Source: Salinarchaeum sp. IM2453 (GTDB taxonomy: Archaea > Halobacteriota > Halobacteria > Halobacteriales > Salinarchaeaceae). Taken from it: a stretch of DNA of 64,000 bases. The position numbers were made by a program, and so were the translations under genes. The DNA lies in the NCBI RefSeq assembly GCF_019693215.1, contig NZ_CP081183.1, positions 2,111,226-2,175,225 on the forward strand, in the 5' to 3' direction. The notes below the pieces were generated by a model. The model saw only the letters and a list, made by a program, of their open reading frames with translations, was not told where the DNA came from and searched no databases. Shown one piece after another: positions 1-64,000 of this stretch; the stretch's first letter is position 1; the number at the start of each line of letters is the position of its first letter.

Positions 1-2
1 TC

Positions 3-983
3 AACTATATTATCGTTGAATCCGAGAACGACGATGATATTTATACTCGCGAACACTTCGAGGAGATGCAGTCATTCCAACATGAGATAGAAGACTCTCA
101 TGAGGATGTAATTACAGTAATGAGTGCTGCTAGAGCAATGGAAGTCGGAAATACCACTGTTCCTGTAGAAGGACCTGAGCATGATCAATTACCACCAGAG
201 GGAGAGGAATTTGATGATGAACTTGAGCTTCGAACCGAAATTGATCGACCTCCACAGCTTGGTCTTCACCCAGACAACCACTCTGACCGGATGGTCATTC
301 AAGTCTTCGTTGGTGATGTCGAAGGTGAAGAGGAGCGCCAAGTCATCAATAGTCTTGATGAAGCAGCAGACAATGCTCTCAACAACTCAGCATATGACAC
401 CCGAGTCACTGGTGAGATGGTACTGAACCGGAATGTCATTGAAAATGTGACTTCTGGTCTAACACGGACGACCATTATAAGTTTCACACTCGGTATGGTC
501 TTCTTAGGCCTAGTGCTCCGATCTGGCCGTGAATCTGTCTTGCTTGTGGGAAGTGTTGCTGCAAGCGCAATGGCGTTAGTTGCCGGAGGGATGTATCTAC
601 TTGATGTCCCGTGGAACCCACTGACTGTAACAACTGCTTCAATCGTGCTCGGTGTTGGTATCACCTACGGCATTCACATATACGAGCGGTTCCGGGAAGA
701 ACGTCTCTCTGGAGCAGATCCAGATACAGCAATTAAAACGGCGATCTTACGCAAGTCTCGGCCAGTGCTTGCATCCGGAGCAACGACAATGTTCGGATTC
801 GGTGTGTTAATGATTTCAGACTTCCCTGTGCTTGCCAACTTCGGTATTGCAATTGCACTTGCGATGGGACTGGCATTACTAACAGCATTCGTATTTATGC
901 CAGCGATCACACTACTGCTCGCCCGACGTGGATATCTTCCTGCAGGAAATGTTCCCGAAGATACAGAAAGAACAGCCGACTAA
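3..983 (+). CDS. RND superfamily exporter (MMPL-like), C-terminal part only
   Basis: The reading frame is open from the window edge, so the start lies upstream. About the first 150 visible residues form an acidic extracytoplasmic domain. Several membrane helices follow, including the helix ending GVGITYGIHIYERFREE, which matches the GLSIDYAIHVFMRYREQ helix of the complete exporter at 38954-42046. The family drives export of lipids or hydrophobic compounds using the ion gradient; the substrate here is unknown. The protein ends in a short polar tail with no long disordered extension, unlike the larger paralogue. The family call is firm, the specific role is not. Confidence 0.8.
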   Translation, partial: NYIIVESENDDDIYTREHFEEMQSFQHEIEDSHEDVITVMSAARAMEVGNTTVPVEGPEHDQLPPEGEEFDDELELRTEIDRPPQLGLHPDNHSDRMVIQVFVGDVEGEEERQVINSLDEAADNALNNSAYDTRVTGEMVLNRNVIENVTSGLTRTTIISFTLGMVFLGLVLRSGRESVLLVGSVAASAMALVAGGMYLLDVPWNPLTVTTASIVLGVGITYGIHIYERFREERLSGADPDTAIKTAILRKSRPVLASGATTMFGFGVLMISDFPVLANFGIAIALAMGLALLTAFVFMPAITLLLARRGYLPAGNVPEDTERTAD

Positions 984-1114
984 CTAAGTTACATATTTTC
1001 TTATTACTGTCCTTAACTGCTTGAATTAGACCTTTATTCAAGTCGCTGATCTGATATTTATAGGATAATTTATACCTCCGACATCGTTTTACGTGACAAG
1101 ACAAACCATACCAT

Positions 1115-1693
1115 ATGCAAAGAACAGAGGAACAGTCACAGGAACAGAGTAGTGAGAAGACAAACATTGCTGAGCGCGCTAATACCGAACAACGCATTAC
1201 CACTAAACATCGGGATGTCTCTTGGACACGAATATGGAGACGGTATCGACGAATTGCGTCACAGCGTTTTAACCGGCGATGTGAAACATTTCGCTCGGCA
1301 GCCGCTGGAGGAATTTGGTCTGCTATTATTGCAGCACCCGTAGCACTAGCGTTTACTAGCGGTTGGGCAGTTCCTCTGTCGTTTATCCTACTCGTTGGCT
1401 TCGGGATGCATTTATTTGTTGGCTATTTTTCTCGAAAACAGCGAGATCACTTTGTACCAGCGCATACGCTTTCTGGAAGCATTGTTATTGGATTCCTCGC
1501 AGTAACTGGATACATCTCCGGTGAGACTGGGTTACTCTTTGCGAGTTTCTACGCAATGATGATCGCATTTCATCTCCCACTGTTGGGATATGTACTCGGG
1601 TACTTTGTCTCTGACCTGAAACGACTCGACTTTGAAGAAGCAAAAAATAAGACGGGAAATGCGCCCAGAGATGACGAGTGGGGACGGATATGA
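1115..1693 (+). CDS. Hypothetical multi-pass membrane protein
   Basis: A protein of 192 residues that I do not recognise as a named family. The first ~65 residues are polar, rich in Gln, Glu and then Arg, and look cytoplasmic. Four hydrophobic stretches follow (about residues 66-88, 88-108, 120-140 and 140-165), and the tail is charged. The Arg-rich stretch just before the first helix fits a positive-inside cytoplasmic N-terminus. An A/T-rich TATA-like stretch lies about 45 bases upstream of the start. The gene is isolated, with an insertion-sequence relic directly behind it. Confidence 0.6.
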   Translation: MQRTEEQSQEQSSEKTNIAERANTEQRITTKHRDVSWTRIWRRYRRIASQRFNRRCETFRSAAAGGIWSAIIAAPVALAFTSGWAVPLSFILLVGFGMHLFVGYFSRKQRDHFVPAHTLSGSIVIGFLAVTGYISGETGLLFASFYAMMIAFHLPLLGYVLGYFVSDLKRLDFEEAKNKTGNAPRDDEWGRI

Positions 1694-1709
1694 CCCCAAG
1701 TATGATCAA

Positions 1710-1985
1710 GTGATCTATCCCACGCTTGCGCTGATGCGCTCTTTGCGGGTGAGGTTTCCTGGTTTTGCGACGCGCTTCTTTACGGGTGCTTGGCTGACGC
1801 TGGTCATCTGCACAGGGAGCGCAGCCTCCATAGGTATGGATCCTAAGTGATCCGCTCCTCCCTAGAGGTGATGTCAAGACTCATCTTGACTGCCGTTCTT
1901 GTCAGGATCGAGGGCCAAACGGACGCTGTATCTTTTCCCTACTGCGCTCCTTGAGAACGGGGCTTAGCGCCTGCAATCAGCTAAC
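1710..1985 (-). mobile_element. Relic of an IS1341-type element (TnpB C-terminus), family A copy 1
   Basis: Read on the minus strand, about 1716-1840 encodes PMEAALPVQMTSVSQAP followed by KKRVAKPGNLTRKER. This is a decayed version of the TnpB tail seen intact at 29540-29638 (TPVETALP...SAKRVVETGSP). The stop codon is followed by a sequence resembling the gcaggg-tagttcac right end of the other family A copies. The right part (about 1938-1985) matches the short tail repeat at 12490-12555 and 36000-36022. No functional protein remains. Confidence 0.6.
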
Positions 1986-2109
1986 GTTACTGTTCAGATT
2001 ACTCTGACATTGATGGTCATATTCTGTCTCTTCATTGTCCGAGATTGTAAAAAGTCATGTGCTGTGAGCATTGAGTGCGTGCAGTCCCAAACCAACCAAA
2101 GAGCCCTGT

Positions 2110-2334
2110 TTACATCGTCGGCTTTGAGTATGGCGCTGCAAGGAGAAATAGTATCCCAACTATTGCAATTATCCACGCATACATAGACCAGATGATTGCT
2201 ATAGTAGCACCAATTCCTGCTAATATAAGACCGAAGACCCCGAGAGTTTTTTGCGGTTTGTATCCACAGCTTGGACACTGATCACGATCCGTTGAAATCT
2301 GCTCGCCGCACATACGACAGTCATCTGATGGCAT
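2110..2334 (-). CDS. Small zinc-ribbon membrane protein
   Basis: A 74-residue protein. The start chosen is the Met of MPSDDCRMCGEQIS, since the longer frame upstream has no zinc-ribbon-like sequence and is not acidic. Residues 6-23 hold a CxxC...CxxCG zinc ribbon (CRMC and CPSCG). Two hydrophobic helices follow (about 30-45 and 48-66), then a short tail. Proteins with this layout are widespread in haloarchaea and have no assigned role. It sits behind mptE on the same strand with an ~88-base gap, so co-transcription is possible. Confidence 0.6.
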   Translation of the reverse strand: MPSDDCRMCGEQISTDRDQCPSCGYKPQKTLGVFGLILAGIGATIAIIWSMYAWIIAIVGILFLLAAPYSKPTM

Positions 2335-2422
2335 TTCGTTTCTAGTTGTTTTTAGCCGGCGATATTGTTTCTTTCGAGTTCTACATCTGAATTTCTTAGG
2401 GCATGAATGGCTGACAAACGGG

Positions 2423-3118
2423 CTATACGTTAGACTCTGTAACCGATGATGGTAGCGAAAGTGTGTCACGATATTGGTCAAGGATATCAAACTGCTCTTG
2501 TCGCCGTATTTCTAACCAATGTAGGAGCTTAGCAGCCCAGTCGAGCTTCTGTCGTTTAGCGTCTGTAACCGTTGGATCCGTGAATGACCAGCCAATAAAC
2601 GAAAGAGATTGAGCATCAAAGTGATCAGCTAGGAATGCTGCTCTATCTCCGTCGGTAAATCCGCCAAAATTTTGAATATGCATTGCTGGCGCTGTCTGTG
2701 TGGTCGGAAGAATGGCTGCTGTCTGAATCGGTAGCCATTGCTTTAATGTCTCGATATTGTCACCATGTCCATGAACAACCAATAGAATATCATTCTCTTG
2801 GACTAAGTTGACAGTTTGTTCTGGCTCACCATCAAGATCGGTCACAATAATCTCTGGGAGTATACCGTTATCAGCAAGTCGAACACCAGCATCGGATGCT
2901 GCTACGATAGTATGATCTTCTATAGCAGACATATCTTCCTCCAAAGATGGGGCTGCTCCTGCGATCAGAACATTGCGTCCTTGAATATATTCAGGACTTA
3001 CTGGTGTTGGTTGTGTCAGAGTCGCCAAAACCTCTCTTGCGTGTTCATCATCCACTTGTTCAAACCCAAAATCAGTAAGGATGTCATAATATACCGGAGC
3101 CCATTCGCTGTATTTCAT
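2423..3118 (-). CDS. mptE: 6-hydroxymethyl-7,8-dihydropterin pyrophosphokinase, MptE type
   Basis: A 231-residue protein of the archaeal MptE/DUF115 family. It transfers diphosphate from ATP to 6-hydroxymethyl-7,8-dihydropterin in archaeal folate or pterin cofactor synthesis. Family features visible are a nucleotide-binding-like loop at about 45-60 (VLIAGAAPSLEED), the segment IVAASDAGVRLADNGILPEI at about 70-90, the acidic TDLDG motif near 93-97, and VVHGHGDN near 113-120. Length is normal for the family. It is transcribed away from the trmJ-like gene, from a ~185-base intergenic region. Assignment rests on motif recognition. Confidence 0.82.
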   Translation of the reverse strand: MKYSEWAPVYYDILTDFGFEQVDDEHAREVLATLTQPTPVSPEYIQGRNVLIAGAAPSLEEDMSAIEDHTIVAASDAGVRLADNGILPEIIVTDLDGEPEQTVNLVQENDILLVVHGHGDNIETLKQWLPIQTAAILPTTQTAPAMHIQNFGGFTDGDRAAFLADHFDAQSLSFIGWSFTDPTVTDAKRQKLDWAAKLLHWLEIRRQEQFDILDQYRDTLSLPSSVTESNV

Positions 3119-3303
3119 TCAAAACGTATGAAAACAGACCTTCAAATAGCATATATGTTTGCACAATACGCCTACAGTACCTCACGGAGCGCAATCCTGA
3201 GCACGTTATTTGTAAACATACTCTGGGGGTAATCGCGCCAAGTACCTGTACAAACAGCCGCCAACCGTAGCAGATATGCAGTTGGTATGTAATAGAACGA
3301 ACT

Positions 3304-4053
3304 GTGACTGATACACATTCACCTGCGGTTGCTGTCGTTGGTCCCCAGACGCCTGGAAACATCGGGACAATTGCACGCGCAATGAAGAATTTCGGACTTG
3401 AGGAGTTGCTACTTATTGATGCTCCTGAACTTGACCCAGACGGGGAAGCATACGGATTTGCGGGACAGGCCCGAGACGATATTCTACCAAACCACCGACG
3501 ACCGTCGTTTGATGAGTTGGTATCTTCGTATTATACAGTCGGCTTTACCGCTACTACTGGCAAAAATTCAGAACAGCATGTTCGGTTTCCATATACAACG
3601 CCAGCTGAGCTGCACTCCGAGCTCCAGTCTGTGAAGGCACCCACCGCACTTGTGTTCGGCCGGGAGGACAAGGGCCTGTCTAATCAAGAACTATCTCGAT
3701 TGGACCGCGTCTGTTCTATTCCTGCTAGTGGTGAGTACCCGTCACTCAACCTTGGACAAGCAGTGACCGTGACACTGTATGAACTCCGATCACTGACTGG
3801 ACAGCAATCTCAGTTATCAGATATTGACCATGAACGAGCTGATGAGGTGCAAATAGAGCGTCTCTACGAAATTATCGATCAATATTTGGAGGCAATAAAT
3901 TATACAGACGAAAAGCATGACAAGACGATGAGATTAGTGCGCCGACTCTTTGGGAGGTCTCATCCGACAGAAAGAGAAGTAATTACATTAATGGGGGTAT
4001 TTCGTCGAGGGGCTCAGTTTGCGGATCCACCAGAGAATTCTGACCAAGAGTGA
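3304..4053 (+). CDS. trmJ: SpoU/TrmH-family tRNA 2'-O-methyltransferase, TrmJ-like
   Basis: A 249-residue SPOUT-class methyltransferase with a GTG start. The N-terminus VAVVGPQTPGNIGTIARAMK is the classic TrmJ/TrmH signature with the conserved Asn of motif 1. Motif 2 is FGREDKGLSN (about 118-127) and motif 3 is IPASGEYPSLNLGQAV (about 138-153), forming the knotted SAM site. The C-terminal ~80 residues are an archaeal TrmJ-type helical extension. By family, it should methylate the ribose of a nucleotide in the anticodon loop, usually position 32. It converges with gatE, with 3 bases between the stop codons. Confidence 0.82.
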   Translation: MTDTHSPAVAVVGPQTPGNIGTIARAMKNFGLEELLLIDAPELDPDGEAYGFAGQARDDILPNHRRPSFDELVSSYYTVGFTATTGKNSEQHVRFPYTTPAELHSELQSVKAPTALVFGREDKGLSNQELSRLDRVCSIPASGEYPSLNLGQAVTVTLYELRSLTGQQSQLSDIDHERADEVQIERLYEIIDQYLEAINYTDEKHDKTMRLVRRLFGRSHPTEREVITLMGVFRRGAQFADPPENSDQE

Positions 4054-4056
4054 ATT

Positions 4057-5925
4057 TTAGCTGTGTCGTTGAATTTCCTCACGCAGGACTTGGCTCACGA
4101 GATCTCCTTCTGCTTTCCCCCTCAAGGACCCCATACATTCACCCATTAATGCTGAAAATGCTCCCATTCCTTCCGACTTAACTTGTTCTTCATTTCGCTC
4201 AACAATTTCTGTCACTGTTTCCCGAATCTCGGACTCTGAAACTCCCCCTAGTCCCTCCTGCTCTGCAGCCTCTTCTGCTGTTAGCTCAGGGGACGCTGCA
4301 AGCGTTCTGAGGAGTGTTGTAAGTCCTTCAGATGGGACACTTCCTTCCTCAACAAGATGGAGTGAATCTTCGAGATGTGTTTCCGTGAGCTGACTAACTG
4401 GAACACTATCACGGCGAAGTTCAGTCAGTGTTCCTTCAAGTGTCTGTGCGGCTAAGGTCGGCGAGACTCCATCTGTAACGACGCGCTCAAACAACGGCAT
4501 GTACTCACTGTACGCGATTTGCTCCGATAGACCTGAATCAAGACCATGTTCTTCCTGATACCGAGAAACTTTCTCCGTTAGTAATTCGGGCTGGTCAACT
4601 TCAGTCGGATCCGGAGCAACTGGTGGAACATCTGTTTCTGGATACATACGAGCAACACCTGGCAGTGGACGGAGGTAACGCGAGGTACCATCCTCGTTTG
4701 CACCACGCGTTTCTTCCGGCACACCTTCAACTGCGGTTTCTGCACGATCCACAACAGCGTCGATTGACAGTTCCGCTGTTTCAGAGTCGGCGGCGACGAA
4801 TACGACCGCATCATGTTCCTCAGCCTCGACCGATTCTCGGAGATCGGCTATCTCTGCTTCACTAATCCCATATGCAGGAAGCTCGTCAGTGTGGAAAATC
4901 CCACCGGCTCCATGGCGTTTTGCGTGGTCAGAGAACTCGGTACCGAGCCGCCGGTCTGGCTGAATCTCACGACCAACAATCTCATCGAACCCTGAAAGAC
5001 AAACAGCGTGTACAACCCCTCCACTATCAAGAGCCCTCTGAATTACTCCACTGTCAGTATCAGCAAATATGTCAGTTACATCAACCGGCGATCCCACGCT
5101 TGCATCTCGTTGCTGAAGTGTGTCAGAAATCTCAAGTAATTGGACCTGCCGATGAACTTCCTGCTCTACAATTGTATCAATATCGTCGAGTGACTGTACA
5201 CCTTTAATCTCAACCCGTGCACCATCTGCAATTGAGATGTTGACATCCTGCCTAATCGTTCCTAGCCCACGCTTAACTGCACCAGTCGATCGGAGCATCA
5301 TTCCGATCGTTTCAGCGGCCTCCTTAGCTTGTGTTGGAGATCGAATATCTGGTTTTGTTCCAATCTCAACAAGAGGGATACCTAACCGATCAAGGCTATA
5401 TTTGACACCTTTTTCTGTTTCCTCGACCCGCTGTGCACTTTCTTCTTCGAGCATTAGGTCTTCAATTCGCACTGGTCCTTCTTCGGTATCCACTACACCT
5501 TCGGACGCGAGCTTGGCGGTTCGCTGGAATCCGCTTGTGTTAGATCCATCAACCACGATCTTTCGCATCACTCGTAACTGATCCACAACAGACATATCCA
5601 ACAACGTAGCGATCTCCATCGCAACGTCAAGTGCTTCTCCGTCAATACGTCGAGGTGGTTCTTCATCAGCCTCGACCAGACATGTTGTATCATATGCCAA
5701 ATATTCAAATTCACGATCAACGCGACTTTCTTCTTCAGCGGCCTGATCCAATTCGCCTAATTCACTTCGCGTTGGATGTAGATAACGAGTAAATGTGCGA
5801 ACTGCTTCCTCCGGCTCACGTAGTTCTGTTGGACAATTACAAAACAGCTTTGTCTCTGTATCGAGTTGCTGGTGAATCTCTAAACCCGCAACAAGCCCAA
5901 GTTCATCGTAATCGTGCTCTGCCAT
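4057..5925 (-). CDS. gatE: Glutamyl-tRNA(Gln) amidotransferase subunit E
   Basis: A 622-residue protein when started at the Met of MAEHDYDELG; the in-frame extension further upstream is not acidic and lies outside the family length. GatE is the archaeal GatB-like subunit that binds Glu-tRNA(Gln), activates the glutamate and receives ammonia from GatD. Visible features are GLEIHQQLDTETKLFCNCP at 9-27, a GatB-type kinase domain with DVNISI, the GatE-specific AspRS-like insert in the middle, and the helical YqeY-like tail (residues ~480-620). GatD is not in this window. gatCA lies 1.4 kb away on the same strand but in a separate unit. Confidence 0.93.
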   Translation of the reverse strand: MAEHDYDELGLVAGLEIHQQLDTETKLFCNCPTELREPEEAVRTFTRYLHPTRSELGELDQAAEEESRVDREFEYLAYDTTCLVEADEEPPRRIDGEALDVAMEIATLLDMSVVDQLRVMRKIVVDGSNTSGFQRTAKLASEGVVDTEEGPVRIEDLMLEEESAQRVEETEKGVKYSLDRLGIPLVEIGTKPDIRSPTQAKEAAETIGMMLRSTGAVKRGLGTIRQDVNISIADGARVEIKGVQSLDDIDTIVEQEVHRQVQLLEISDTLQQRDASVGSPVDVTDIFADTDSGVIQRALDSGGVVHAVCLSGFDEIVGREIQPDRRLGTEFSDHAKRHGAGGIFHTDELPAYGISEAEIADLRESVEAEEHDAVVFVAADSETAELSIDAVVDRAETAVEGVPEETRGANEDGTSRYLRPLPGVARMYPETDVPPVAPDPTEVDQPELLTEKVSRYQEEHGLDSGLSEQIAYSEYMPLFERVVTDGVSPTLAAQTLEGTLTELRRDSVPVSQLTETHLEDSLHLVEEGSVPSEGLTTLLRTLAASPELTAEEAAEQEGLGGVSESEIRETVTEIVERNEEQVKSEGMGAFSALMGECMGSLRGKAEGDLVSQVLREEIQRHS

Positions 5926-6045
5926 TGTCGAATATGTACGTGCCTGGGCTAAAAAAAAACAGTAGTTTCCATACGAGGATTCAGAACGGTCACAGTCAAC
6001 CAGAACCACTTCGTTGAATGATAAATCCAATTATGATGAGAGGAG

Positions 6046-6100
6046 GTCGACTGCCTCGGGGTCACTCCTCGTGGCATCCGCCTCGTACTACCTGTAAAAT
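6046..6100 (-). repeat. Family B short IS-end relic, copy 1
   Basis: About 55 bases with the core ctgcctcggggtcactcctc followed by gtggcatccgcctcgtac and cctgtaaaa. On the minus strand it reads like the left end of the AbrB-TnpB element at 28177 (tacagg-ggtac-aggcg-gcc) joined directly to a right end with the ggggttgacccc palindrome. Other copies lie near 8973, 18487, 35859 and 55521. The ~230-base region between gatE and the ferredoxin gene holds nothing else that I can see. Confidence 0.55.
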
Positions 6101-6159
6101 CCTACCCCAGGGTTGATCAGGCATATTTTATGTTGCTGAATTTCCATGCGATAATGTGG

Positions 6160-6546
6160 TTAAATAACACGATTTTGTAAATATGGAAGGTGCTTGGCAT
6201 TGTATATTATCTTGACTTCATCAGTCTCTGGGCTACCAATACACGTGAGTCGAATATTTTCCTCAGAAACTTCTGAGTCGGAAAGGATTTGCTGCATATC
6301 CATCTCAATCTCTCCTTCAACGAGTATTGCGGCACAGTTTGCACAGGCACCAGCTCGACATGAAAATGGCCAAACTAACCCCTCCTGTTCTGCGGCTTCA
6401 AGGATATACTGTCCTTCTGTAACCTCGAGTGATCCATAGTCTTCTTCGTCAAGATCTTTACTTGCTGCTTTTTCAAACACCTCATCAGTAACTTCCCAGT
6501 CATGTTCGTCGACGATTTCGTAGTTCAGATATGTTACGGTAGACAT
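6160..6546 (-). CDS. Plant-type [2Fe-2S] ferredoxin
   Basis: A 128-residue haloarchaeal ferredoxin, started at the second of two adjacent Met codons because haloarchaeal homologues begin M-x-T-V-x-Y-L-N-Y-E. The cluster ligands are Cys63, Cys68, Cys71 (CRAGACANC) and Cys102 (LTCIGSP). The acidic insert at about residues 12-45 is the halophilic addition known from Halobacterium ferredoxin. It is the soluble electron carrier for 2-oxoacid oxidoreductases and other enzymes. It is monocistronic, and a family B relic lies downstream. Confidence 0.93.
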
Positions 6547-6735
6547 CATCTAACAAATCGTTTCTGTAAATATAGGTCTGACGCGAAAATAGTCAACTAA
6601 TGTGCATTTAACGAAGTAAACCGGTGACCCAAGACGACTGTCCCAGACCTGATCTCGAGGTGGAGAGCAATCTAAGATACTGTTCAGAAGAACAAGGACC
6701 GTACAATGTATTATTTTTCAGCGTGAACTATAGAT

Positions 6736-7293
6736 ATGTATCACACATTTTCAGTTGATAACGCAGACTCGCTGGAAGAAATTGACCGATTTCAACTCTG
6801 CTCCGGAGAAGAGCTATATTCATATGTTGCCGGGGATGGAACATCTACCGTACTTGATATTGGTAGTGGGACAGGCTTCTTTACAAAGGAAATTGCTCCT
6901 CACGTAGCGGATGTATTTGCAATTGATATTCAACAGGCAATGCATCAGTATCACAAAAAACACCGGGACGATGTGACTGCTGAATTAATCACCGCAACAG
7001 CCACTACGATTCCTCTTGCCAATGATACCATTCAGACTGCATATTCAACGATGACTTACCATGAATATGCAACCGAAGAATCGCTTAGAGAGATACAACG
7101 GGTGTTACAACCAGGCGGCCAACACGTAATCATTGATTGGTCTGCTGATGCGCCTGGAGACCGAGGCCCACCAGCAGATGAGCGATTTTCGTTGAATGAA
7201 GCTATTGCCCATCATCGTGACTGTGGATTTGAGATTGGGACTGCTAAAAACCGATATCGAACGTTTCTGCTTGTGACAAATAATAAGCAGTAG
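6736..7293 (+). CDS. Class I SAM-dependent methyltransferase
   Basis: A 185-residue methyltransferase of the UbiE/Methyltransf_11 type. Motif I is VLDIGSGTGFFTKE (about 38-51), motif II ends in the acidic FAIDI (about 61-65), and the post-motif VLQPGGQHVIIDWS lies at about 124-137. The substrate cannot be read from the sequence. It converges with gatA, with only 4 bases between stop codons. Confidence 0.8.
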   Translation: MYHTFSVDNADSLEEIDRFQLCSGEELYSYVAGDGTSTVLDIGSGTGFFTKEIAPHVADVFAIDIQQAMHQYHKKHRDDVTAELITATATTIPLANDTIQTAYSTMTYHEYATEESLREIQRVLQPGGQHVIIDWSADAPGDRGPPADERFSLNEAIAHHRDCGFEIGTAKNRYRTFLLVTNNKQ

Positions 7294-7297
7294 CGAT

Positions 7298-8566
7298 TCA
7301 GGCTAACACACTGCCAGCACGAATAATTGTCTCTTCATCAAATGCTGGCCCGACTAACTGCAATCCAACTGGCAATCCGTCAGCTTTCTCAATTGGTACG
7401 GAAATCGCTGGAAGGTCAGCAAGATTGACTGGCGTAGTATTGGTATCAGCCAGATACATCTTCATTGGGTCATCGATAGTTTCTCCCAACTCAAATGGCG
7501 TCATTGGCATAGTTGGTGAAGCAATTATATCAACTGTCTCAAATGATTCGTCGAAGTCCTGTTTTACCCATGCACGCGCATCTTGAGCCTGCTTGTAATA
7601 CTTATCTTGATACCCAGCAGAGAGTGCAAATGTCCCGAGTAAAATACGCCGTTTTACCTCATCTCCAAATCCTTCACGGCGGGCCTTTGAGAATGCCTTA
7701 TTCCAATTGCCGTCAAATCCGCCAGAATGACCATATCGAACACCATCAAACCGAGCCAAGTTCGAGGACGCCTCCGACATTGCGATAACATAATATGCCT
7801 GCACGGCTTGTTTGACAGATGGAAGGCTAATCTCCTGATATGTTGCCCCTGCAGCCTCTAACTCATCGATAGCAGACCAGAAGGATTCTTTGACGTCTTC
7901 ATCTACTCCATCAAGTAACTGCGATGGAATGCCAATCTGAAGTCCATCAATATCACCATCAACAGCATTAGTATATACAGTGTGATCGCCCTCTTCGCGG
8001 GTTGTAGCGTCCTTTGGATCGGAACCAGCAATCACATCAAGCAAACGCGCAGCATCGTCGACCGTTTGTGCAATTGGACCAATTTGCTCTAAGCTATTCG
8101 CGTATGCGATGAGCCCATAGCGAGAGACAAGCCCATATGTTGGCTTGATGCCAACAACATTGCAAAAGGCTGCTGGACAGCGAATTGATCCGCCAGTATC
8201 AGAGCCTAACGCTATGTCGGCTTCCCCAGCTGCAACCGCTGCAGCAGAACCTCCAGAGGATCCTCCAGGGACATAACCTGGTGCAACAGGATTCTCTGTG
8301 GGGCCAAAAGCGCTCGTTTCAGTTGTTGTTCCCATTCCAAACTCATCTAGATTTGCCTTGCCGACGATTGTACCACCAGCAGACTTGACTCGATCAACAA
8401 CTGTTGCATCGAATGGGGGTTCGTAATCTGCAAGCATTGCGGATCCGCATGTTGTTCGAATATTTTCGGTTGCAATATTGTCCTTTACAGCGATGGTGTA
8501 GCCACTCAGCTTTCCATCCGCGGTGCTCTCAACTTCCGTCTCGGTGAGAAAGATATTCTCGCTCAT
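7298..8566 (-). CDS. gatA: Aspartyl/glutamyl-tRNA amidotransferase subunit A
   Basis: A 422-residue amidase-signature protein that releases ammonia from glutamine for transamidation of Asp-tRNA(Asn) or Glu-tRNA(Gln). The Ser-cisSer-Lys triad is visible: Lys28 (AVKDN), the GGSSGGS loop at 101-107, and Ser127 ([10 protein letters not shown]). It is slightly shorter than bacterial GatA, as usual in haloarchaea, which lack part of the N-terminal region. Its start overlaps the gatC stop by 4 bases, so the two are translationally coupled. GatB is not in the window. Confidence 0.93.
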
Positions 8567-8841
8567 GAAACGTTTGGTCCTTTGAAGTATCCGTCTTCAG
8601 TCTCTTCTGCGTTTTTCAATGCCTCCTCTTGTGTTAGGCTATCTCTGACTTCATCTGCCCGCATTACGTTAGTAAGTTCAGCCTCTCGATCAACATCTGG
8701 AATTTCTTCGAGTGACGCAAAATAATCAAGGACGTCATCAAGTTGATCAGCAAATGTGTCGGCGTCCTCTTCGTCGATGTCAATCCGAGCGAGCTCCGCA
8801 ATATGGTGTATGTCTTCTGAATCGACCCGTGAGTTATCCAT
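8563..8841 (-). CDS. gatC: Aspartyl/glutamyl-tRNA amidotransferase subunit C
   Basis: A 92-residue GatC, the small belt-like subunit that wraps GatA and GatB and stabilises the complex. The family pattern is clear: an N-terminal helix VDSEDIHHIAELARIDIDEE, a central helix QLDDVLDYFASLEEIPDVD, a linker with the VMRADEVRDSLTQEEAL motif, and the conserved C-terminal DGYFKGPNV. It is the first gene of the gatCA unit. An IS-relic cluster lies directly upstream, so its promoter is squeezed into a short stretch. Confidence 0.93.
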   Translation of the reverse strand: MDNSRVDSEDIHHIAELARIDIDEEDADTFADQLDDVLDYFASLEEIPDVDREAELTNVMRADEVRDSLTQEEALKNAEETEDGYFKGPNVS

Positions 8842-8897
8842 ATTTAGATGTTTTCAGGACTGTGAGTAAGAGTTTCGGTCTTGTCGGCTACATGGGT

Positions 8898-9026
8898 TGT
8901 CATCCTCCTCGGCTAAAGATGAAGACCTCCGCTCGAAAACTCTATAAATTGCCTGAATAAACCCATCTATTTCGTGAACCGCCTCGGGGTCAAGCCCCGT
9001 AACATTTGCCTTGATTTTCTGTAAAA
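8898..9026 (-). mobile_element. Two adjacent IS-end relics (family C right end, family B copy 2)
   Basis: On the minus strand, 8898-8940 reads gaggtcttcatcttta followed by gccgaggaggatgaca, matching the hairpin and gacggggaggatgtca terminus of the complete TnpB element that ends at 45008. Bases 8973-9026 (ccgcctcggggtcaagcccc, then ttgattttctgtaaaa) are a family B relic. They lie between gatC and tfb, and no coding potential is left. Confidence 0.5.
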
Positions 9027-9142
9027 CAACGCGTTGATCACTGATGTGATACAGCATCGGAGCCTGGACATGATTACTAAATATAACTGTACGATGGCAA
9101 AGCGTTTATGACCTTTCATGTGCAATTGATAGTTAAGTATTT

Positions 9143-9161
9143 CTGCGGCGATGATCCGCAG
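9143..9161. promoter_or_regulatory. Inverted repeat in the tfb leader
   Basis: A ctgcgg/ccgcag inverted repeat with a 7-base loop ends 10 bases before the tfb start codon. A TATA-like gcgtttatga lies near 9100, so the repeat falls within a probable 5' leader. It could be a hairpin that affects translation or a protein-binding site. This is inferred from position only. Confidence 0.3.
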
Positions 9162-9171
9162 CGCTTAGATC

Positions 9172-10122
9172 ATGACAGACACGAGCGTGAGAGAAGACGA
9201 GCGGGAGAAAACTCAGGAAACGACCGACGACGAGTCTGTGGTTTGTCCAGAGTGTGGTGGACAAATTGCGAGTGACGAGGAGCACGGCGAGACCGTCTGT
9301 GTTGAATGTGGACTCGTTGTCGAAGAAGACGAAATTGACCATGGGCCAGAGTGGCGTGCGTTTGACGCTAAAGAAAAAGACGAAAAATCGCGTGTCGGTG
9401 CGCCTACGACAAAAATGATGCACGACGAAGGTTTGTCGACGAATATTGGTTGGCAAGACAAAGATGCATACGGACAGGCTTTATCGTCACGGCAGCGCCG
9501 GAAAATGCAGCGCCTTCGTACGTGGAACGAGCGGTTCCGAACTCGTGACTCAAAAGAACGAAATCTTAAGCAGGCACTCGGTGAGATCGACCGGATGGCG
9601 TCTGCACTTGGCCTCCCAGATAACGTTCGTGAAACTGCCAGCGTGATATATCGTAGGGCACTTGATGAGAACCTCTTACCTGGTCGATCGATTGAAGGTG
9701 TTTCAACATCGGCGCTTTATGCGGCGGCTCGACAAGCTGGCACCCCACGAAGTTTAGATGAAATTGCTGGAGTTAGCCGAGTCGACAAAGATGAAATCGC
9801 TCGTACCTATCGATACGTGGTTCGTGAGCTTGGACTGGAAATCGAACCGGCTGATCCGAAGCAGTATGTTCCTCGCTTTGTCTCTGAACTTGAACTGTCA
9901 GAAGAGGTAGAACGTCGTGCTCGAGAACTCCTCGACTCTGCCCGGGAAGCGGGCATCCATAGTGGTAAATCACCTGTGGGACTTGCAGCAGCGGCTGTCT
10001 ATGCGGCGTCACTTCTTGTTAATGAAAAAGTTACACAGAAGGAAGTCAGTGAAGTGGCGAATATCTCAGAAGTGACGATTCGGAACCGATACCACGAGTT
10101 ACTTGAGGCAAGTCAAGCTTAG
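9172..10122 (+). CDS. tfb: Transcription initiation factor TFB
   Basis: A 316-residue archaeal TFIIB homologue. It bridges TBP bound at the TATA box with RNA polymerase and reads the BRE. The N-terminal zinc ribbon has Cys25, Cys28, Cys43 and Cys46 (CPECGG and CVECGL). The B-reader/linker contains the conserved PEWRAFD and GAPTTKMMHDEGLST. Two cyclin folds follow (about 125-215 and 220-312), ending with the HTH EVANISEVTIRNRYHELLE. Haloarchaea carry several TFB paralogues; which one this is cannot be told from the sequence alone. Confidence 0.95.
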   Translation: MTDTSVREDEREKTQETTDDESVVCPECGGQIASDEEHGETVCVECGLVVEEDEIDHGPEWRAFDAKEKDEKSRVGAPTTKMMHDEGLSTNIGWQDKDAYGQALSSRQRRKMQRLRTWNERFRTRDSKERNLKQALGEIDRMASALGLPDNVRETASVIYRRALDENLLPGRSIEGVSTSALYAAARQAGTPRSLDEIAGVSRVDKDEIARTYRYVVRELGLEIEPADPKQYVPRFVSELELSEEVERRARELLDSAREAGIHSGKSPVGLAAAAVYAASLLVNEKVTQKEVSEVANISEVTIRNRYHELLEASQA

Positions 10123-10203
10123 TCCCATCCACACTGCGTGGTATTCTCTTGCTGAACTAACTATGGTCAGCAAGAGATTTATCGTCACAAACTAACTTAA
10201 ATT

Positions 10204-10680
10204 ATGGAGACGACACGGCATTTTGTTACTACCGTGTTTGTAGTCAATGACGGAGCAGTTGCCCTACATGAACATGACCGATTAAATCTCTGGTTACCCC
10301 CAGGTGGACACATCGAGCGCGACGAACTCCCGCATGAAGCTGCTAAACGGGAGGTAAGTGAGGAGATTGGCCTTACTGTGCAGCTGGTTAAAGATCTATC
10401 TGGTTATGAAGCATCACAGGCTCGCCCTATTCCCCGTCCACAGCAACTTCTTCTTGAAGATATCAACGTTCACCACGAAGAAGTCGGACACCAGCACATT
10501 GACTTTGTCTATTATGGGCATGTACAATCACGAGATATCACACCCAGAAGTGATGAAGCGCCAGCATCAGCGTGGCGATGGTTTGACAAGGAGGATTTGC
10601 AGAATGGTCCAGACAATCTCACTGAAGATGTTATTGGAGCGGGATCTGACGCTATTGACATTGTGATGGAGCGCAGATAA
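10204..10680 (+). CDS. NUDIX hydrolase
   Basis: A 158-residue NUDIX protein. The Nudix box, Gly35 to Leu57, is complete (GGHIERDELPHEAAKREVSE then EIGL), including the REVSEE metal-binding helix, so it should be catalytically competent. Substrates of the family are nucleoside diphosphates linked to another group; the specific one is unknown. A TATA-like stretch lies in the ~80-base gap behind tfb. Confidence 0.87.
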   Translation: METTRHFVTTVFVVNDGAVALHEHDRLNLWLPPGGHIERDELPHEAAKREVSEEIGLTVQLVKDLSGYEASQARPIPRPQQLLLEDINVHHEEVGHQHIDFVYYGHVQSRDITPRSDEAPASAWRWFDKEDLQNGPDNLTEDVIGAGSDAIDIVMERR

Positions 10681-10728
10681 GATATCAAATTTATCTCATA
10701 TATCGTCCCATATTTGTCTATCTCCATA

Positions 10729-11241
10729 CAGCGAGAGAATCCCGTCCTTCCCGTGAGGGACGAGTGCAGTCGGTCACCCGAGAACCATTCGTGAGGATGA
10801 AGACTGGGGGCGGCACGGGAACAAATGCCTCCACGACTGGGCGTTTGAGACGCTTCTCAGTCACATCGAGTACAAAGCCGAAGAACACGGTATCGACGTG
10901 GAGCGGGCCGATGAGCACGAGTTAGCCACGTCGATAACCTGGTGTGAGTGTGGCACGAAAGCCGAGTCAACTCGTGTTGAGCGTGGGTTGTACGTCTGCG
11001 ATGAGTGTGGGTTGGTGGCGAATAGTGACTGTAATGCGGCTGAGAATATGCGAGCGACGGTAACTCCGAGTCCTGCACAGGATAGGAGTAACGGCTGTCT
11101 GGCCCAGCAATCGGTCCGCCTGTTCGACAAGCAAACGGGGAGAGTAGCCCCACAAGAACAGGTGCGACCGTAAACCGGCAAATATCCCAACGCTTGTGGT
11201 GCGGTTCGGGAAGCCCCGTCTTCACGACGGGGAGGAGGTCA
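10729..11241 (+). mobile_element. 513-bp internally deleted TnpB element (family C)
   Basis: The left end cagcgagagaatcccgtcct matches that of the complete element starting at 43509, and the right end (hairpin then ggaggaggtca) matches its right end at 45008. The middle is deleted. The remaining coding part (10898-11173) gives the last ~90 residues of TnpB, including CECGTKAES, CDECGLVANSDCNAAENM and GRVAPQEQVRP. The zinc ribbon and third RuvC Asp survive, but the N-terminal two thirds are gone. It has no transposase and could move only with help in trans. Confidence 0.8.
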
Positions 11242-11289
11242 CATCTCAAAGATAATATTCTCAAACTGTAGTGATGATCTGATAGTTGC

Positions 11290-12012
11290 CTACTGATTGA
11301 GCTCAAACTCAATACGAACTGTATCTGCTCCCTTTGAGACCCAGTCAACAATAGATATCTCTCCAATCTCCCCAAGCTTATCGACGTGTGTTCCGCCACA
11401 AGGGCACATATCAAAATTTTCAATCTCGACAACACGTAGTGGATCAACGTAATCAGGAATTAAATCCAAGAGTGCTCTCCCTTCATCAACGTTGTTCTCA
11501 ACTAAGTCCCGAGGCCGGTTTTCCTTGACTACCGACAAGTTCTGCTCAATCACTTGGTTTGATTCAGTTTCAATATAACTGATATCCGTTTCATCAAATT
11601 CAGCAGGCTCAAAATCAATTCGGGAGCGATCGGCATATACTTGATTTCCTGCTGTAGTTGCTCCATATTCATCTAGAACAACGCGTGAAACAATATGCTG
11701 TGCAGTATGCATCCGACTATGCTTCTTCCGTCGTGTTTCATCGATGTTGCCTTGGACAGGCTCATTCTCTACAGGCGATGATCCAGTATAACTATCCACA
11801 TAGTGTCGAACATCGCCGTGCGATTTTTTCACGTTCTTAATTGACGCTGAACCATCCTCCCAGCGAATAGTCCCATGGTCAGCTGGTTGTCCGCCTCCCT
11901 CTGGATAAAAATATGTCCCATCTAAAATAATGTAATCTTGTGTCGCTTCTACGATCGTGGTTTGAAACGTTGTTATATTATCGCTGTTCGGCAGATAACG
12001 AAGTTCAGTCAC
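11290..12012 (-). CDS. alaX: Alanyl-tRNA editing protein AlaX
   Basis: A 240-residue stand-alone AlaRS editing domain that hydrolyses Ser-tRNA(Ala) or Gly-tRNA(Ala). Zinc ligands are seen in HTAQH (His102, His106) and CPCGGTHV (Cys205, His209). The N-terminal half has the conserved FYPEGGGQPADHG segment of the second-domain fold, which with the length fits the AlaX-M class. It is monocistronic, flanked on both sides by IS relics. Confidence 0.9.
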   Translation of the reverse strand: MTELRYLPNSDNITTFQTTIVEATQDYIILDGTYFYPEGGGQPADHGTIRWEDGSASIKNVKKSHGDVRHYVDSYTGSSPVENEPVQGNIDETRRKKHSRMHTAQHIVSRVVLDEYGATTAGNQVYADRSRIDFEPAEFDETDISYIETESNQVIEQNLSVVKENRPRDLVENNVDEGRALLDLIPDYVDPLRVVEIENFDMCPCGGTHVDKLGEIGEISIVDWVSKGADTVRIEFELNQ

Positions 12013-12101
12013 ATAGAGAGATAATATCGGCTGTATACAAACAACTCACGGAAATATATAATTGATTTGGAGAGTTAATTCTTGCAGACTAAGCACCATC
12101 T

Positions 12102-12555
12102 GTAAACTACCTCTGTCTACTCGCCGCCGTTGTCGACTCCTTGCCGCAGGGGCTTCCTGGTTCAACGACACGCTTTGGAGACACCTCATCGGATGGGTCC
12201 TCAGTGTCCCCAGAGAGCACAGTCTCTGCAGGCGCTGATTCGGCTATGCTCTGACCTACTGTCTATGTAGTTACTTCAACTCCAAGCTTTTCCAATCCAA
12301 GGTGTGGCCGATATTCTTATGTGAGAGTGTGGATATATACCTGCTGACAGGTTTGATCATGGTCCATGCAGCCAGTAGGCGTCTCGGCGTATTCCGGCGT
12401 TACAGCGTACTTACGTCTCCTTGGACACTACTGATTTGTTAGGTTACTTGTCACTTGAACGTTCGGAAAGACAAGGAGTGTACGGATGTATCTCTGCCCT
12501 ACTCGCTCCCGACGGTCGCTCCTTGAGGACGAGGACGTAGCCTGTAGAAGTTAAA
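12102..12555 (-). mobile_element. Family A TnpB relic, copy 2 (454 bp)
   Basis: On the minus strand, 12116-12260 encodes ESAPAETVLSG and then SPKRVVEPGSPCGKES, a TnpB C-terminal tail ending in a stop, followed by a degenerate right end (gtaaactacctctgtctact on the plus strand). The opposite end (about 12490-12555) carries a second copy of the tail motif (cctcaaggagcga-cgagtagggcag). The same layout is seen in copy 3 (16384-16754) and in shortened form at 1710-1985. The interior near 12440 (acttgaacgttcggaaa) also matches copy 3. It fills the gap between alaX and hemE, and no intact frame is left. Confidence 0.65.
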
Positions 12556-12588
12556 GTCCACAACAACGGCGAGTAGAACAAGACAAGT

Positions 12589-13596
12589 TCACTCCCCAAT
12601 AGATTTTGCGGCATCAAAGAACGCCTCAACATTTTCGACGGGGGTGTTACGATCAACTCCATGACCAAGATTGAGAATGTGCGGGTGCTCACCAAACTCA
12701 CCCACGACAGACTGAGTCCGTTCATGAATTGTATCTGGCTCTCCATAGAGTAATGCTGGGTCAAGATTCCCTTGGAACGTAGGCACATCTATTTGCTGCA
12801 GCGCCTGTTGTACATCAACGGTCCAATCAAGGCTGATAACGTCGGCACCGGTTTCTGCCAGCAAATCGAGATTACCACTCATGTTTCGGGCGAAGACAAT
12901 TGTTGGCACGTCTGTTTGATTAACAATCCGCTGGTGACGAGGTAAAATGAATTTTCGGTAATCTGTCGGAGAAAGTAATCCAGCATATGTATCAAATAAC
13001 TGGATAACGTCAGCACCTGAGTCCGTCTGGAAGGCAATATACTCAACTAGAACATCCGTAAACTCGTCTAATAGCGTTTCAAATGCGGTAGGATGTTCCG
13101 CTCGAAGACGACGTACATCCATAAATGTGCGTGATGGCATTCCTTCACAAACATATGCAGCAAGTGTAAATGGGCCTCCGGCAAATCCAATTACAGCTGC
13201 CTGTTTGCCAACTGTTGATTCAATCCGATCAATGATCTCTGCTACATACCACAACTCGTCAGATACATCAGATCGACTTCGAGATACGTCATCGGTTGAT
13301 GTTACTGGATTTTCAATAACTGGGCCGACGCCAGACTCAAGATGGTATGAAAACCCAAGAGGCTCGAGAACTGTCAAGATGTCTGAGTACATGACTACAC
13401 CATCTGGCTTAAACCGATGCCAAGGTTGTAAGCTAATTTCGGCTGCAATATCCGGCGTTGAAATTGCTTCTAAGAATGAATACTCTTCTCGTATTTCTCG
13501 ATACTCAGGCAGGTATCGTCCAGCTTGCCGCATCATCCATACTGGCGGCCGGTCAGTTTGCTTCCCTCTGGCAGCCTTCAGAAAACGAGATCTCAT
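12589..13596 (-). CDS. hemE: Uroporphyrinogen decarboxylase
   Basis: A 335-residue HemE that removes four acetate carboxyls from uroporphyrinogen III to give coproporphyrinogen III. The N-terminal signature RPPVWMMRQAGRYLPEYR and the second signature GFAGGPFTLAAYVCEG (about 137-152) are present. The conserved DTYAG is also present (about 203-207), as are FQGNLDP and the C-terminal LNLGHGVDRNTP. Length is normal. hemH lies 5 kb away in its own unit. It is monocistronic between relics. Confidence 0.95.
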   Translation of the reverse strand: MRSRFLKAARGKQTDRPPVWMMRQAGRYLPEYREIREEYSFLEAISTPDIAAEISLQPWHRFKPDGVVMYSDILTVLEPLGFSYHLESGVGPVIENPVTSTDDVSRSRSDVSDELWYVAEIIDRIESTVGKQAAVIGFAGGPFTLAAYVCEGMPSRTFMDVRRLRAEHPTAFETLLDEFTDVLVEYIAFQTDSGADVIQLFDTYAGLLSPTDYRKFILPRHQRIVNQTDVPTIVFARNMSGNLDLLAETGADVISLDWTVDVQQALQQIDVPTFQGNLDPALLYGEPDTIHERTQSVVGEFGEHPHILNLGHGVDRNTPVENVEAFFDAAKSIGE

Positions 13597-13728
13597 TAAT
13601 TATAACATAGAGCCAAAGTGCCATAATGGTCCGGATTTTGTGACAGCTTGTATGTTAACTAGATATTAATAATTTCACAATTTTACATACTCCATGACAT
13701 CCATTATTAGCGGTCTGGTGCAGATGCT

Positions 13729-13834
13729 ATGCTCCCCGCCCTCAAGACCTCGTCAATGGCGGCGAGTAGGGCGGAGTAACTTACGAAAGATTTGAGACGA
13801 AAGCCTCACCTGTAAGGACGAGGGGAGGGTGTCA
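13729..13834 (+). mobile_element. Two juxtaposed IS-end relics (families A and C)
   Basis: Bases 13729-13793 (ccctcaagacctcg through gcgagtagggcggagtaac) resemble the TnpB tail and right end of family A. Bases 13791-13834 (gacgaaagcctcacctg, then gacgaggggagggtgtca) resemble the right-end hairpin of family C. They sit in the 350-base gap between hemE and the next gene. The rest of the gap shows only A/T-rich promoter-like sequence. Confidence 0.4.
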
Positions 13835-13949
13835 AGTTCATCTTTGTCCAACTGAAATAAATAAGCTGAGATAAACATGCAACAACATTCACATCCGTGG
13901 GTGTTGTACATATACATGTGGAGCTAACTGCGCCCCACGTCAAGTAACC

Positions 13950-14213
13950 ATGCCCCACGACATATCCGACATCGAGGTCCCCATTTGGTTTGCTATCGTT
14001 GCTGGAGTGATTATTGGTGGAATCACTTTTTTTGGGATCGCTTTTAGCGCAAGAATAGCGATTACCTTGCTCCTATCAATTATTTCGCTAGGCATCTCAC
14101 TCGTGATTCTGTACCTGTTATATCGATTCGTCGTTGCTGTGGAACAGATTGCAGATGCAACAGACCGAATCGCTGATCAAAACCGGGCTGATGAAGATGA
14201 CTTATACAACTGA
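13950..14213 (+). CDS. Small two-helix membrane protein
   Basis: An 87-residue protein with two hydrophobic helices (about 11-30 and 33-58) and a charged C-terminal tail, VEQIADATDRIADQNRADED, with heptad-like spacing that may form a short coiled coil. I recognise no named family. It converges with the long membrane protein on the opposite strand, with a 63-base gap. Confidence 0.55.
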   Translation: MPHDISDIEVPIWFAIVAGVIIGGITFFGIAFSARIAITLLLSIISLGISLVILYLLYRFVVAVEQIADATDRIADQNRADEDDLYN

Positions 14214-14276
14214 TTGAAGGCCGTGTCCAAAGAATTTTGTCCCTCTCCACACGGCTTCAGCCGTATGAGGAGTCAA

Positions 14277-15551
14277 CTAAGGGCTGTTCCACTCCTCGAT
14301 TCGTTTAGCAAGACTGTCAGAAAAAACAGTAAGGTAGGCTGTCCCCCAGAATGCAGTGATGATTGCTCCGACAACATTGAAGATCATGTCAACAATCGTA
14401 TCATCGACGCCATATTGTGCTAGCACCGGATCCAACCCGAGTATCAATGCCCCTTGATCTGCAAAAAACTCCATTATCTCCCAGACAACGCCCATGGCTA
14501 ATACAAAAATAATTGTAAAAACGAACAATCCCCATGGCGGGAGATGAATGCGATCATCATACAGGTGGATACTGCGTAAAGCGGCGTATCCAGCGGCAGC
14601 AACTACGGAAGCTGATAGCGAGTGTGTTAACCAGTCCCATCGAGTGATTCCGTCGTACAGCGCAAGCGTACCAAGTGTGTGAAAGAACACGGCAGCCGTG
14701 ACCCATAGTGCAATCCCAGGATCAACGGAGAGACGGAAATTCCGACGGAGTATCCTCGGGATATACGTAACTGCGAGTGCAATTGTTGCATTTGTTATCA
14801 CCGCAAGGTCCAGTTGCCAAAGACCGTATATCAGTATCCCTACAAGGATAACCCGCATTAATCGGACGATTTGTTGTTGTCGCCGCTGTGAAATGCCAAG
14901 CCGGTAACTGAGAATTGCCTTCTCTTCAGGAACAGGATCTGTAATCGGAGATTCACACGATTCAAGACTTATTAATTCTCGTTTAAATGCAGCATAGAAA
15001 CAAAAGCCCGCCACGATCCCGGCACCAGTTATCTGCATCAACTCAAGCATGACAACAGTATTTAGCGTGTCCTGTGATCGCCCATCTAACAGAAATGACG
15101 TCCCAACAAGTTGATCCAAAGTCCACTGGGTGATTTGGACAAGTGCGCCCATTGCCATGCTAAACAGTGTGGTCAACACAACTGCGAACCATGGAATAAG
15201 TGATAGGGATGTAATGTCGTGTAGCTGGATTATAAACAACAACGAGAGTGTAGCCAATGCAATACTTGGGAGCAACTCGGTGGCAAAGAGCTCAGGAGCG
15301 ATCGTCTGACTTAATACCGGAAGTGAAACTACCCCAGTAAGATACCATGGGGGAACCTTTGTTGGATTTACCAGACGAATGACTGGTGCAAGAAGAATTC
15401 CAAGGGCAATGATACTGAAAAGTGCAGGTTCATACTGACCAACTGAGATACCGATAGTGAAGTTGATGACGAGTAGAAGAATAAATCCCCAAGAGAGCCC
15501 TATATCACGTCTGGAAGCAGCAAAAAGACTTACTTGTTGAGTTTCGCCCAT
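14277..15551 (-). CDS. Multi-pass membrane protein with YjdF/DUF2238-like C-terminal domain
   Basis: A 424-residue protein with about twelve hydrophobic segments. The N-terminal half (helices to ~residue 200) has no match that I recognise. The C-terminal part (about 255-410) has the conserved pattern TRWDWLTHSLSASVVAA, VVWEIMEFFAD and VDDTIVDMIFNVVGA, as in YjdF/DUF2238 membrane proteins, where buried Asp, His and Glu residues form a polar site. Function is unknown. The gene stands alone. Confidence 0.55.
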   Translation of the reverse strand: MGETQQVSLFAASRRDIGLSWGFILLLVINFTIGISVGQYEPALFSIIALGILLAPVIRLVNPTKVPPWYLTGVVSLPVLSQTIAPELFATELLPSIALATLSLLFIIQLHDITSLSLIPWFAVVLTTLFSMAMGALVQITQWTLDQLVGTSFLLDGRSQDTLNTVVMLELMQITGAGIVAGFCFYAAFKRELISLESCESPITDPVPEEKAILSYRLGISQRRQQQIVRLMRVILVGILIYGLWQLDLAVITNATIALAVTYIPRILRRNFRLSVDPGIALWVTAAVFFHTLGTLALYDGITRWDWLTHSLSASVVAAAGYAALRSIHLYDDRIHLPPWGLFVFTIIFVLAMGVVWEIMEFFADQGALILGLDPVLAQYGVDDTIVDMIFNVVGAIITAFWGTAYLTVFSDSLAKRIEEWNSP

Positions 15552-15673
15552 TGACTATACGACATAGTAACAACCGTTCGTATATGTCGCTTTACACTGG
15601 TATGATGCTATTCATATGCAATTTGCTCACTTGGACCGTGGTTTAATAAATACTGGCACAATAACATGAATAC

Positions 15674-16327
15674 ATGAGTGAGGAATCACTATATGAGGAG
15701 AGCAAGCCAAAAAAGCGACGAGGTCTGTCAACATTTTTCAGAGGGCTCGCAAGACGACTTCGGCGCGGGAAAAAAGTGCCCGTTAACGATGCACAAGATG
15801 CTGTAGTAGACATCCCAAGTGAGGTCGAAACGGGAATTGAAGTGACACAAGAAAGTGATGAAGTCTCGCTGCAGGTTAATCTTTCTTGGTCAGAGGACGA
15901 TATCGAAGAGATCGTCGAAACAGATGTCATCGCGAGTAAAGCCCGGTTTGAAGTGTACCGCGACGCAGGTGATAAGCATCGTTGGCGGCTTATCCATGAC
16001 AATGGCAATATTATTGCAGATGGCTCTGAAGGATATGCTTCAAAACAAAAAGCAAAACAGGGCCTAGAAAGTGTACGCTCGAATGCTCCTGGGGCATATG
16101 TTGTTGATGTCTCAAAAGATGAAGACACACCTAAAGAGGGCGGGAGTGATGCAACATTTGAAGTATTTAAAGACAAGGCTGAGGAATGGCGCTGGCGTCT
16201 TGTTCATGACAATGGTAACATCCTTGCTGACGGCGGTCAAGGGTACGCCTCAAAGCAGAAAGCAAAGCAGGGTCTCACAAGTGTTCAAATAAATGTACCC
16301 GGTGCACCTATCGAGGAACCTGAATAG
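15674..16327 (+). CDS. Protein with two DUF1508 (YegP-like) repeats
   Basis: A 217-residue protein. The basic N-terminus (KPKKRRGLSTFFRGLARRLR) is unusual in this acidic proteome and may bind nucleic acid or membrane. An acidic linker follows, then two copies of a ~50-residue DUF1508 module: FEVYRDAGDKHRWRLIHDNG and FEVFKDKAEEWRWRLVHDNG, each ending GYASKQKAKQGL. DUF1508/YegP modules are small beta-rich domains of unknown function. A family A relic follows the stop. Confidence 0.75.
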   Translation: MSEESLYEESKPKKRRGLSTFFRGLARRLRRGKKVPVNDAQDAVVDIPSEVETGIEVTQESDEVSLQVNLSWSEDDIEEIVETDVIASKARFEVYRDAGDKHRWRLIHDNGNIIADGSEGYASKQKAKQGLESVRSNAPGAYVVDVSKDEDTPKEGGSDATFEVFKDKAEEWRWRLVHDNGNILADGGQGYASKQKAKQGLTSVQINVPGAPIEEPE

Positions 16328-16383
16328 TCTCTTCTGAGGAGTCAATTACAGGTTTCTCGGTATAAGCCTGAACTGATTGCATA

Positions 16384-16754
16384 GTGAACTATCCCTGCCT
16401 ACTCACTCGTGGCAATAGCTGCTCGTCTCTTGAGGCAGGGGATTTCTGGGTCAACGATGTTTCTTGGAGACACATCACTGACTATCGTATTATTGACCCC
16501 AGCGAGCGCAGTTTCCACAGGTGTTGATTCCGCATACCCTGTCCTATATCTTCTCTCGGAGAGACGATTCTGAGCAAGTGTATTCCGGCGTTGCAGCGTA
16601 CTTGAACAGCTCCTCAACCACGGCTGATTTGCTGGGTTGGTTATCACTTGAACGTTCGAAAACTCAGAGAGTGCGCGGTTATATCCTCGCCCCATCGTAC
16701 CCGCTCCTAGCGGTTACTCCTTTGGGCCCGGGCTGTAGCCAGTAAGCGTAAAAA
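16384..16754 (-). mobile_element. Family A TnpB relic, copy 3 (371 bp)
   Basis: On the minus strand, bases 16399-16545 encode AESTPVETALAGVNN and then IVDPEIPCLKRRAAIATSE, with a stop at 16399. This is a TnpB tail followed by the right end gcagggatagttcac. The distal end (16680-16754) carries a degenerate second tail copy, as in copy 2. Most of the TnpB core is missing. It lies between convergent genes, where an insertion is least damaging. Confidence 0.65.
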
Positions 16755-16780
16755 AGATCTAACCGAGTTGCGCGTAGTGG

Positions 16781-17332
16781 TCACGACAACCGATCCTGTG
16801 AACTAATCCGATCAGATACGAATTCGAAGTCGATATTTGCTCGCTTTGCTGCTTCTTGATCGCGTGGGCTGTCTCCAATAAAAATCGCTTGTTCTGGCGC
16901 AGCCTCCAGATTCTCAAGGACCTTATTGAGTGGTTGTGGCGAAGGCTTCTGTTCCAATACCGTATCCCGGCCGACAACCGTATCAATATATGTGCTAAGG
17001 TCTGTTTGTTCAAGTGCGATACGGCAGGCAATTTCTGAATTAAGCGAACACACCCCAACTGGTACAGAAGCAGGAAGTTCTCCAGCTAGTGGTAATAGGT
17101 GTGCACTTCTAGCTCCTTGCTTTTCATGATCAGTGATTACTTGCTCGACAATCTGTTTTAGCTCTGCTTCGGCAGCACGAGTGTATACATCCCAGAGGCT
17201 ATTTGTCGAAATAGTAAGTCCATGGTCTGCTAGTTCATTAATTGCATCCTGCCTTGTCTGTGCCCAATCAACATCTAATTGTACAAGTGTGCCATCTAGA
17301 TCATAAATTATAGCCGCGTAGTTTGTATTCAT
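16781..17332 (-). CDS. HAD-family phosphatase
   Basis: A 183-residue HAD hydrolase. Motif I is YDLDGTLV with the nucleophile Asp11 and acid/base Asp13. Motif II is the serine in GVCSLNSE (about 92-99). The motif III lysine is in VLEQKPSPQP (about 129-138), and motif IV is FIGDSPRDQEAA (about 152-163). A small helical cap lies between motifs I and II, so it is a phosphoglycolate-phosphatase-like subfamily member. It starts 15 bases behind the kinase gene stop, so the two are probably one transcript. Confidence 0.82.
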   Translation of the reverse strand: MNTNYAAIIYDLDGTLVQLDVDWAQTRQDAINELADHGLTISTNSLWDVYTRAAEAELKQIVEQVITDHEKQGARSAHLLPLAGELPASVPVGVCSLNSEIACRIALEQTDLSTYIDTVVGRDTVLEQKPSPQPLNKVLENLEAAPEQAIFIGDSPRDQEAAKRANIDFEFVSDRISSQDRLS

Positions 17333-17347
17333 TGTAATATAGAAGGT

Positions 17348-18439
17348 TCACTCCATCTTAGCTTTGAGTAATTCGATAACAAACACTGCTCCTTCTGGCT
17401 CATTGTCTTCAACCCAAACTGATCCGCCAAATGTGGAAACAAGACTATCAACAAGATATAGTCCAAGCCCACTTCCTGAACTTTCAAGCCCCTTTTCACC
17501 TCGTCCGAAAATTTCCCGCTTTCGTTCATCTGAGATCCCCGGCCCGTTATCAGCAACTCTTATATTAATCAAATCAGACTCTTCCTCAATAGATATCTCA
17601 ATCTCAACGGACTCCTTGTCATTGTGGTAGACAGCATTGTGGAGCAAATTCCCAAAGACAGACCGCAACAGTGGGCTAGCTTGCACATGAAGTTCATTTG
17701 GAAATTGCTTGTCACCGGTGATTTTCAGCGGCTTTGAATGGCCAGCAAAATCAGATTGAACTTGTGCAATCTCATCTTCAATCACTTCGATAAGATCAAT
17801 CGGTTCAAGATCAGGGTTATCAGACCCCAGCAATTCCGTAATGTCTCGGACCGATTCAGTTAATTCCATAGTATGCTGTGCTGCCGCTATGATACGATCT
17901 AGTGTGTCCTTGCTCTGTTTATCGATATTTTTCTCAAGTTGGGCTGCCCATCCAAGAATGACAGACATATCGTTACGGATATCATGACGCACGATTTGGT
18001 TCAGTAACGCGAGTCGATCACGCTCAGTTTTTAATTCTTCTTCCGTCTCTTTTCGATCGGTAATATCACGACTTGCTGTAATATAGCCATCAAGTCCATG
18101 CTTACCGTCCGCAGCAGTCCCGGTTGCTGCAATCCATATCCAGCCTCGATCTTTTGATCGAAACCTGAATTCAATCTCGGTATCAATGTATCCAGACTCT
18201 TCAACTAGTCTTTGAAATTGGTTAACAACTCGCTCTCGATCATCTGGATGGATGTATTCTGTAATATCTGCTCCATGCAGCTCTTCGGGAGCCCATCCCT
18301 TAACGTGCGTCGAGCTTGGAGATTGATATTTGATCGTCCCCATCTCATCAACGACGGTGATCACATCCGAGGTTTGTTCAATGAGGAATCGGAACTGGTC
18401 AGCGGATAAATCCGCCGAATAACTCTGATCGCTCGTCAT
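17348..18439 (-). CDS. PAS-domain sensor histidine kinase
   Basis: A 363-residue cytoplasmic kinase with no membrane helices. A PAS domain lies at about residues 13-130 with the PAC signature (DGYITASRDITDRKE). The dimerisation helix contains the phosphoacceptor His152 (IVRHDIRNDMSVILGWAAQL). The ATPase domain shows the N box (FGNLLHNAVYHND), G1 (VADNGPGI) and G2 (GSGLGLYLV). No response regulator is adjacent, as is common for haloarchaeal kinases. The ligand is unknown. Confidence 0.87.
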   Translation of the reverse strand: MTSDQSYSADLSADQFRFLIEQTSDVITVVDEMGTIKYQSPSSTHVKGWAPEELHGADITEYIHPDDRERVVNQFQRLVEESGYIDTEIEFRFRSKDRGWIWIAATGTAADGKHGLDGYITASRDITDRKETEEELKTERDRLALLNQIVRHDIRNDMSVILGWAAQLEKNIDKQSKDTLDRIIAAAQHTMELTESVRDITELLGSDNPDLEPIDLIEVIEDEIAQVQSDFAGHSKPLKITGDKQFPNELHVQASPLLRSVFGNLLHNAVYHNDKESVEIEISIEEESDLINIRVADNGPGISDERKREIFGRGEKGLESSGSGLGLYLVDSLVSTFGGSVWVEDNEPEGAVFVIELLKAKME

Positions 18440-18486
18440 GCCGAGTATGTACTGTATGTACTATTGGAGAACATAATAACGTTCCT

Positions 18487-18540
18487 GTCAACTGCCTCGG
18501 GGTCAACCCCCGTGGCATCCGCCTTGATATTCTGTGAACG
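18487..18540 (-). repeat. Family B short IS-end relic, copy 3
   Basis: Bases actgcctcggggtcaacccc followed by cgtggcatccgccttgatat and tctgtgaa. This is the best-preserved example of the ~50-base family B consensus. It lies in the 148-base gap between the kinase start and the hemH stop. Confidence 0.6.
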
Positions 18541-18587
18541 CTCGCTGAGCGTAGTTATCTGCGTGCAGGTCAAAAAGGAAGAATCAG

Positions 18588-19646
18588 TCAGTTCTCAAAC
18601 GGCGCGTTTAGACAATATGTGTTTTCTTTTGGACGGCATTGACACTGTCGCAACTGATAATACTCAGGAGAAACATCAGCAATAATCGGCTCTACTAAGT
18701 CTGCGAGTAATGCCGGGAACCGATCGTCATCATGTGGGACAGGAATTCGATGGAACGAAAATCCTCGCTCAACTGCCTCTTTTTTAAGATCAATATCCAG
18801 CTCGACAAGTGTCTCAGATTGTTCGTGCATGAAGCTCATCGGTTCGACGATAACGTGTTCGACTGATTCATCTAAGGATTCAATCACTGTCTCGATGTCT
18901 GGTTCGGTCCAGTCAATTCCACGGTTTTCATGATTTTGGAATCCGAGGTGATATTCTTCTATCCCAAGCACTTGACTGATCATCTCGGTATATTCATCGA
19001 CATAAAGATCATAGCGGCTGTCGCCTTCCAAATACTTTATTGGCGTACCATGAGCTGAGAAAACAAACGCTGTGTTTGAGTCATTTGGTTCAAGATTATT
19101 ACGGTCCAAATACGTGGTAATGTTCTCTGCCCGCAACCTAGTGTACGATGGTGATCGGTGCCATCCTGTAATCGAATAAAAATTAGGATTATACTCAGAA
19201 AGATCTGCAATACTTTCTTCCAACGCGTTGACAGATGAAACTGTTGTCGACTGGCCACAAAGCGGATACACGGGAACTGCAATGACTTGTGAGATCTCAT
19301 CAGCCGCCAGTTGTTCTGTAATATCCGGAATTAACGGATCAACGTGTTGCATTGCATGGTACACATTAACGGATTGGCAACGTTGATCTAGCTCTGTATC
19401 GAGAGCTTCCTTCTGTGAGGTGGCCTGTTTAATAAGTGGTGATCCATCAATTTCCCGGTATTCTTCAAGCAATCCAGGCAAACGTCGTTCAGCGAGTTGC
19501 TCTGATCGTTCTCGAATCTCAGCCTCGGTTGTATCTCCATCCAATGAGGCATTGTCCATAAAGATACGAATGAGATAGTCTCGAACAGTATTCCGATCTA
19601 CGGTCTGTGGCTCACCATAATTAAGTAATACAATTCCTGTTTTCAT
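18588..19646 (-). CDS. hemH: Ferrochelatase
   Basis: A 352-residue ferrochelatase-family protein that inserts iron into a porphyrin. The N-terminus GIVLLNYGEPQT is typical. The catalytic His is in VFSAHGTP (about 193-200), and the second conserved site is the acidic EPMSFMHEQSETLVELD (about 265-281). The C-terminus QCQCRPKENTYCLNA has three Cys, which could bind an Fe-S cluster as in some ferrochelatases. Whether the substrate is protoporphyrin or coproporphyrin cannot be told here. Confidence 0.88.
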   Translation of the reverse strand: MKTGIVLLNYGEPQTVDRNTVRDYLIRIFMDNASLDGDTTEAEIRERSEQLAERRLPGLLEEYREIDGSPLIKQATSQKEALDTELDQRCQSVNVYHAMQHVDPLIPDITEQLAADEISQVIAVPVYPLCGQSTTVSSVNALEESIADLSEYNPNFYSITGWHRSPSYTRLRAENITTYLDRNNLEPNDSNTAFVFSAHGTPIKYLEGDSRYDLYVDEYTEMISQVLGIEEYHLGFQNHENRGIDWTEPDIETVIESLDESVEHVIVEPMSFMHEQSETLVELDIDLKKEAVERGFSFHRIPVPHDDDRFPALLADLVEPIIADVSPEYYQLRQCQCRPKENTYCLNAPFEN

Positions 19647-19760
19647 GTTTCTCCCGACTGATTACGGTAAGCTCATATTGGAGCACACACAAAAAAGTCT
19701 GGTGAGGTACTAATTGGCTTCTTGAGTTCCAGATCCGCAATTTTTCTTGTCGCACTGTGA

Positions 19761-20189
19761 CTATCTGACAACAATCACGGGGATTGGAGCACGTTTTGAG
19801 ACCGCATCTGCTACGTTTCCAACAAGGAATCGCCGGGACGCACGCTTCCAGTCTGAACCGTGTGCTCCAATAACAATTGTGTCATATTCTTCGGCACGGT
19901 CAATAATATTTCGCGCTGGATGCCCAATGCCAGTTAGCGTCGTGACTTCTCGGTTACGCTTTTTTGCAATCTCCTGAGCACGTTTGAATACCGGATCCGT
20001 TCGTTTGGTAACTGCTTCCTCAGCGTCATCTTCCAGTGCAAGCGTTGTTGCCTCACCCATCATCGAAGAAGGTACTCCAATTACGTGCAGGACAGATATT
20101 TCGGCCTCAGGAAAATTATCTATTGCATATTCGAGCGCTTTTTCGGCGTGCTCTGAGTCATCCATCGGTACGAGGATCTCTGACACCAT
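19761..20189 (-). CDS. Universal stress protein, UspA family
   Basis: About 142 residues when started at MVSEILVPMDDSEHAEKALE; an in-frame ATG eight codons upstream (20213) is an alternative. The ATP-binding UspA pattern is present: VPMDDSEHA at the N-terminus and GAHGSDWKRASRRFLVGNVA (the G-2x-G-9x-G-S/N type loop) near the C-terminus, with the final PVIVV strand. The loop is slightly altered (the last G is followed by N). It is monocistronic. Confidence 0.85.
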   Translation of the reverse strand: MVSEILVPMDDSEHAEKALEYAIDNFPEAEISVLHVIGVPSSMMGEATTLALEDDAEEAVTKRTDPVFKRAQEIAKKRNREVTTLTGIGHPARNIIDRAEEYDTIVIGAHGSDWKRASRRFLVGNVADAVSKRAPIPVIVVR

Positions 20190-20361
20190 GTCTCGATCAA
20201 CGTTGCCTGTCAATGTGAATCACTAGGGAGGAATGCTTCAGATGTTACTAGTACAAATTATCTATATGCATTCACAGACGAATTAAGGCGGGTGACACGG
20301 AAGCTGTTCCAAAGGTGGTTGGCTGAACTATCGTAAAGTCATATAAACCGCTGTTCGGCCA

Positions 20362-20370
20362 TTTTATACG
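20362..20370 (+). promoter_or_regulatory. TATA box of hisF
   Basis: The stretch ttttatacg is centred about 28 bases upstream of the hisF ATG. That spacing places the transcription start at or next to the start codon, so hisF is probably a leaderless mRNA, as is usual in haloarchaea. Confidence 0.5.
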
Positions 20371-20393
20371 GTGGCATCCGTTAGCGGATAATA

Positions 20394-21209
20394 ATGACAC
20401 TCACAAAACGCATCATTCCATGTATCGATGTTGACTTAGATGAAGATGGGAACGCAGCCGTTTATACTGGGGTAAACTTTGAAGACCTCAAGTATACAGG
20501 AGATCCCGTTGAAATGGCTAAGCGATACAACGAGGCAGGCGCTGACGAGTTCGTCTTTCTCGATATTACCGCATCTGCTGAAGGTCGTGAAACGATGCTT
20601 GATACGGTTTCTGCGGTTGCCGATGAATGTTTCATTCCGCTTACTGTCGGAGGTGGAATTCGAACAAAGGAAGATATCAAAGAAACGCTACGTGCTGGAG
20701 CCGATAAAGTCTCGATCAATACTGGAGCATTGAATAACCCTAAGTTAATTAACAACGGTGCAGCGGCATTTGGTTCACAATGTATTGTCATTTCCGTTGA
20801 TGCTAAACGGCGCTTCGATGAACAGGGAGAGCATTATGCACAGATCGACGGTGAATCATGCTGGTTTGAATGTACAATCAAAGGCGGCAGAGAAGGAACT
20901 GGTCGCGATGTGATTGAATGGGCAAATGAAGCAGAATCACGTGGCTCCGGTGAATTATTCATCAACTCCATCGATGCAGATGGAACAAAAGATGGCTATG
21001 ATATTCCACTTACTCGAGCTGTTTGTGATACGGTAAATACACCAGTTATTGCGTCTTCAGGTTGTGGTGGTCCAGAAGACATGTACGAAGTTTTTGCTGA
21101 GGCTAATGCTGATGCTGCTCTTGCAGCGTCGATTTTCCACTTTGACGAGTATGGAATCAATGAGTGCAAACAGTACTTAGACGAACGTGGAATTCCGGTT
21201 CGCAGATAA
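20394..21209 (+). CDS. hisF: Imidazole glycerol phosphate synthase, cyclase subunit
   Basis: A 271-residue HisF that uses ammonia from HisH to form imidazole glycerol phosphate and AICAR in histidine synthesis. The (beta/alpha)8 barrel shows the catalytic Asp12 ([13 protein letters not shown]) and Asp136 (VISVDAKR), with the phosphate-binding loops VGGGIR (85-90) and ASSGCGG near the C-terminus. A short halophilic insertion follows the second Asp. No other his genes lie nearby. Confidence 0.95.
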
Positions 21210-21264
21210 CTTGGTTTGTTATAGTTGATACAATGCTACTGATCTGTTTTCTTTTTAGGTGATA

Positions 21265-21549
21265 TTATGTCGCTGCTTCAAAAGCGGATGTGAATGCGTC
21301 TGTCTTTTCACGGACTTGGCTGGCACCGTCCTCAAGTGCGTCTAGGGGATCTACACCTGGTTCGGTCTTGATTGTTAGCACCGGATCAGTTTGCCCACCA
21401 GACTGTTCCGGGTTCATGTCATATGTCGCCGCAGTAACTCCTTCTGTTTCTAGTAGCGCACCCTTCAGAACATTCATAAATGTGTGACTCTCTCCGGCAA
21501 TTTCAATTGAAAGTTCATTATCACTATGATCGATAACGCGAAGATCCAT
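21265..21549 (-). CDS. rpo11: DNA-directed RNA polymerase subunit Rpo11 (L)
   Basis: 94 residues when started at [20 protein letters not shown]; the longer frame upstream is basic and Cys-rich and does not fit. Rpo11 pairs with Rpo3 in the alpha-like assembly platform of archaeal RNA polymerase. The conserved core [15 protein letters not shown] and [19 protein letters not shown] is clear, and the C-terminal helix ([20 protein letters not shown]) completes the fold. It is transcribed divergently from the rhomboid gene. Confidence 0.92.
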
Positions 21550-21667
21550 ATTAACAAAGAGGTCCGTAATCTGTTTGTAATTTACGGAACAGCCCCTGTT
21601 GCTGAAAGAGAAATTTGTCCAACAATAATTCTGCGTTTTATATGCAGACAGTTCATACCAATGCACA

Positions 21668-23314
21668 ATGGAGACGGAGCTTCTGTCTTATGCGTTTTCC
21701 GGACTTCTTGTTATTGTGTTTTTCATCTCGATCGCACTTGCGTTTCGGTTCAGTGACGGACACGTTCGTCTGCGAAAGCGGCTCAAATCGCGACTGATAT
21801 ATGGACTTCCCGTCGGTTCGATGATCACGATTGTGACGGTTCTTGCAGTATACCTCTTTTTGCAAGGCGGGATTCATGATTGGGATAATCCTGTTGTCCA
21901 TCCTTTCAGATCATGGTCTTACTTTTATCCAACTGGTACAGTCGCCTCTGGATTTGCACATGGTTCTCCCTCTCACCTAACCAGCAATCTTACAACTACG
22001 CTGATCCTTGCGCCAATCGCTGAGTATATCTGGGGCCACTATCCAGATGGACAAGGTGGCACAAACGCTAGCCGTGATCAGCCGTGGTATCGGTATCCGA
22101 TTATACGAGCTTGTGTTTTGTTCCCTGGTGCTGCGTTTGTGATTGCTGTGTTGACTGGAGCTTTTTCGCTTGGGTCAGTGATCGGATTTTCTGGTGTTGT
22201 ATTTGCATTTGGCGGGTTTGCCGTTGTTTATTACCCGATTATCACAGTCGTCGGATTACTTGTCGTTGGTGTTGTTCGAACAATTCTTGACGGATTAGTC
22301 GAACCAATTTCCTTTGCTGGTGTAACATCAACTCTTCCTGGATGGACTAGCACAGCTGTTCAGGGGCATGGCCTTGGTTTTTTGATTGGTGTACTACTTG
22401 GAATTACGCTCCTCTACCACCGAAATAAACGTCCACGTATCTTCGAATTGTTTGTTGCACTCCTCATCTATGGACTTACTCGAGGGTTATGGCAGATTTA
22501 CCGACCACTTGGCGGAAATGAATTTGTACTCTATCGTGCTCTCGGTGTGAGTGTCGTATTAATCGGTGCGGTTCTTGTTACTGCTACCGTTGTCGCGTCT
22601 AAACGGCCGTTATTCGAAGGCTCTTCTGTCACTCAGCGAGAGGCGGGTGTCATTTCATTAGTTGCTATTTTGGCTTTTCTGATTGGTCCCGGAATTGTGA
22701 CTAATCTTGTTATCATCGACTATCACGATGAGCCAGCAGATGATGAGTTAGCTGTTGAGGACTATATCATTGGATACGATGAGAATGCGGAGAATCCAAC
22801 AGAATTTGTGTTTGATGCCCCTGGTACTGATGAGACAATCGAACGAACAAGTAGCGGCGTCTATGTTGCTAGCGATCAGCGACAACTCTGGATCATGGAT
22901 ACGTCACAAAACCAACTTCGGTCAACCGGAACTGCAGACATTCAGATTGGCGGGATTGGGTGGCGTGAAACTGTTACTGCAGAGCGAGACGGATTGCAGG
23001 TTCTAGGTGCACAGTCGGTCTATGCTGTCGAGTTACGTCACGATGATCAGTTGGTCACAGCTTACGAATCCAACGCGTCAACAGCAAATATTCGCATTGA
23101 CAATCGGAGTATCTCGTTTGCCCCCGACATAGATGACCGGTTTACAATTACGGTAGAGGGTTCTGACGGTGTCGAAGAAACGGCATCGATCCCGAGTGTC
23201 AACGAGTCAGTTGAGATTGGCGGAATTATGTTTCGAGCAAGCGAGACTAATGGTACGAAATTCATTAGCGCAGAACGTGATGGTACAGTAACAACAGTCG
23301 CCCAAGAAGAATAA
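21668..23314 (+). CDS. Rhomboid-family intramembrane serine protease
   Basis: A 548-residue membrane protein. The rhomboid core spans about residues 45-250. It carries the HxxxxH...N motif [10 protein letters not shown] (98-107), the catalytic Ser175 in GFSGVVFA and the partner His234 in GHGLGFLIG, so it should be active. Additional helices reach to ~residue 350. A C-terminal extracytoplasmic beta-rich domain (about 355-548) is specific to haloarchaeal forms. Substrates are unknown. Confidence 0.87.
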
Positions 23315-23363
23315 CTTGGCCTGTGTATCAGGGAAAGATAACCTCTAGACGGATGTCTGATGT

Positions 23364-23990
23364 TCACCCCCAGACAATTCGGAAGACTTCAGCATCGATA
23401 GATTTGGTTGCTTTTTCATGGAATGCAAACTGATGGTCAACATCTAACTCTGCTGCGAATTCGTGTGTGACTTCACCACCAAGTTCTTCGACAAAAGCAT
23501 TAACAAACTCCTGACTCCCTGCATTATGCACCGAGTACGAAACTCGGGCAAGTGATTTGGCAGTCTTGAGGAACGATCGATCTGCGCCTTCGTTGCCATC
23601 TTGGGCGCCGAATGGTGGGTTCATCAACACTGTCGTCTGCGAACGCTTTGTGGAAAGAGGCGGATTGCGGGCATCTGCACAGATCCAGTCAACTGATGTA
23701 TTTGTTGCAATACGCTGTCGGTTCTTTATAGCAGTTGATAGTGCGTCTCGATCAAGTTCAACACCAATAACACGGTCCGGGCCGCGCAATGCTGCTGCCA
23801 GAGCAAGCATTCCGGTCCCACTTCCAAGATCAATAACAGTCTGATTCTCGATGTCTTCGTGCAGGTCGGCAACGTGAACAATGCTGGCGGCTAATTCTGG
23901 GGGTGTTGTGTACTGTTCTAAATCAACAAGTGGGTCATCAAACCCAGCCACTACACCTAGTCGTTGGGCCAAAGACCGCCGTGTACTCAT
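23364..23990 (-). CDS. METTL5-like N6-adenine methyltransferase
   Basis: A 208-residue class I methyltransferase. The SAM motif is VIDLGSGTGMLALAAAL (about 52-68). The acidic motif II is IGVELD, and the catalytic NPPF motif lies at about 128-131 (MNPPFGAQD), which indicates methylation of an exocyclic amino group. The N-terminal LEQYTTPPELAA is typical of the METTL5 group, whose members act on ribosomal RNA. The substrate is inferred from the family. Confidence 0.82.
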   Translation of the reverse strand: MSTRRSLAQRLGVVAGFDDPLVDLEQYTTPPELAASIVHVADLHEDIENQTVIDLGSGTGMLALAAALRGPDRVIGVELDRDALSTAIKNRQRIATNTSVDWICADARNPPLSTKRSQTTVLMNPPFGAQDGNEGADRSFLKTAKSLARVSYSVHNAGSQEFVNAFVEELGGEVTHEFAAELDVDHQFAFHEKATKSIDAEVFRIVWG

Positions 23991-24069
23991 ACACTTTAAT
24001 ACACTGTGCTAATACTAAAGTATTGTTGAATTACTTATAGTAATTCATTGAGAATCTCGGAGCTATCGT

Positions 24070-25098
24070 TTACCAAGTCCCGTGGAACGTATCAAATGAC
24101 AACTCATCCATTGGTTTTTGCCCGGTCGCAATCTCATACTCTTCCGGTGTCAGTAGTGGCTTTGGGAACTGTGGTCCGTCATCGGTCGTGATTCGCGGAC
24201 AGCCAGTGTTTACAAATGCATCAACATCGAAGCTATGGAGACGGTCTGGAGTCACCTCGTCCGTTGTGATCAGATATGCGTTCTCGTTATCTTCCACAAT
24301 TTCTGTTGCTGTCTCCCATCGGCCTTGTCCAATCTTTGTACAGTAAATAACTCCCCAGGTAGTTGCGTCCATCGCTTTGTGGATCGTTGCGTAGCGTTTT
24401 TTGATAAACTGTTCCGACTCTGCTTCGGTGACAATATTGTTTACCGGATCAGCTATCACAACGGTCTTTTCGGGGTGTTCCATCGCCAATCCAACCGGAT
24501 GGAACTTACCGCCACCTACATAAAGGAGATATTCCGCATCAAGATCTGCACTTGTATAATTGCATCCCAAGACCTGACCTTCGCGAGTTAGTCGTTCATC
24601 GCCGTCGTCAGTTAGTGGTGTGTAACCGTCATTTTTAATAAACTTCTTAATCCCATCGATTTTATTGAGATGCTGGGCTGTGGTTGTGAGCCCAACCTTC
24701 TCTGTAGAGTTAGGAATTGACTCTAATGCTTGCTCAACAATGGGCAGTGGATCAACATTTGAGAACAGCGGAACGTATATCATCCCATCGCTGTTTTGCA
24801 TTGGGGTATGACCGAAATGAATGAATAAATCTGTCCGTCGAGCTAACTCCATATCAAGATCACATGCTCCATAGCAAGGCTTTCCAGAGACAAGCATGGA
24901 AACATCGCGATCAAGGTAGGCATCAATGTCGTCTACAACATCTGTTGACTGCCGTTTTAGTCCTTCGGGGAACTGCAGACCAATTGTCTCAGCATCCTTC
25001 TCGGCGACGGCGTCAGCAATCCGATCAAGTTCATAGTCCCATTCCCGATCATGAGTAAGGACAAGCCCTGAGCCGCCAATACCATCGTTATTCGCCAT
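24070..25098 (-). CDS. dph2: Diphthamide synthase Dph2 (radical 3-amino-3-carboxypropyl transferase)
   Basis: A 342-residue archaeal Dph2. It uses a [4Fe-4S] cluster to cleave SAM and modify a histidine of elongation factor 2, the first step to diphthamide. The three cluster Cys are Cys79 (CYGACD), Cys179 (VLGCNY) and Cys300 (NTGCPRI), one in each of the three repeated domains. A haloarchaeal insert follows the first domain. It is divergent from the dUTPase-like gene. Confidence 0.93.
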   Translation of the reverse strand: MANNDGIGGSGLVLTHDREWDYELDRIADAVAEKDAETIGLQFPEGLKRQSTDVVDDIDAYLDRDVSMLVSGKPCYGACDLDMELARRTDLFIHFGHTPMQNSDGMIYVPLFSNVDPLPIVEQALESIPNSTEKVGLTTTAQHLNKIDGIKKFIKNDGYTPLTDDGDERLTREGQVLGCNYTSADLDAEYLLYVGGGKFHPVGLAMEHPEKTVVIADPVNNIVTEAESEQFIKKRYATIHKAMDATTWGVIYCTKIGQGRWETATEIVEDNENAYLITTDEVTPDRLHSFDVDAFVNTGCPRITTDDGPQFPKPLLTPEEYEIATGQKPMDELSFDTFHGTW

Positions 25099-25225
25099 TT
25101 TACTGTATTAGTGATTACGTGCGTAAAACCTCGCCGCTTTTCTCTCTGGCAGTAAATATCGATCCACTTTCGATGATTCTCATTGCTCTCGAAAAGCATT
25201 TGCAAGCCGACCAGATACATCCGAT

Positions 25226-25699
25226 ATGTATCGTTCTGGGTCTTTTGTTGCAGAGCATATTGAACCGGTGAACGCTGAGCAGGTACAGCCAAATGGCGTG
25301 GATTTGACTACCGAAATGATTTATGAACAGATTACCCCCGGTGCAATCCGTCAGAACGGGAAGGAAATTGGAGATCGAGCTGAGATTGAGATGGTTAACG
25401 GTGAATTTCAGCTTTCGGCAGGTGCCTACATTCTCCAGTACGGAGAGGTAATCTCTGTTCCTGACGGCCACATCGGTTTTGTACTACCGCGATCCTCCCT
25501 TATGCGTAATTCCGGCATGCTCAATACTGCTGTCTGGGATGCAGGGTATGAAGGCAAAGGAGAAGGCCTTCTCACCGTAAACCGACCACTTACTATTGAG
25601 CAGGGCGCACGAATTGCTCAGTTTGTACTAGCCGAAGCAAATCATGACGGACACTATAATGGATCCTATCAGCACGAACGGGTCAGCGAAACAGAGTAG
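25226..25699 (+). CDS. dut: dUTPase / dCTP deaminase family protein (Dcd-like)
   Basis: A 157-residue trimeric dUTPase-fold protein. Motifs are VQPNGVDLT (substrate Asp), LPRSSLMRNSGML (phosphate-binding), AVWDAGYEGKGEGLL with the catalytic acid region, and the Gln-rich ARIAQFVLAE. The fold covers both dUTP diphosphatase and dCTP deaminase, and haloarchaeal short forms such as this are usually annotated as dUTPases. The tail is shorter than in bacterial Dcd. The exact activity is not certain from the sequence. Confidence 0.85.
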   Translation: MYRSGSFVAEHIEPVNAEQVQPNGVDLTTEMIYEQITPGAIRQNGKEIGDRAEIEMVNGEFQLSAGAYILQYGEVISVPDGHIGFVLPRSSLMRNSGMLNTAVWDAGYEGKGEGLLTVNRPLTIEQGARIAQFVLAEANHDGHYNGSYQHERVSETE

Positions 25700-25839
25700 A
25701 AATATATACTTCCCGTAGTGTGCTCTCGAAATGTGGACTCCATTAGCTCACAAAATATAAAATATGTGGTATTAACTATCTGAAAAGCCAAAGACTGTTC
25801 CGACAAACATTAGTTACAGTTTATCCTACAGACCAGTGA

Positions 25840-25914
25840 GGGCCTGTATCTCAGTCTGGTTAGAGAGAGCGGCTCATAACCGCTTCGTCCTCGGTTCAAA
25901 TCCGGGCAGGCCCA
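25840..25914 (+). tRNA. tRNA with CAU anticodon (Met or Ile2)
   Basis: A 75-base cloverleaf. The acceptor stem gggcctg/caggccc pairs fully with discriminator A. The D arm is tctc/gaga, the anticodon stem is agcgg/ccgct with loop ctcataa (anticodon CAU), and the T arm is ctcgg-ttcaaat-ccggg. No intron is seen. The GGGCC acceptor end resembles archaeal tRNA-Ile2, where C34 becomes agmatidine, more than elongator Met, but the two cannot be separated with confidence by eye. It is not the initiator (no AGCGGG start). Confidence 0.9.
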
Positions 25915-25959
25915 CTCTATAAAGGTGCGTTTTCCAGCCACCTGCTATACGGCTATTAT

Positions 25960-26040
25960 CAGACGTCTCAACGTCTGAAAAGCAGATATTGGAAATCGGA
26001 TTACCACCCATTTTTCAATGAGCTCACCGGATTGGTGAGC
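25960..26040 (+). other. Two hairpins downstream of the tRNA
   Basis: Hairpin 1 is cagacgt-ctca-acgtctg (25960-25977). Hairpin 2 is gctcacc-ggatt-ggtgagc (26022-26040). Both have perfect 7-bp stems. They lie between the tRNA and the DUF7563 gene, and no poly-T run follows either. They may be part of a 3' processing region, a small RNA, or a leader of the next gene. Confidence 0.4.
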
Positions 26041-26090
26041 GGTGGGCGTCGCCGTCATGCGATTAAAATAGCCGAAAAGAGGTGGTCAAA

Positions 26091-26321
26091 ATGACAGTCC
26101 GCAGATGTAAATTTTGCGGGACTGTCGTTTCAGACGACTTCTGTCGTGTTTTCGGCGATCAAGAAGATGTCATCTGGCGATGCCTTGCTTGTGACTGCAA
26201 AAAACGACTCCAGAAAGGATCGGGTGCGGATAAAAATGTCAGATTACCCGACCCTTCCGAACATCCGAACCGAAATCAAGAATCTTCTGTAGAAAAGACC
26301 AGCCTAAGCCATACCTGTTAG
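26091..26321 (+). CDS. Small zinc-finger protein, DUF7563 type
   Basis: 76 residues when started at MTVRRCKFCGTVVSDDFCRV, which follows the usual N-terminus of this haloarchaeal family. The two Cys pairs are CKFC (6-9) and CLAC (33-36), separated by the conserved FCRVFGDQEDVIWR, so it folds as one zinc site. The C-terminal half is polar and disordered. Such proteins are common in haloarchaea and have no known role. It ends 17 bases before the enolase-like gene, possibly co-transcribed. Confidence 0.7.
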   Translation: MTVRRCKFCGTVVSDDFCRVFGDQEDVIWRCLACDCKKRLQKGSGADKNVRLPDPSEHPNRNQESSVEKTSLSHTC

Positions 26322-26338
26322 AAACACATATACGATTT

Positions 26339-27385
26339 ATGCTCTATGATCACCTGAGTGACCTTAGCGTTGAAATTGAGGGGTATGACCTACATCGTAA
26401 CGAACGAGAGACTTCCAGCGGTTTTACCCGTGTCACAACAACTGTTTCGCTCCACGGTGAGGATGAGACAGGGCATGGTGAAGATGTAACATACGATGCA
26501 AATGAACACGACACATTCCATCGTGCGTCATCTCTCTCGATAACAGGACAATTTACGCTGACAGAGTTCTCTGATATGATTGGCGATTTGGATCTCTTCT
26601 TCGGGAGCAGACCAGAGCAATCTGTTTTTTGGAACTACCGACGGTGGGCATTCGAAAGTGCTGCACTTGATCTCGGGTTGAAGCAGACTGGAGTAAATCT
26701 TGCAGAGCGTCTCAACCGAGAATGTGATCCAGTACGATTTGTTGTAAGCACACGATTGGGTGACCCACCAACAGGTGATCGAATACTTAACTGGCTTGAA
26801 CGAGATTCTAGCCTTGAGTTCAAACTTGATCCAACCTCTGACTGGACAGATGAAACTGTTTCTCTCTTAGCTAACACCAACGCCGTTCGCGTTCTCGATC
26901 TCAAAGGCCAATATCATGGAACGACAGTTGATCAGTCAGCAGACCCTGACCTGTACAGGCGAATCATCGATGGCTTTCCTGAGGCACTTATCGAAGATCC
27001 AGCATTAACCGAAACGACACGACCGTTGTTCGAAGGTCATGAAGGACGTGTTACCTGGGACTATCCGATTCGGAGTGTCGAGACTGTTGAACGCCTTCCT
27101 TGGGAACCTGCATGGATAAATATCAAACCCTCCCGATTCGGTTCAGTACAGGCCCTCTTTGATACGATTGAATATTGTCTCAACAACGGGATACAGATGT
27201 TCGGCGGAGGACAGTTTGAACTTGGAGTTGGACGTGGTCACCTACATGCTCTTGCATCGTTATTTTATCCCGATGCTCCGAACGACATAGCTCTCAAAGA
27301 GTACAACGATCCAACGCCAAGCAGTGGCCTTCCGTCGAGCCCACTTGTTCCTCCGTCAGAACAACAGGGATTTAGCTGGAAATAG
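26339..27385 (+). CDS. Enolase-superfamily protein
   Basis: A 348-residue protein with an N-terminal capping domain (1-125) and a C-terminal barrel. Candidate metal ligands at the ends of successive strands are Asp in VLDLKGQY (about 184), Glu in LIEDPAL (about 218) and Asp in VTWDYPI (about 240). A lysine in EFKLDP (about 161) is a candidate base, and KPSRFG follows the barrel. The layout fits the mandelate-racemase/muconate-lactonising branch. The reaction is not known. Confidence 0.7.
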   Translation: MLYDHLSDLSVEIEGYDLHRNERETSSGFTRVTTTVSLHGEDETGHGEDVTYDANEHDTFHRASSLSITGQFTLTEFSDMIGDLDLFFGSRPEQSVFWNYRRWAFESAALDLGLKQTGVNLAERLNRECDPVRFVVSTRLGDPPTGDRILNWLERDSSLEFKLDPTSDWTDETVSLLANTNAVRVLDLKGQYHGTTVDQSADPDLYRRIIDGFPEALIEDPALTETTRPLFEGHEGRVTWDYPIRSVETVERLPWEPAWINIKPSRFGSVQALFDTIEYCLNNGIQMFGGGQFELGVGRGHLHALASLFYPDAPNDIALKEYNDPTPSSGLPSSPLVPPSEQQGFSWK

Positions 27386-27661
27386 TCGCTTGCGCCTCAT
27401 ACGAGATCAATCTTCCTTGTGTGTTCGTAGTATAAAGACATAAAATAAGTTATACTATCTGTACCGTTTAGAGCTGGACCTCAACAAACCGCCCTCCATT
27501 ATCGATAGAGATCAACGCCAAGTCCGTTAACCAGCCGTATTGTAAACACTGAATAAATTAAATATAAATTATCTATTATCTTTGTATATTATACACCTAT
27601 CTATATCCCAAATATCCCCTCCAAACTGGGTGTTAAGTATGCCTATTCATAGAATTGAGTA

Positions 27662-28228
27662 ATGTTATTAGCCAACAGGCTAGAAATGGCTCCGCTCCTT
27701 GCCGATACGTTTACTGAAACCATTGAAGATAGCATTGAAACAATTATTGAGTTGCTGCCGACTATTATCCTCGTTGTCATAATCCTCGTCGCTGGTATCG
27801 TTGTTGCAAGAAGGCTTAGCCCTCCAGTGGAGCGGCTAGCCAATCAATTGAATATTGCTACTCGTCTTGACAAGACACCTCTTGAGAATGTTGTGAGCGA
27901 AAATCAAACCGCAGCGAGCCTTGTAGTATTCGTCGTGCAGTTGTACGTACTTTTGTTTGCGATTTTAATTTCTGCCGAGGTTGCGAATGCAACTGTAGCA
28001 AGTGACTGGGCAGAATTTCTAGTTCTCTATGTTCCTGAGTTGATCGGTGGTGGTTTGATTATTATCATTGGGCTTCTTATTGGTGATGCCACCGCCAAAC
28101 GGATGCGGACTGCTACTGTCATCCAAGATAGTAATTATGGGGAATGGATTGTCACAGGAGCCAAGACTGCGGTGTACAGGCGGTACAAGGCGACTGCCCC
28201 GGGGTTGAAGCCGACAGCTTTATACTGA
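27662..28228 (+). pseudogene. MscS-type conserved-TM-helix protein, C-terminus lost to an IS
   Basis: The genuine part is about residues 1-172. It has three or four membrane segments with the conserved-TM-helix pattern (ETIIELLPTIILVVIILVAG near 24-43; GLLIGDATAKRMRTATV near 140-156). At about base 28177 the sequence enters the left end of the AbrB-TnpB element, and the last ~16 residues to the stop are element-encoded. No continuation is seen on the other side of the element, so the 3' part was deleted. An A/T-rich 276-base region lies upstream with nothing recognisable beyond a promoter. Confidence 0.7.
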
Positions 28229-28248
28229 ATCAAAAAGTATAATACAGT

Positions 28249-28377
28249 ATGAGTCAGATGGAATGTTACCCGAAGATACGACAGCGCGGTGTCGTTACAA
28301 TCCCAGAAGAAGTCCGAGACGGGCTTAATCTCGAAGAAGGCGACCAGCTGAAACTCACCGTCGAAAAACTCGACTGA
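28249..28377 (+). CDS. AbrB/SpoVT-type DNA-binding protein of the IS
   Basis: 42 residues: a single swapped-hairpin AbrB module with the pattern IRQRGVVTIPEEVRDGLNLE and GDQLKLTVEKLD. It lies inside the insertion sequence, 22 bases before tnpB, on the same strand. Small AbrB genes paired with tnpB are common in haloarchaea; a role in repressing the element is plausible but only inferred. It has nothing of the toxin-antitoxin pairing that AbrB folds can have elsewhere. Confidence 0.75.
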   Translation: MSQMECYPKIRQRGVVTIPEEVRDGLNLEEGDQLKLTVEKLD

Positions 28378-28399
28378 ACCAAAACTCGACCATCCAACG

Positions 28400-29638
28400 A
28401 TGAAACACACGCTTCGCTTCCGTGCGTATCTGCCCGATGACGTAGCAACCGAAGCGTGGCGGCACATCGACATCCTCCGGCAGATTCGCAACCACGCTGT
28501 CCGAGACTACTACAACGCAGACTACAACGACAGGCCATCTGACTACGACCAACACAACAAACTCAAAAACTGGACAGACCAGTGGCCCACCTTTGCAGAA
28601 CCCTCTCAACACGCCGCACAACAAGCCATCACCCAAATCCACAGCGATCTGGAAACCTTGAAAGAACGGCGAAAAGAAGGCTACAACGTCGGACGGTTGA
28701 AATGGCAAGGAGCGGGCGAATTCCGGTCGGTGTCGTACAATCAACCCCGTCGCTGGAACGTGGATCACAACACGGGCGACGACCGGTTCGTGCGACTCCG
28801 ACTCGAAAAAATTGGCTGGTTCAAAATCCGAGCAGACCGCGACGTCCCACCAGCAGAGGACATTGACGAGATAATCCTGAAACAAGAAACGACGGGCGAA
28901 TGGTACGTCTCGCTCGTCACCACTGTGGAAGGCACGCCGGGGAAACCGTCACTAAGCGAGATCGACCCCGAAGACTGTGTGGGTGTTGACCTTGGCATTA
29001 CCAGCTACATCCTCACGTCGGAGAACCTGTCCGTTGATACACTCGACCTGTCCGATGAGTACGACCGTTACGCCCGCGAACAGCGGAAACTCGCTCGAAA
29101 AGAACACGGGTCCGCTAACTGGGAGAACCAGCGTCGGAAGGTGGCCCGAGCGAAACGAACAATCAAGCGGAAGGTCGAAGATTTCCAGCACAAACTGACG
29201 ACGTGGTTGGTTACAGAGTACGATGTCGTGGCCGTCGAAGACTTAGATGCGAAGCCAATGCTGGAAACCAGCCAGAACGCCAAGAACAAGCAGGATGCCG
29301 CGTGGTCACGGTTTATCGAACTGTTGGAGTACAAGGCTGAGCTACACGGCACACACGTTGAAACGGTGAAGCCGGAAGGCACGACGAAAGAGTGCGCTGT
29401 GTGTGGTGTTGAGACGGATAAGCCACTCTGGGTGCGGGAACACTCGTGTCCAGCGTGCGGTCATACGGAAGACCGCGATCTGAACGCGGCGAAGAATATG
29501 CTCTACAGAGGACTCAAGCAGTTAGGGCTGGGACAGTCCGAATCAACGCCTGTGGAGACTGCGCTCCCTACGCTCACGCCTCAGCGAGAGACTGTGAGTG
29601 CAAAGCGCGTCGTTGAAACAGGAAGCCCTGGGGCTTGA
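28400..29638 (+). CDS. tnpB: RNA-guided endonuclease TnpB, canonical active site
   Basis: A 412-residue IS200/IS605-type TnpB. The split RuvC site is complete: Asp197 (GVDLG), Glu280 (VAVEDL) and Asp360 (DRDLNAAKNM). The zinc ribbon between the second and third motifs has Cys332, Cys335, Cys350 and Cys353. The N-terminal wedge domain spans about 1-125. By family, it is guided by an RNA made from the right end of the element and cleaves next to a short motif that matches the insertion target. The C-terminal tail TPVETALP...KRVVETGSP is the tail found decayed in family A relics. Confidence 0.93.
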   Translation: MKHTLRFRAYLPDDVATEAWRHIDILRQIRNHAVRDYYNADYNDRPSDYDQHNKLKNWTDQWPTFAEPSQHAAQQAITQIHSDLETLKERRKEGYNVGRLKWQGAGEFRSVSYNQPRRWNVDHNTGDDRFVRLRLEKIGWFKIRADRDVPPAEDIDEIILKQETTGEWYVSLVTTVEGTPGKPSLSEIDPEDCVGVDLGITSYILTSENLSVDTLDLSDEYDRYAREQRKLARKEHGSANWENQRRKVARAKRTIKRKVEDFQHKLTTWLVTEYDVVAVEDLDAKPMLETSQNAKNKQDAAWSRFIELLEYKAELHGTHVETVKPEGTTKECAVCGVETDKPLWVREHSCPACGHTEDRDLNAAKNMLYRGLKQLGLGQSESTPVETALPTLTPQRETVSAKRVVETGSPGA

Positions 29639-29656
29639 CCCCGGGGTGAGTTCACA

Positions 29657-29809
29657 TTCATTGAACCATGCTCTGACTGGCTGGTGTTCCGTACTATCAC
29701 AGGGAACTAATAGTAACTCTTCTTTATTGTCATGCTGATCTCGAACCGTACAAAGCCATGATCCTTCTTCACGGATTATTTCAAGATCAGTGAGTCGATA
29801 ACGAGACAT
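29657..29809 (-). pseudogene. N-terminal fragment of a haloarchaeal hypothetical protein
   Basis: About 51 genuine codons starting MSRYRLTDLEIIREEGSWLC, then the frame runs into the right end of the insertion sequence (residues after WFNE are element sequence). I do not recognise the family; the surviving part looks like a small acidic alpha-beta domain. The rest of the gene is absent from the other side of the element. Confidence 0.55.
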
Positions 29810-29877
29810 AATGGCAGTTAGCGCTCTGTGTATATATCCACTGCTGGTGTTTATCAGGTGGCGATTGTTTGCTCGTG

Positions 29878-30639
29878 CTACCGCTTTTCTGTTGGCGATG
29901 AGCAGCGAAGGCACAGCGTGCTATCACCTGTCCAATTAACGTCTCTTGACCCGCACGTAGGACACTGATAAGAATCCGTGTTGTATGCTGTTGAACCCCG
30001 TGGAGCAGCAAACATGCTGTCTTTGATTGCTTGCGTAAGATACGCCGGTAGATGCTGATGTTTGTATTTCACTCGATGTGCAAGGAATGCACTTGGTTGC
30101 GATGGATCAGACCCGTGCAAATCTTCCCATGTAACCGCAATTTCCCCGTTTTCTTGTCCTCGGGCAAGCTGCTTGAGTGGTGATGCTGCAGCTTCAAAGA
30201 GTGGTGTTGTTGTCCATGACTGGGGATCATCTACTGTTACGTCCTGATACGTTGAGACTGCAGATTTGTATACTGGTTTGGCCTCGCCAAGGTCTGCTAT
30301 CACTCGAAAGTCACCTCCCATCTCTTTGAGACAGCCAACTTGTACTGTTCGTTCTGTACGACCAATAAGATCTTTTGTAATCATTAACCCAGCTGTCCCT
30401 CGCTGTTCGGCTCGTGTATCCAATCCAGCGACTCGATAACAGATTGCTGCTTTTAACAGATAGCTTATCCCGATCCCAGTCCAGCCCTTTTGTGAAAGCT
30501 CAAATGTGTCAACATCTTCACGTGGATCAGATAGCACAGACCAGGCGGCACGGCTGTACTCGTCGCCTGCTGAGTCATACGCTTGTGCTGCAAGTTCCTG
30601 TATAGCTGCCTGCCGGTGTCCACCAGTATTTACGCTCAT
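29878..30639 (-). CDS. Hypothetical protein with C-terminal zinc ribbon
   Basis: 253 residues when started at MSVNTGGHRQAAIQEL; an ATG eight codons upstream is possible. Residues 1-200 are helical with TPR-like character (AYDSAGDEYSRAAW; LKAAICYRVAGLD), as in the repeat-type haloarchaeal proteins of unknown role. The C-terminus carries CPTCGSRDVNWTGDSTLCLRC, a zinc ribbon. It is monocistronic, between the truncated gene and the bactofilin-like gene on the same strand. Confidence 0.65.
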   Translation of the reverse strand: MSVNTGGHRQAAIQELAAQAYDSAGDEYSRAAWSVLSDPREDVDTFELSQKGWTGIGISYLLKAAICYRVAGLDTRAEQRGTAGLMITKDLIGRTERTVQVGCLKEMGGDFRVIADLGEAKPVYKSAVSTYQDVTVDDPQSWTTTPLFEAAASPLKQLARGQENGEIAVTWEDLHGSDPSQPSAFLAHRVKYKHQHLPAYLTQAIKDSMFAAPRGSTAYNTDSYQCPTCGSRDVNWTGDSTLCLRCSSPTEKR

Positions 30640-30709
30640 GCATATACTTTGTTTGCTTACCAAAGCCTCCTGCTATTTATCTCCAGAAATCACCTCAGAT
30701 GTCTTAATA

Positions 30710-31573
30710 TCACCCAGGAAGTGAAACTGGCTCAAATTCTTGGAGCCCGAAATACGTAATAATGACTGCTCCAAGCCCAATCAGTAAAAGCCCAATAGCG
30801 ATGATATCCCCAAGGACTGGAAGAATACCAATCACTTGCAGGAACATCATAACGGCCACAATTCCAAGAGCAGTTGCTAAACCGCTCCGCGAGGTGTCTA
30901 TTTGCTGACCGATTAAGTATCCCAGCGCAATGATTCCATAGGCAATTACCAGCATCCCAGCAAGCAGTCCGATAATGCTAACCGGCAGTAAGACGAGTGT
31001 AAACGCCATGAACACAAAAAGGACCAAGAACGTGACTGCGAGAAGAGTACCGACACTTAGGCTGATAACCGGATAATTGCGTGCTGCTGAACCAACGGTG
31101 TTGAGAAGATGCTGATGTGTCCGCGAAAGCCAAGCCCCTGCAATTGCCAGCACGACTGTCATTACAACGATGGGAGTGTACGCTGCAACTGGGTCAGGAT
31201 CGGCCGGAGTGAACTCAAGCGTTGACTGTTCAACAATTAATGCTCCACCAGCGATTTCTTTTGTCCCACCAATATGTTGGAACTCTCCATCGATAGAACC
31301 ACTGCTCTCAACAATAAGTATCCCTGCCAACTGTGTCACGTCGTCTTCGATTGAGCCCTGAACCTGTAGCTCACCACCAATGATATACACTGGTCCAGAT
31401 ATAGATTCATCAGCCGGCACTGTAACGGTTGCATCTCCGACAATCAATGCACCATCATGCTCTGTTATCTCGTGTTCGCCTTCGATCATGAGTTCTGTAG
31501 TTTCAATACCTGCCCCGCCAGCTGAAATCATGAGTAAAGCGATGATCAACAGTGGAATTGTTTCTATATTCAT
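30710..31573 (-). CDS. Bactofilin-like polymer-forming membrane protein
   Basis: A 287-residue protein. It has an N-terminal signal-like helix (3-20), then a right-handed-helix-type segment (about 25-120) with repeated short beta motifs (GALIVGDATVTVP, GPVYIIGGELQVQGSIEDDV, GSIDGEFQHIGG) as in polymer-forming/bactofilin proteins, then four or five membrane helices to the C-terminus. It overlaps the MFS gene by 4 bases and follows it. A role in a surface or cytoskeletal scaffold is inferred only. Confidence 0.6.
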   Translation of the reverse strand: MNIETIPLLIIALLMISAGGAGIETTELMIEGEHEITEHDGALIVGDATVTVPADESISGPVYIIGGELQVQGSIEDDVTQLAGILIVESSGSIDGEFQHIGGTKEIAGGALIVEQSTLEFTPADPDPVAAYTPIVVMTVVLAIAGAWLSRTHQHLLNTVGSAARNYPVISLSVGTLLAVTFLVLFVFMAFTLVLLPVSIIGLLAGMLVIAYGIIALGYLIGQQIDTSRSGLATALGIVAVMMFLQVIGILPVLGDIIAIGLLLIGLGAVIITYFGLQEFEPVSLPG

Positions 31574-32847
31574 GAAGGTACACCTCTTTTTGCTAACACA
31601 AACATACGATGAATATAGAGTAGTATCGGCAGACCAGCAACGAATAGGAGCGAAAGCGCATTAACATATATTAGGTGCGTTTCAAGGGGAAGCCCAATCC
31701 CTTCAGAATACAGTGCCAGTGCGGTACTCATGAACGTTGCTAGCCATCCAGCAATACCAACACCGAGTGCAGTATGGATCCCAATTGTCTCAGGAGTTGA
31801 GAGGTCTGGCCATAGAGCAAAATTAAGCGTAGTATAAAAACTAACTGCTAACACATAAAACATTGGCAGCAGCAGCGCTGGTGTACCGTCTGTTCCAAAG
31901 CGAATATCGAATACGTATAGCAGGTGAGTGAGTGCAAACAGACAGAATACCCAAAAAAATAACCAGTTTCGGCTAAAGTTTGTGTACAATAGCCCCCCAA
32001 CCAGAGCGCCGATCACGTGCATAACCGCAATAAATAACCGGACATTCAGATCTGGTGACTGCCAAGAGGTATAGATATAGATCGGCTCTTCAATGATTCG
32101 AAGGAAGCCGAGACTGTCAATAAAGAAAACACCAAACATCAGCACGATTGGTGCTAAAAGTGCAAAACTAAATGTCCGGACAGGGGCAGGACGACAGAAT
32201 CGACCGACACCAAAGTGTTCTCGCTTATGCTGTTCAGCAAGCATGTCGATAAATGCGAATTGTTTTAGAGAGAGCACACCGAGAATCAGCACACCCGGTA
32301 CCATCATTACACTCATGACGAGACTGAATTGTTCAATTTGCCACTCAATAGGATATAACGCTGCAACGAAAAATGAAAGGCCTGCTACAGTTGCAGCGGC
32401 ATATCCTCGATCCCTAACTGGGATAAAATCAATCATAAAACTGAATGTGACCGGAATTCCAACCCCGAGAGTCAAAGAACAGATAACAATCCATCCAATG
32501 AATGCCTCAGTTGTGGCTATGAATGGCGAGGCTATGGTCAAACAAAGCTGAACAAGGACAATCAAAAATAGCAACCGAAATTTTGCATAAAGATCTGTGC
32601 TCCACCCTTGTCTGTCCATCACTATTCCACTGAGGATGGCAACGATCAACGTAAGAAGAGCAAGCACAGCCATCACAACTGACACTTCCTCAGGTGGCAT
32701 CCCAATTTCTCGTGTTCCAAGATCAGTCAGCCCCAGTTGTACAAAGGTGAGATTGTAATAGTACCCGGCAGTGAGTGTCGCAATATAGATCACATAGCCA
32801 GCAATTGGAGTCCACTGACGATTAGAGGCAAATTCAAAGAGTTTCAT
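31570..32847 (-). CDS. Major facilitator superfamily transporter
   Basis: A 425-residue protein with about twelve hydrophobic helices. The first inter-helix loop has GIVMDRQGWS, corresponding to the MFS GxxxDRxGRR signature, and VPVRDRGYAAA-type residues follow helix 4. A central cytoplasmic loop (about 200-225) is basic. The substrate is unknown. It is the first gene of a two-gene unit with the bactofilin-like protein (4-base overlap). Confidence 0.75.
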   Translation of the reverse strand: MKLFEFASNRQWTPIAGYVIYIATLTAGYYYNLTFVQLGLTDLGTREIGMPPEEVSVVMAVLALLTLIVAILSGIVMDRQGWSTDLYAKFRLLFLIVLVQLCLTIASPFIATTEAFIGWIVICSLTLGVGIPVTFSFMIDFIPVRDRGYAAATVAGLSFFVAALYPIEWQIEQFSLVMSVMMVPGVLILGVLSLKQFAFIDMLAEQHKREHFGVGRFCRPAPVRTFSFALLAPIVLMFGVFFIDSLGFLRIIEEPIYIYTSWQSPDLNVRLFIAVMHVIGALVGGLLYTNFSRNWLFFWVFCLFALTHLLYVFDIRFGTDGTPALLLPMFYVLAVSFYTTLNFALWPDLSTPETIGIHTALGVGIAGWLATFMSTALALYSEGIGLPLETHLIYVNALSLLFVAGLPILLYIHRMFVLAKRGVPS

Positions 32848-32874
32848 TTCTCACGACAAGACTGCATCTAATCT

Positions 32875-32991
32875 TCACTCCGAGTCATTAGATTTCTTGT
32901 GATCCCCAGAGTAATACCGTTTCTGTGCCTGACTTTCTGGGGTGAATGCTGTCATTTCGGTGCTCGGGCTCTCCATGTTAATCGCCATCAT
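32875..32991 (-). CDS. Possible 38-residue polar peptide
   Basis: A frame with paired ATG codons and the sequence MESPSTEMTAFTPESQAQKR near its centre, followed by a polar tail. There is no recognised domain. It is separated from the MFS gene only by a short gap, but on composition alone it may be chance. Reported with low confidence. Confidence 0.25.
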   Translation of the reverse strand: MMAINMESPSTEMTAFTPESQAQKRYYSGDHKKSNDSE

Positions 32992-33067
32992 GGTTATCAT
33001 CAGTTTCCTAACAAAGACATATAAGCATTTGGACAAGGAGATATTCTAGAGATTGTGTCATCTGGTC

Positions 33068-33146
33068 AGTGTAGTTAGAACAGGAAGCCTCTGTCTCAAG
33101 GGAGAGCGGCTATTACGGCAGGTGAGTAGGAAGGGGTAATTCACAC
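33068..33146 (+). mobile_element. Family A TnpB tail relic, copy 4
   Basis: In the plus strand the bases read VRTGSLCLKGER and then a stop in gtgagtag, followed by gaaggggtaattcac, a match to the SPVLKERPASAVSE plus gcagggtagttcac tail of copy 6. Only the extreme 3' end of a TnpB element is left. It truncates the FKBP gene on the opposite strand. Confidence 0.55.
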
Positions 33147-33295
33147 TCAAGTGATCCATGGTCACGGTATGGATTGTATATATCATACTCTTTGGCGACT
33201 ACAGAATCGGTGGTGTCCACTACACATGAGGATTCATCTATATCATATAATCTTGCCGTGTAATGAACAATCGCTGCGTTTCCATCTTGCGCCAT
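33113..33295 (-). pseudogene. FKBP-type peptidyl-prolyl isomerase, N-terminal fragment
   Basis: The first ~50 residues (AAIVHYTARLYDIDESSCVV and DTTDSVVAKEYDIYNPYRDH) match the start of haloarchaeal FKBP-type isomerases, where VHYTGRL and VFDTT are conserved. After GSLE the frame enters the IS tail at about 33146 and stops. No C-terminal half is found on the other side, so the gene is dead. It could still give a short peptide. A promoter-like stretch lies behind its start. Confidence 0.6.
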
Positions 33296-33337
33296 GTACT
33301 GAGTAATATAGACTGATATTATGGGTATAACTCAAAA

Positions 33338-33391
33338 CTTCGCAGTCTGCAACCTACCAATGCAGTCTTAACCTACAGACGATCTGCGAAG
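33338..33391. promoter_or_regulatory. Inverted repeat upstream of the tungstate-type transporter
   Basis: Half-sites cttcgcag (33338-33345) and ctgcgaag (33384-33391) are perfect inverted copies with inner tctg/cagac pairing. Together they form a stem with a loop of about 25-30 bases or a spaced operator. It lies ~155 bases before the binding-protein gene and ~45 bases behind the FKBP start, in the only regulatory space available to both. Confidence 0.35.
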
Positions 33392-33545
33392 TAGTTACTT
33401 ATCCATTATGGGTTCTCACTTTGGCTCTCTGATAAACAGTTCTGTAAATCTAGATTCGATCTTAATATGTAACTTATTTCATTCACACATTTTTCTAATG
33501 AAACTAAAAAAAGTTATATGTAGGAGAATGGGTAATGAAATCCAC

Positions 33546-34502
33546 ATGTCACCCCCCCAGAACAGTCGATCAAAATATCTGCACCGACGGGATCTCCTCA
33601 GTATCACTAGCGGATTTGTTGGTGTCAGCGCACTTGCTGGTTGCCTAACCCTTGGATCCAATGCGTTAACCGTTTTGTCTGCTGGTAGTCTGGCCACTAC
33701 TTTTGAAGATTATATTGGTCCGGCTTTTGAAGCTGAGACTGATATTTCACTACACGGTGAGTACTACGGCTCAAATGCAATTATGCGGATGATCGAAGAT
33801 AGAACGAAACATCCCGATGTGATTGTGAGTGCTGACGCGACATTACTACGTGATCGGTTGTACGGTAGTGTCACCAAGTGGGATATTGAATTTGCGTCAA
33901 ATAGCGTTGGTATTGGCTATGATGAAAATACAGACTTTGCTGAACAACTTGACGCCGGAAATGCGTGGTATGACATTATCGAATCGACCGACAAAGATGA
34001 TGTGGCAATCGCAGATCCGGATCTTGATCCTCTTGGGTACCGTGCTATTCAGGCATTTAAAATCGCACAGAAAGAACACAATCTCAATGACGATTTTGTA
34101 AGTAAGCTAGATGAGCTTACATACAGAGAACCAGAAGAACCACAGATAATGTCCAGCGTCGAGACGGGAGCACGATCAGCAGCTATCGTATACCAAAATA
34201 TGGCTGTTGATCATGAAATGCCGTTTTATGAATTCCCTGAAAAGTATAATTTCAGTAATCCTGAGCTGGAAAACCATTATGCAACCGTTGAATACACGAC
34301 CGACGAGGAAGAGTACACAGCAGAAGGACGCCCGATACTTTATAATGCAACAGTTAGCAACGAAGCTAACGAGCAGGATGCAGGATATCAACTGATTCAA
34401 TTCCTTATTGACAATCCCGATATTCTTAAAGAAGCTGGACTGGTTGCTGGAGGTCAGCTTCCCCGTGCTTCAGGAACTGTCCCCGAACGTATTGATATAT
34501 GA
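33546..34502 (+). CDS. wtpA: Tungstate/molybdate-type ABC transporter binding lipoprotein
   Basis: 318 residues when started at MSPPQNSRSKYLHRRDLLSI; an ATG six codons upstream is possible. It has a Tat signal with Arg14-Arg15 and a lipobox LAGC (Cys33), so it should be exported folded and lipid-anchored, typical for haloarchaea. The mature part has ModA/WtpA/TupA features: LSAGSLATTFEDYIGPAFEA, SNAIMRMI, DVIVSADATLL and IADPDLDPLGYRA. The permease gene overlaps by 4 bases. Molybdate versus tungstate cannot be decided here. Confidence 0.82.
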   Translation: MSPPQNSRSKYLHRRDLLSITSGFVGVSALAGCLTLGSNALTVLSAGSLATTFEDYIGPAFEAETDISLHGEYYGSNAIMRMIEDRTKHPDVIVSADATLLRDRLYGSVTKWDIEFASNSVGIGYDENTDFAEQLDAGNAWYDIIESTDKDDVAIADPDLDPLGYRAIQAFKIAQKEHNLNDDFVSKLDELTYREPEEPQIMSSVETGARSAAIVYQNMAVDHEMPFYEFPEKYNFSNPELENHYATVEYTTDEEEYTAEGRPILYNATVSNEANEQDAGYQLIQFLIDNPDILKEAGLVAGGQLPRASGTVPERIDI

Positions 34503-35317
34503 GCCTTACTGATATCCTCTCAATTCGTCGAACAAATCGCACAATAGGACTGTTACTTCCAGCTCTTCTCGGGAGCTTAATCCTTCTTTATTTTGCATTG
34601 CCGTTTGTTATGTTCCTTTTCCGTACTGGCTCAGCTGATATTATCTCAGGACTGTCAACGCCAGAGGCGCAATTAGCAATTCGAAATTCGCTTATTACGG
34701 CACCTATCTCGACGATGATTGCAACTGCTCTGGGCGTCCCTCTGGCTTACGTACTAGCCCGACGGTCATTCCGGGGAAAACGCTTCGTTGAGGCCTTGGT
34801 CGTCCTCCCACTTATTGTACCACCGGTAGTTGGGGGTGCTATGATTCTTACCGCAGTTGGCCGATTTACACCAATCGGTTCGGTCGCGGCTGCCGCTGGT
34901 ATTCCGTTAACTGATAGTCTTATCGGGATTATCTTGGCACAGACATTTGTTGCTGCACCATTTGTTATTATCACCGCTCGAGCGGGATTCGGAGCTATCG
35001 ATGAACGGCTGGAGCAGGCATCACGATCGCTTGGGCACGGACCGCTTCGAACGTTCTGGAATGTTTCGCTCCCGCTGGCAAAGGGTGCAATTCTGGCTGG
35101 AATTGTACTGACATTTGCTAGGGCTATTGGTGAGTTCGGAGCAACGATGATGGTCGCATATAACCCTCGAACAATGCCAACCCAGATTTGGGTTGATTTT
35201 ATCGCGGGGGGTATCGACGAAATTGTTCCACTTTCGCTTGCATTGCTTGGCATTACACTGGTTGTCTTGGCGGCTGTTCAGTACTTTTCTCGTGTACCAA
35301 CGGTGATTGATCGATGA
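34499..35317 (+). CDS. wtpB: Tungstate/molybdate-type ABC transporter permease
   Basis: A 272-residue inner-membrane permease with six predicted helices. The coupling-helix (EAA) motif is ASRSLGHGPLRTFWNVSLPL (about 178-197), and GEFGATMM follows, as in ModB/TupB-type permeases. It overlaps the binding-protein stop by 4 bases and the ATPase start by 4 bases, so the three genes once formed one coupled operon. The ATPase is now broken, so this permease needs an ATPase from elsewhere to work. Confidence 0.85.
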   Translation: MSLTDILSIRRTNRTIGLLLPALLGSLILLYFALPFVMFLFRTGSADIISGLSTPEAQLAIRNSLITAPISTMIATALGVPLAYVLARRSFRGKRFVEALVVLPLIVPPVVGGAMILTAVGRFTPIGSVAAAAGIPLTDSLIGIILAQTFVAAPFVIITARAGFGAIDERLEQASRSLGHGPLRTFWNVSLPLAKGAILAGIVLTFARAIGEFGATMMVAYNPRTMPTQIWVDFIAGGIDEIVPLSLALLGITLVVLAAVQYFSRVPTVIDR

Positions 35318-35815
35318 TTTTGGAAGTCGACTTACTTACACACTATTACAGCGGTAGCAAGGCGAACACCCACCCGTTTACGGGTGGGGATGAAGCCGAC
35401 AATTGGGAACCATTCCACACTGGTAGTTCAGGCAGGATATTCAACGAAATCCACGAATTAATTTGCCTTCCATCACAATTATCAGATACTGACGTAAAAC
35501 AACGGTCCCTCCGAGTCACCAGGGCAGAAGCACACAGAACCCACCGGCGGATAGGAAACGGCTGCTTGGCTCAGCCAGCGCCGTCGGTCGCAAACCACAA
35601 TATCCCAATGTGGGAATCCCACGACCTCAGTCGTGTAGAGGAAGTCAGGATAGAGAGCGGGCCATTACTGATATTTCGTCTGGACTTGAGTCAGGAAAGT
35701 TGATCGGGCTTCTGGCCCCAACTGCGGTAAAACCACTATTGTGCAGACCATTGCCGGGCATCTATCTCCAACAGCTGGACGGATTAACACTAATGTTTAG
35801 CAGTTCTCCGTGCCA
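35314..35815 (+). pseudogene. ABC transporter ATPase of the tungstate-type system, destroyed
   Basis: The start MILEVDLLTHYY is normal, but at about 35349 the gene is broken by a 299-bp element. Reading resumes near 35649 with DRERAITDISSGLESGKLIG and LLAP. Inside the Walker A motif two bases are missing (act-gcggtaaaacc for the expected act-ggntgcggtaaaacc). Beyond this the correct frame gives GKTTIVQTIAGHLSPTAGRI and then a stop at 35798. Downstream sequence is IS debris, so the signature, Walker B and the rest are gone. Confidence 0.8.
35349..35647 (+). mobile_element. 299-bp non-autonomous TnpB-derived element
   Basis: The left end cagcggtagcaaggcgaac, followed by the hairpin cccacccgt-tta-cgggtgggg, is shared with the 381-bp element at 57758. 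The right end (gggaatcccacgacctcagt then gaggaagtca) matches the right ends at 58138 and 45008. The middle keeps a fragment of the TnpB tail (gataggaaacggctgcttgg). No transposase is encoded. It is inserted into codon 12 of the ATPase gene. Confidence 0.75.
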
Positions 35816-35829
35816 GAGACCACGGTGAA

Positions 35830-35912
35830 GCCACGGGCCATCGCGCCCGTGGCACTCCACAGAAGAATCAAGACGGATGCCACGGGGCTTGACCCCGAAG
35901 TTGTTGACGATG
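35830..35912 (+). mobile_element. IS-end relics: 8-bp hairpin and family B copy 4
   Basis: A perfect hairpin gccacggg/cccgtggc (35830-35853) is followed by family B sequence in plus orientation (cagaagaatcaagacggatg, then ccacggggcttgaccccga). It lies immediately behind the surviving ATPase fragment and probably marks the deletion that removed the rest of that gene. Confidence 0.55.
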
Positions 35913-35954
35913 TGTGACAGTGGATATTTTATTGGATTATGTGATTCTTACTTA

Positions 35955-36025
35955 GTGAACTTACCCCGCCCTACTTGCTCCCTTCGGTCGCTCCTTGAGG
36001 ACGGGAACGTAGCCTGTAAAAGTTA
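35955..36025 (-). repeat. Family A solo tail, copy 5
   Basis: On the minus strand the bases read ttacaggctacgttcccgtc, then ctcaaggagcgacc and gcaagtagggcggggtaagttcac. This is the left-end motif fused directly to the TnpB tail and right end, with nothing between. It is nearly the same as copy 6 at 42868-42940. The remaining ~160 bases to the next gene show only A/T-rich sequence. Confidence 0.6.
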
Positions 36026-36223
36026 AACAGTCACTTTAATCAATTGTGTCTGAATTGGTGCTAGTCTTGTAGTGGTATTCTCTGTGGTAGTTTATTACCT
36101 ACCCACAACCTGAGAAATATTCAGTTGCTAAGAATCAGTCAGCACGTAGTAAATCGTCACTGATTAGCGTAATTACATTTCCCAGTGTATTGTCTAGTGC
36201 GGTCAAATGGCCGTGAGTTACCG

Positions 36224-37099
36224 ATGGTATGGAAAATACACACACGTAAACCTACATTCCTGCTGGCACCCAGCGATTCGGAAACAGGTTCGTCAGAGGA
36301 AAGCACTGTTATTAGTTCCCATACTGATGAAGATATTTCAGCCGAAGGCGACCTTCGTATTAAAGAAGGTGTTGAGGTGGATGGACGCGTTACGGCGACT
36401 GGGTCAATTGTAATGGAACCAGAATCATCCATTGAAGGCGAAGTTTCATCTGATGGGGATCTTGAAATGCATGACCAGGCAGAAATTGATTCAGATGCTC
36501 ATGTCGGTGGGGACTTGACGATGGGCACAGAGTCGGAAATTGATGGGGATACAACAGCTACTGGAAGTACCTCCATGGGTCAAGAAAGTGAAATTGACGG
36601 AGATCTCCATACTGAGAGTTCCGTCAGCATGAGTAAAGGCTCCTCTGTAGACGGAGAAGTTACAGCCTCTGAGGAAGTAATGTTATCTCAAGACGCCGAG
36701 ATTGACGGAGATGTTGAATCAGGCAGTGACGTCTCTCTCGCAGAGGACAGTGAAGTCGATGGAGATGTTCATTCTGAAGGTTCCGTCAGCACGAGTGATG
36801 GATCTTCTGTGGATGGAGATGTCACCGCTTTTGGGGACATCACGTTATCTCAGGGTGCTGAAATCGATGGTGATGCGGAAGCAGGTGGTGATATCTATCT
36901 TGCAGAAGAAAGTGAAATTGATGGTGAAGCCCATGCACAGGGATCTGTTGAAATGGCCGAAAGTTCCCGCATTGACGGCAATCTTGAGTCAGAAATGGTA
37001 TCTGCAAGCCAAGGTTCCAAAATCAACGGTGATGTAGTCGCAAGCGAATTGCAAATGGACTCAGACACTAGTGTCCGAGGTGAGACAATCGAAAAGTAA
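36224..37099 (+). CDS. Acidic bactofilin-like protein with 18-residue repeats
   Basis: 291 residues when started at MVWKIHTRKPTFLLAPSD. The body consists of ~12 beta-helix rungs of exactly 18 residues, each with a S/A-E-I/V-DG-D/E core (SEIDGDLHTESSVSMSKG; AEIDGDVESGSDVSLAED). Three rungs together form a 54-residue unit that is tandemly repeated (units begin at residues 122, 176 and 230). This is the polymer-forming/bactofilin fold, so a filament or scaffold is likely. The protein is extremely acidic. It is monocistronic, with a leaderless-style start not clearly resolved. Confidence 0.7.
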   Translation: MVWKIHTRKPTFLLAPSDSETGSSEESTVISSHTDEDISAEGDLRIKEGVEVDGRVTATGSIVMEPESSIEGEVSSDGDLEMHDQAEIDSDAHVGGDLTMGTESEIDGDTTATGSTSMGQESEIDGDLHTESSVSMSKGSSVDGEVTASEEVMLSQDAEIDGDVESGSDVSLAEDSEVDGDVHSEGSVSTSDGSSVDGDVTAFGDITLSQGAEIDGDAEAGGDIYLAEESEIDGEAHAQGSVEMAESSRIDGNLESEMVSASQGSKINGDVVASELQMDSDTSVRGETIEK

Positions 37100-37295
37100 T
37101 CCCGACAAAAACGCCCCCTTTCCCTGCTCCCACTACCCGCACTTCCTTCTCAAATCACCTTCTCTTCCCCTGCATTTTTTATTTCATCAACCAAGCAACC
37201 GAGACCGATATGGCTAAAATTTCATACAAAAATACCCACGTATCTACTCTATTCCGAGCATAGACTTTTTTAGGCGTAGCAAATCCTCGACGCTA

Positions 37296-38132
37296 CTACA
37301 AGTCTTCTTCTGATCCGGTCAGGCTAATTGAAGCTCTGACTGCAGATTCTCGGACCTGTTCGTATCGTTGCTCGGCCCACTCATACACTGAATTTTCTTC
37401 CCAGACCATTCCACCGGCAATCACGCCTCTATCGCTATACCCGAGAAGAGCAACGATAGGGCTCATTGCTTTCTCGTACTCAATAATCCATAATCCGTAT
37501 GGAAGTGATACTGATGTCTCAAGTAGCTGAAATTGATTGGCAGATGCCAAATCAATAAGCGCAGACTGGACAGATGCAAACTCAGGAAACTGACATCTAT
37601 TTGTATCCTCAATAATGACCTCAACCGCAATGTCGTTGTCAATTACATGATCACGAAGAAGGCTCACATACGGAACCTTCACCACTGGTGTAAATCCCAT
37701 AACCGTTGATTTTGGCTGTAATCTCTTCGCTAGTGATTCAAGTACTTTCTCAGGAGCTTGTCGCTCAGGTAGCACAACCGTACATTCATCCAAATAATCC
37801 GGTTCAAGCTCAATTTCTTCAGGAATGTCCTCAAGCAACCCTGCTGCTCGCGCAAGTGTATTCGTCTTCTCTACGTATTCAGTGTGAAGATCTAGTCCGA
37901 GTTCACCAGCCATTGTTGATGTATATCCATTTTCTATCCGTTCGATCAATCCAATTTCTGCCAATTCATTAACTGCACGATTAATCGTTGATCGGGATAC
38001 GTCCAGCTGTTCGTCTAGTTCCGGTTTCCAGAGTGGTTCATCATTAAGCACTTTAAGAACTGACCGACGCTTTGCGATTATCTCACGCATATCGCTACCA
38101 GTGTGGTCAGATGAGTCTTTGGAGTTATTCAT
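37296..38132 (-). CDS. HTH transcriptional regulator with FilR1-like domain
   Basis: A 278-residue regulator. A winged-helix domain lies at about 18-82 (LDEQLDVSRSTINRAVNELA then EIGLIERIENGYTSTMAGEL). The C-terminal ~170 residues resemble the FilR1/DUF1724 effector domain of archaeal regulators (LPERQAPEKVLESLAKRLQP; TVMGFTPVVKVPYVSLLR). It may sense a small molecule. It lies in isolation with ~265 bases of A/T-rich sequence upstream. Target genes are unknown. Confidence 0.7.
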   Translation of the reverse strand: MNNSKDSSDHTGSDMREIIAKRRSVLKVLNDEPLWKPELDEQLDVSRSTINRAVNELAEIGLIERIENGYTSTMAGELGLDLHTEYVEKTNTLARAAGLLEDIPEEIELEPDYLDECTVVLPERQAPEKVLESLAKRLQPKSTVMGFTPVVKVPYVSLLRDHVIDNDIAVEVIIEDTNRCQFPEFASVQSALIDLASANQFQLLETSVSLPYGLWIIEYEKAMSPIVALLGYSDRGVIAGGMVWEENSVYEWAEQRYEQVRESAVRASISLTGSEEDL

Positions 38133-38399
38133 GTCTGTAGGGAAGGAAACCTGACTGGATATCTGTCGAACATATTTCTCTGCAGGTTATATTCTGCGTT
38201 TGATGACTTATTTAATAACTTTCTATATATTAGATAATGAACATTTTTGATTGCATATATACTATAATGGATGTTTTATTGTGCAGGTCTCAGTGTAATT
38301 ATGGATTAATCAGTGGTTTGATTTGGAGACAATCGCAAAAACACTCTCTTGATTTCAATAAATCTAACATAGATCCGCATGGACTTCGCGATAACCTTC

Positions 38400-38807
38400 T
38401 CAGATAACATTTACCGGTACGCTTGCTTTCCTGACAATTGTTTCTGTTACACTCCCCATTAAGATACGTTTAATTCCGGATAGTCCTCGAGTTCCAATAA
38501 CCACCTGATCAATGTTACTTTCATCAATGTATGCTAAGATTTCTTCTTGTGGCCGGCCTTCCCTTGTCACGTACTGTAGGTCAACACTATTGTTGTGCTC
38601 AGCAACCCGGTCATGTACCTCCTGTTCGATCTGCTTACTGCGTTTCTTGGCGCGCTTTTTTGCGCCGGTTAATTCATATTCTCCTTCTAATGGGTTGACA
38701 ACGTATAGGACAACAAGTGTATCGTCATTGTGTTCGTTGATTGCAAACTCAAATGCTTTCCAGGCATTTTCTGACCCGTCGACCGGTACAAGAACCCGAT
38801 TATTCAT
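38400..38807 (-). CDS. Universal stress protein, UspA family
   Basis: 135 residues when started at MNNRVLVPVDGSENAWKAFE; the longer frame upstream is not acidic. The ATP-binding loop IGTRGLSGIKRILMGSVTET is a full G-2x-G-9x-G-S/T motif, so it should bind ATP. A Lys/Arg-rich helix (KKRAKKRSK) in the middle is unusual. It is divergent from the big RND exporter, sharing a 146-base promoter region. Confidence 0.88.
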   Translation of the reverse strand: MNNRVLVPVDGSENAWKAFEFAINEHNDDTLVVLYVVNPLEGEYELTGAKKRAKKRSKQIEQEVHDRVAEHNNSVDLQYVTREGRPQEEILAYIDESNIDQVVIGTRGLSGIKRILMGSVTETIVRKASVPVNVI

Positions 38808-38953
38808 ACCTGTACTATCAGCGGTACTGATATGATACTTATGCCAATATATCGCAGATAATATTACTAAATTCCGGGGACAACAGGCATATACGGAGAA
38901 CAGCCTTATACAGGATATCTGTTTGAAACTATGGAGTCGATGGAGTGAAGAGT

Positions 38954-41900
38954 ATGAGTGAAATTTCTGCACGAGTATCGAATGTACTTACGACATATAC
39001 AAAGAGTATAATTCTTGTTATATTGCTGTTTACCGTTGCAATCGGAGTTGGAGTGACGCAAGTTGAACAAGAATCTGATACAGAGCAGTTTGAGACTGAA
39101 TCTCCTGCTGCGGAAGCACAGGAGTATATTGGTGCGAACTTTACAGCTGACACAGAAGGAAGTGTAGCACCTGTTCAGATAATTCAGCGCGGAGATAATG
39201 TTCTTACACAGGAGGCGTTGCTTGAATCACTTGCACTGCAGCAAGATATACGCGATAACGAGAAAATTAACGAAACTCTGATTACCAATAGTAATCAGCC
39301 ATCCATCACTGGGTTTGCAAATGCAATTGCTGCTGCAGCAATAAATCAAGAACAACCTGCATTTGGTGCTTCACTGGAGACGCAGCGTGACGTAATTGAT
39401 GAACTTGAAGATGATGAACTTGAAGACATTGTTACCCTTGTCTTGGATGAGGAGGACCGATTTGACGCGCTCAGCTTTATGCCGTCATCTTATACTCCCG
39501 GATCATCGAACGCTACGGCTGGCCTTACTATTGTCAGTCAAGAACTTGAAAATGATGTACAGGATCCAGATGCCTTTCCGGATGATCTGACAGAAGCACA
39601 ACTCGAGATCCGAGAACTTACACAGGATCGAGACTCGGAATACTCGCTGTTTGGCTTTGGGATTCTTAACGACGAAATTGAGAATTCTCTTGCAGACAGT
39701 GGTGCAATTGTCGGTCCTTTAGCACTACTTTTCGTTGTCGTTGCATTGACGATTGCTTACCGCGATATCCTTGATATTACGCTTGGTGTCTTTGGGATAC
39801 TTCTTGTTCTAGTTTGGACCTTTGGATTCATGGGGTGGGCAGGAATTGATTTCAATCAGCTACTGCTTTCTGTTCCAGTGTTGCTAATCGGGTTGTCAAT
39901 TGACTATGCGATCCATGTATTCATGCGCTACCGGGAGCAGCGCGAAGCTGATGAAAGTGCTGATAATTTACGACGGCCAATGGCTGTGGCACTGGCCGGG
40001 GTAGGTGCTGCATTAGTCTGGGTGACAGCTACTGCTGCTCTTGGGTTCTTGGCAAACCTCACAAGCCCGGTCGGCCCACTACAAGACTTCGGTATTGTGA
40101 GTGCATTTGGTGTTTTTGCAGCATTGATTGTCTTCGGGGTGTTGACGCCGGCCTTGAAAATTGAGCTTGACGGTGCGCTTGAGGCGCGTGGTATTAACCG
40201 ACAAAAGCAAGCCTTCGGGACAGGTGGATCCGCTTTCAGCCGTGTTTTGCAAATTGGTGTCACAACGGCTCGTCGCGTTCCACTTGCTGTTGTCGTCTTG
40301 GCTCTGATTCTGTCTGCCGGCGGTCTCTATGGTGCAACACAAGTCGATACGAGTTTCGATGAAACAGACTTCCTTGCTGACAGTCCGCCTGATTGGACAG
40401 AGAATCTTCCCGGACCGATGGCACCTGGTACCTACCAAGCAAGTGATGATCTGGACTTTATCGGCGAAAACTTCCAGCAAGATGATAACGAGGCGGAGAT
40501 ACTGATACGCGGCAATGTAACTGACGATCAGACGCTTCGCTGGCTTAATACTGCAAGTACAGATGCCAGAGAATTAGATACCGTGTTTGTCGGAGCAGAT
40601 GGGTCACCTGACATTACGTCACCGCTTTCTCTCATGGAAGAGGCGGCGGCACAAGGAAGTGATAACGCAGATATTCCTGAAACAGAACGTGACGAAGCTG
40701 AAAATAACTACGTTGAATTCTGGAATCTATACGAGCAGTCTGTCGATAATGCCGGTGTTCCAGAAGAGAATGTTACTGCACTGTATAATCGTCTTCTAGT
40801 AGCGAACCCACAAGCAGCAGAGTACATTTATAACGATGGCGATGAATACCAAGCGGTTCGACTGCAGTTCGGTGTTGTTGGCGACGCCGGCATTGGAGCC
40901 ATTGCTGATGATAACAGGGAGATTGCTTCGAATCTTGAAGATGAAAGTGATGGTGTACTCACAGCCTCTGCGGCTGGTGATCAAGTCATCTTTGATAATG
41001 TCCAGGAGGATCTGTTGGATACGGTCATTCAAGGACTGGTAATCACTCTTGTGTCTGTGTTCGTATTCTTGGCTATCGCATACCGCTTGACCGGCAGTCC
41101 AGCATCATTAGGAATTGTAACAATGATCCCGGTTGCATTAGCCGTGACATGGATACTTGGATCCATGTGGGTGCTTGATATTCCGTTTAATACGTTGACC
41201 GGTACGATCACGTCCCTAACAGTCGGGTTGGGTATTGCATACAGTATCCACATAAGCTCACGATATGAACTTGAACTTCGTCGACAAGGTGATATCTGGA
41301 ATGCACTTGAGACAACCGTTACAGGCACAGGCGGAGCGTTACTTGGTAGTGCCGCGACAACTGTCGGTGGGTTTGGAACACTAGTCTTCGCAATTTTACC
41401 AATCCTTCGCCAGTTTGGAATTGTTACTGGACTAACAATAATATATGCATTCTTTGCGAGCGTACTTGTCCTACCAGCACTGCTGGTTCTTTGGACACAG
41501 TACATTGGATTCTCAGCCGATGATTCGTCATCAAGTGATTTGTCAAGGGACGATGACTCGTCAGGACCTGGCTCCCCGACTGATGCGCCAACCCCGGCGA
41601 CCACTCAGAATCAAGATCAGGAGGCAAGAAGTTCACCTGTTGAAGGCGATGCCCAGAGCACCGCTGGAACTGGTAGTACTCGACCAAAGACTGCCCTCGC
41701 CCAGGATTTCACAACACAAGACGATCCACAAGCAAAGTCTGTTCCACCTAATACTTCATCTATTGAGAATCATGTACAAGAACGGTCTGAAGCTCCTTCC
41801 AACGTAAATTCAGCTAAACCGGATGCTACGTCAGAGAATTCACCTCCGTTTAACCAAACAGCAGACAGCTTGCACCACCAAGCTGATGTAGTAATCATTG

Positions 41901-42046
41901 AAGAGCCAGATCCTAATGTGGCTGTGGATCCTTCAGAAGCAACTGACCCGGGAACAACAAGTAGTGTAGAAGATGCAGATTCAGTACCAACCCGAGATCA
42001 TGATGACGTAACGGTAATCAGAGACAGTACAGCTAACAACCAGTAG
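38954..42046 (+). CDS. RND superfamily exporter with long disordered tail
   Basis: 1030 residues when started at MSEISARVSNVLTTYTKSII; a GTG three codons upstream is less likely. It has two tandem RND halves, each with an extracytoplasmic domain and six helices, including GLSIDYAIHVFMRYREQ and the equivalent VGLGIAYSIHISSRYELE in the second half. The last ~190 residues after the twelfth helix are a Ser/Thr/Pro/Asp/Gln-rich disordered cytoplasmic tail, not normal for the family. Substrate is unknown. It is a paralogue of the partial exporter at the window start. Confidence 0.85.
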   Translation: MSEISARVSNVLTTYTKSIILVILLFTVAIGVGVTQVEQESDTEQFETESPAAEAQEYIGANFTADTEGSVAPVQIIQRGDNVLTQEALLESLALQQDIRDNEKINETLITNSNQPSITGFANAIAAAAINQEQPAFGASLETQRDVIDELEDDELEDIVTLVLDEEDRFDALSFMPSSYTPGSSNATAGLTIVSQELENDVQDPDAFPDDLTEAQLEIRELTQDRDSEYSLFGFGILNDEIENSLADSGAIVGPLALLFVVVALTIAYRDILDITLGVFGILLVLVWTFGFMGWAGIDFNQLLLSVPVLLIGLSIDYAIHVFMRYREQREADESADNLRRPMAVALAGVGAALVWVTATAALGFLANLTSPVGPLQDFGIVSAFGVFAALIVFGVLTPALKIELDGALEARGINRQKQAFGTGGSAFSRVLQIGVTTARRVPLAVVVLALILSAGGLYGATQVDTSFDETDFLADSPPDWTENLPGPMAPGTYQASDDLDFIGENFQQDDNEAEILIRGNVTDDQTLRWLNTASTDARELDTVFVGADGSPDITSPLSLMEEAAAQGSDNADIPETERDEAENNYVEFWNLYEQSVDNAGVPEENVTALYNRLLVANPQAAEYIYNDGDEYQAVRLQFGVVGDAGIGAIADDNREIASNLEDESDGVLTASAAGDQVIFDNVQEDLLDTVIQGLVITLVSVFVFLAIAYRLTGSPASLGIVTMIPVALAVTWILGSMWVLDIPFNTLTGTITSLTVGLGIAYSIHISSRYELELRRQGDIWNALETTVTGTGGALLGSAATTVGGFGTLVFAILPILRQFGIVTGLTIIYAFFASVLVLPALLVLWTQYIGFSADDSSSSDLSRDDDSSGPGSPTDAPTPATTQNQDQEARSSPVEGDAQSTAGTGSTRPKTALAQDFTTQDDPQAKSVPPNTSSIENHVQERSEAPSNVNSAKPDATSENSPPFNQTADSLHHQADVVIIEEPDPNVAVDPSEATDPGTTSSVEDADSVPTRDHDDVTVIRDSTANNQ

Positions 42047-42123
42047 TAGCATATTCTATTTTTCTGTCAAAGCGCTTTGCCAGTCAAAATAGCTGTTTGC
42101 AGCAGATTCAAAAAATATGGTAA

Positions 42124-42243
42124 GACGGATTCTTCGCTCCACTGCTGGCGGGCCATCAGCCGTCTGGTCGGAAGAGTGTCAGTCAGTCCTTCTGACGTCC
42201 GAGGTAAGGACGCTGAGTTGACCGGGTTCATCAGTCCGTCCAT
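42124..42243. repeat. Dispersed repeat D, copy 1
   Basis: About 120 bases with the core gccatcagccgtctggtcgg-aag and the ends gacggattct and gtccgtccatc, which are roughly inverted to one another (gacgga/tccgtc). A second copy lies at 49928-50052. No coding frame is conserved between copies. It could be a MITE or a structured RNA. The rest of this 296-base gap holds the peroxiredoxin promoter. Confidence 0.5.
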
Positions 42244-42312
42244 CATAGTACTTCACGGAAAGGGATTCTATAAACGCCTACAGCACTGTATGTCAGGTTG
42301 TACCAAGACTAA

Positions 42313-42321
42313 GTTTAAATT
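42313..42321 (+). promoter_or_regulatory. TATA box of the peroxiredoxin gene
   Basis: The stretch gtttaaatt is centred about 26 bases before the ATG, so the mRNA is probably leaderless. Confidence 0.5.
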
Positions 42322-42342
42322 CATAGCGACAATATCACATTC

Positions 42343-42822
42343 ATGGCTTCTGTTGGAAACCAAGCTCCGGACTTTACCGCAACAATTGTTGCGGAGGAAG
42401 ATGGTACAATGGTCCTCTCGGACCGTCTCTCGGATGAGGCTCCGATTGTACTCGTATTTTTCCCTGGCCCATTTACTCCTACGTGTACGGACGAATTGAC
42501 CGCATTTCAGGATGACTTAGACACATATAATGAAATTGGTGCGACGATTTACGCCGTCCATACAGATACGCCGAAATCTCTTGAGGTATTTCGTGATCAG
42601 TCTGGTATTGAGTTTTCACTGCTCAGCGACACCGCACGAAATGTCGTAGACGCATACGATGTTCGATGTGATTTTGAACAGTACGGTTTGATCGGTGTTC
42701 CGGATCGTGCAGTCTTTGTTATTGACTCTACTGGAAAAATCACATACAAATGGATAGCCGACGATATTAGTCAAGAACCAGACTATGAGCTCATCAAGGA
42801 GGCGGTTAGAAATTCTATTTGA
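42343..42822 (+). CDS. Peroxiredoxin, Bcp/AhpC-TSA type
   Basis: A 159-residue thioredoxin-fold peroxiredoxin. The peroxidatic Cys48 lies in PGPFTPTCTDEL. A second Cys109 (DVRCDFEQYG) is a candidate resolving residue, in an unusual position. The remaining motif GVPDRAVFVID is typical. It reduces peroxides in the cytoplasm. It is monocistronic, with its own TATA box. Confidence 0.9.
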   Translation: MASVGNQAPDFTATIVAEEDGTMVLSDRLSDEAPIVLVFFPGPFTPTCTDELTAFQDDLDTYNEIGATIYAVHTDTPKSLEVFRDQSGIEFSLLSDTARNVVDAYDVRCDFEQYGLIGVPDRAVFVIDSTGKITYKWIADDISQEPDYELIKEAVRNSI

Positions 42823-42867
42823 TCAAACTGATGACTTTATTCTGAACTAAGCCACGTTTTCGTTTAG

Positions 42868-42940
42868 CTCTTACAGGCTACGTCCCCGTCCTCAAGGAGC
42901 GACCCGCATCAGCGGTGAGTGAGTAGGCAGGGTAGTTCAC
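42868..42940 (+). repeat. Family A solo tail, copy 6
   Basis: The plus strand reads ctcttacaggctacgtcccc and then encodes VLKERPASAVSE with a stop in gagtag, followed by gcagggtagttcac. The peptide is the standard last residues of haloarchaeal TnpB proteins. Only the two ends of an element remain fused. The ~220 bases behind it, up to the next gene, hold A/T-rich promoter-like sequence and nothing else I can see. Confidence 0.65.
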
Positions 42941-43161
42941 TATCTCTATCCGGTCGTTGAAGGGACCGTCAAAGAATGATTTGGAGCATCTGGCATACGG
43001 ACAAGTGAGCGTATGGAAGCATACTCCATCATCAATATTATCCTTGAGTTGATATTATTCTACGCGTTCTGTTGAATTATCTGGAGAACAGACAGAGGAT
43101 ACACAAAGACAAATTATAGTAACCGGAAAAGTCTATACTCAATGATTTATGACTATATGTG

Positions 43162-43506
43162 ATGTCAACCATTCAATTGAATAGTCTTTACTCAATCTTC
43201 ACTGAGTTTATCAGTGTTGTCACGGAGCGACAGACCTACCGAAATCTCCTTTATCTCCTCATTACTAGCATCGTCGGTGGGATTTACTTTCTTGGGATAT
43301 TCTTTGGCTTTACTGTTTCAGCTATTCTTGTGTTTGCACTGATCGGCATTCCGCTTTTTGCTGTGTTGATCATCGGTGCTCGTGGAGCAGCAGCGTTTGA
43401 GCAACGGTTGACAAACCGCCTCCTTGAGACAGAAATTCAATCACCAGATTCCGAGATCGATCCCCGAACAGAAGGCTTACGTCCTGCATTTCGTGAGCTA
43501 TCTTGA
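43162..43506 (+). pseudogene. Sensor-domain membrane protein, truncated by an IS
   Basis: The surviving ~113 residues match the start of the haloarchaeal putative-sensor domain: VVTERQTYRNLLYLLI, then two hydrophobic helices with ALIGIPLFAVLII, then GARGAAAFEQRLTNRLLETE. The full domain has a second helix pair, which is missing. The reading frame stops right at the left end of the TnpB element (43509). Bases after the element do not clearly resume the protein. Confidence 0.65.
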
Positions 43507-43508
43507 TA

Positions 43509-45008
43509 CAGCGAGAGAACCCCGCCCTTCCCGTGAGCGACGAGTGTTGCGATGCTCAGTCGGAACCGAGGAGCGAACAGGGCAGGTGAATCGCGTACGC
43601 TCAGGGAAACTGCCAACACGTTCCTACTGACTGGATATTCAACATCTACTCATAATTAGTTACTACATTGTCATAGACTATGTATAGTGAATCTGGTCAC
43701 GACACGTACTATTACAGCGACACTCACCAACGACCGTGAGGGTGTCGTGCGTGAGCTGGATTCACTCGGTCGTTCCGGCAGTAAAATCTGGAACGTTGCT
43801 CGGTGGACCATCAGCCGCATCTGGGATCACACGGGAGAAATCCCCGACGAAGGACCGCTCAAGTCCTACATGAAAACACAGGGCTACTGGAAAGACTTGA
43901 ATGCCCAATCCAGTCAGGCAATCGTCGAAGAATTGTCTGGCGCTTTCCAGTCGTGGTTCCAACAGGACGATCCAGACGCGAATCCACCGGGCTACCGGAA
44001 ACACGGTGATCAGCGACCACGTAGCACGATCACGTTCAAAGAAGACGGGTTCAAACTCGACACCAAACACCAGCAAGTCCGACTGTCGAAAGGCAAGAAC
44101 CTGAAGGATGGATGGGCCGACTTCGTCCTCTGTGAATACGACACCGGCCCTGACGCAAGCTTGGCTGGTGTTGAAGATGTCCAGCAAGTCCGGGCAGTGT
44201 GGGCTGATGACCACTGGGAGTTGCACTTCGTGTGTAACGTTGCCATCAACGTCCCTGATCCCCCCGGCGAAAAGACGGCTGGTGTTGACCTCGGCATCTG
44301 TAATACAGCAGTAGTCTCAGTCGGTGACGAGACACTGCTGTATCCTGGTAACGCCCTGAAAGAAGACGTCCACTACTTCCGGCAGAAAGAGTACGACACT
44401 GAAGGTGAGAACGGTCCCTCACAGACCGCAGAGTGGGCACGAGCGAAAAAATCACGCCGCCAGACACATGTCCTGCACGCGGTATCGAAAGATATCGTCG
44501 ACCAGTGTGCAGAGCGTGGTGTTGGCACGATCGCGGTCGGCCATCCAAAGAAGATCCGGGAGGATGAAGATTGGGGACGCCACGGTAACAAACGGCTGCA
44601 CGACTGGGCGTTTGAGACGCTGATTGAGCAGGTCGAGTACAAAGCTGAAGAACGTGGAATCGACGTTGAACGAGTTGATGAGTCTGAGTTGGCAACGTCG
44701 ATCAGCTGTTGTGAGTGTGGCACGAAAGCTGATTCACACCGAGTTGAGCGTGGGTTGTACGTCTGTTCGGCCTGTGGACTGGTCGCCAACAGTGATCTGA
44801 ATGCGGCAGAGAACATGCGAGTGACGGTAACTCCGAATCCCTCACAGGATAGGAGTAACGGCTGTCTGGCCCAGCTATCGGTTCGCCTGTTCGATAAACA
44901 AACGGGGCGAGTAGCCCCACAAGAACAGGTGCGACCGTAACCCGGCAAATATCCCAACGCTGCGGTGCGGTTCGGGAAGCCTCGTCGTTCACGACGGGGA
45001 GGATGTCA
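43509..45008 (+). mobile_element. Complete 1500-bp TnpB-only element (family C)
   Basis: The left end cagcgagagaaccccgccct, including an imperfect hairpin, is followed by tnpB and then a right end with the strong hairpin gcctcgtcgttcacgacggg and the terminus ggaggatgtca. The same ends bracket a 513-bp derivative (10729-11241), and the right end is shared with elements at 35349 and 57758 and with several relics. No TnpA is present. The 3' part of tnpB plus the right end is the expected source of the guide RNA, whose guide would be the host bases from 45009 on. Confidence 0.85.
43687..44940 (+). CDS. tnpB: RNA-guided endonuclease TnpB, RuvC-II glutamate displaced
   Basis: A 417-residue TnpB with a GTG start. 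RuvC-I Asp201 (GVDLG) and RuvC-III Asp370 (NSDLNAAENM) are present, and the zinc ribbon has Cys342/344 and Cys360/363 (CECGTKADS; CSACG). The usual motif-II Glu is missing: the strand reads VGTIAVGHPKKIREDEDWG, with Gly where Glu is normal and Glu292/Glu294 a few residues on. TnpBs with a rearranged second catalytic acid are known, so it may be active. A Trp- and Asp-rich N-terminal domain (~1-190) precedes RuvC. Confidence 0.88.
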   Translation: MNLVTTRTITATLTNDREGVVRELDSLGRSGSKIWNVARWTISRIWDHTGEIPDEGPLKSYMKTQGYWKDLNAQSSQAIVEELSGAFQSWFQQDDPDANPPGYRKHGDQRPRSTITFKEDGFKLDTKHQQVRLSKGKNLKDGWADFVLCEYDTGPDASLAGVEDVQQVRAVWADDHWELHFVCNVAINVPDPPGEKTAGVDLGICNTAVVSVGDETLLYPGNALKEDVHYFRQKEYDTEGENGPSQTAEWARAKKSRRQTHVLHAVSKDIVDQCAERGVGTIAVGHPKKIREDEDWGRHGNKRLHDWAFETLIEQVEYKAEERGIDVERVDESELATSISCCECGTKADSHRVERGLYVCSACGLVANSDLNAAENMRVTVTPNPSQDRSNGCLAQLSVRLFDKQTGRVAPQEQVRP

Positions 45009-45055
45009 CAGATGGGCGTTCCACTTTTCCGCATAACCGGTTGAATCAATGAAGA

Positions 45056-45064
45056 CTTTAAATT
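45056..45064 (+). promoter_or_regulatory. TATA-like box of dacZ
   Basis: The stretch ctttaaatt lies about 35 bases before the dacZ ATG, and the insertion sequence ends only ~50 bases further upstream, so the promoter itself survived the insertion. Native upstream control elements may have been displaced. Confidence 0.4.
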
Positions 45065-45095
45065 AGATGCATCCTATATATGTAGTTACAAACTA

Positions 45096-45653
45096 ATGGA
45101 AGAGCTAGACGAAGTTCTGGATAAGTATGCAAATAGTCAGGACCTAATGGACCAGATTCGGTACGTTGCTGAAACACTAAGCCTCAATTTTGACAGATGG
45201 GAAGAACCGTATGTGAGTGGCCCTGGGCTGTATTTTCTGGTTATTGCTGAGACTGACTTTGAGTCATATACTGACGCACTTGGAGAGAATGTCTGGCCGG
45301 TTGACCGGTGTAAGGTCGTGTCTGATTCTGCCGAGAAATTTCGACAAGTTGCCAAAGATGTAGCATTCAGTAGAGATGGAGCGATCATCGTGACTGGAGA
45401 CGGAACTATCCAGCGACAAATGGTCCGTGTCCGAAGTCCTAATGAAACCGAAGTTCCAGAGGTTGCTGATATTGACTACCCTGACTGGATGGGCACAAAG
45501 CATATGAGTGCACTAGAGACATCACTCCGCGATAATGTCTTGTGGGCAGTTACACTCAGTGAGGAGGATGGCCGTGTCACGAGCTATCTCAATGGTACGT
45601 ATCAGGACTACCCCCGGGATGAGATCGGTGGCCGATGGCGACCACATGGATAG
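45096..45653 (+). CDS. dacZ: Diadenylate cyclase DacZ (c-di-AMP synthase)
   Basis: A 185-residue archaeal DisA_N/DAC-domain protein that makes c-di-AMP from two ATP. The DGA motif is Asp94-Gly-Ala (RDGAIIV), followed by DGTIQRQMVRVRSP. The RHR region is GTKHMSALETS (133-143), with Lys135 where most cyclases have Arg. Length and C-terminal end fit haloarchaeal DacZ. In other organisms c-di-AMP controls potassium uptake and osmotic balance. It faces an operon of CPA2 antiporters (convergent, ~110-base gap), which makes that role likely here. Confidence 0.8.
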   Translation: MEELDEVLDKYANSQDLMDQIRYVAETLSLNFDRWEEPYVSGPGLYFLVIAETDFESYTDALGENVWPVDRCKVVSDSAEKFRQVAKDVAFSRDGAIIVTGDGTIQRQMVRVRSPNETEVPEVADIDYPDWMGTKHMSALETSLRDNVLWAVTLSEEDGRVTSYLNGTYQDYPRDEIGGRWRPHG

Positions 45654-45762
45654 CCTATACTTTATGAGTTTAGTCACATAGCTGTACTTCAGTCTTCAGG
45701 AAGCAAACGACATCAGCTGTAAGTGAGCATGGTTGGTTGGCCATCTATTTATGCTAAATATA

Positions 45763-47445
45763 TCACCGACTGACAGGCTCGTCAGACAATCCTGAAAGAT
45801 AGCGAAGATGCTCTTCTTTGAGACGAGAGATTTCTTGGTTATCTTCACATACTCGCTGTATATTCTCAATTAACTGGTTTGATGCTAGTCTATCTGGAAG
45901 GGCCACGAATGTTGCTCCCATATCAAGTAATTCTTGGGCATTAACCGGATTATCTGCTTGTACGATAATATCCGTTTCTGCTGCATACTCGATAAGGGAT
46001 CTAGAGAGCGGATCGTAATCAACTGTCGAGACAACGAGGTTTGCTTGTGATACGCGTGCTTTCTCCATTGGATATGATGCCATCGCGTCACCAAACACGT
46101 AGTTTTGACAGTCTGACTCGAGTGCTTTGCGTTGTACTGGATCATTTTCGACAACAACATATGGCTCATTTAGTGCTTCAAGTCGTCGTACAAGCTGCCG
46201 TGCCTTTTGACTGTATCCAATAATTACGGTATGATCCTCGAGTGTCTTATCGACAGAACTGTGTTCATCTACCTGTCGAGTTCGATGCTCATTTATTATA
46301 TACGTGCTAATTATACTATATAGCGTCTCCTCGTAGCGACGAATGAGTGCAGTAGCTATCATCGTTATTGCTGCTGCCAAAATAATTGCATTGAATAAAT
46401 CTTGAGCAATCGTCCCAAGCATCCATGCCTGAATGGCGATGATCAGTGCAAATTCGCTTGTTTGTGTTAGTGCTGAGCTTGCAAAGAATGATGTTCGTAT
46501 GTCGTATCCCTCATATAGAAACGCAACAGTGTATATAGCGGGATTGACAAACAGGACAAGGGTAATCAAAACAGCAGTCAGCACAAGTGTTTCAATCGTC
46601 GGTAATTGCACCAGAGCACCGATTGTGACAAAGAAAACTGCAGCGAAGAAATCTTTAATTGAGTTGATTCCATTGCGAACTGTCAACGCTTCTTCACCTG
46701 TATCTCGAATTGCTAATCCGGCAGCAAAGGCTCCAACAACAATGGAAACATTCGTTATTTCAGCGGCGGCAATAAATGCAATCAGAATAGAAATACTTCC
46801 CATTAATACAAGCTCATCCGATCCACCAGCGATCCGAACAAGGATTGGAAATCCGTAGCGATAGAAGACTATACCGGCAAGTAGCAATAGAACGCCAACC
46901 CCAATATTTGACGCGATTAACTGTGGATCTGTAAGTGTTTCTGCCGAGAGAATCAACACTAAGCCAATTGCAATAATGTCATCGAAGAAGTGTATTGAAG
47001 AAGACAGTCGCCCGTAGACAAGATTATTCTGGATTTCATTCGCGAGTATGCCTGATCCTACAATCGTTGAGCTAAGGATCGCAGCGGCGGCGAAATAAAT
47101 CGCATTTCGACTGGGGTGTTCAAAGCCAAAGGACAAACTCAATCCATATCCAATGCTTGCGGCAATTACGCTTACGACAAGGAGTTGCGTAACCGCTGGA
47201 ATCTCTACATCTCGGAATACCAACTGAATATCGCTTAAATCAATGCGAATTCCAAATACGAATACTAAAAATGCAATTCCCCATTGTGCAAGATCGATTA
47301 TGTCATCTGGAGAAATGACTACCCCTGCGATGACACCAGCTATGATATAAAATGGAATAATTGGATAGCTAAACTGGTTAGCCAGTAGGAGCAGTGCACC
47401 TGCAGCAACGAATACGACAGATAGCGTAATAATGACTTCAGTCAT
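45763..47445 (-). CDS. CPA2 cation:proton antiporter with TrkA-N domain (DD type)
   Basis: A 560-residue antiporter with 11-13 helices in residues 1-370 and a TrkA-N/RCK domain at about 400-530 (DHTVIIGYSQKARQLVRRLE). The unwound-helix ion site has SSTIVGSG followed by FFDDIIAI (Asp155-Asp156). The nucleotide loop is GYSQKA, a weakened GxGxxG. It is the last gene of the uspA-antiporter-antiporter operon, overlapping the previous gene by 4 bases. Its closest relative in the window is at 59515. It should exchange K+ or Na+ for protons. Confidence 0.88.
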   Translation of the reverse strand: MTEVIITLSVVFVAAGALLLLANQFSYPIIPFYIIAGVIAGVVISPDDIIDLAQWGIAFLVFVFGIRIDLSDIQLVFRDVEIPAVTQLLVVSVIAASIGYGLSLSFGFEHPSRNAIYFAAAAILSSTIVGSGILANEIQNNLVYGRLSSSIHFFDDIIAIGLVLILSAETLTDPQLIASNIGVGVLLLLAGIVFYRYGFPILVRIAGGSDELVLMGSISILIAFIAAAEITNVSIVVGAFAAGLAIRDTGEEALTVRNGINSIKDFFAAVFFVTIGALVQLPTIETLVLTAVLITLVLFVNPAIYTVAFLYEGYDIRTSFFASSALTQTSEFALIIAIQAWMLGTIAQDLFNAIILAAAITMIATALIRRYEETLYSIISTYIINEHRTRQVDEHSSVDKTLEDHTVIIGYSQKARQLVRRLEALNEPYVVVENDPVQRKALESDCQNYVFGDAMASYPMEKARVSQANLVVSTVDYDPLSRSLIEYAAETDIIVQADNPVNAQELLDMGATFVALPDRLASNQLIENIQRVCEDNQEISRLKEEHLRYLSGLSDEPVSR

Positions 47446-49244
47446 TGTTCACCCCCCGATGTTTGTATATCAATATCGACCTCAGCGGCTGGGTAATCTT
47501 CATCTGTGTGCGTATCAACTTGCTGTTCAATCCATCTAATCTCCGTCTGAATTTGCTCTCTAAGCTTTGTCCTGTCTGTAACGTACATTTCGAGATAATC
47601 ACTCAACTGATCGGCTGTTAAATGAGATGTTATCACAACATATGCTGCCCCTGCTTCATACAGTCGATGGGCGTCTTCGGCGTTTTCAGCTTCTGTGAAT
47701 ACAATCGTCTCATCGCTTGTTTCTGAGAGAAGAATCTCATTTACTTCCCGTTCCACACTTGAACTCAGCACGAAGTTAGCATTTTTCAGATTTGCTGCCT
47801 TGCGGACTTCTTTATGTTTGAAATCACCAAATATATGTTCGTATTGGTCTTGTTTCTGCAATTCTGAGCTGTGTTCTGTGTCTCTATCAATGACAACAAC
47901 TGTGTCAAATTCCTCGTTAAGCACTGGAAGAGCTCGTTTCGTAACCTCGTCATAGCCAATGGAAACCACATGGTCGCCGTATTCAGACAACTCTTTGTCA
48001 GTCCCATTGTCTGAGGCAATTCGCTGAAACCATGGCTCAACACGCTCGTAGATCGTATGATTGTGGAGAATGACATATGTCGACACTGTCATCGTTAGCA
48101 GGGCCATCAGTGTGAGGTATCCAAGTACATCGGCTCCAATGTACTCTTGTTGGAAAGCAAGTGCTCCAACGACAAGTGAGAACTCACTTACTTGAACCAT
48201 GTTGATTGAGCCAAGAAAAGATGTTTCGACGCTAAATCCTTCTCGATCAATCAGATAGAACATAATCCAGAAGTTTCCAATCATGAGGACAACAGACGCG
48301 ATTATCGCTTCCTGCCAGTATGCAAGCAAACTTCCAAGACTTTCGATTTGAAGGCCGATCGACGCAAAGAACACAAGAATGAAGAAATCTGTAATCGGAG
48401 TAATACGGTCCTGTAATTCCTTGCTATATGGAAGTTGTGCAAGGCTGATTCCGGCGAGGAATGCTCCCACCTCAACGGAGAGGTCAAACAGTTCAGCGAT
48501 TGCGATAAACAAAAATACCCAAGCAACTGCAACGATGAGAAAGACATCCTTGTTGTCTGCGATCCGTTTGAACAATCTTGGCAAAAGGTAGCGAGATGAA
48601 GCAATTGAGAAAATCCCAATAAAACTCATCATAACAAAGATAACAGCAAGTGTACTCGCAATTTCGCTGAGGTTGCCGAGTTGATCAGCACCGAATAAGG
48701 CAAGAACAACAACAAGATAGATATCTTGTACAATAAGCACCCCGACATCAATCTTGCCAGGGAGCGATGAAATTTCATCTTTATCAGTAAGTACCTTCAC
48801 AATTATCGGAGTTGCACCGAACACAGTTGCTAAAGCAATGACTAGAATCTCTTGTGTAGCAAATCCAAGCAAGACTGCGACCAAGAGTGCTAATGCGGTT
48901 TGTAATATCGTCTGTCCGATTGCAATATTAGTAATTGGCCTTAGAATCTCGCGGATATCTTCAAGCCGCATTTTAAGCCCAAGCAGAAAGAGGAGGAACC
49001 CAAGCCCAAGCTCGGCCATATCATCAATCAGGCCTTCATCAGTGACGATGTCTAATGCTACTGGACCAAGTAGCACGCCTGTAATGATGTACGCCACGAT
49101 GGTGGGTTGTCCGAATTGTCGTGCGAGTAACCCAACAAGAGTAGCCACAACGATAACGATAGCAAAATCAGCGGCAAGCGTGAAATCACCTAATGTACCA
49201 ATCTCCTGAGCCCCGTCGAGAGAATATCCTTGAAGCATGTACAA
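47442..49244 (-). CDS. CPA2 cation:proton antiporter with TrkA-N domain (QD type)
   Basis: A 600-residue KefB/C-like antiporter. The ion site has Gln173-Asp174 in KIDVGVLIVQDIYLV, and the preceding helix reads ATVFGATPIIVK in place of SST. The C-terminal TrkA-N domain begins DHVVSIGYDEVTKRALPVL (about 415), which lacks the glycine-rich loop GxGxxG, so nucleotide binding is doubtful. It lies between uspA (6-base gap) and the DD-type partner (4-base overlap). It is the paralogue of the split gene at 57272-59431. Confidence 0.88.
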   Translation of the reverse strand: MYMLQGYSLDGAQEIGTLGDFTLAADFAIVIVVATLVGLLARQFGQPTIVAYIITGVLLGPVALDIVTDEGLIDDMAELGLGFLLFLLGLKMRLEDIREILRPITNIAIGQTILQTALALLVAVLLGFATQEILVIALATVFGATPIIVKVLTDKDEISSLPGKIDVGVLIVQDIYLVVVLALFGADQLGNLSEIASTLAVIFVMMSFIGIFSIASSRYLLPRLFKRIADNKDVFLIVAVAWVFLFIAIAELFDLSVEVGAFLAGISLAQLPYSKELQDRITPITDFFILVFFASIGLQIESLGSLLAYWQEAIIASVVLMIGNFWIMFYLIDREGFSVETSFLGSINMVQVSEFSLVVGALAFQQEYIGADVLGYLTLMALLTMTVSTYVILHNHTIYERVEPWFQRIASDNGTDKELSEYGDHVVSIGYDEVTKRALPVLNEEFDTVVVIDRDTEHSSELQKQDQYEHIFGDFKHKEVRKAANLKNANFVLSSSVEREVNEILLSETSDETIVFTEAENAEDAHRLYEAGAAYVVITSHLTADQLSDYLEMYVTDRTKLREQIQTEIRWIEQQVDTHTDEDYPAAEVDIDIQTSGGEQ

Positions 49245-49250
49245 AAAGCA

Positions 49251-49709
49251 TTAACTATTAGCCAGTGAGTTTATTTGCTGCTTTTCTGTGGTCTGAGGAA
49301 CAGCAAGAACCGGTGCAGGCGACTGTTGAAGAACCTGTTTTGCTGTATTCCGATTCAAAAGCCGTTCAACACCTGTCTGACTTCCGGTGTGTACAACTAC
49401 CAGATCAATTTGTTGTATCTCAATATATCGGACAATCTCTTTGACAGGATATCCAGTAGAGACTGATCCGGTAATATCGTCGAATCCCCGTTTATTTGCC
49501 TGCTGGTAAACCTCCTGCATTGCCTCACAGTCAATATCTTCAAGATCGGTATTGAACACGGGAGGTCTGTCAAGTTTCTTAGGAACTGTATTATTTACAT
49601 ATAGTGCATGAAGCGTCGCATCATAGTTATCAGCAAGATTGACAGCAAGTGCAGCAGCTTCCTTTACGTGTCCAGTCCCATCGGTTGGTATCAACACTCG
49701 TTCCATCAC
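49251..49709 (-). CDS. Universal stress protein, first gene of the antiporter operon
   Basis: 152 residues (two adjacent Met codons at the start) beginning MERVLIPTDGTGHVKEAAAL. The C-terminal loop VHTGSQTGVERLLNRNTAKQ departs from the ATP-binding consensus (the G-S/T pair is replaced by RN), so ATP binding is uncertain. It is followed 6 bases later by two antiporter genes. Domains of this type often regulate CPA transporters, here as a separate subunit. Confidence 0.82.
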   Translation of the reverse strand: MMERVLIPTDGTGHVKEAAALAVNLADNYDATLHALYVNNTVPKKLDRPPVFNTDLEDIDCEAMQEVYQQANKRGFDDITGSVSTGYPVKEIVRYIEIQQIDLVVVHTGSQTGVERLLNRNTAKQVLQQSPAPVLAVPQTTEKQQINSLANS

Positions 49710-49927
49710 AGACTCAACTATATTTTAGGGAAGCACACGTGTCATTCTTTCATTCACTTTCATTCTGGGTAAACTAGAACCCGAAAATAGGTAAAAAAAC
49801 AGGTCTCATTGGATCTATTTACGGATACTAGTATTCAAACTCTGATAATAGCTCTAAAATAATGAAATATATTAAATATTTTGAGTCAACCACTGTCTGA
49901 TGTTCACTAAGTGTTAAAAATAGATAG

Positions 49928-50052
49928 CGAGATGGATTTCTGTCCCACTCTGGGTGGAACCATCAGTCGTCTGGTCGGAAGAACGTCACTCAGTACGCTC
50001 TTAATTTAGGGCTAAGAATGTCAAGTGAACTGGATACACCAGTCCATCCATT
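49928..50052. repeat. Dispersed repeat D, copy 2
   Basis: A ~125-base stretch with accatcagtcgtctggtcgg-aag and the ends gatggatttct and gtccatccattc, parallel to copy 1 at 42124-42243. It lies in the ~400-base gap between the stress-protein start and the DUF7521 gene. The remainder of that gap is A/T-rich promoter sequence. Confidence 0.5.
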
Positions 50053-50112
50053 CTGTCTCAAATTTGATCTGACTGACAGGCCATATGACAACCGCACCCA
50101 TCCGGATCGGAG

Positions 50113-50424
50113 CTATCGGTCGTATTGTAGTACGGAGTACGCGATACAGGCCAGCCCAAATCCAATTAGCGCTGACTCAACTGTATAGAGAGCGAGAAGT
50201 TGCCCGTCCTTTAGTGGACCGGTATCAATCATTCCTGGGGCATAGAAGGCCTCTACGATTGTGCTGACGGTAATAAGTGCAAAGCCAAGCGTCGTGTACC
50301 GGAGACTTTTATGTTCAAACCGCTGCTGCGCCTTGTAGCTAAGAATAGTGAGTGTACTTCCGACGACGAACACGAGTAGGTTCGCTAGTTGTCCACTCTG
50401 GCTTAAGAGACCAGTTGCTGACAC
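50113..50424 (-). CDS. Small membrane protein, DUF7521-like
   Basis: A 103-residue protein with three helices (about 12-30, 45-62 and 78-100) and the linker YKAQQRFEHKSLRYTTLGFA. It resembles DUF7521 membrane proteins of haloarchaea, which usually follow a winged-helix gene on the same strand. Such a gene is present at 51939-52337 on this strand, but a transposase element has landed in between. The promoter it now uses is unclear. Confidence 0.6.
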   Translation of the reverse strand: MSATGLLSQSGQLANLLVFVVGSTLTILSYKAQQRFEHKSLRYTTLGFALITVSTIVEAFYAPGMIDTGPLKDGQLLALYTVESALIGFGLACIAYSVLQYDR

Positions 50425-50429
50425 ATAGT

Positions 50430-51790
50430 GATCAGAATGACGCGACTGAATCAGTCGCCTGATTCAGCCGCTGTCCGGATTCCTGTGTGTGATGGAGTTC
50501 CCAAGACTCAAACGCATCCTCACAGATCCGGACGAATACATTTCGAACAGTCAGTTGAAGTCTCTTAGCATGGAGTTGCTTGAGCTGATACCGATGGACG
50601 GAATCGAGGCCGGAGCCCTCGATTCCGAGGAGATCATGGAAGTCGTCTTACGAGCTGCTGTTGACACAACCTCAGTCAACGGCGTCACGACACACACTGA
50701 GGACACGCCAAACCGCGAGACAGTGATGGACTGGTTGCACACCCTGGACAAAAAGCCGATGCTTGATGCGGTTAACGATATCCTCGCACTGGTGGCAATG
50801 ACGGTTCTCGACCGCGACCGGTCGAGAACCATCTGTCTGGACTTCATGGACAATCCGTTCCACGGTCATCCAGACGACGAGGACGAGTTCAGGAGGATGC
50901 AAGCACGCGACGGAACGACGAAGTGTCACCGGTACTGTACTGCGTTCGTCATCGCGCAGGGAAAGCCACTGACACTAGCGGTCGAACCAGTCGACGGCGA
51001 GGACAGCAAGGCGGACGCGGTCGAGCGCGTGCTCGCCTGCGTCAAGAAATACCCATTCGAGATCGACCAGATTCTCATGGACAGGGACCCCTTTGTCGGG
51101 GAGTTAATCGGTGTGCTTCGGGAGACAGCACCGCCAGTCTTTCCGGTCATAACCCGGAAAGACTCGCTCCGAGAGAAACTCTCCAAGACCGCGTCACATA
51201 TGACCGAAGAGACAATCTGTGAAGGGAAGGAGCACGAACAGACATATCCACTGGCGGTGAACGTCACCTATCAGAACGGTGACCGCGGGAAGTCTGGTGT
51301 GAAAACGACGGGATACGCGGCGTACGGTCTGGAAGACCGCACGCCCGCGCAAGTCGCTACAGTCTACGACAAGCGTTCACGGATCGAGAAGAGCTACGAG
51401 AAGTTCCGAGAAGCGCGTGCCCTGACAACAACGCCTTCGACGACAATTCGGCTCTTCTACGTGGGCGTGGGGTTTCTGTTGGAGCAGCTGTGGCTCGTGT
51501 TACAGTGGGCGGTGCTCGCCCGTCCACAGCGTGGCGGGCGAGCACTTCCCGAAACGTTCACGTTTGGCGATGCGTTTCTGCATGGGGTCGAACGGGTGTT
51601 AGATGATGAACTCGGCTGGAAGGAGAAGCATCAGACGAACGGAGAAGGACTCCCACCAGGATACGACCACGGACTCGGTTAATCCGCCTCGCTTCGCCTG
51701 AAGCGAGGCTGGCGAACAGCGACAGCTGTCTTCGGAGATCGGTCTGAGCGACGACTATAGTCGAAACCAACCAGATTTGTGACTGTTCCT
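50430..51790 (+). mobile_element. ISH3-type insertion sequence (ends approximate)
   Basis: One transposase gene with a higher G+C content than the neighbours. The left flank has a near-palindrome gcgactga-atcagtcgc (about 50440), and the right flank has a strong hairpin gcctcgcttc-gcct-gaagcgaggc (about 51687-51710). I could not match terminal inverted repeats or a target duplication, so the borders are estimates. Confidence 0.6.
50489..51682 (+). CDS. ISH3-family DDE transposase
   Basis: A 397-residue IS4-like transposase of the ISH3 type. The catalytic triad is visible as Asp in CLDFMDNPFHG (about 111), Asp in QILMDRDPF (about 193) and Glu in KRSRIEKSYEKFREA (about 295), the last with the Y-(2)-R/K-like spacing of this group. 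The substrate DNA is the ends of its own element. The gene looks intact. Proline- and glycine-rich tail after residue 345. Confidence 0.82.
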   Translation: MMEFPRLKRILTDPDEYISNSQLKSLSMELLELIPMDGIEAGALDSEEIMEVVLRAAVDTTSVNGVTTHTEDTPNRETVMDWLHTLDKKPMLDAVNDILALVAMTVLDRDRSRTICLDFMDNPFHGHPDDEDEFRRMQARDGTTKCHRYCTAFVIAQGKPLTLAVEPVDGEDSKADAVERVLACVKKYPFEIDQILMDRDPFVGELIGVLRETAPPVFPVITRKDSLREKLSKTASHMTEETICEGKEHEQTYPLAVNVTYQNGDRGKSGVKTTGYAAYGLEDRTPAQVATVYDKRSRIEKSYEKFREARALTTTPSTTIRLFYVGVGFLLEQLWLVLQWAVLARPQRGGRALPETFTFGDAFLHGVERVLDDELGWKEKHQTNGEGLPPGYDHGLG

Positions 51791-51938
51791 CAACTCTTCG
51801 TGGTGTCAGAAGTGTACTTCGTCTCGTATCGGCGTCCTTACGGTGTCAGACCGGACTCTTGCTGCCACCGCGATCAAGAGAATGGACAACTAGCGAGGTT
51901 GCTGGCTACGAACATCCAAACTTCTACATCAATCATGC

Positions 51939-52337
51939 TTATTCCTCCGTTTGTGAGTCTGGCTCCGATTGGTCAGTTGAATCCGGATCTCTGCGCCCCT
52001 CCCCAAGATCACGGAACAACTTTCCAAACTTGTCCACAGTGTCTTTTTGCACACGGATATCCACGTTGTAACTACCATTCTCCACAACAATATTGATTTC
52101 CTTTAGATCAGTTGAATACTGCTTGTATTGGCCATCTTCTGGATCAACAACTTGCTGTTCAGAAAGAAGATCATAGTTCTGGAGCATCTCAAGACGACGA
52201 TAAATCGTTGGAAGGGATGCATCACATACCTGTTCTAACTCTTGAGCGGACATAGGTCTTACACTTGCTGCCGCCAGAATCTCTCGACTTATCTCGCTTG
52301 AAAGGGCCTCAAAGATATCATCCGGATCACTTGTCAT
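51939..52337 (-). CDS. Winged-helix transcriptional regulator (ArsR-like)
   Basis: A 132-residue regulator. The winged helix is at about 5-70 (IFEALSSEISREILAAASVR; LPTIYRRLEMLQNYDLL), typical for haloarchaeal regulators next to DUF7521 proteins. The C-terminal part (KEINIVVENGSYNVDIRV) is a short beta segment, then an acidic tail. The presumed partner gene lies at 50113-50424, separated now by the insertion sequence. The distance between the two without it would be short. Confidence 0.75.
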   Translation of the reverse strand: MTSDPDDIFEALSSEISREILAAASVRPMSAQELEQVCDASLPTIYRRLEMLQNYDLLSEQQVVDPEDGQYKQYSTDLKEINIVVENGSYNVDIRVQKDTVDKFGKLFRDLGEGRRDPDSTDQSEPDSQTEE

Positions 52338-52475
52338 TATTGATCGTGGCCGTGTAGAGTTAACACCACAAACGAGTGTCGTCAGACTTGTTTACCTACC
52401 GGTATTTGCATAACCTACTGCTCGGATAACAACTAACTCCCTACTGAATACTAAATAACGGTGTTAGTACAGGAT

Positions 52476-53867
52476 ATGTCCACCAAAACAAGATCATCAC
52501 TGGTTCCGACGACAGCATTATTGCTCGTCAACTTGATCCCTCTTGCTGGCATCTTGGTGCTTGATTGGAATCCCAGGCTTGTTTTAGCCCTGTACTGGTT
52601 CGAATTCGCTGTTGTCATCTTACTTAATGTGGCGGGCGTGCAGAAAGGTTAGCACATCTCTACTGCCTGATTAGAGATTTCGGCTCAAATCATTATTTCA
52701 TCTATACCAGGCCGTATTTTGAGGATCTGGCGCAGATAGAGATCAGCCGGTTCAGCCCTGTGAACACTTCTGCACGCCCGCCTTAATGTGCCAAAAATTA
52801 TGCTTGCCGAAGGGGATCGTACTGGGCGGTTACCAGACGATATCCAACTGTCTCCAGAAGGTCCATCAGTTCGGCTCGGGAAAGCGTGGCTTGCAGTCGC
52901 TTCACTTGTCATATATGGAATGTTTTTCCTTGTAATTACTCGAGGATCCCCAATTTGGGACACACTCACTGAAGTTATGAGTACAGATGCTGAGTTGCTC
53001 ACAGTAGGTACTGTGGTTCTCGCTGTGGCAGCAATGGCTGGGTCTCATCTTTTTAAACTACAACATGATTTTATTGGTAATGAGGAATACACGAATGTTA
53101 CACCAGAATTCCAAACAGCTCGATTAGTCGGACAACTGTGGCTTTTCCTTGCTGTGCTAGTTTTTGCAGGTGGAATACAGTGGCTTGAAACAAATCCTAC
53201 TTTTCTTGCTGCCATTTTGATTTTGGTTAAAGGAACCGGCGACGTAGCTGCTTCCCAGCTGCTTGGTATTACTTCACCAACTGTGGCACCGTTCTCAAGA
53301 GAGACATCTCCGGAAGAATCGCCAGAGTGGACCGGAACCCCGAGCATACGGCCATTGCTTGTTGTCCATGGACTCATTTTCGCTGTTGCTGCACCAATAG
53401 CGACGCTACTGACAGTTGGGATTTATGGGGGTATTCTGCTTGATCTCCTCAAATGGCCATTCTATGCGACAGTGATGTTCGGTGGTTTTCTGGCTATCAG
53501 CACCGTCGGATTATGGCTCTTCGGACTGGCAGTTATATACTACCGCTATCGCTATCTTGAGTACCGTGTATATTCTCACGGCCTATGTATTTACAACACC
53601 CGTCATGAGACAATTGCTACGTACATCCCAGCACACAAAGTCAGTGAGTGTATGATTTATCGCGGAATCTTCGGCCGCATATTTGGAACGGGAGTAATAC
53701 GAGTCCGGATGAATGACACTCAGCATGCCGGCAGGTGGACACTCCAATCGGACATTGTCCCCGGCCAGAGCGCCCGTGTAACCAGTGATGACGAGGAGAT
53801 GATTCAGGACTTGCCCTCGATTTCTGATCCAGAATCGGTACGTAACCAGATCAGCTGGTGGCAGTAA
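52476..53867 (+). pseudogene. DUF6498-type membrane protein split by a 150-bp MITE
   Basis: Before insertion the gene would have encoded ~410 residues. The N-terminal 52 codons end ...FAVVILLNV, then the MITE, then a repeated ctt-aat-gtg and PKIMLAEGDRTG onward. The stop codon in the insert (ggt-tag) separates the halves, but the insert plus duplication is 159 bases, so the frame is kept. The protein has ~8 helices and a PH-like C-terminal domain (residues ~290-380, YNTRHETIATYIPAHKV). The second half from 52788 could still be translated. Confidence 0.7.
52632..52781 (+). mobile_element. 150-bp MITE with 14-bp perfect TIRs
   Basis: Both ends carry gcgggcgtgcagaa in inverted orientation, with further imperfect pairing inside. 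Direct 9-bp copies of cttaatgtg flank the element (52623-52631 and 52782-52790), a clear target-site duplication. Removing the element and one copy restores the reading frame of the host gene. The internal ~110 bases encode nothing. The family of the mobilising transposase is unknown to me. Confidence 0.85.
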
Positions 53868-54092
53868 TAACTGAACCGTATATAATACACTCTACACACG
53901 GCCCCAGTGAACAAGTAGGAAGTAATTCTGGGGCTATATATGAAACGACTATTTCAAAGGTATAATTTGATTACTGATTGTATTATGTACTATACTCACT
54001 GACAATCAGCAATTTCTGTACCAAGTGGCGGGTTCGGTATCTTGAGCTTGTGCTGTTGTTTCTGTCTTTGGATGCTATTCGCAACTAGTGGA

Positions 54093-54212
54093 ATGTTTGA
54101 ACTTGGAATTTATATTACTGCGTTGCTCGGCTTTGTAGCTCTTGCTCACGCCGAACTTAACGTGTATCTGGTTCTGTGGAGGGAAGGTGGGATAGATCCC
54201 AACAGCTCATGA
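54093..54212 (+). CDS. Possible short membrane peptide or gene fragment
   Basis: 39 codons beginning MFELGIYITALLGFVALAHA, one hydrophobic helix then a polar tail. It may be a fragment of a larger decayed membrane gene, since hydrophobic stretches occur in other frames nearby. The 650-base interval 53868-54518 otherwise contains only this and the IS right-end relic at its right side. Confidence 0.25.
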   Translation: MFELGIYITALLGFVALAHAELNVYLVLWREGGIDPNSS

Positions 54213-54477
54213 TGGCACATGATGGGCACGCTGGGAATTACGGAGATTATTAGCCTCCTTACAATCACTATATTATATATCATTGATCAGACAAACCTTG
54301 TCATGACCAGGATTGATGCTGGCAGGAGAGTAATATTTACTTCCATCGTCCGAATGCTTGTAGTGGTCCCTTGCTCCGTAGTGACTTGCTTTCGATCCGC
54401 TACTGAACCGGCATTTGGCGACGGACCCCAATTAGTATGGAAAGATATAACGTAGCGGTCGGTCGAAAGTCTCCGAG

Positions 54478-54538
54478 GTGTTCGGGTTATTATCCCAGCG
54501 TTTGGGATTCCTCCGCCTTCAGGCGGGGGAGGATGCCA
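54478..54538 (+). mobile_element. Family C right-end relic
   Basis: Bases tatcccagcgtttgggattc followed by the hairpin cctccgccttcaggcggggg and aggatgcca are the same pattern as the right end of the complete element at 44950-45008. The upstream ~30 bases show weaker similarity. It cuts the last codons of the HTH gene on the other strand. Confidence 0.6.
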
Positions 54539-54938
54539 ATGGAAAGTCAACGTCTACTCGAACCGTATCATACGGCAGATATGACGTCATCATATCATCA
54601 GTCTCGGTCACCTCAATAACTCCGTGGCTTGAGAGTAATTTAACATCATTGCAAACGGTCTCTGTTCCTCGATCAACTACCCTTGAGAGCGTCTTGATAT
54701 CAACAGGTTGCGCTGATTCAACCAATACGTTGAGAATCTCCATTCGCTGTGGTGTAACCACTTTTTGAAACGCATCTGGCGTATTAAGCACAATGGTCTT
54801 ATCTGGATTTACTGCCCGTTCTCTGCTAGGTAGTGTTGTTTCCTGATCTATATTGTCCGTGGGTATAACCCATAATTGCAAGACTCGCTGGTCTTGGTCC
54901 TTCGCGTTATGTTCTTTGTCGTTATCATTGCTGCTCAT
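54519..54938 (-). CDS. HVO_A0114-type HTH regulator, C-terminus altered by IS relic
   Basis: 139 residues when started at MSSNDNDKEHNAKDQDQRVL. The winged helix spans about 60-120 (VVTPQRMEILNVLVESAQPV; LSRVVDRGTETVCNDVKLLS), and the C-terminal LPYDTVRVDVDF is the family hallmark. The last four codons (SSPA) and the stop are contributed by the IS right end, so a few native residues are lost, but the core is whole. It is probably still functional. Confidence 0.6.
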   Translation of the reverse strand: MSSNDNDKEHNAKDQDQRVLQLWVIPTDNIDQETTLPSRERAVNPDKTIVLNTPDAFQKVVTPQRMEILNVLVESAQPVDIKTLSRVVDRGTETVCNDVKLLSSHGVIEVTETDDMMTSYLPYDTVRVDVDFPLASSPA

Positions 54939-55212
54939 ACACTCTGTCAAACTCCCGTTAATTGATAGTCAGCGTAGGCACTCTGCTGTTTTACCGACTG
55001 CTGCTGCCTATCCCCGCATGTCTTGTGTTGTGTATCGTCTATCGAACCAGTTAGTCATTTTGTCCAGACCAACTAGTTCAATAATTTATATTCAAACATA
55101 ATAATAATTCCCCACATGTGTAATATATATTACTAAACCGCTTGGCTTTTTCAGAACAGGAGAAAGACACGGTCTCTAGCCAGATTATCGATAGTACTGC
55201 TCTACTACGGTT

Positions 55213-55590
55213 GTGCCAATTTAACATTTACAGGCTACGTTCTCGTCTTCTAGGACTGACCGGTGTTGACTACCTCGGTATCAAGTAGTTCGAGAGGTGA
55301 AGCGTCTTGTCATCACGGAAATTTTCGATTTCTGTACGACCCCGAAGCTTGTTAGTGGACCCCTGTTCTCCCCGAGCGTAGTTCGGTAGGCCTGGTCTGA
55401 CCAGTCACACTCAACGCCCCTACCTTGCGGGTTGATTGACTGACACCCCGTAACTCACAACGCTTTGGGCTGTGAGTCACTGTGCTTTCGTGTGGATTCA
55501 AACTAAGTAAATGGTTATGGTCAACTACGTGTCGGCTTCCTCCAAAGGGGGGCAAGCCCTGTGGCATCCGCCTCGTACCGCCTGTGAATT
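55213..55590 (-). mobile_element. Composite IS relic incl. family B copy 5
   Basis: The left side (55213-55245) has the tttacaggctacgttctcgt motif of family A tails. The right side (55521-55590) is a degenerate family B relic (ggcaagccctgtggcatccg, then cctcgtaccgcctgtgaa). In between is a hairpin actcaca/tgtgagt (55453-55477). No frame remains. The ~700-base interval between the HTH gene and the kinase gene holds only this and A/T-rich promoter sequence near 54950-55140. Confidence 0.45.
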
Positions 55591-55662
55591 TGAATCCAGC
55601 TATGAATCCAGAAAAGTTAGATATCCTGAGGTGCACCTCAGAATAGCTAGTTAGTTTCCAGA

Positions 55663-57114
55663 TTACTTATCGCTAAATACAACGCTTGTAAACTCAAATC
55701 GGGTTCCACCGTCTTTCTCTGCTTTCAGAGTTATTTCCCAGCCATGCGCTTCGATGATGCGACGAACAATTGATAGGCCAAATCCAGTGCCGTCCTTTGA
55801 TGATGAATAGCCGGGATCGAACACCAGATCTTGTCTTTCGTCTGGGATTCCTGGTCCGTTATCCTCGACGAATATACCATCATTGCCATCCAATTGACCG
55901 ACGCGCACAGTAACATCTTGCCTCCCGTGCTCGACCGCGTTGCGAAATAGGTTCTCAAATACCTGTTGTAAGCGACTGAAGTCACCTTCCACTGTCATAT
56001 TATCAACGACCTCTAATGTCGCATCATTAGTGTCGACTTGATTCCAACACTTGCCAACAAGATCAGTTACGTTGATTGATTCAACTTCAGCAATTGTCTC
56101 ACCCTGTCGAGCAAGTGCAAGGGTATCTTCAACGAGAGTTTCGATGCGGTCGAGCGACTCAACAAGCGGGTCAGTATGTGGACTCTCAACTTCCTCTTCG
56201 AGAAGTGCAGCTCGTCCCTGTGCAACATTGAGCGGATTGCGTAGATCGTGTGAAATAACACTTGCAAATTCGTCAAGTCGCTCTTTCTGCCGACGAAGCT
56301 TTTGTTGCTGGTGCTTCTGTGTGGTGATATCTATAAGAAGTCCAATATCAGCGACATTGGCATCATCTCCGGATCCAGTTTCGATCCGCTGGGCGTAATC
56401 ACTCACCCAGCGAATACCCTCCTCAGTCTGAAGACGGTACTCACGCTTATACGAATCTCCAGGCTCAGCCAGTGTTGCTTCCTCCTTTACTAATGATTCG
56501 TCCTCCGGGTGAACATAAGTCAGATATTCATCAGTGGATTTGATGTTAGTTTCCAACACTGGATTTGGTGTCGGATAGGTTTCAACAGCTCCCGTTGCTG
56601 GATCAATTTCATAGATAACACTGGTTGTCGCCTTGAGTATCAGCTCTATACGCTGCTGTGTCTGCTCAAGTCTTTGCTGGTATGCCCGCTGTTCAGTCTG
56701 ATCTCGCGCAATGCCAACAATTTGCGTTACCTGTCTATCTTCGATGATAGGTGTCAGCGTTGTTTGCCAGTATGTTATTCCAGCAGGAACCTCAATCGTC
56801 TCTTCGTAGTTGATCGTATCACGACAATCAACACATCGCTGATAGTTTTCAACAAGTTCAGTTGCTTGCTGAGCGTCAAAGAGGTCTGATGGTGTCTGTT
56901 CCTGCAAGTCTTCCTGGGAAAGACCGGTTCGCTGTTGATGTGACGGATTATTACGTTGGTAACGGAATACATATTCTCCGTCCGTCTCCTCAACATTAAT
57001 CAGAAATATACTGTCATCGACTGTGTCGAAGATCCGCTGATATACCTCCTCGTTTTCATTCGAATCAGAACCAGCGGTATTGATAACTTCATTGCTCTTC
57101 TCTTGATTTCCCAT
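55663..57114 (-). CDS. Two-PAS sensor histidine kinase
   Basis: 483 residues when started at MGNQEKSNEVINTAGSDSNE; a Met nine codons upstream (57141) is possible. It is cytoplasmic: PAS1 (about 22-140, ending GIARDQTEQR), PAS2 (about 155-270, ending GLLIDITTQKHQ), then HisKA with phosphoacceptor His289 (ASVISHDLRNPLNVAQG) and an ATPase domain with NLFRNAVEHG, VEDNGPGIP and GTGFGLSIV. No partner regulator is adjacent. The signal is unknown. Confidence 0.88.
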   Translation of the reverse strand: MGNQEKSNEVINTAGSDSNENEEVYQRIFDTVDDSIFLINVEETDGEYVFRYQRNNPSHQQRTGLSQEDLQEQTPSDLFDAQQATELVENYQRCVDCRDTINYEETIEVPAGITYWQTTLTPIIEDRQVTQIVGIARDQTEQRAYQQRLEQTQQRIELILKATTSVIYEIDPATGAVETYPTPNPVLETNIKSTDEYLTYVHPEDESLVKEEATLAEPGDSYKREYRLQTEEGIRWVSDYAQRIETGSGDDANVADIGLLIDITTQKHQQQKLRRQKERLDEFASVISHDLRNPLNVAQGRAALLEEEVESPHTDPLVESLDRIETLVEDTLALARQGETIAEVESINVTDLVGKCWNQVDTNDATLEVVDNMTVEGDFSRLQQVFENLFRNAVEHGRQDVTVRVGQLDGNDGIFVEDNGPGIPDERQDLVFDPGYSSSKDGTGFGLSIVRRIIEAHGWEITLKAEKDGGTRFEFTSVVFSDK

Positions 57115-57271
57115 TGCATAATATATGTTTGGTAGATACAAAAGTAGTCAGTTCTGTGCGGCCACTGTGATATTGCCCCCATCTATGTGATTCGTAATCT
57201 CTGCTCCCAGAATGATAGCTACCTGAAGGAACCCAGGCAATCTTCTATACGGTGGTTTTATTTCCTTCAGA

Positions 57272-59431
57272 GTGTTTTCAGAACAGACAAGTCAAGTGGT
57301 TACTGATATCGCACTCACTGTTGATCTCGCAATCATTCTATTGAGCGCAGCATTACTCGGGTTTGTCGCCAGACAGACCGGACAGCCCACAATCATTGCG
57401 TATATTGTAGCAGGGGTACTTATTGGGCCTGTTGCCTTCGGAATTGTCGAGGTTACGGAACTGACTGAGACGCTCTCAGATTTCGGGCTTGCATTTCTCC
57501 TCTTTTTACTCGGAATTAAGATGCGGCTTGATGATATCCGACATGTTCTTTCTCCAATTGTTAAGATATCAATTCCGCAAATGACAGCCGTTGCAACTGT
57601 CGGATTTGGAGTTGCTTACGTGCTCGGGTTTTCGCTTCTTGAGTCAGTTATGATTGGTCTGGCGGTGATGTATAGCTCGACGGCAGTTGTAATTAAGATG
57701 CTTACTGACAAGGGTGAAGCAACGACCCTTCACGGAAAGATCGATGTTGGTGTCTTACAGCGTTAGCAAGGCGAAAGCCCACCCGTTTACGGGTGTGGAT
57801 AAAGCCAACAACTGGGAATCTATCCACGGGACTGAGCTATCCCGGTGTTTTATCAGCAATCAGAACGTAGACATGACCACGCCGAGGCGGTTTCGCCGCC
57901 CTATTAAACGGATAATATCGGGATTCGGACCACACCACGTCTGAAGGAATCCCCTTCAGGCCGCTGGCTGTGGATTCCGGACACACGGTAACTCTGAATC
58001 CCATGCCGGGATAGGAGTAACGGCGGCTTGGCCCCGCCAGCGGTCTGGTCATGCCGACTGGACTGCAAACCTGAAACTCCCAACCAAGCGGTGCGGTGCC
58101 GTGGGAATCCCACCCCGTTCACGGGTGGGAGGAGGTCAATTGCGCAGGACATCGTCGTTGTTATTCTACTTGCTGTTTTGGCTGCAGGACGACCAGACAG
58201 TGTAGCTGAGATTGGGACAACTCTAGTGATCGTTCTTATACTTGTTGCGCTTATTATAGTTGCTGCATTAGCTGCCTCGAAATATGTTCTTCCGAAGCTC
58301 TTTCGGCGAATCGCCAACAACAAAGATGTCTTTTTCCTAATTGCAATCTCGTGGGTATTTCTGTTTATTTTTGTTTCTGATCAGATCAATCTCTTTCTTT
58401 CGCCACTTGGTATCGAAGCGTATCTCTCTATTGAGATGGGAGCATTCCTTGCTGGACTGGCAATTGCTCAACTTCCATACAGTAAACAACTACAAGACCG
58501 AGTCAACCCTCTAACTGACCTGTTTGTAATGATTTTCTTTGTCTCTGTCGCACTGGACATTGAAGCAAGCGAACTTCTATTCTACTGGGAGGAAGCGGTT
58601 ATCGCTGCTGCAGTACTTATGCCTGCGAAATTCCTGATCTTCTTTGTCCTCATCAACTGGCAGGACTTCGACATTGAGACAAACTTCCTTGGCAGTCTGT
58701 ATATGATTCAGGTTAGTGAGTTTGGCATTGTTGTCGGTGTTGCTGCACTCGAAGGGAATTTTATCAGCGAAGAGATCCTTGGATTCCTAACTCTGCTTGC
58801 GTTGATCACGATGGCTGTTTCGGTATACTTCATTGCCTTTGGTGACAAACTATTCAACCGATTTGAATCACAGCTATCACGGTTTGAACCTGAGGATACC
58901 TTCTCTGACGGCGCGAAAGATTACTATGAGCACGCTGTTGTTGTTGGATATGATGATGTCACGCGAAATATCCTTCCGTTATTGGATGAACATTATGATG
59001 ATGTAGTTGTTGTTGATCGCCAGGTAGAACATACTGAGGCTCTGAAATCCGCCGGATTTGATGCTGTGTATGGCAACATGAAAAGTGCAACTATCCGCAA
59101 GGACATCGGCTTAAAGAAAGCTGACTTTGTTCTTTCATCATCTGACCAAGTTCCAGTGAATAAAACAATATTAGAGGAAGTACCTGACGATGCGACAGTA
59201 TTTGTTGAGGCTAATACGCAAGAGGAGGCTGATGAACTGTACAAGCATGGAGCTGACTATGTTATTACGAGTGTTGATCTTGCAGCTGATCGATTGGCTA
59301 ATTATCTCCGAGCGCACGCTGAAGGGCGCCCGGAATTCAACCGAGCGATCACAAGTGACGGAGAACTCCTTCGCAACCCGGATCCATTTCCGGAAACACA
59401 TGACCAGATGGTTGGTGATCTTGATGATTAA
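57272..59431 (+). pseudogene. CPA2 antiporter (QD type) split by a 381-bp element
   Basis: The two pieces together encode ~592 residues collinear with the antiporter at 47442-49244. Piece one ends KIDVGVL at 57757. Piece two resumes at 58139 with IAQDIVVVILLAVLAAG, so the element sits two codons before the Gln-Asp ion site. The element keeps the frame (381 is a multiple of 3) but carries a stop codon after 3 codons. The second half includes a TrkA-N domain beginning HAVVVGYDDVTRNILPLL, lacking the Gly-rich loop as in its paralogue. GTG start. Confidence 0.85.
57758..58138 (+). mobile_element. 381-bp non-autonomous TnpB-derived element
   Basis: The left end cagcgttagcaaggcgaaag with the hairpin cccacccgt-tta-cgggtg matches the 299-bp element at 35349. 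The right end (hairpin cccaccccgttcacgggtgg and gaggaggtca) matches the complete TnpB element. Inside is a remnant of tnpB (gataggagtaacggcggctt, equal to the DRSNG part of the TnpB tail). No target duplication is seen, as expected for IS605-type movement; the exact border has a one-base ambiguity because an A occurs at both joints. Confidence 0.85.
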
Positions 59432-59467
59432 TCAAATTACCCGGTATACGTTGCGAAACACGCGTCT

Positions 59468-59489
59468 TCGGCTACTAAGTAGTAGCCGA
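59468..59489 (+). other. Hairpin between the two antiporter genes
   Basis: tcggctact-aagt-agtagccga forms a perfect 9-bp stem with a 4-base loop, in the 83-base gap between the split antiporter and its partner. No T-run follows, so it may be an mRNA processing or stability element and not a terminator. In the paralogous operon the genes overlap and no such gap exists. Confidence 0.4.
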
Positions 59490-59514
59490 CAGCCGATGTG
59501 CGGTGGTGATTGCA

Positions 59515-61161
59515 ATGTCTGAGCTTTTGACAACAGTTGCGGTTCTGTTCATTATTGCTGGACCATTCCTGCTAATCGCCGATTGGTTTGACTTCCCGGC
59601 GGTTCCATTTTTGATCATCGCAGGCATTCTTGCCGGTGCTCTTGTTATTGAGGAAGACGCATTGCTACTTGAGCTGGCTAGATACGGCGTCGCACTGTTA
59701 GTATTTGATTTCGGACTCCGGATTCAACTGGATGAAATCCGAACTGTTCTTGCCGATAGCGAACTTGCTGCCCTTGGTCATATATTCATTGCTGGATCAC
59801 TGGGTACAGGATTTGGATTTGTACTTGGAGTGCCACTTGAGCAAGCGGTCTTTCTGGGTGTTGCTGTGGCACTGTCCTCAACGATGGTTGGAACAGCACT
59901 CTCAAAAACAGAACTCAATATAAATCTCGTTCGTGGTCGATTGGCAGACTCGATCAATTTTGTCGAAGATCTCGTTGCTGTCGGTATTATTCTGGTGGTC
60001 GGAGCAGGGACACTTGCGCCAGATCCTGTCGCAATCGAGCTAGGTTACGGTGTTATGCTACTAATTGGGGCTCTTATTGTCAACCGATACTTGTTCAGTC
60101 TGGTTGGCCGACTGGCGAGTGGATCTGATGAGCTTATGATTGTTGGCGTGGTCTCGTTGCTGGTTTTATTTCTCGGCGCGGCAGAGCTTGCTGGCATCTC
60201 GATCGTTATTGGGACATTTGCCGCCGGCATTGCGGTCCGACACGAACCTGGAGAATATCTCGGTTTGTTCACTGGTCTGGAATCAATCAAGGACTTCTTT
60301 ATTGCAATTTTCTTTGTTACTGTTGGAGCACTGGTTGTGGTTCCGTTCTTCGAGATGCCTGCAGCCGCGTCCATCGAGAAACTCCTGATCGCTTCTGGAT
60401 TAATCATTTTCACTGTGGTGATAAAACCAGTAATCACAGTTGCGACTCTTCTCTACCAAGGATACGAGGCACGTACCGCGACATTAACAGCGCTGACAAC
60501 TGATCAAGTCAGCGAATTCGCTCTGATTATCGCAATCGAGGCGTTGTTGCTTGGCTTGCTGGCCCAGTCTGTGTTTGATGCAATTATCTTTGCTGCCGCT
60601 GTTACAATGGTCACATCGAGTCTCACACACCGATATGACGAACAAATATATCGGTGGCTTGCAGGTCAAAATATCCTCCCGACTCGGCACAGAAAAGTTG
60701 ATGAGCTAAGCCATGTGTCTGAAGATATCTCAGACCATGCCATTATCGTCGGCTATGGAAGAACGGGCAGACAGCTCGTTGAGACGTATGAGGAAATGGA
60801 CGAGCCTTACGTTGTGATTGAAAATGATTTAACCCGTCGTGATGAGATTGCTGCTAAGTGTGATCAGTATATCTTTGGTGATGCAATGAACCAGTATGTT
60901 TGGGAGAAAGCAAATGCCGATGAGGCTAATATCATTATTTCGACAACACTGTCCGAACGAATGTCTAAGCGGCTACTTGAATTTGACTTTGATCCAGATC
61001 TTATACTCCGTGCGACAGAACAGCGCACCGCCCTTGAGTTGCTTGATGCTGGAGCGACATACGTTATTGTCTCAGATCTGCTGGCAGGTGAGCAATTGAT
61101 AAAGAAGGTCCGGGAAGTGCTTGACGACGATGTCAGTTCTGTAGAACCAAAGTTCCATTGA
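59515..61161 (+). CDS. CPA2 cation:proton antiporter with TrkA-N domain (ED type)
   Basis: 548 residues when started at MSELLTTVAVLFIIAG, which aligns with the start of the paralogue at 45763-47445; GTG codons just upstream are alternatives. The ion site has LSSTMVGTAL followed by NFVEDLVAVG (Glu151-Asp152). The TrkA-N domain begins DHAIIVGYGRTGRQLVETYE (~395), with a proper GxGxxG, and ends near 520. It should remain functional although its upstream partner is broken. Confidence 0.88.
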   Translation: MSELLTTVAVLFIIAGPFLLIADWFDFPAVPFLIIAGILAGALVIEEDALLLELARYGVALLVFDFGLRIQLDEIRTVLADSELAALGHIFIAGSLGTGFGFVLGVPLEQAVFLGVAVALSSTMVGTALSKTELNINLVRGRLADSINFVEDLVAVGIILVVGAGTLAPDPVAIELGYGVMLLIGALIVNRYLFSLVGRLASGSDELMIVGVVSLLVLFLGAAELAGISIVIGTFAAGIAVRHEPGEYLGLFTGLESIKDFFIAIFFVTVGALVVVPFFEMPAAASIEKLLIASGLIIFTVVIKPVITVATLLYQGYEARTATLTALTTDQVSEFALIIAIEALLLGLLAQSVFDAIIFAAAVTMVTSSLTHRYDEQIYRWLAGQNILPTRHRKVDELSHVSEDISDHAIIVGYGRTGRQLVETYEEMDEPYVVIENDLTRRDEIAAKCDQYIFGDAMNQYVWEKANADEANIIISTTLSERMSKRLLEFDFDPDLILRATEQRTALELLDAGATYVIVSDLLAGEQLIKKVREVLDDDVSSVEPKFH

Positions 61162-61305
61162 CATACACATAAGTTGTCTACTGCAAAATCCACTTTCCAT
61201 TGTCGCATTGAACAGCTCAAACACCGTCAGTCTGCTACACAAACAGCATTGAAAATAGGACGCTGACGCTAACTTAATTAGGCTAGCGCAGATACTATTG
61301 ATACC

Positions 61306-62679
61306 GTGACAGATAACGGCGGCGGACAAACAGGTGAAGACGAACTTGATCGGACAATTGGGTTAGCTGGTGCTCTCACAATTGGGACAGGTACGATGAT
61401 CGGTGCCGGTATCTTTGTTTTTCCTGGCCTGGCAGCAGGTGAGGCTGGACCTGCGGCATCAGTTTCATTCGCAATCGGAGCAGTCATTGCCTTACTGGTG
61501 GCATTGCCAACATCGGAGTTGGCAACAGCAATGCCCAAAAGCGGCGGTGGCTATTATTTTGTTTCACGCGGACTCGGAGCATTGCCGGGGGCAATTGTTG
61601 GGATTGGGCTCGTTTTTGGACTGACCTTTGCAACGGCGTTTTATTTGGTTGGGTTTGGCGAATATGTCATTGAGATTCTTATCGAAATAGGGGTCATAGA
61701 ATCACCAGGTGTGGCGGTCGGACCTATTGAGGTCGTCAGCGTTGTTGGTGTTCTCCTTGGCGTGGGGTTGACGGTCCTCAGTGTGTTTGGCACAGAGAAT
61801 ACTGAATCGTTACAGAACGCTGTTGTTGGACTACTATTGGCAATTCTAATCGTCTTCCTTACAGTGAGCGGACTCGATTTACTTGGCGTTCGAGGAGAAT
61901 CAAGAGTTAGTGGATCCTTCGCTCCAGAAGGATATACTCCGATTCTTACAACGGCTGCTCTTGTTTTTACCTCATACCTTGGTTTTGCACAGATTGCCAC
62001 AGTCGCTGAGGACATTGTTAATCCTGATCGTAATCTTCCACTCTCAATGGTTGGATCAGTTGTTCTTGTCGGCGTCTTTTATGTTGTGACGCTCCTGATC
62101 ACGGGCTACACTTTTCCAAGTGAGGAGTTATTGGAAATGGGTGAGACCGCAATTGTTGACGTGGCAGAGGAGTATCTCGGCTTGGCCGGCGCAATTGCTA
62201 TCCTTATCGGTGGATTGCTCGCAACGCTGTCATCAGCAAATGCATCGATATTGAGTGCGTCTCGAGCACTATACGGTCTAAGCTCTGACCGACTTGCTCC
62301 ACCGGTTGCTGCAAAAGTCAACCGGGAATATGGTACACCACACTTTGCGTTAGCGTTTGTTGGTGGAACTACGATTGTGCTTGTTGCTTTCGGGCGAACA
62401 GAGGTTCTTGCAGAAGTCGCATCGTTCCTACATCTCATTCTTTACGGGCTCATATGTGTTGCACTACTTGTCATCCGACGGCGTGATCCAGGCTGGTACT
62501 CCCCATCGTTCCGTTGTCCTGGATATCCAGCTGTTCCAATCATAGGGGGCCTTGCCAGTTTTGCGTTGATTCTGTTCATGCAGCGACTTTCACAGATCCT
62601 TGGCATCATCATTTCTGTGATCGCAATCGGATGGTATCTGGTCTATGCAAGAGATGTGAATCTGAAAGATGATCTCTAA
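61306..62679 (+). CDS. Amino acid permease, APC superfamily
   Basis: A 457-residue permease with about twelve helices and a GTG start. The first helix has the unwound substrate motif TIGTGTMIGAGIFVFPG (about 25-41), and helix 2-3 has SELATAMPKSGGGYYFVSRG, both typical of the APC family. Helix 8 carries ANASILSASRALYGLS. The substrate is unknown; it may serve osmotic balance in view of the neighbours. It lies 145 bases behind the antiporter and converges with the TrmB gene. Confidence 0.85.
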   Translation: MTDNGGGQTGEDELDRTIGLAGALTIGTGTMIGAGIFVFPGLAAGEAGPAASVSFAIGAVIALLVALPTSELATAMPKSGGGYYFVSRGLGALPGAIVGIGLVFGLTFATAFYLVGFGEYVIEILIEIGVIESPGVAVGPIEVVSVVGVLLGVGLTVLSVFGTENTESLQNAVVGLLLAILIVFLTVSGLDLLGVRGESRVSGSFAPEGYTPILTTAALVFTSYLGFAQIATVAEDIVNPDRNLPLSMVGSVVLVGVFYVVTLLITGYTFPSEELLEMGETAIVDVAEEYLGLAGAIAILIGGLLATLSSANASILSASRALYGLSSDRLAPPVAAKVNREYGTPHFALAFVGGTTIVLVAFGRTEVLAEVASFLHLILYGLICVALLVIRRRDPGWYSPSFRCPGYPAVPIIGGLASFALILFMQRLSQILGIIISVIAIGWYLVYARDVNLKDDL

Positions 62680-62803
62680 CCAACAGGAACTACCGCGGAA
62701 TTGAAGCAATTTATCTAACGCTATTCGCTTTTTATGCCATAGCTGGTATACGGTAATGCCCGTCTTGATCAAGATACAATACCGTTCTGTACTCTCATCT
62801 TCT

Positions 62804-63622
62804 TCAGGGGTCGTTGGCAGGTAATGTCCCTAATCCAGCGGCCATAAGCCGACGGACAATTGCCACAAATCCATTATTAAATCCGCGACCAAACACCGCT
62901 TGCTCGCGTACCCCGTTCTCTGGGGTTGTCTCTTCAAATGTACTGACCATAATTGTCGCTTTATCAACCAAGAGCAACCGACTGATCGTCGTATCATCTT
63001 TAGGAATCGGCGACTCGTCTAACCATTTCAACTCAGAGAGGAACACAGAAGTGCTGGGAAGATGTTCCTGCAATTGTCTTTGTGTAGACTCATCGGTCGT
63101 ACCAATTAGAACATTAGCTCCCCGAGCTGCTGCCTCAGCAAGATGATCAATGAGTCGTCCAGATAGATCAACACGTTGATCAAAAATTAGCAGTAGTTCT
63201 TCTTCTGCCTCTGTCGTAAGCTGATTAATTCGGTTTTCAATCGCCGCGCTGCCCGAAAGTGTCCATACCTCATGTTTTACCGATCCGTCGTCGTCAATCG
63301 GATCCATGATTTCCAGTGACTTCTGTAACTCGGCTACCCGCTCGGTATACTCTTTCCGAAGTGTTTCAGTTGCTTCAGGAATTGAAACAGCGCGGAATAC
63401 CTTTGGATTTGAATGCTGGATCTCGATTAAACCTTTTTTTTCAAGTACGTCGGCAGCATCGTACACTCGAGTTCGTGGCACAGCAGAAATCTCGCTTATT
63501 TCCTTTGCCGTTGCCTCCGGCAAGCGCGTCAAAGCGGTAAATGTTCGCGCCTCATATTCTTTTAATCCCAATTTCTTAAGTAATTCAACCGCACTCTGTT
63601 GCTTTTGTGATGTCATATTCAT
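62804..63622 (-). CDS. TrmB-family transcriptional regulator
   Basis: A 272-residue TrmB regulator. The N-terminal winged helix (about 10-75: LKKLGLKEYEARTFTALTRL; ISAVPRTRVYDAADVLEKKG) is followed by a coiled-coil (RKEYTERVAELQKSLEIMD) and a phospholipase-D-like ligand domain (about 115-265). In other archaea TrmB proteins control sugar and energy genes; the ligand here is unknown. It starts at 63622 or at a second Met two codons later. It is convergent with the permease. Confidence 0.82.
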   Translation of the reverse strand: MNMTSQKQQSAVELLKKLGLKEYEARTFTALTRLPEATAKEISEISAVPRTRVYDAADVLEKKGLIEIQHSNPKVFRAVSIPEATETLRKEYTERVAELQKSLEIMDPIDDDGSVKHEVWTLSGSAAIENRINQLTTEAEEELLLIFDQRVDLSGRLIDHLAEAAARGANVLIGTTDESTQRQLQEHLPSTSVFLSELKWLDESPIPKDDTTISRLLLVDKATIMVSTFEETTPENGVREQAVFGRGFNNGFVAIVRRLMAAGLGTLPANDP

Positions 63623-64000
63623 GGGGCCCCAACCAATTACACAATAAAGTATAACCGGCTAGAAAAAGATAATTGTTCAGAGAAAAAGACTTTTTCCTGT
63701 TAAATGTGGTAATTTTGTAACTCAGATAATCACAACAAAACTATAACACCCTCACCCGTATTGTCTAATGGCACATGGCACTAGGTCCCAACCATATATT
63801 CGCTGTGTGCTATCTTTCTTTCTTTTTTGCATTCATATTAGTCTAACCAGCAATAGCTACCTGATACAATGCTGGCCTAGTTACATATCAGTACAGAGAA
63901 GTGGCGCCATTTCCCATCAAGTTTTGTAGCTTGTCATTGTGGTGAGCCCATGATATTTAACTCGACAGCTATGAGTACGTGTTATGACAGCTCTCAATCG
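63623..64000. other. Intergenic region at the window end
   Basis: About 380 bases with A/T-rich stretches (cttttttgcattcatattag) and no convincing gene or known repeat. At 63984 an ATG (atgacagctctcaatcg) begins a frame that leaves the window, preceded ~25 bases earlier by an A/T-rich tgatatttaa that could be a TATA box. A gene start there is possible but not supported by coding content. Confidence 0.35.

Follow-up and report, generated by a model that had tools for sequence, protein, structure and literature searches.

A KefC-like antiporter of Halobacteria that is probably built from two different subunits

Introduction

KefB and KefC of E. coli are glutathione-gated K+/H+ exchangers. KefC forms a homodimer through both its membrane and its RCK domains, and each half binds AMP (PMC11150392). 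Its K+ ligands are Q155, D156, and T127, and K307 in TM11 neutralizes the half-helix dipoles (PMC11150392). Residues are numbered here as in KefC, so that positions 6 and 7 of TM5 correspond to residues 155 and 156, and position 8 corresponds to residue 307 in TM11. Position 8 is K or R in 95% of CPAs, and the combination of an acidic residue at position 6 and K at position 8 goes with electrogenic CPA2 transport (PMC6181914). The closest solved antiporters, KefC and NapA, are homodimeric, and the contribution of each half is hard to probe in them.

Here we describe two pairs of CPA2 genes in a 64,000-nt stretch of the genome of Salinarchaeum sp. IM2453 (the window) and their relatives in the class Halobacteria. 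In these pairs, an antiporter of the KefC type, ordinarily symmetric, is probably assembled from two different subunits.

Results

Two gene pairs encoding CPA2 proteins with a TrkA_N domain are present in the window. We refer to the upstream, QD-type gene of each pair as B and to the downstream gene as A. Pair 1 (45763-49244, minus strand) consists of B1 (47442-49244), encoding a 600-aa QD-type subunit whose TrkA_N domain has GYDEVT in place of the GxGxxG loop, and A1 (45763-47445), encoding a 560-aa DD-type subunit with the loop sequence GYSQKA. Pair 2 is on the plus strand. Its B2 is an interrupted QD-type gene with a 5' part (57272-57757), which is open up to an insertion point, and a 3' part (58139-59431), which encodes the QD of TM5, the remaining TMs, a TM11 K, and a TrkA_N domain with GYDDVT. 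A2 (59515-61161) encodes a 548-aa ED-type subunit with an intact GYGRTG loop and a TM11 K. Every gene part of both pairs matched PF00999 (68-174 bits vs. a cut-off of 26.2 bits), and PF02254 was above its cut-off in A1, B1, the 3' part of B2, and A2. The preliminary description of this DNA was accurate in its placement of four CPA2/TrkA_N genes, as well as in the TM5 motifs and the Rossmann loops that it assigned to them. The TM11 lysine is replaced by N in both B1 and A1. The A1 loop is degenerate, which is unusual among A subunits, so neither subunit of the intact pair has a canonical nucleotide loop. Only one other PF00999 gene was found in the genome; it stands alone at 1.38 Mb and encodes a protein of 648 aa.

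AF2 models of B1 and A2 (pLDDT 78 and 83, respectively) both end in a Rossmann domain followed by a terminal helix. The best PDB match of both models was KefC, followed by NapA. About 570 columns could be matched to KefC, with whole-chain TM-scores of 0.55-0.62; these moderate scores are probably due to differing placement of the two domains. Against TIGR00932 (2a37), B1, A1, and A2 scored 170, 68, and 70 bits, respectively, below the curated cut-off of 238, and against the KefC/KefB equivalog models they reached at most 142 bits, below the cut-offs of 752-804. B1, A1, and A2 are divergent members of CPA2 (TC 2.A.37).

The B2 ORF that begins at 57272 runs into a stop at 57764 and continues in frame past 58138. 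The interruption is a 381-bp IS200/IS605-type TnpB-less element (57758-58138, plus strand) with six in-frame stops and terminal palindromes, inserted between KIDVGVL and IAQDI of B2; the B1 counterpart reads KIDVGVLIVQDI. The 3' part of the insert (57986-58130) gave a sub-threshold match to sot0042 (RF02656), an RNA of TnpB elements. Dozens of partial relatives of the insert occur elsewhere in the genome, and full-length copies are present at two further sites (99% and 97% identical). We rejected an intron-like origin, because Rfam gave only sub-threshold matches (sot0042 and HgcC) and because the complete copies present in the genome, including two with CTTA as a common left flank, fit a transposable element. 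B2 has no further stop or frameshift outside the insert, and the insertion therefore looks recent. Thus, pair 2 has lost B2 to recent transposition, which leaves pair 1 as the only intact copy in the genome. The preliminary description had treated the gene at 57272 as intact and the arrangement as fixed in two copies; neither statement holds for the present genome. The region between the two pairs looks rich in mobile elements, and a long transposase-like ORF lies there at 50489-51682. Near pair 1 is an intact-looking gene for TnpB, an RNA-guided protein (43687-45000), with an above-threshold sot0042 (RF02656) match at its 3' end (44825-45000).

We searched the class with A2 (E ≤ 1e-20) and B1 (E ≤ 1e-45) as queries. 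A and B were present in 45 of 292 genomes, the same ones for both, in a scan that scored the best four or so candidates per genome and that extra stand-alone copies in pair-bearing genomes may escape. Examination of 74 loci, in which every long ORF was classified, gave 96 B-A pairs when the window was included, with up to four pairs per genome. In all 96 pairs B preceded A on the same strand, and 82 had an overlap of exactly 8 nt between the A start and the B stop; B and A are translationally coupled. The genes had been said to overlap or adjoin at both loci of the window. This is true of pair 1, in which the A1 start lies over the B1 stop (ATGA, a 4-nt overlap), but not of pair 2, in which an 83-nt spacer (59432-59514, plus strand) stands in place of the usual 8-nt overlap. 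The spacer contains an inverted repeat, TCGGCTACT..AGTAGCCGA (59466-59490), whose hairpin is a possible attenuator or terminator.

A scan of named genomes, which shares genomes with the 96-pair set, yielded 75 loci with 88 pairs, three contig-edge cases, and one A without B. The unpaired A (locus L208, 4001-5626, from MAG B1-Br10_E2g27) has no B upstream and may be an assembly artefact. When every candidate was scored in 40 relatives, the leftover B-like matches were weak TM-domain matches or short pieces of fragmented assemblies. Frequent stand-alone occurrence of A or B had been named in advance as evidence against a partnership; neither was frequent in this survey, the single A at L208 being the one case. 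Outside the class, only single genes encoding proteins of about 550-800 aa were met. The carriers include Natronococcus, Natronorubrum, Natrialba, Halorubrum vacuolatum, Halorubrum alkaliphilum, and soda-lake MAGs; we take most of the named carriers to be soda-lake or haloalkaliphilic lineages (those of Natrialba being alkaliphilic), a tally of carriers alone.

No conserved third gene was found near the pairs, the best family being present at 14 of 96. A Usp gene (49251-49709) lies immediately upstream of B1 on the same strand; we discarded Usp as a third subunit because such a gene is near only 9 of 96 pairs. Likewise, an APC permease (at 61306 in the window) was dismissed as a partner, being near only 11 of 96 pairs. 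Two loci carry damaged genes. At L154, B (2986-4719) is split by a single in-frame TAG shortly past TM5 in an otherwise complete-looking pair. At L155 (3026-4747, genome G276), the N-terminal half of B is joined to the C-terminal half of A with an internal TAG, a probable pseudogene. We considered this chimera as a natural B-A fusion proving association and rejected it, since it is a deletion product rather than two whole subunits joined. Open frames of more than 1000 aa at some matches also proved not to be fusions.

In phylogenetic analysis, A (30/30) and B (30/30) each formed one clade with 100% SH-aLRT support. Patristic distances in separate A and B trees of 94 pairs were correlated (r = 0.887, vs. 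a shuffled maximum of 0.126), and the two trees shared 52 of 91 splits. The pairs were duplicated as units. Congruence of this kind is no proof of contact: it is expected of any linked genes that are copied together, and common ancestry with tandem duplication would be enough to yield it. Branches were longer in A than in B. Of the outgroup proteins read, 14 carry an RCK domain, and all of these have QD and keep the canonical loop, indicating that loop loss is derived in B. A stand-alone relative of B from the same phylum but outside the class (L242, genome G488; 546 aa, 33% identity) combines QD and a position-8 N with an intact GMGRFG loop. It may resemble the homodimeric protein from which B descended, and as a stand-alone QD/N protein it indicates that QD/N site chemistry itself needs no partner. 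Identical presence and absence in 292 genomes, fixed and coupled gene order, congruent trees, and the near absence of stand-alone copies lend good support to the suggestion of an obligate partnership.

A GxGxx[G/A] loop was kept in 0 of 96 B vs. 80 of 96 A, and this asymmetry is a rule of the family. The equivalent of R409 is E or D in 79 B and R in 71 A. Loss of the loop from QD members, as read from the window, thus extends to every B, far beyond chance. The accompanying proposal, that the other member keeps the loop or nearly so and provides one nucleotide-sensing subunit, fits most pairs (80/96 A, and A2 in the window), but one A clade and A1 have a degenerate loop.

The ion site is nearly invariant in B. 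Position 155 is Q in 95/95 and position 156 is D in 93/95; the other two (L098 and L129) have QN instead of QD and so lack the essential Asp, and their A partners keep QD. Position 307 of B is N in 63 and K in 33 of 96. In A, position 155 varies (Q, 40; D, 34; E, 17; N, 4; S, 1), position 156 is D in 96/96, and position 307 is K in 46 of 96, the TM11 lysine being absent from the other 50. Both subunits are without this lysine in about half of all pairs. Within A, a neutral residue at position 6 is accompanied by K at position 8 in 45 sequences, and an acidic one by N, S, or T in 50, a linkage that reflects two or three evolutionary events only. The sole A among the 96 with an acidic position 6 and K at position 8 is A2 of the window (E/K). 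This pattern of A and B at positions 6 and 8 departs from both published CPA rules (PMC6181914). The window copies are therefore atypical of the family in two respects, A1 having no Gly loop and A2 alone pairing E with K. "Complementary active sites," in the sense of QD in one subunit and DD or ED in the other, cannot serve as a family rule, given that 40 of 96 pairs are QD/QD; a different ion site in the second subunit applies to about half of the pairs and not to the remainder. We also looked for covariation of site states between A and B partners and set it aside, because only two or three independent changes are involved and statistical support is lacking. At the position of T127, every aligned B (95/95) has T and 95/96 A have T or S, which by the published criterion is consistent with K+ selectivity.

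Discussion

We propose that in Halobacteria B and A together form a KefC-like K+(Na+)/H+ antiporter that is obligately heteromeric, RCK-gated, and most simply a 1:1 heterodimer, and we put the probability of this reading at roughly 0.7. The preliminary description is confirmed in part as an observation and supported in part as an interpretation. A and B are obligately co-made paralogues of a dimeric KefC fold, one of which is always loop-less, so that the simplest arrangement is a heterodimer of A and B in which one half is nucleotide-gated; we infer the physical association and its stoichiometry on these grounds. Each subunit would contribute a CPA2 module for transport and, C-terminal to it, a Rossmann/RCK domain that ends in a terminal helix. 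B would provide a KefC-like QD site. Given that B has lost the glycine loop and that most copies carry E or D in place of R409, the RCK half of B probably has a structural role or responds to a different signal. A, which usually keeps an AMP/NAD-type loop (GYGRxG), would be the nucleotide-responsive half, as in KefC. The TM5 and TM4 signatures predict exchange of K+, and possibly also Na+, for H+, which would probably acidify the cytoplasm in alkaline brine. A more specific version, to which we give even odds, is an asymmetric heterodimer with one nucleotide-gated and one degenerate RCK domain, in which both subunits of the B1/A1-like and ED-type branches have lost the position-8 lysine, and QD/N with DD or ED/N would make a two-site exchanger whose coupling stoichiometry differs between the halves.

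The persistence of A2 in a genome in which B2 is broken speaks against the heteromer. Further points against it are the A without B at L208 (a possible assembly artefact), the degenerate loop of A1, and the stand-alone QD/N relative at L242. A2 without an intact B2 would fit a rival reading in which A and B are two separate homodimeric antiporters, co-transcribed and with complementary duties (e.g., in ion, direction, or regulation), that do not associate physically. Relatives of known structure are homodimeric (PMC11150392), and as both proteins have a full TM core and retain the ion-binding Asp (in 93/95 B and 96/96 A), each could transport alone. However, either gene is almost never found alone, the 8-nt coupling ties the synthesis of both, paralogous pairs show no exchange of partners, and RCK decay is one-sided. 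Pairing, coupling, partner fidelity, and one-sided decay exceed what co-regulation needs, and we regard separate homodimers as unlikely. It also seems improbable to us that the heteromer has one working ion site, with B transporting and A acting mainly as a regulatory pseudo-transporter, or the reverse. Such a division of labor would suit the variable position 6 of A (Q/D/E/N/S), the longer A branches beside a nearly invariant B site, and the loss from some A clades of the RCK loop and of the TM12 glutamate (the E337 equivalent is not E in 12/96). Nevertheless, the key Asp is present in all 96 A, it is two B that carry QN rather than QD, and the linked changes in two A clades (acid gained, Lys lost), although they represent two or three events, look like retuning rather than decay.

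Locus 2 invites an explanation of its own, namely decay of this copy following the hit to B2, with A2 either heading to loss or recruited as a NapA-like (E/D + K) homodimer. B2 was broken by a recent element (a 99% identical copy exists elsewhere, and there is no other lesion), the 8-nt coupling between B2 and A2 is gone, and A2 is the sole A with the acid-6/Lys-8 combination tied to electrogenic CPA2 transport (PMC6181914). All of this concerns one sequence only, and the change from Q to E at position 6 takes a single nucleotide and may have come before or after the insertion; we consider this fate of locus 2 possible but doubtful.

An obligate hetero-pair of natural and ancient origin, if the heteromeric reading is true, would allow each half to be mutated separately, making site independence and RCK gating directly testable. 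The pair may also help to explain how haloalkaliphilic archaea control cytoplasmic pH in soda brine. Our results suggest that annotation of two "Kef-type" genes hides one system. We found no earlier description of a heteromeric CPA2 in the literature searched, which had most subscription journals outside its reach.

Paired SMR proteins of the EbrAB type are two-gene heteromeric transporters. Like A and B, they are coupled paralogous genes each needing the other, but fold and substrate are unrelated and the likeness is an analogy only. NapA of Thermus thermophilus (4BWZ, 5BZ2), an electrogenic Na+/H+ antiporter, shares the fold of the transporter core and has a DD motif like that of part of the A clade. 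Its matched chains comprise the transporter module alone. NapA is a homodimer, and it pairs D at position 6 with K at position 8, whereas the DD and ED A subunits have N, S, or T at position 8, except A2 of the window. YbaL (NF007950), a putative K+ efflux transporter, gave the top NCBIfam score of both A1 (90 bits) and A2 (114 bits), and its RCK structure entry (3FWZ) matches the A2 RCK domain; these scores are far under the 700-bit family cut-off, and YbaL is a single gene. KefC and KefB (PDB 8BXG, 8BY2, 9EMB) remain the best sequence and fold match of both A and B, sharing the CPA2 fold with a C-terminal RCK/TrkA_N domain and, with B, the QD motif. In contrast to homodimeric KefC, the haloarchaeal system has no conserved ancillary gene, its B never carries the glycine loop, the TM11 lysine equivalent to K307 is absent from 63/96 B and 50/96 A, and two diverged subunits take the place of one.
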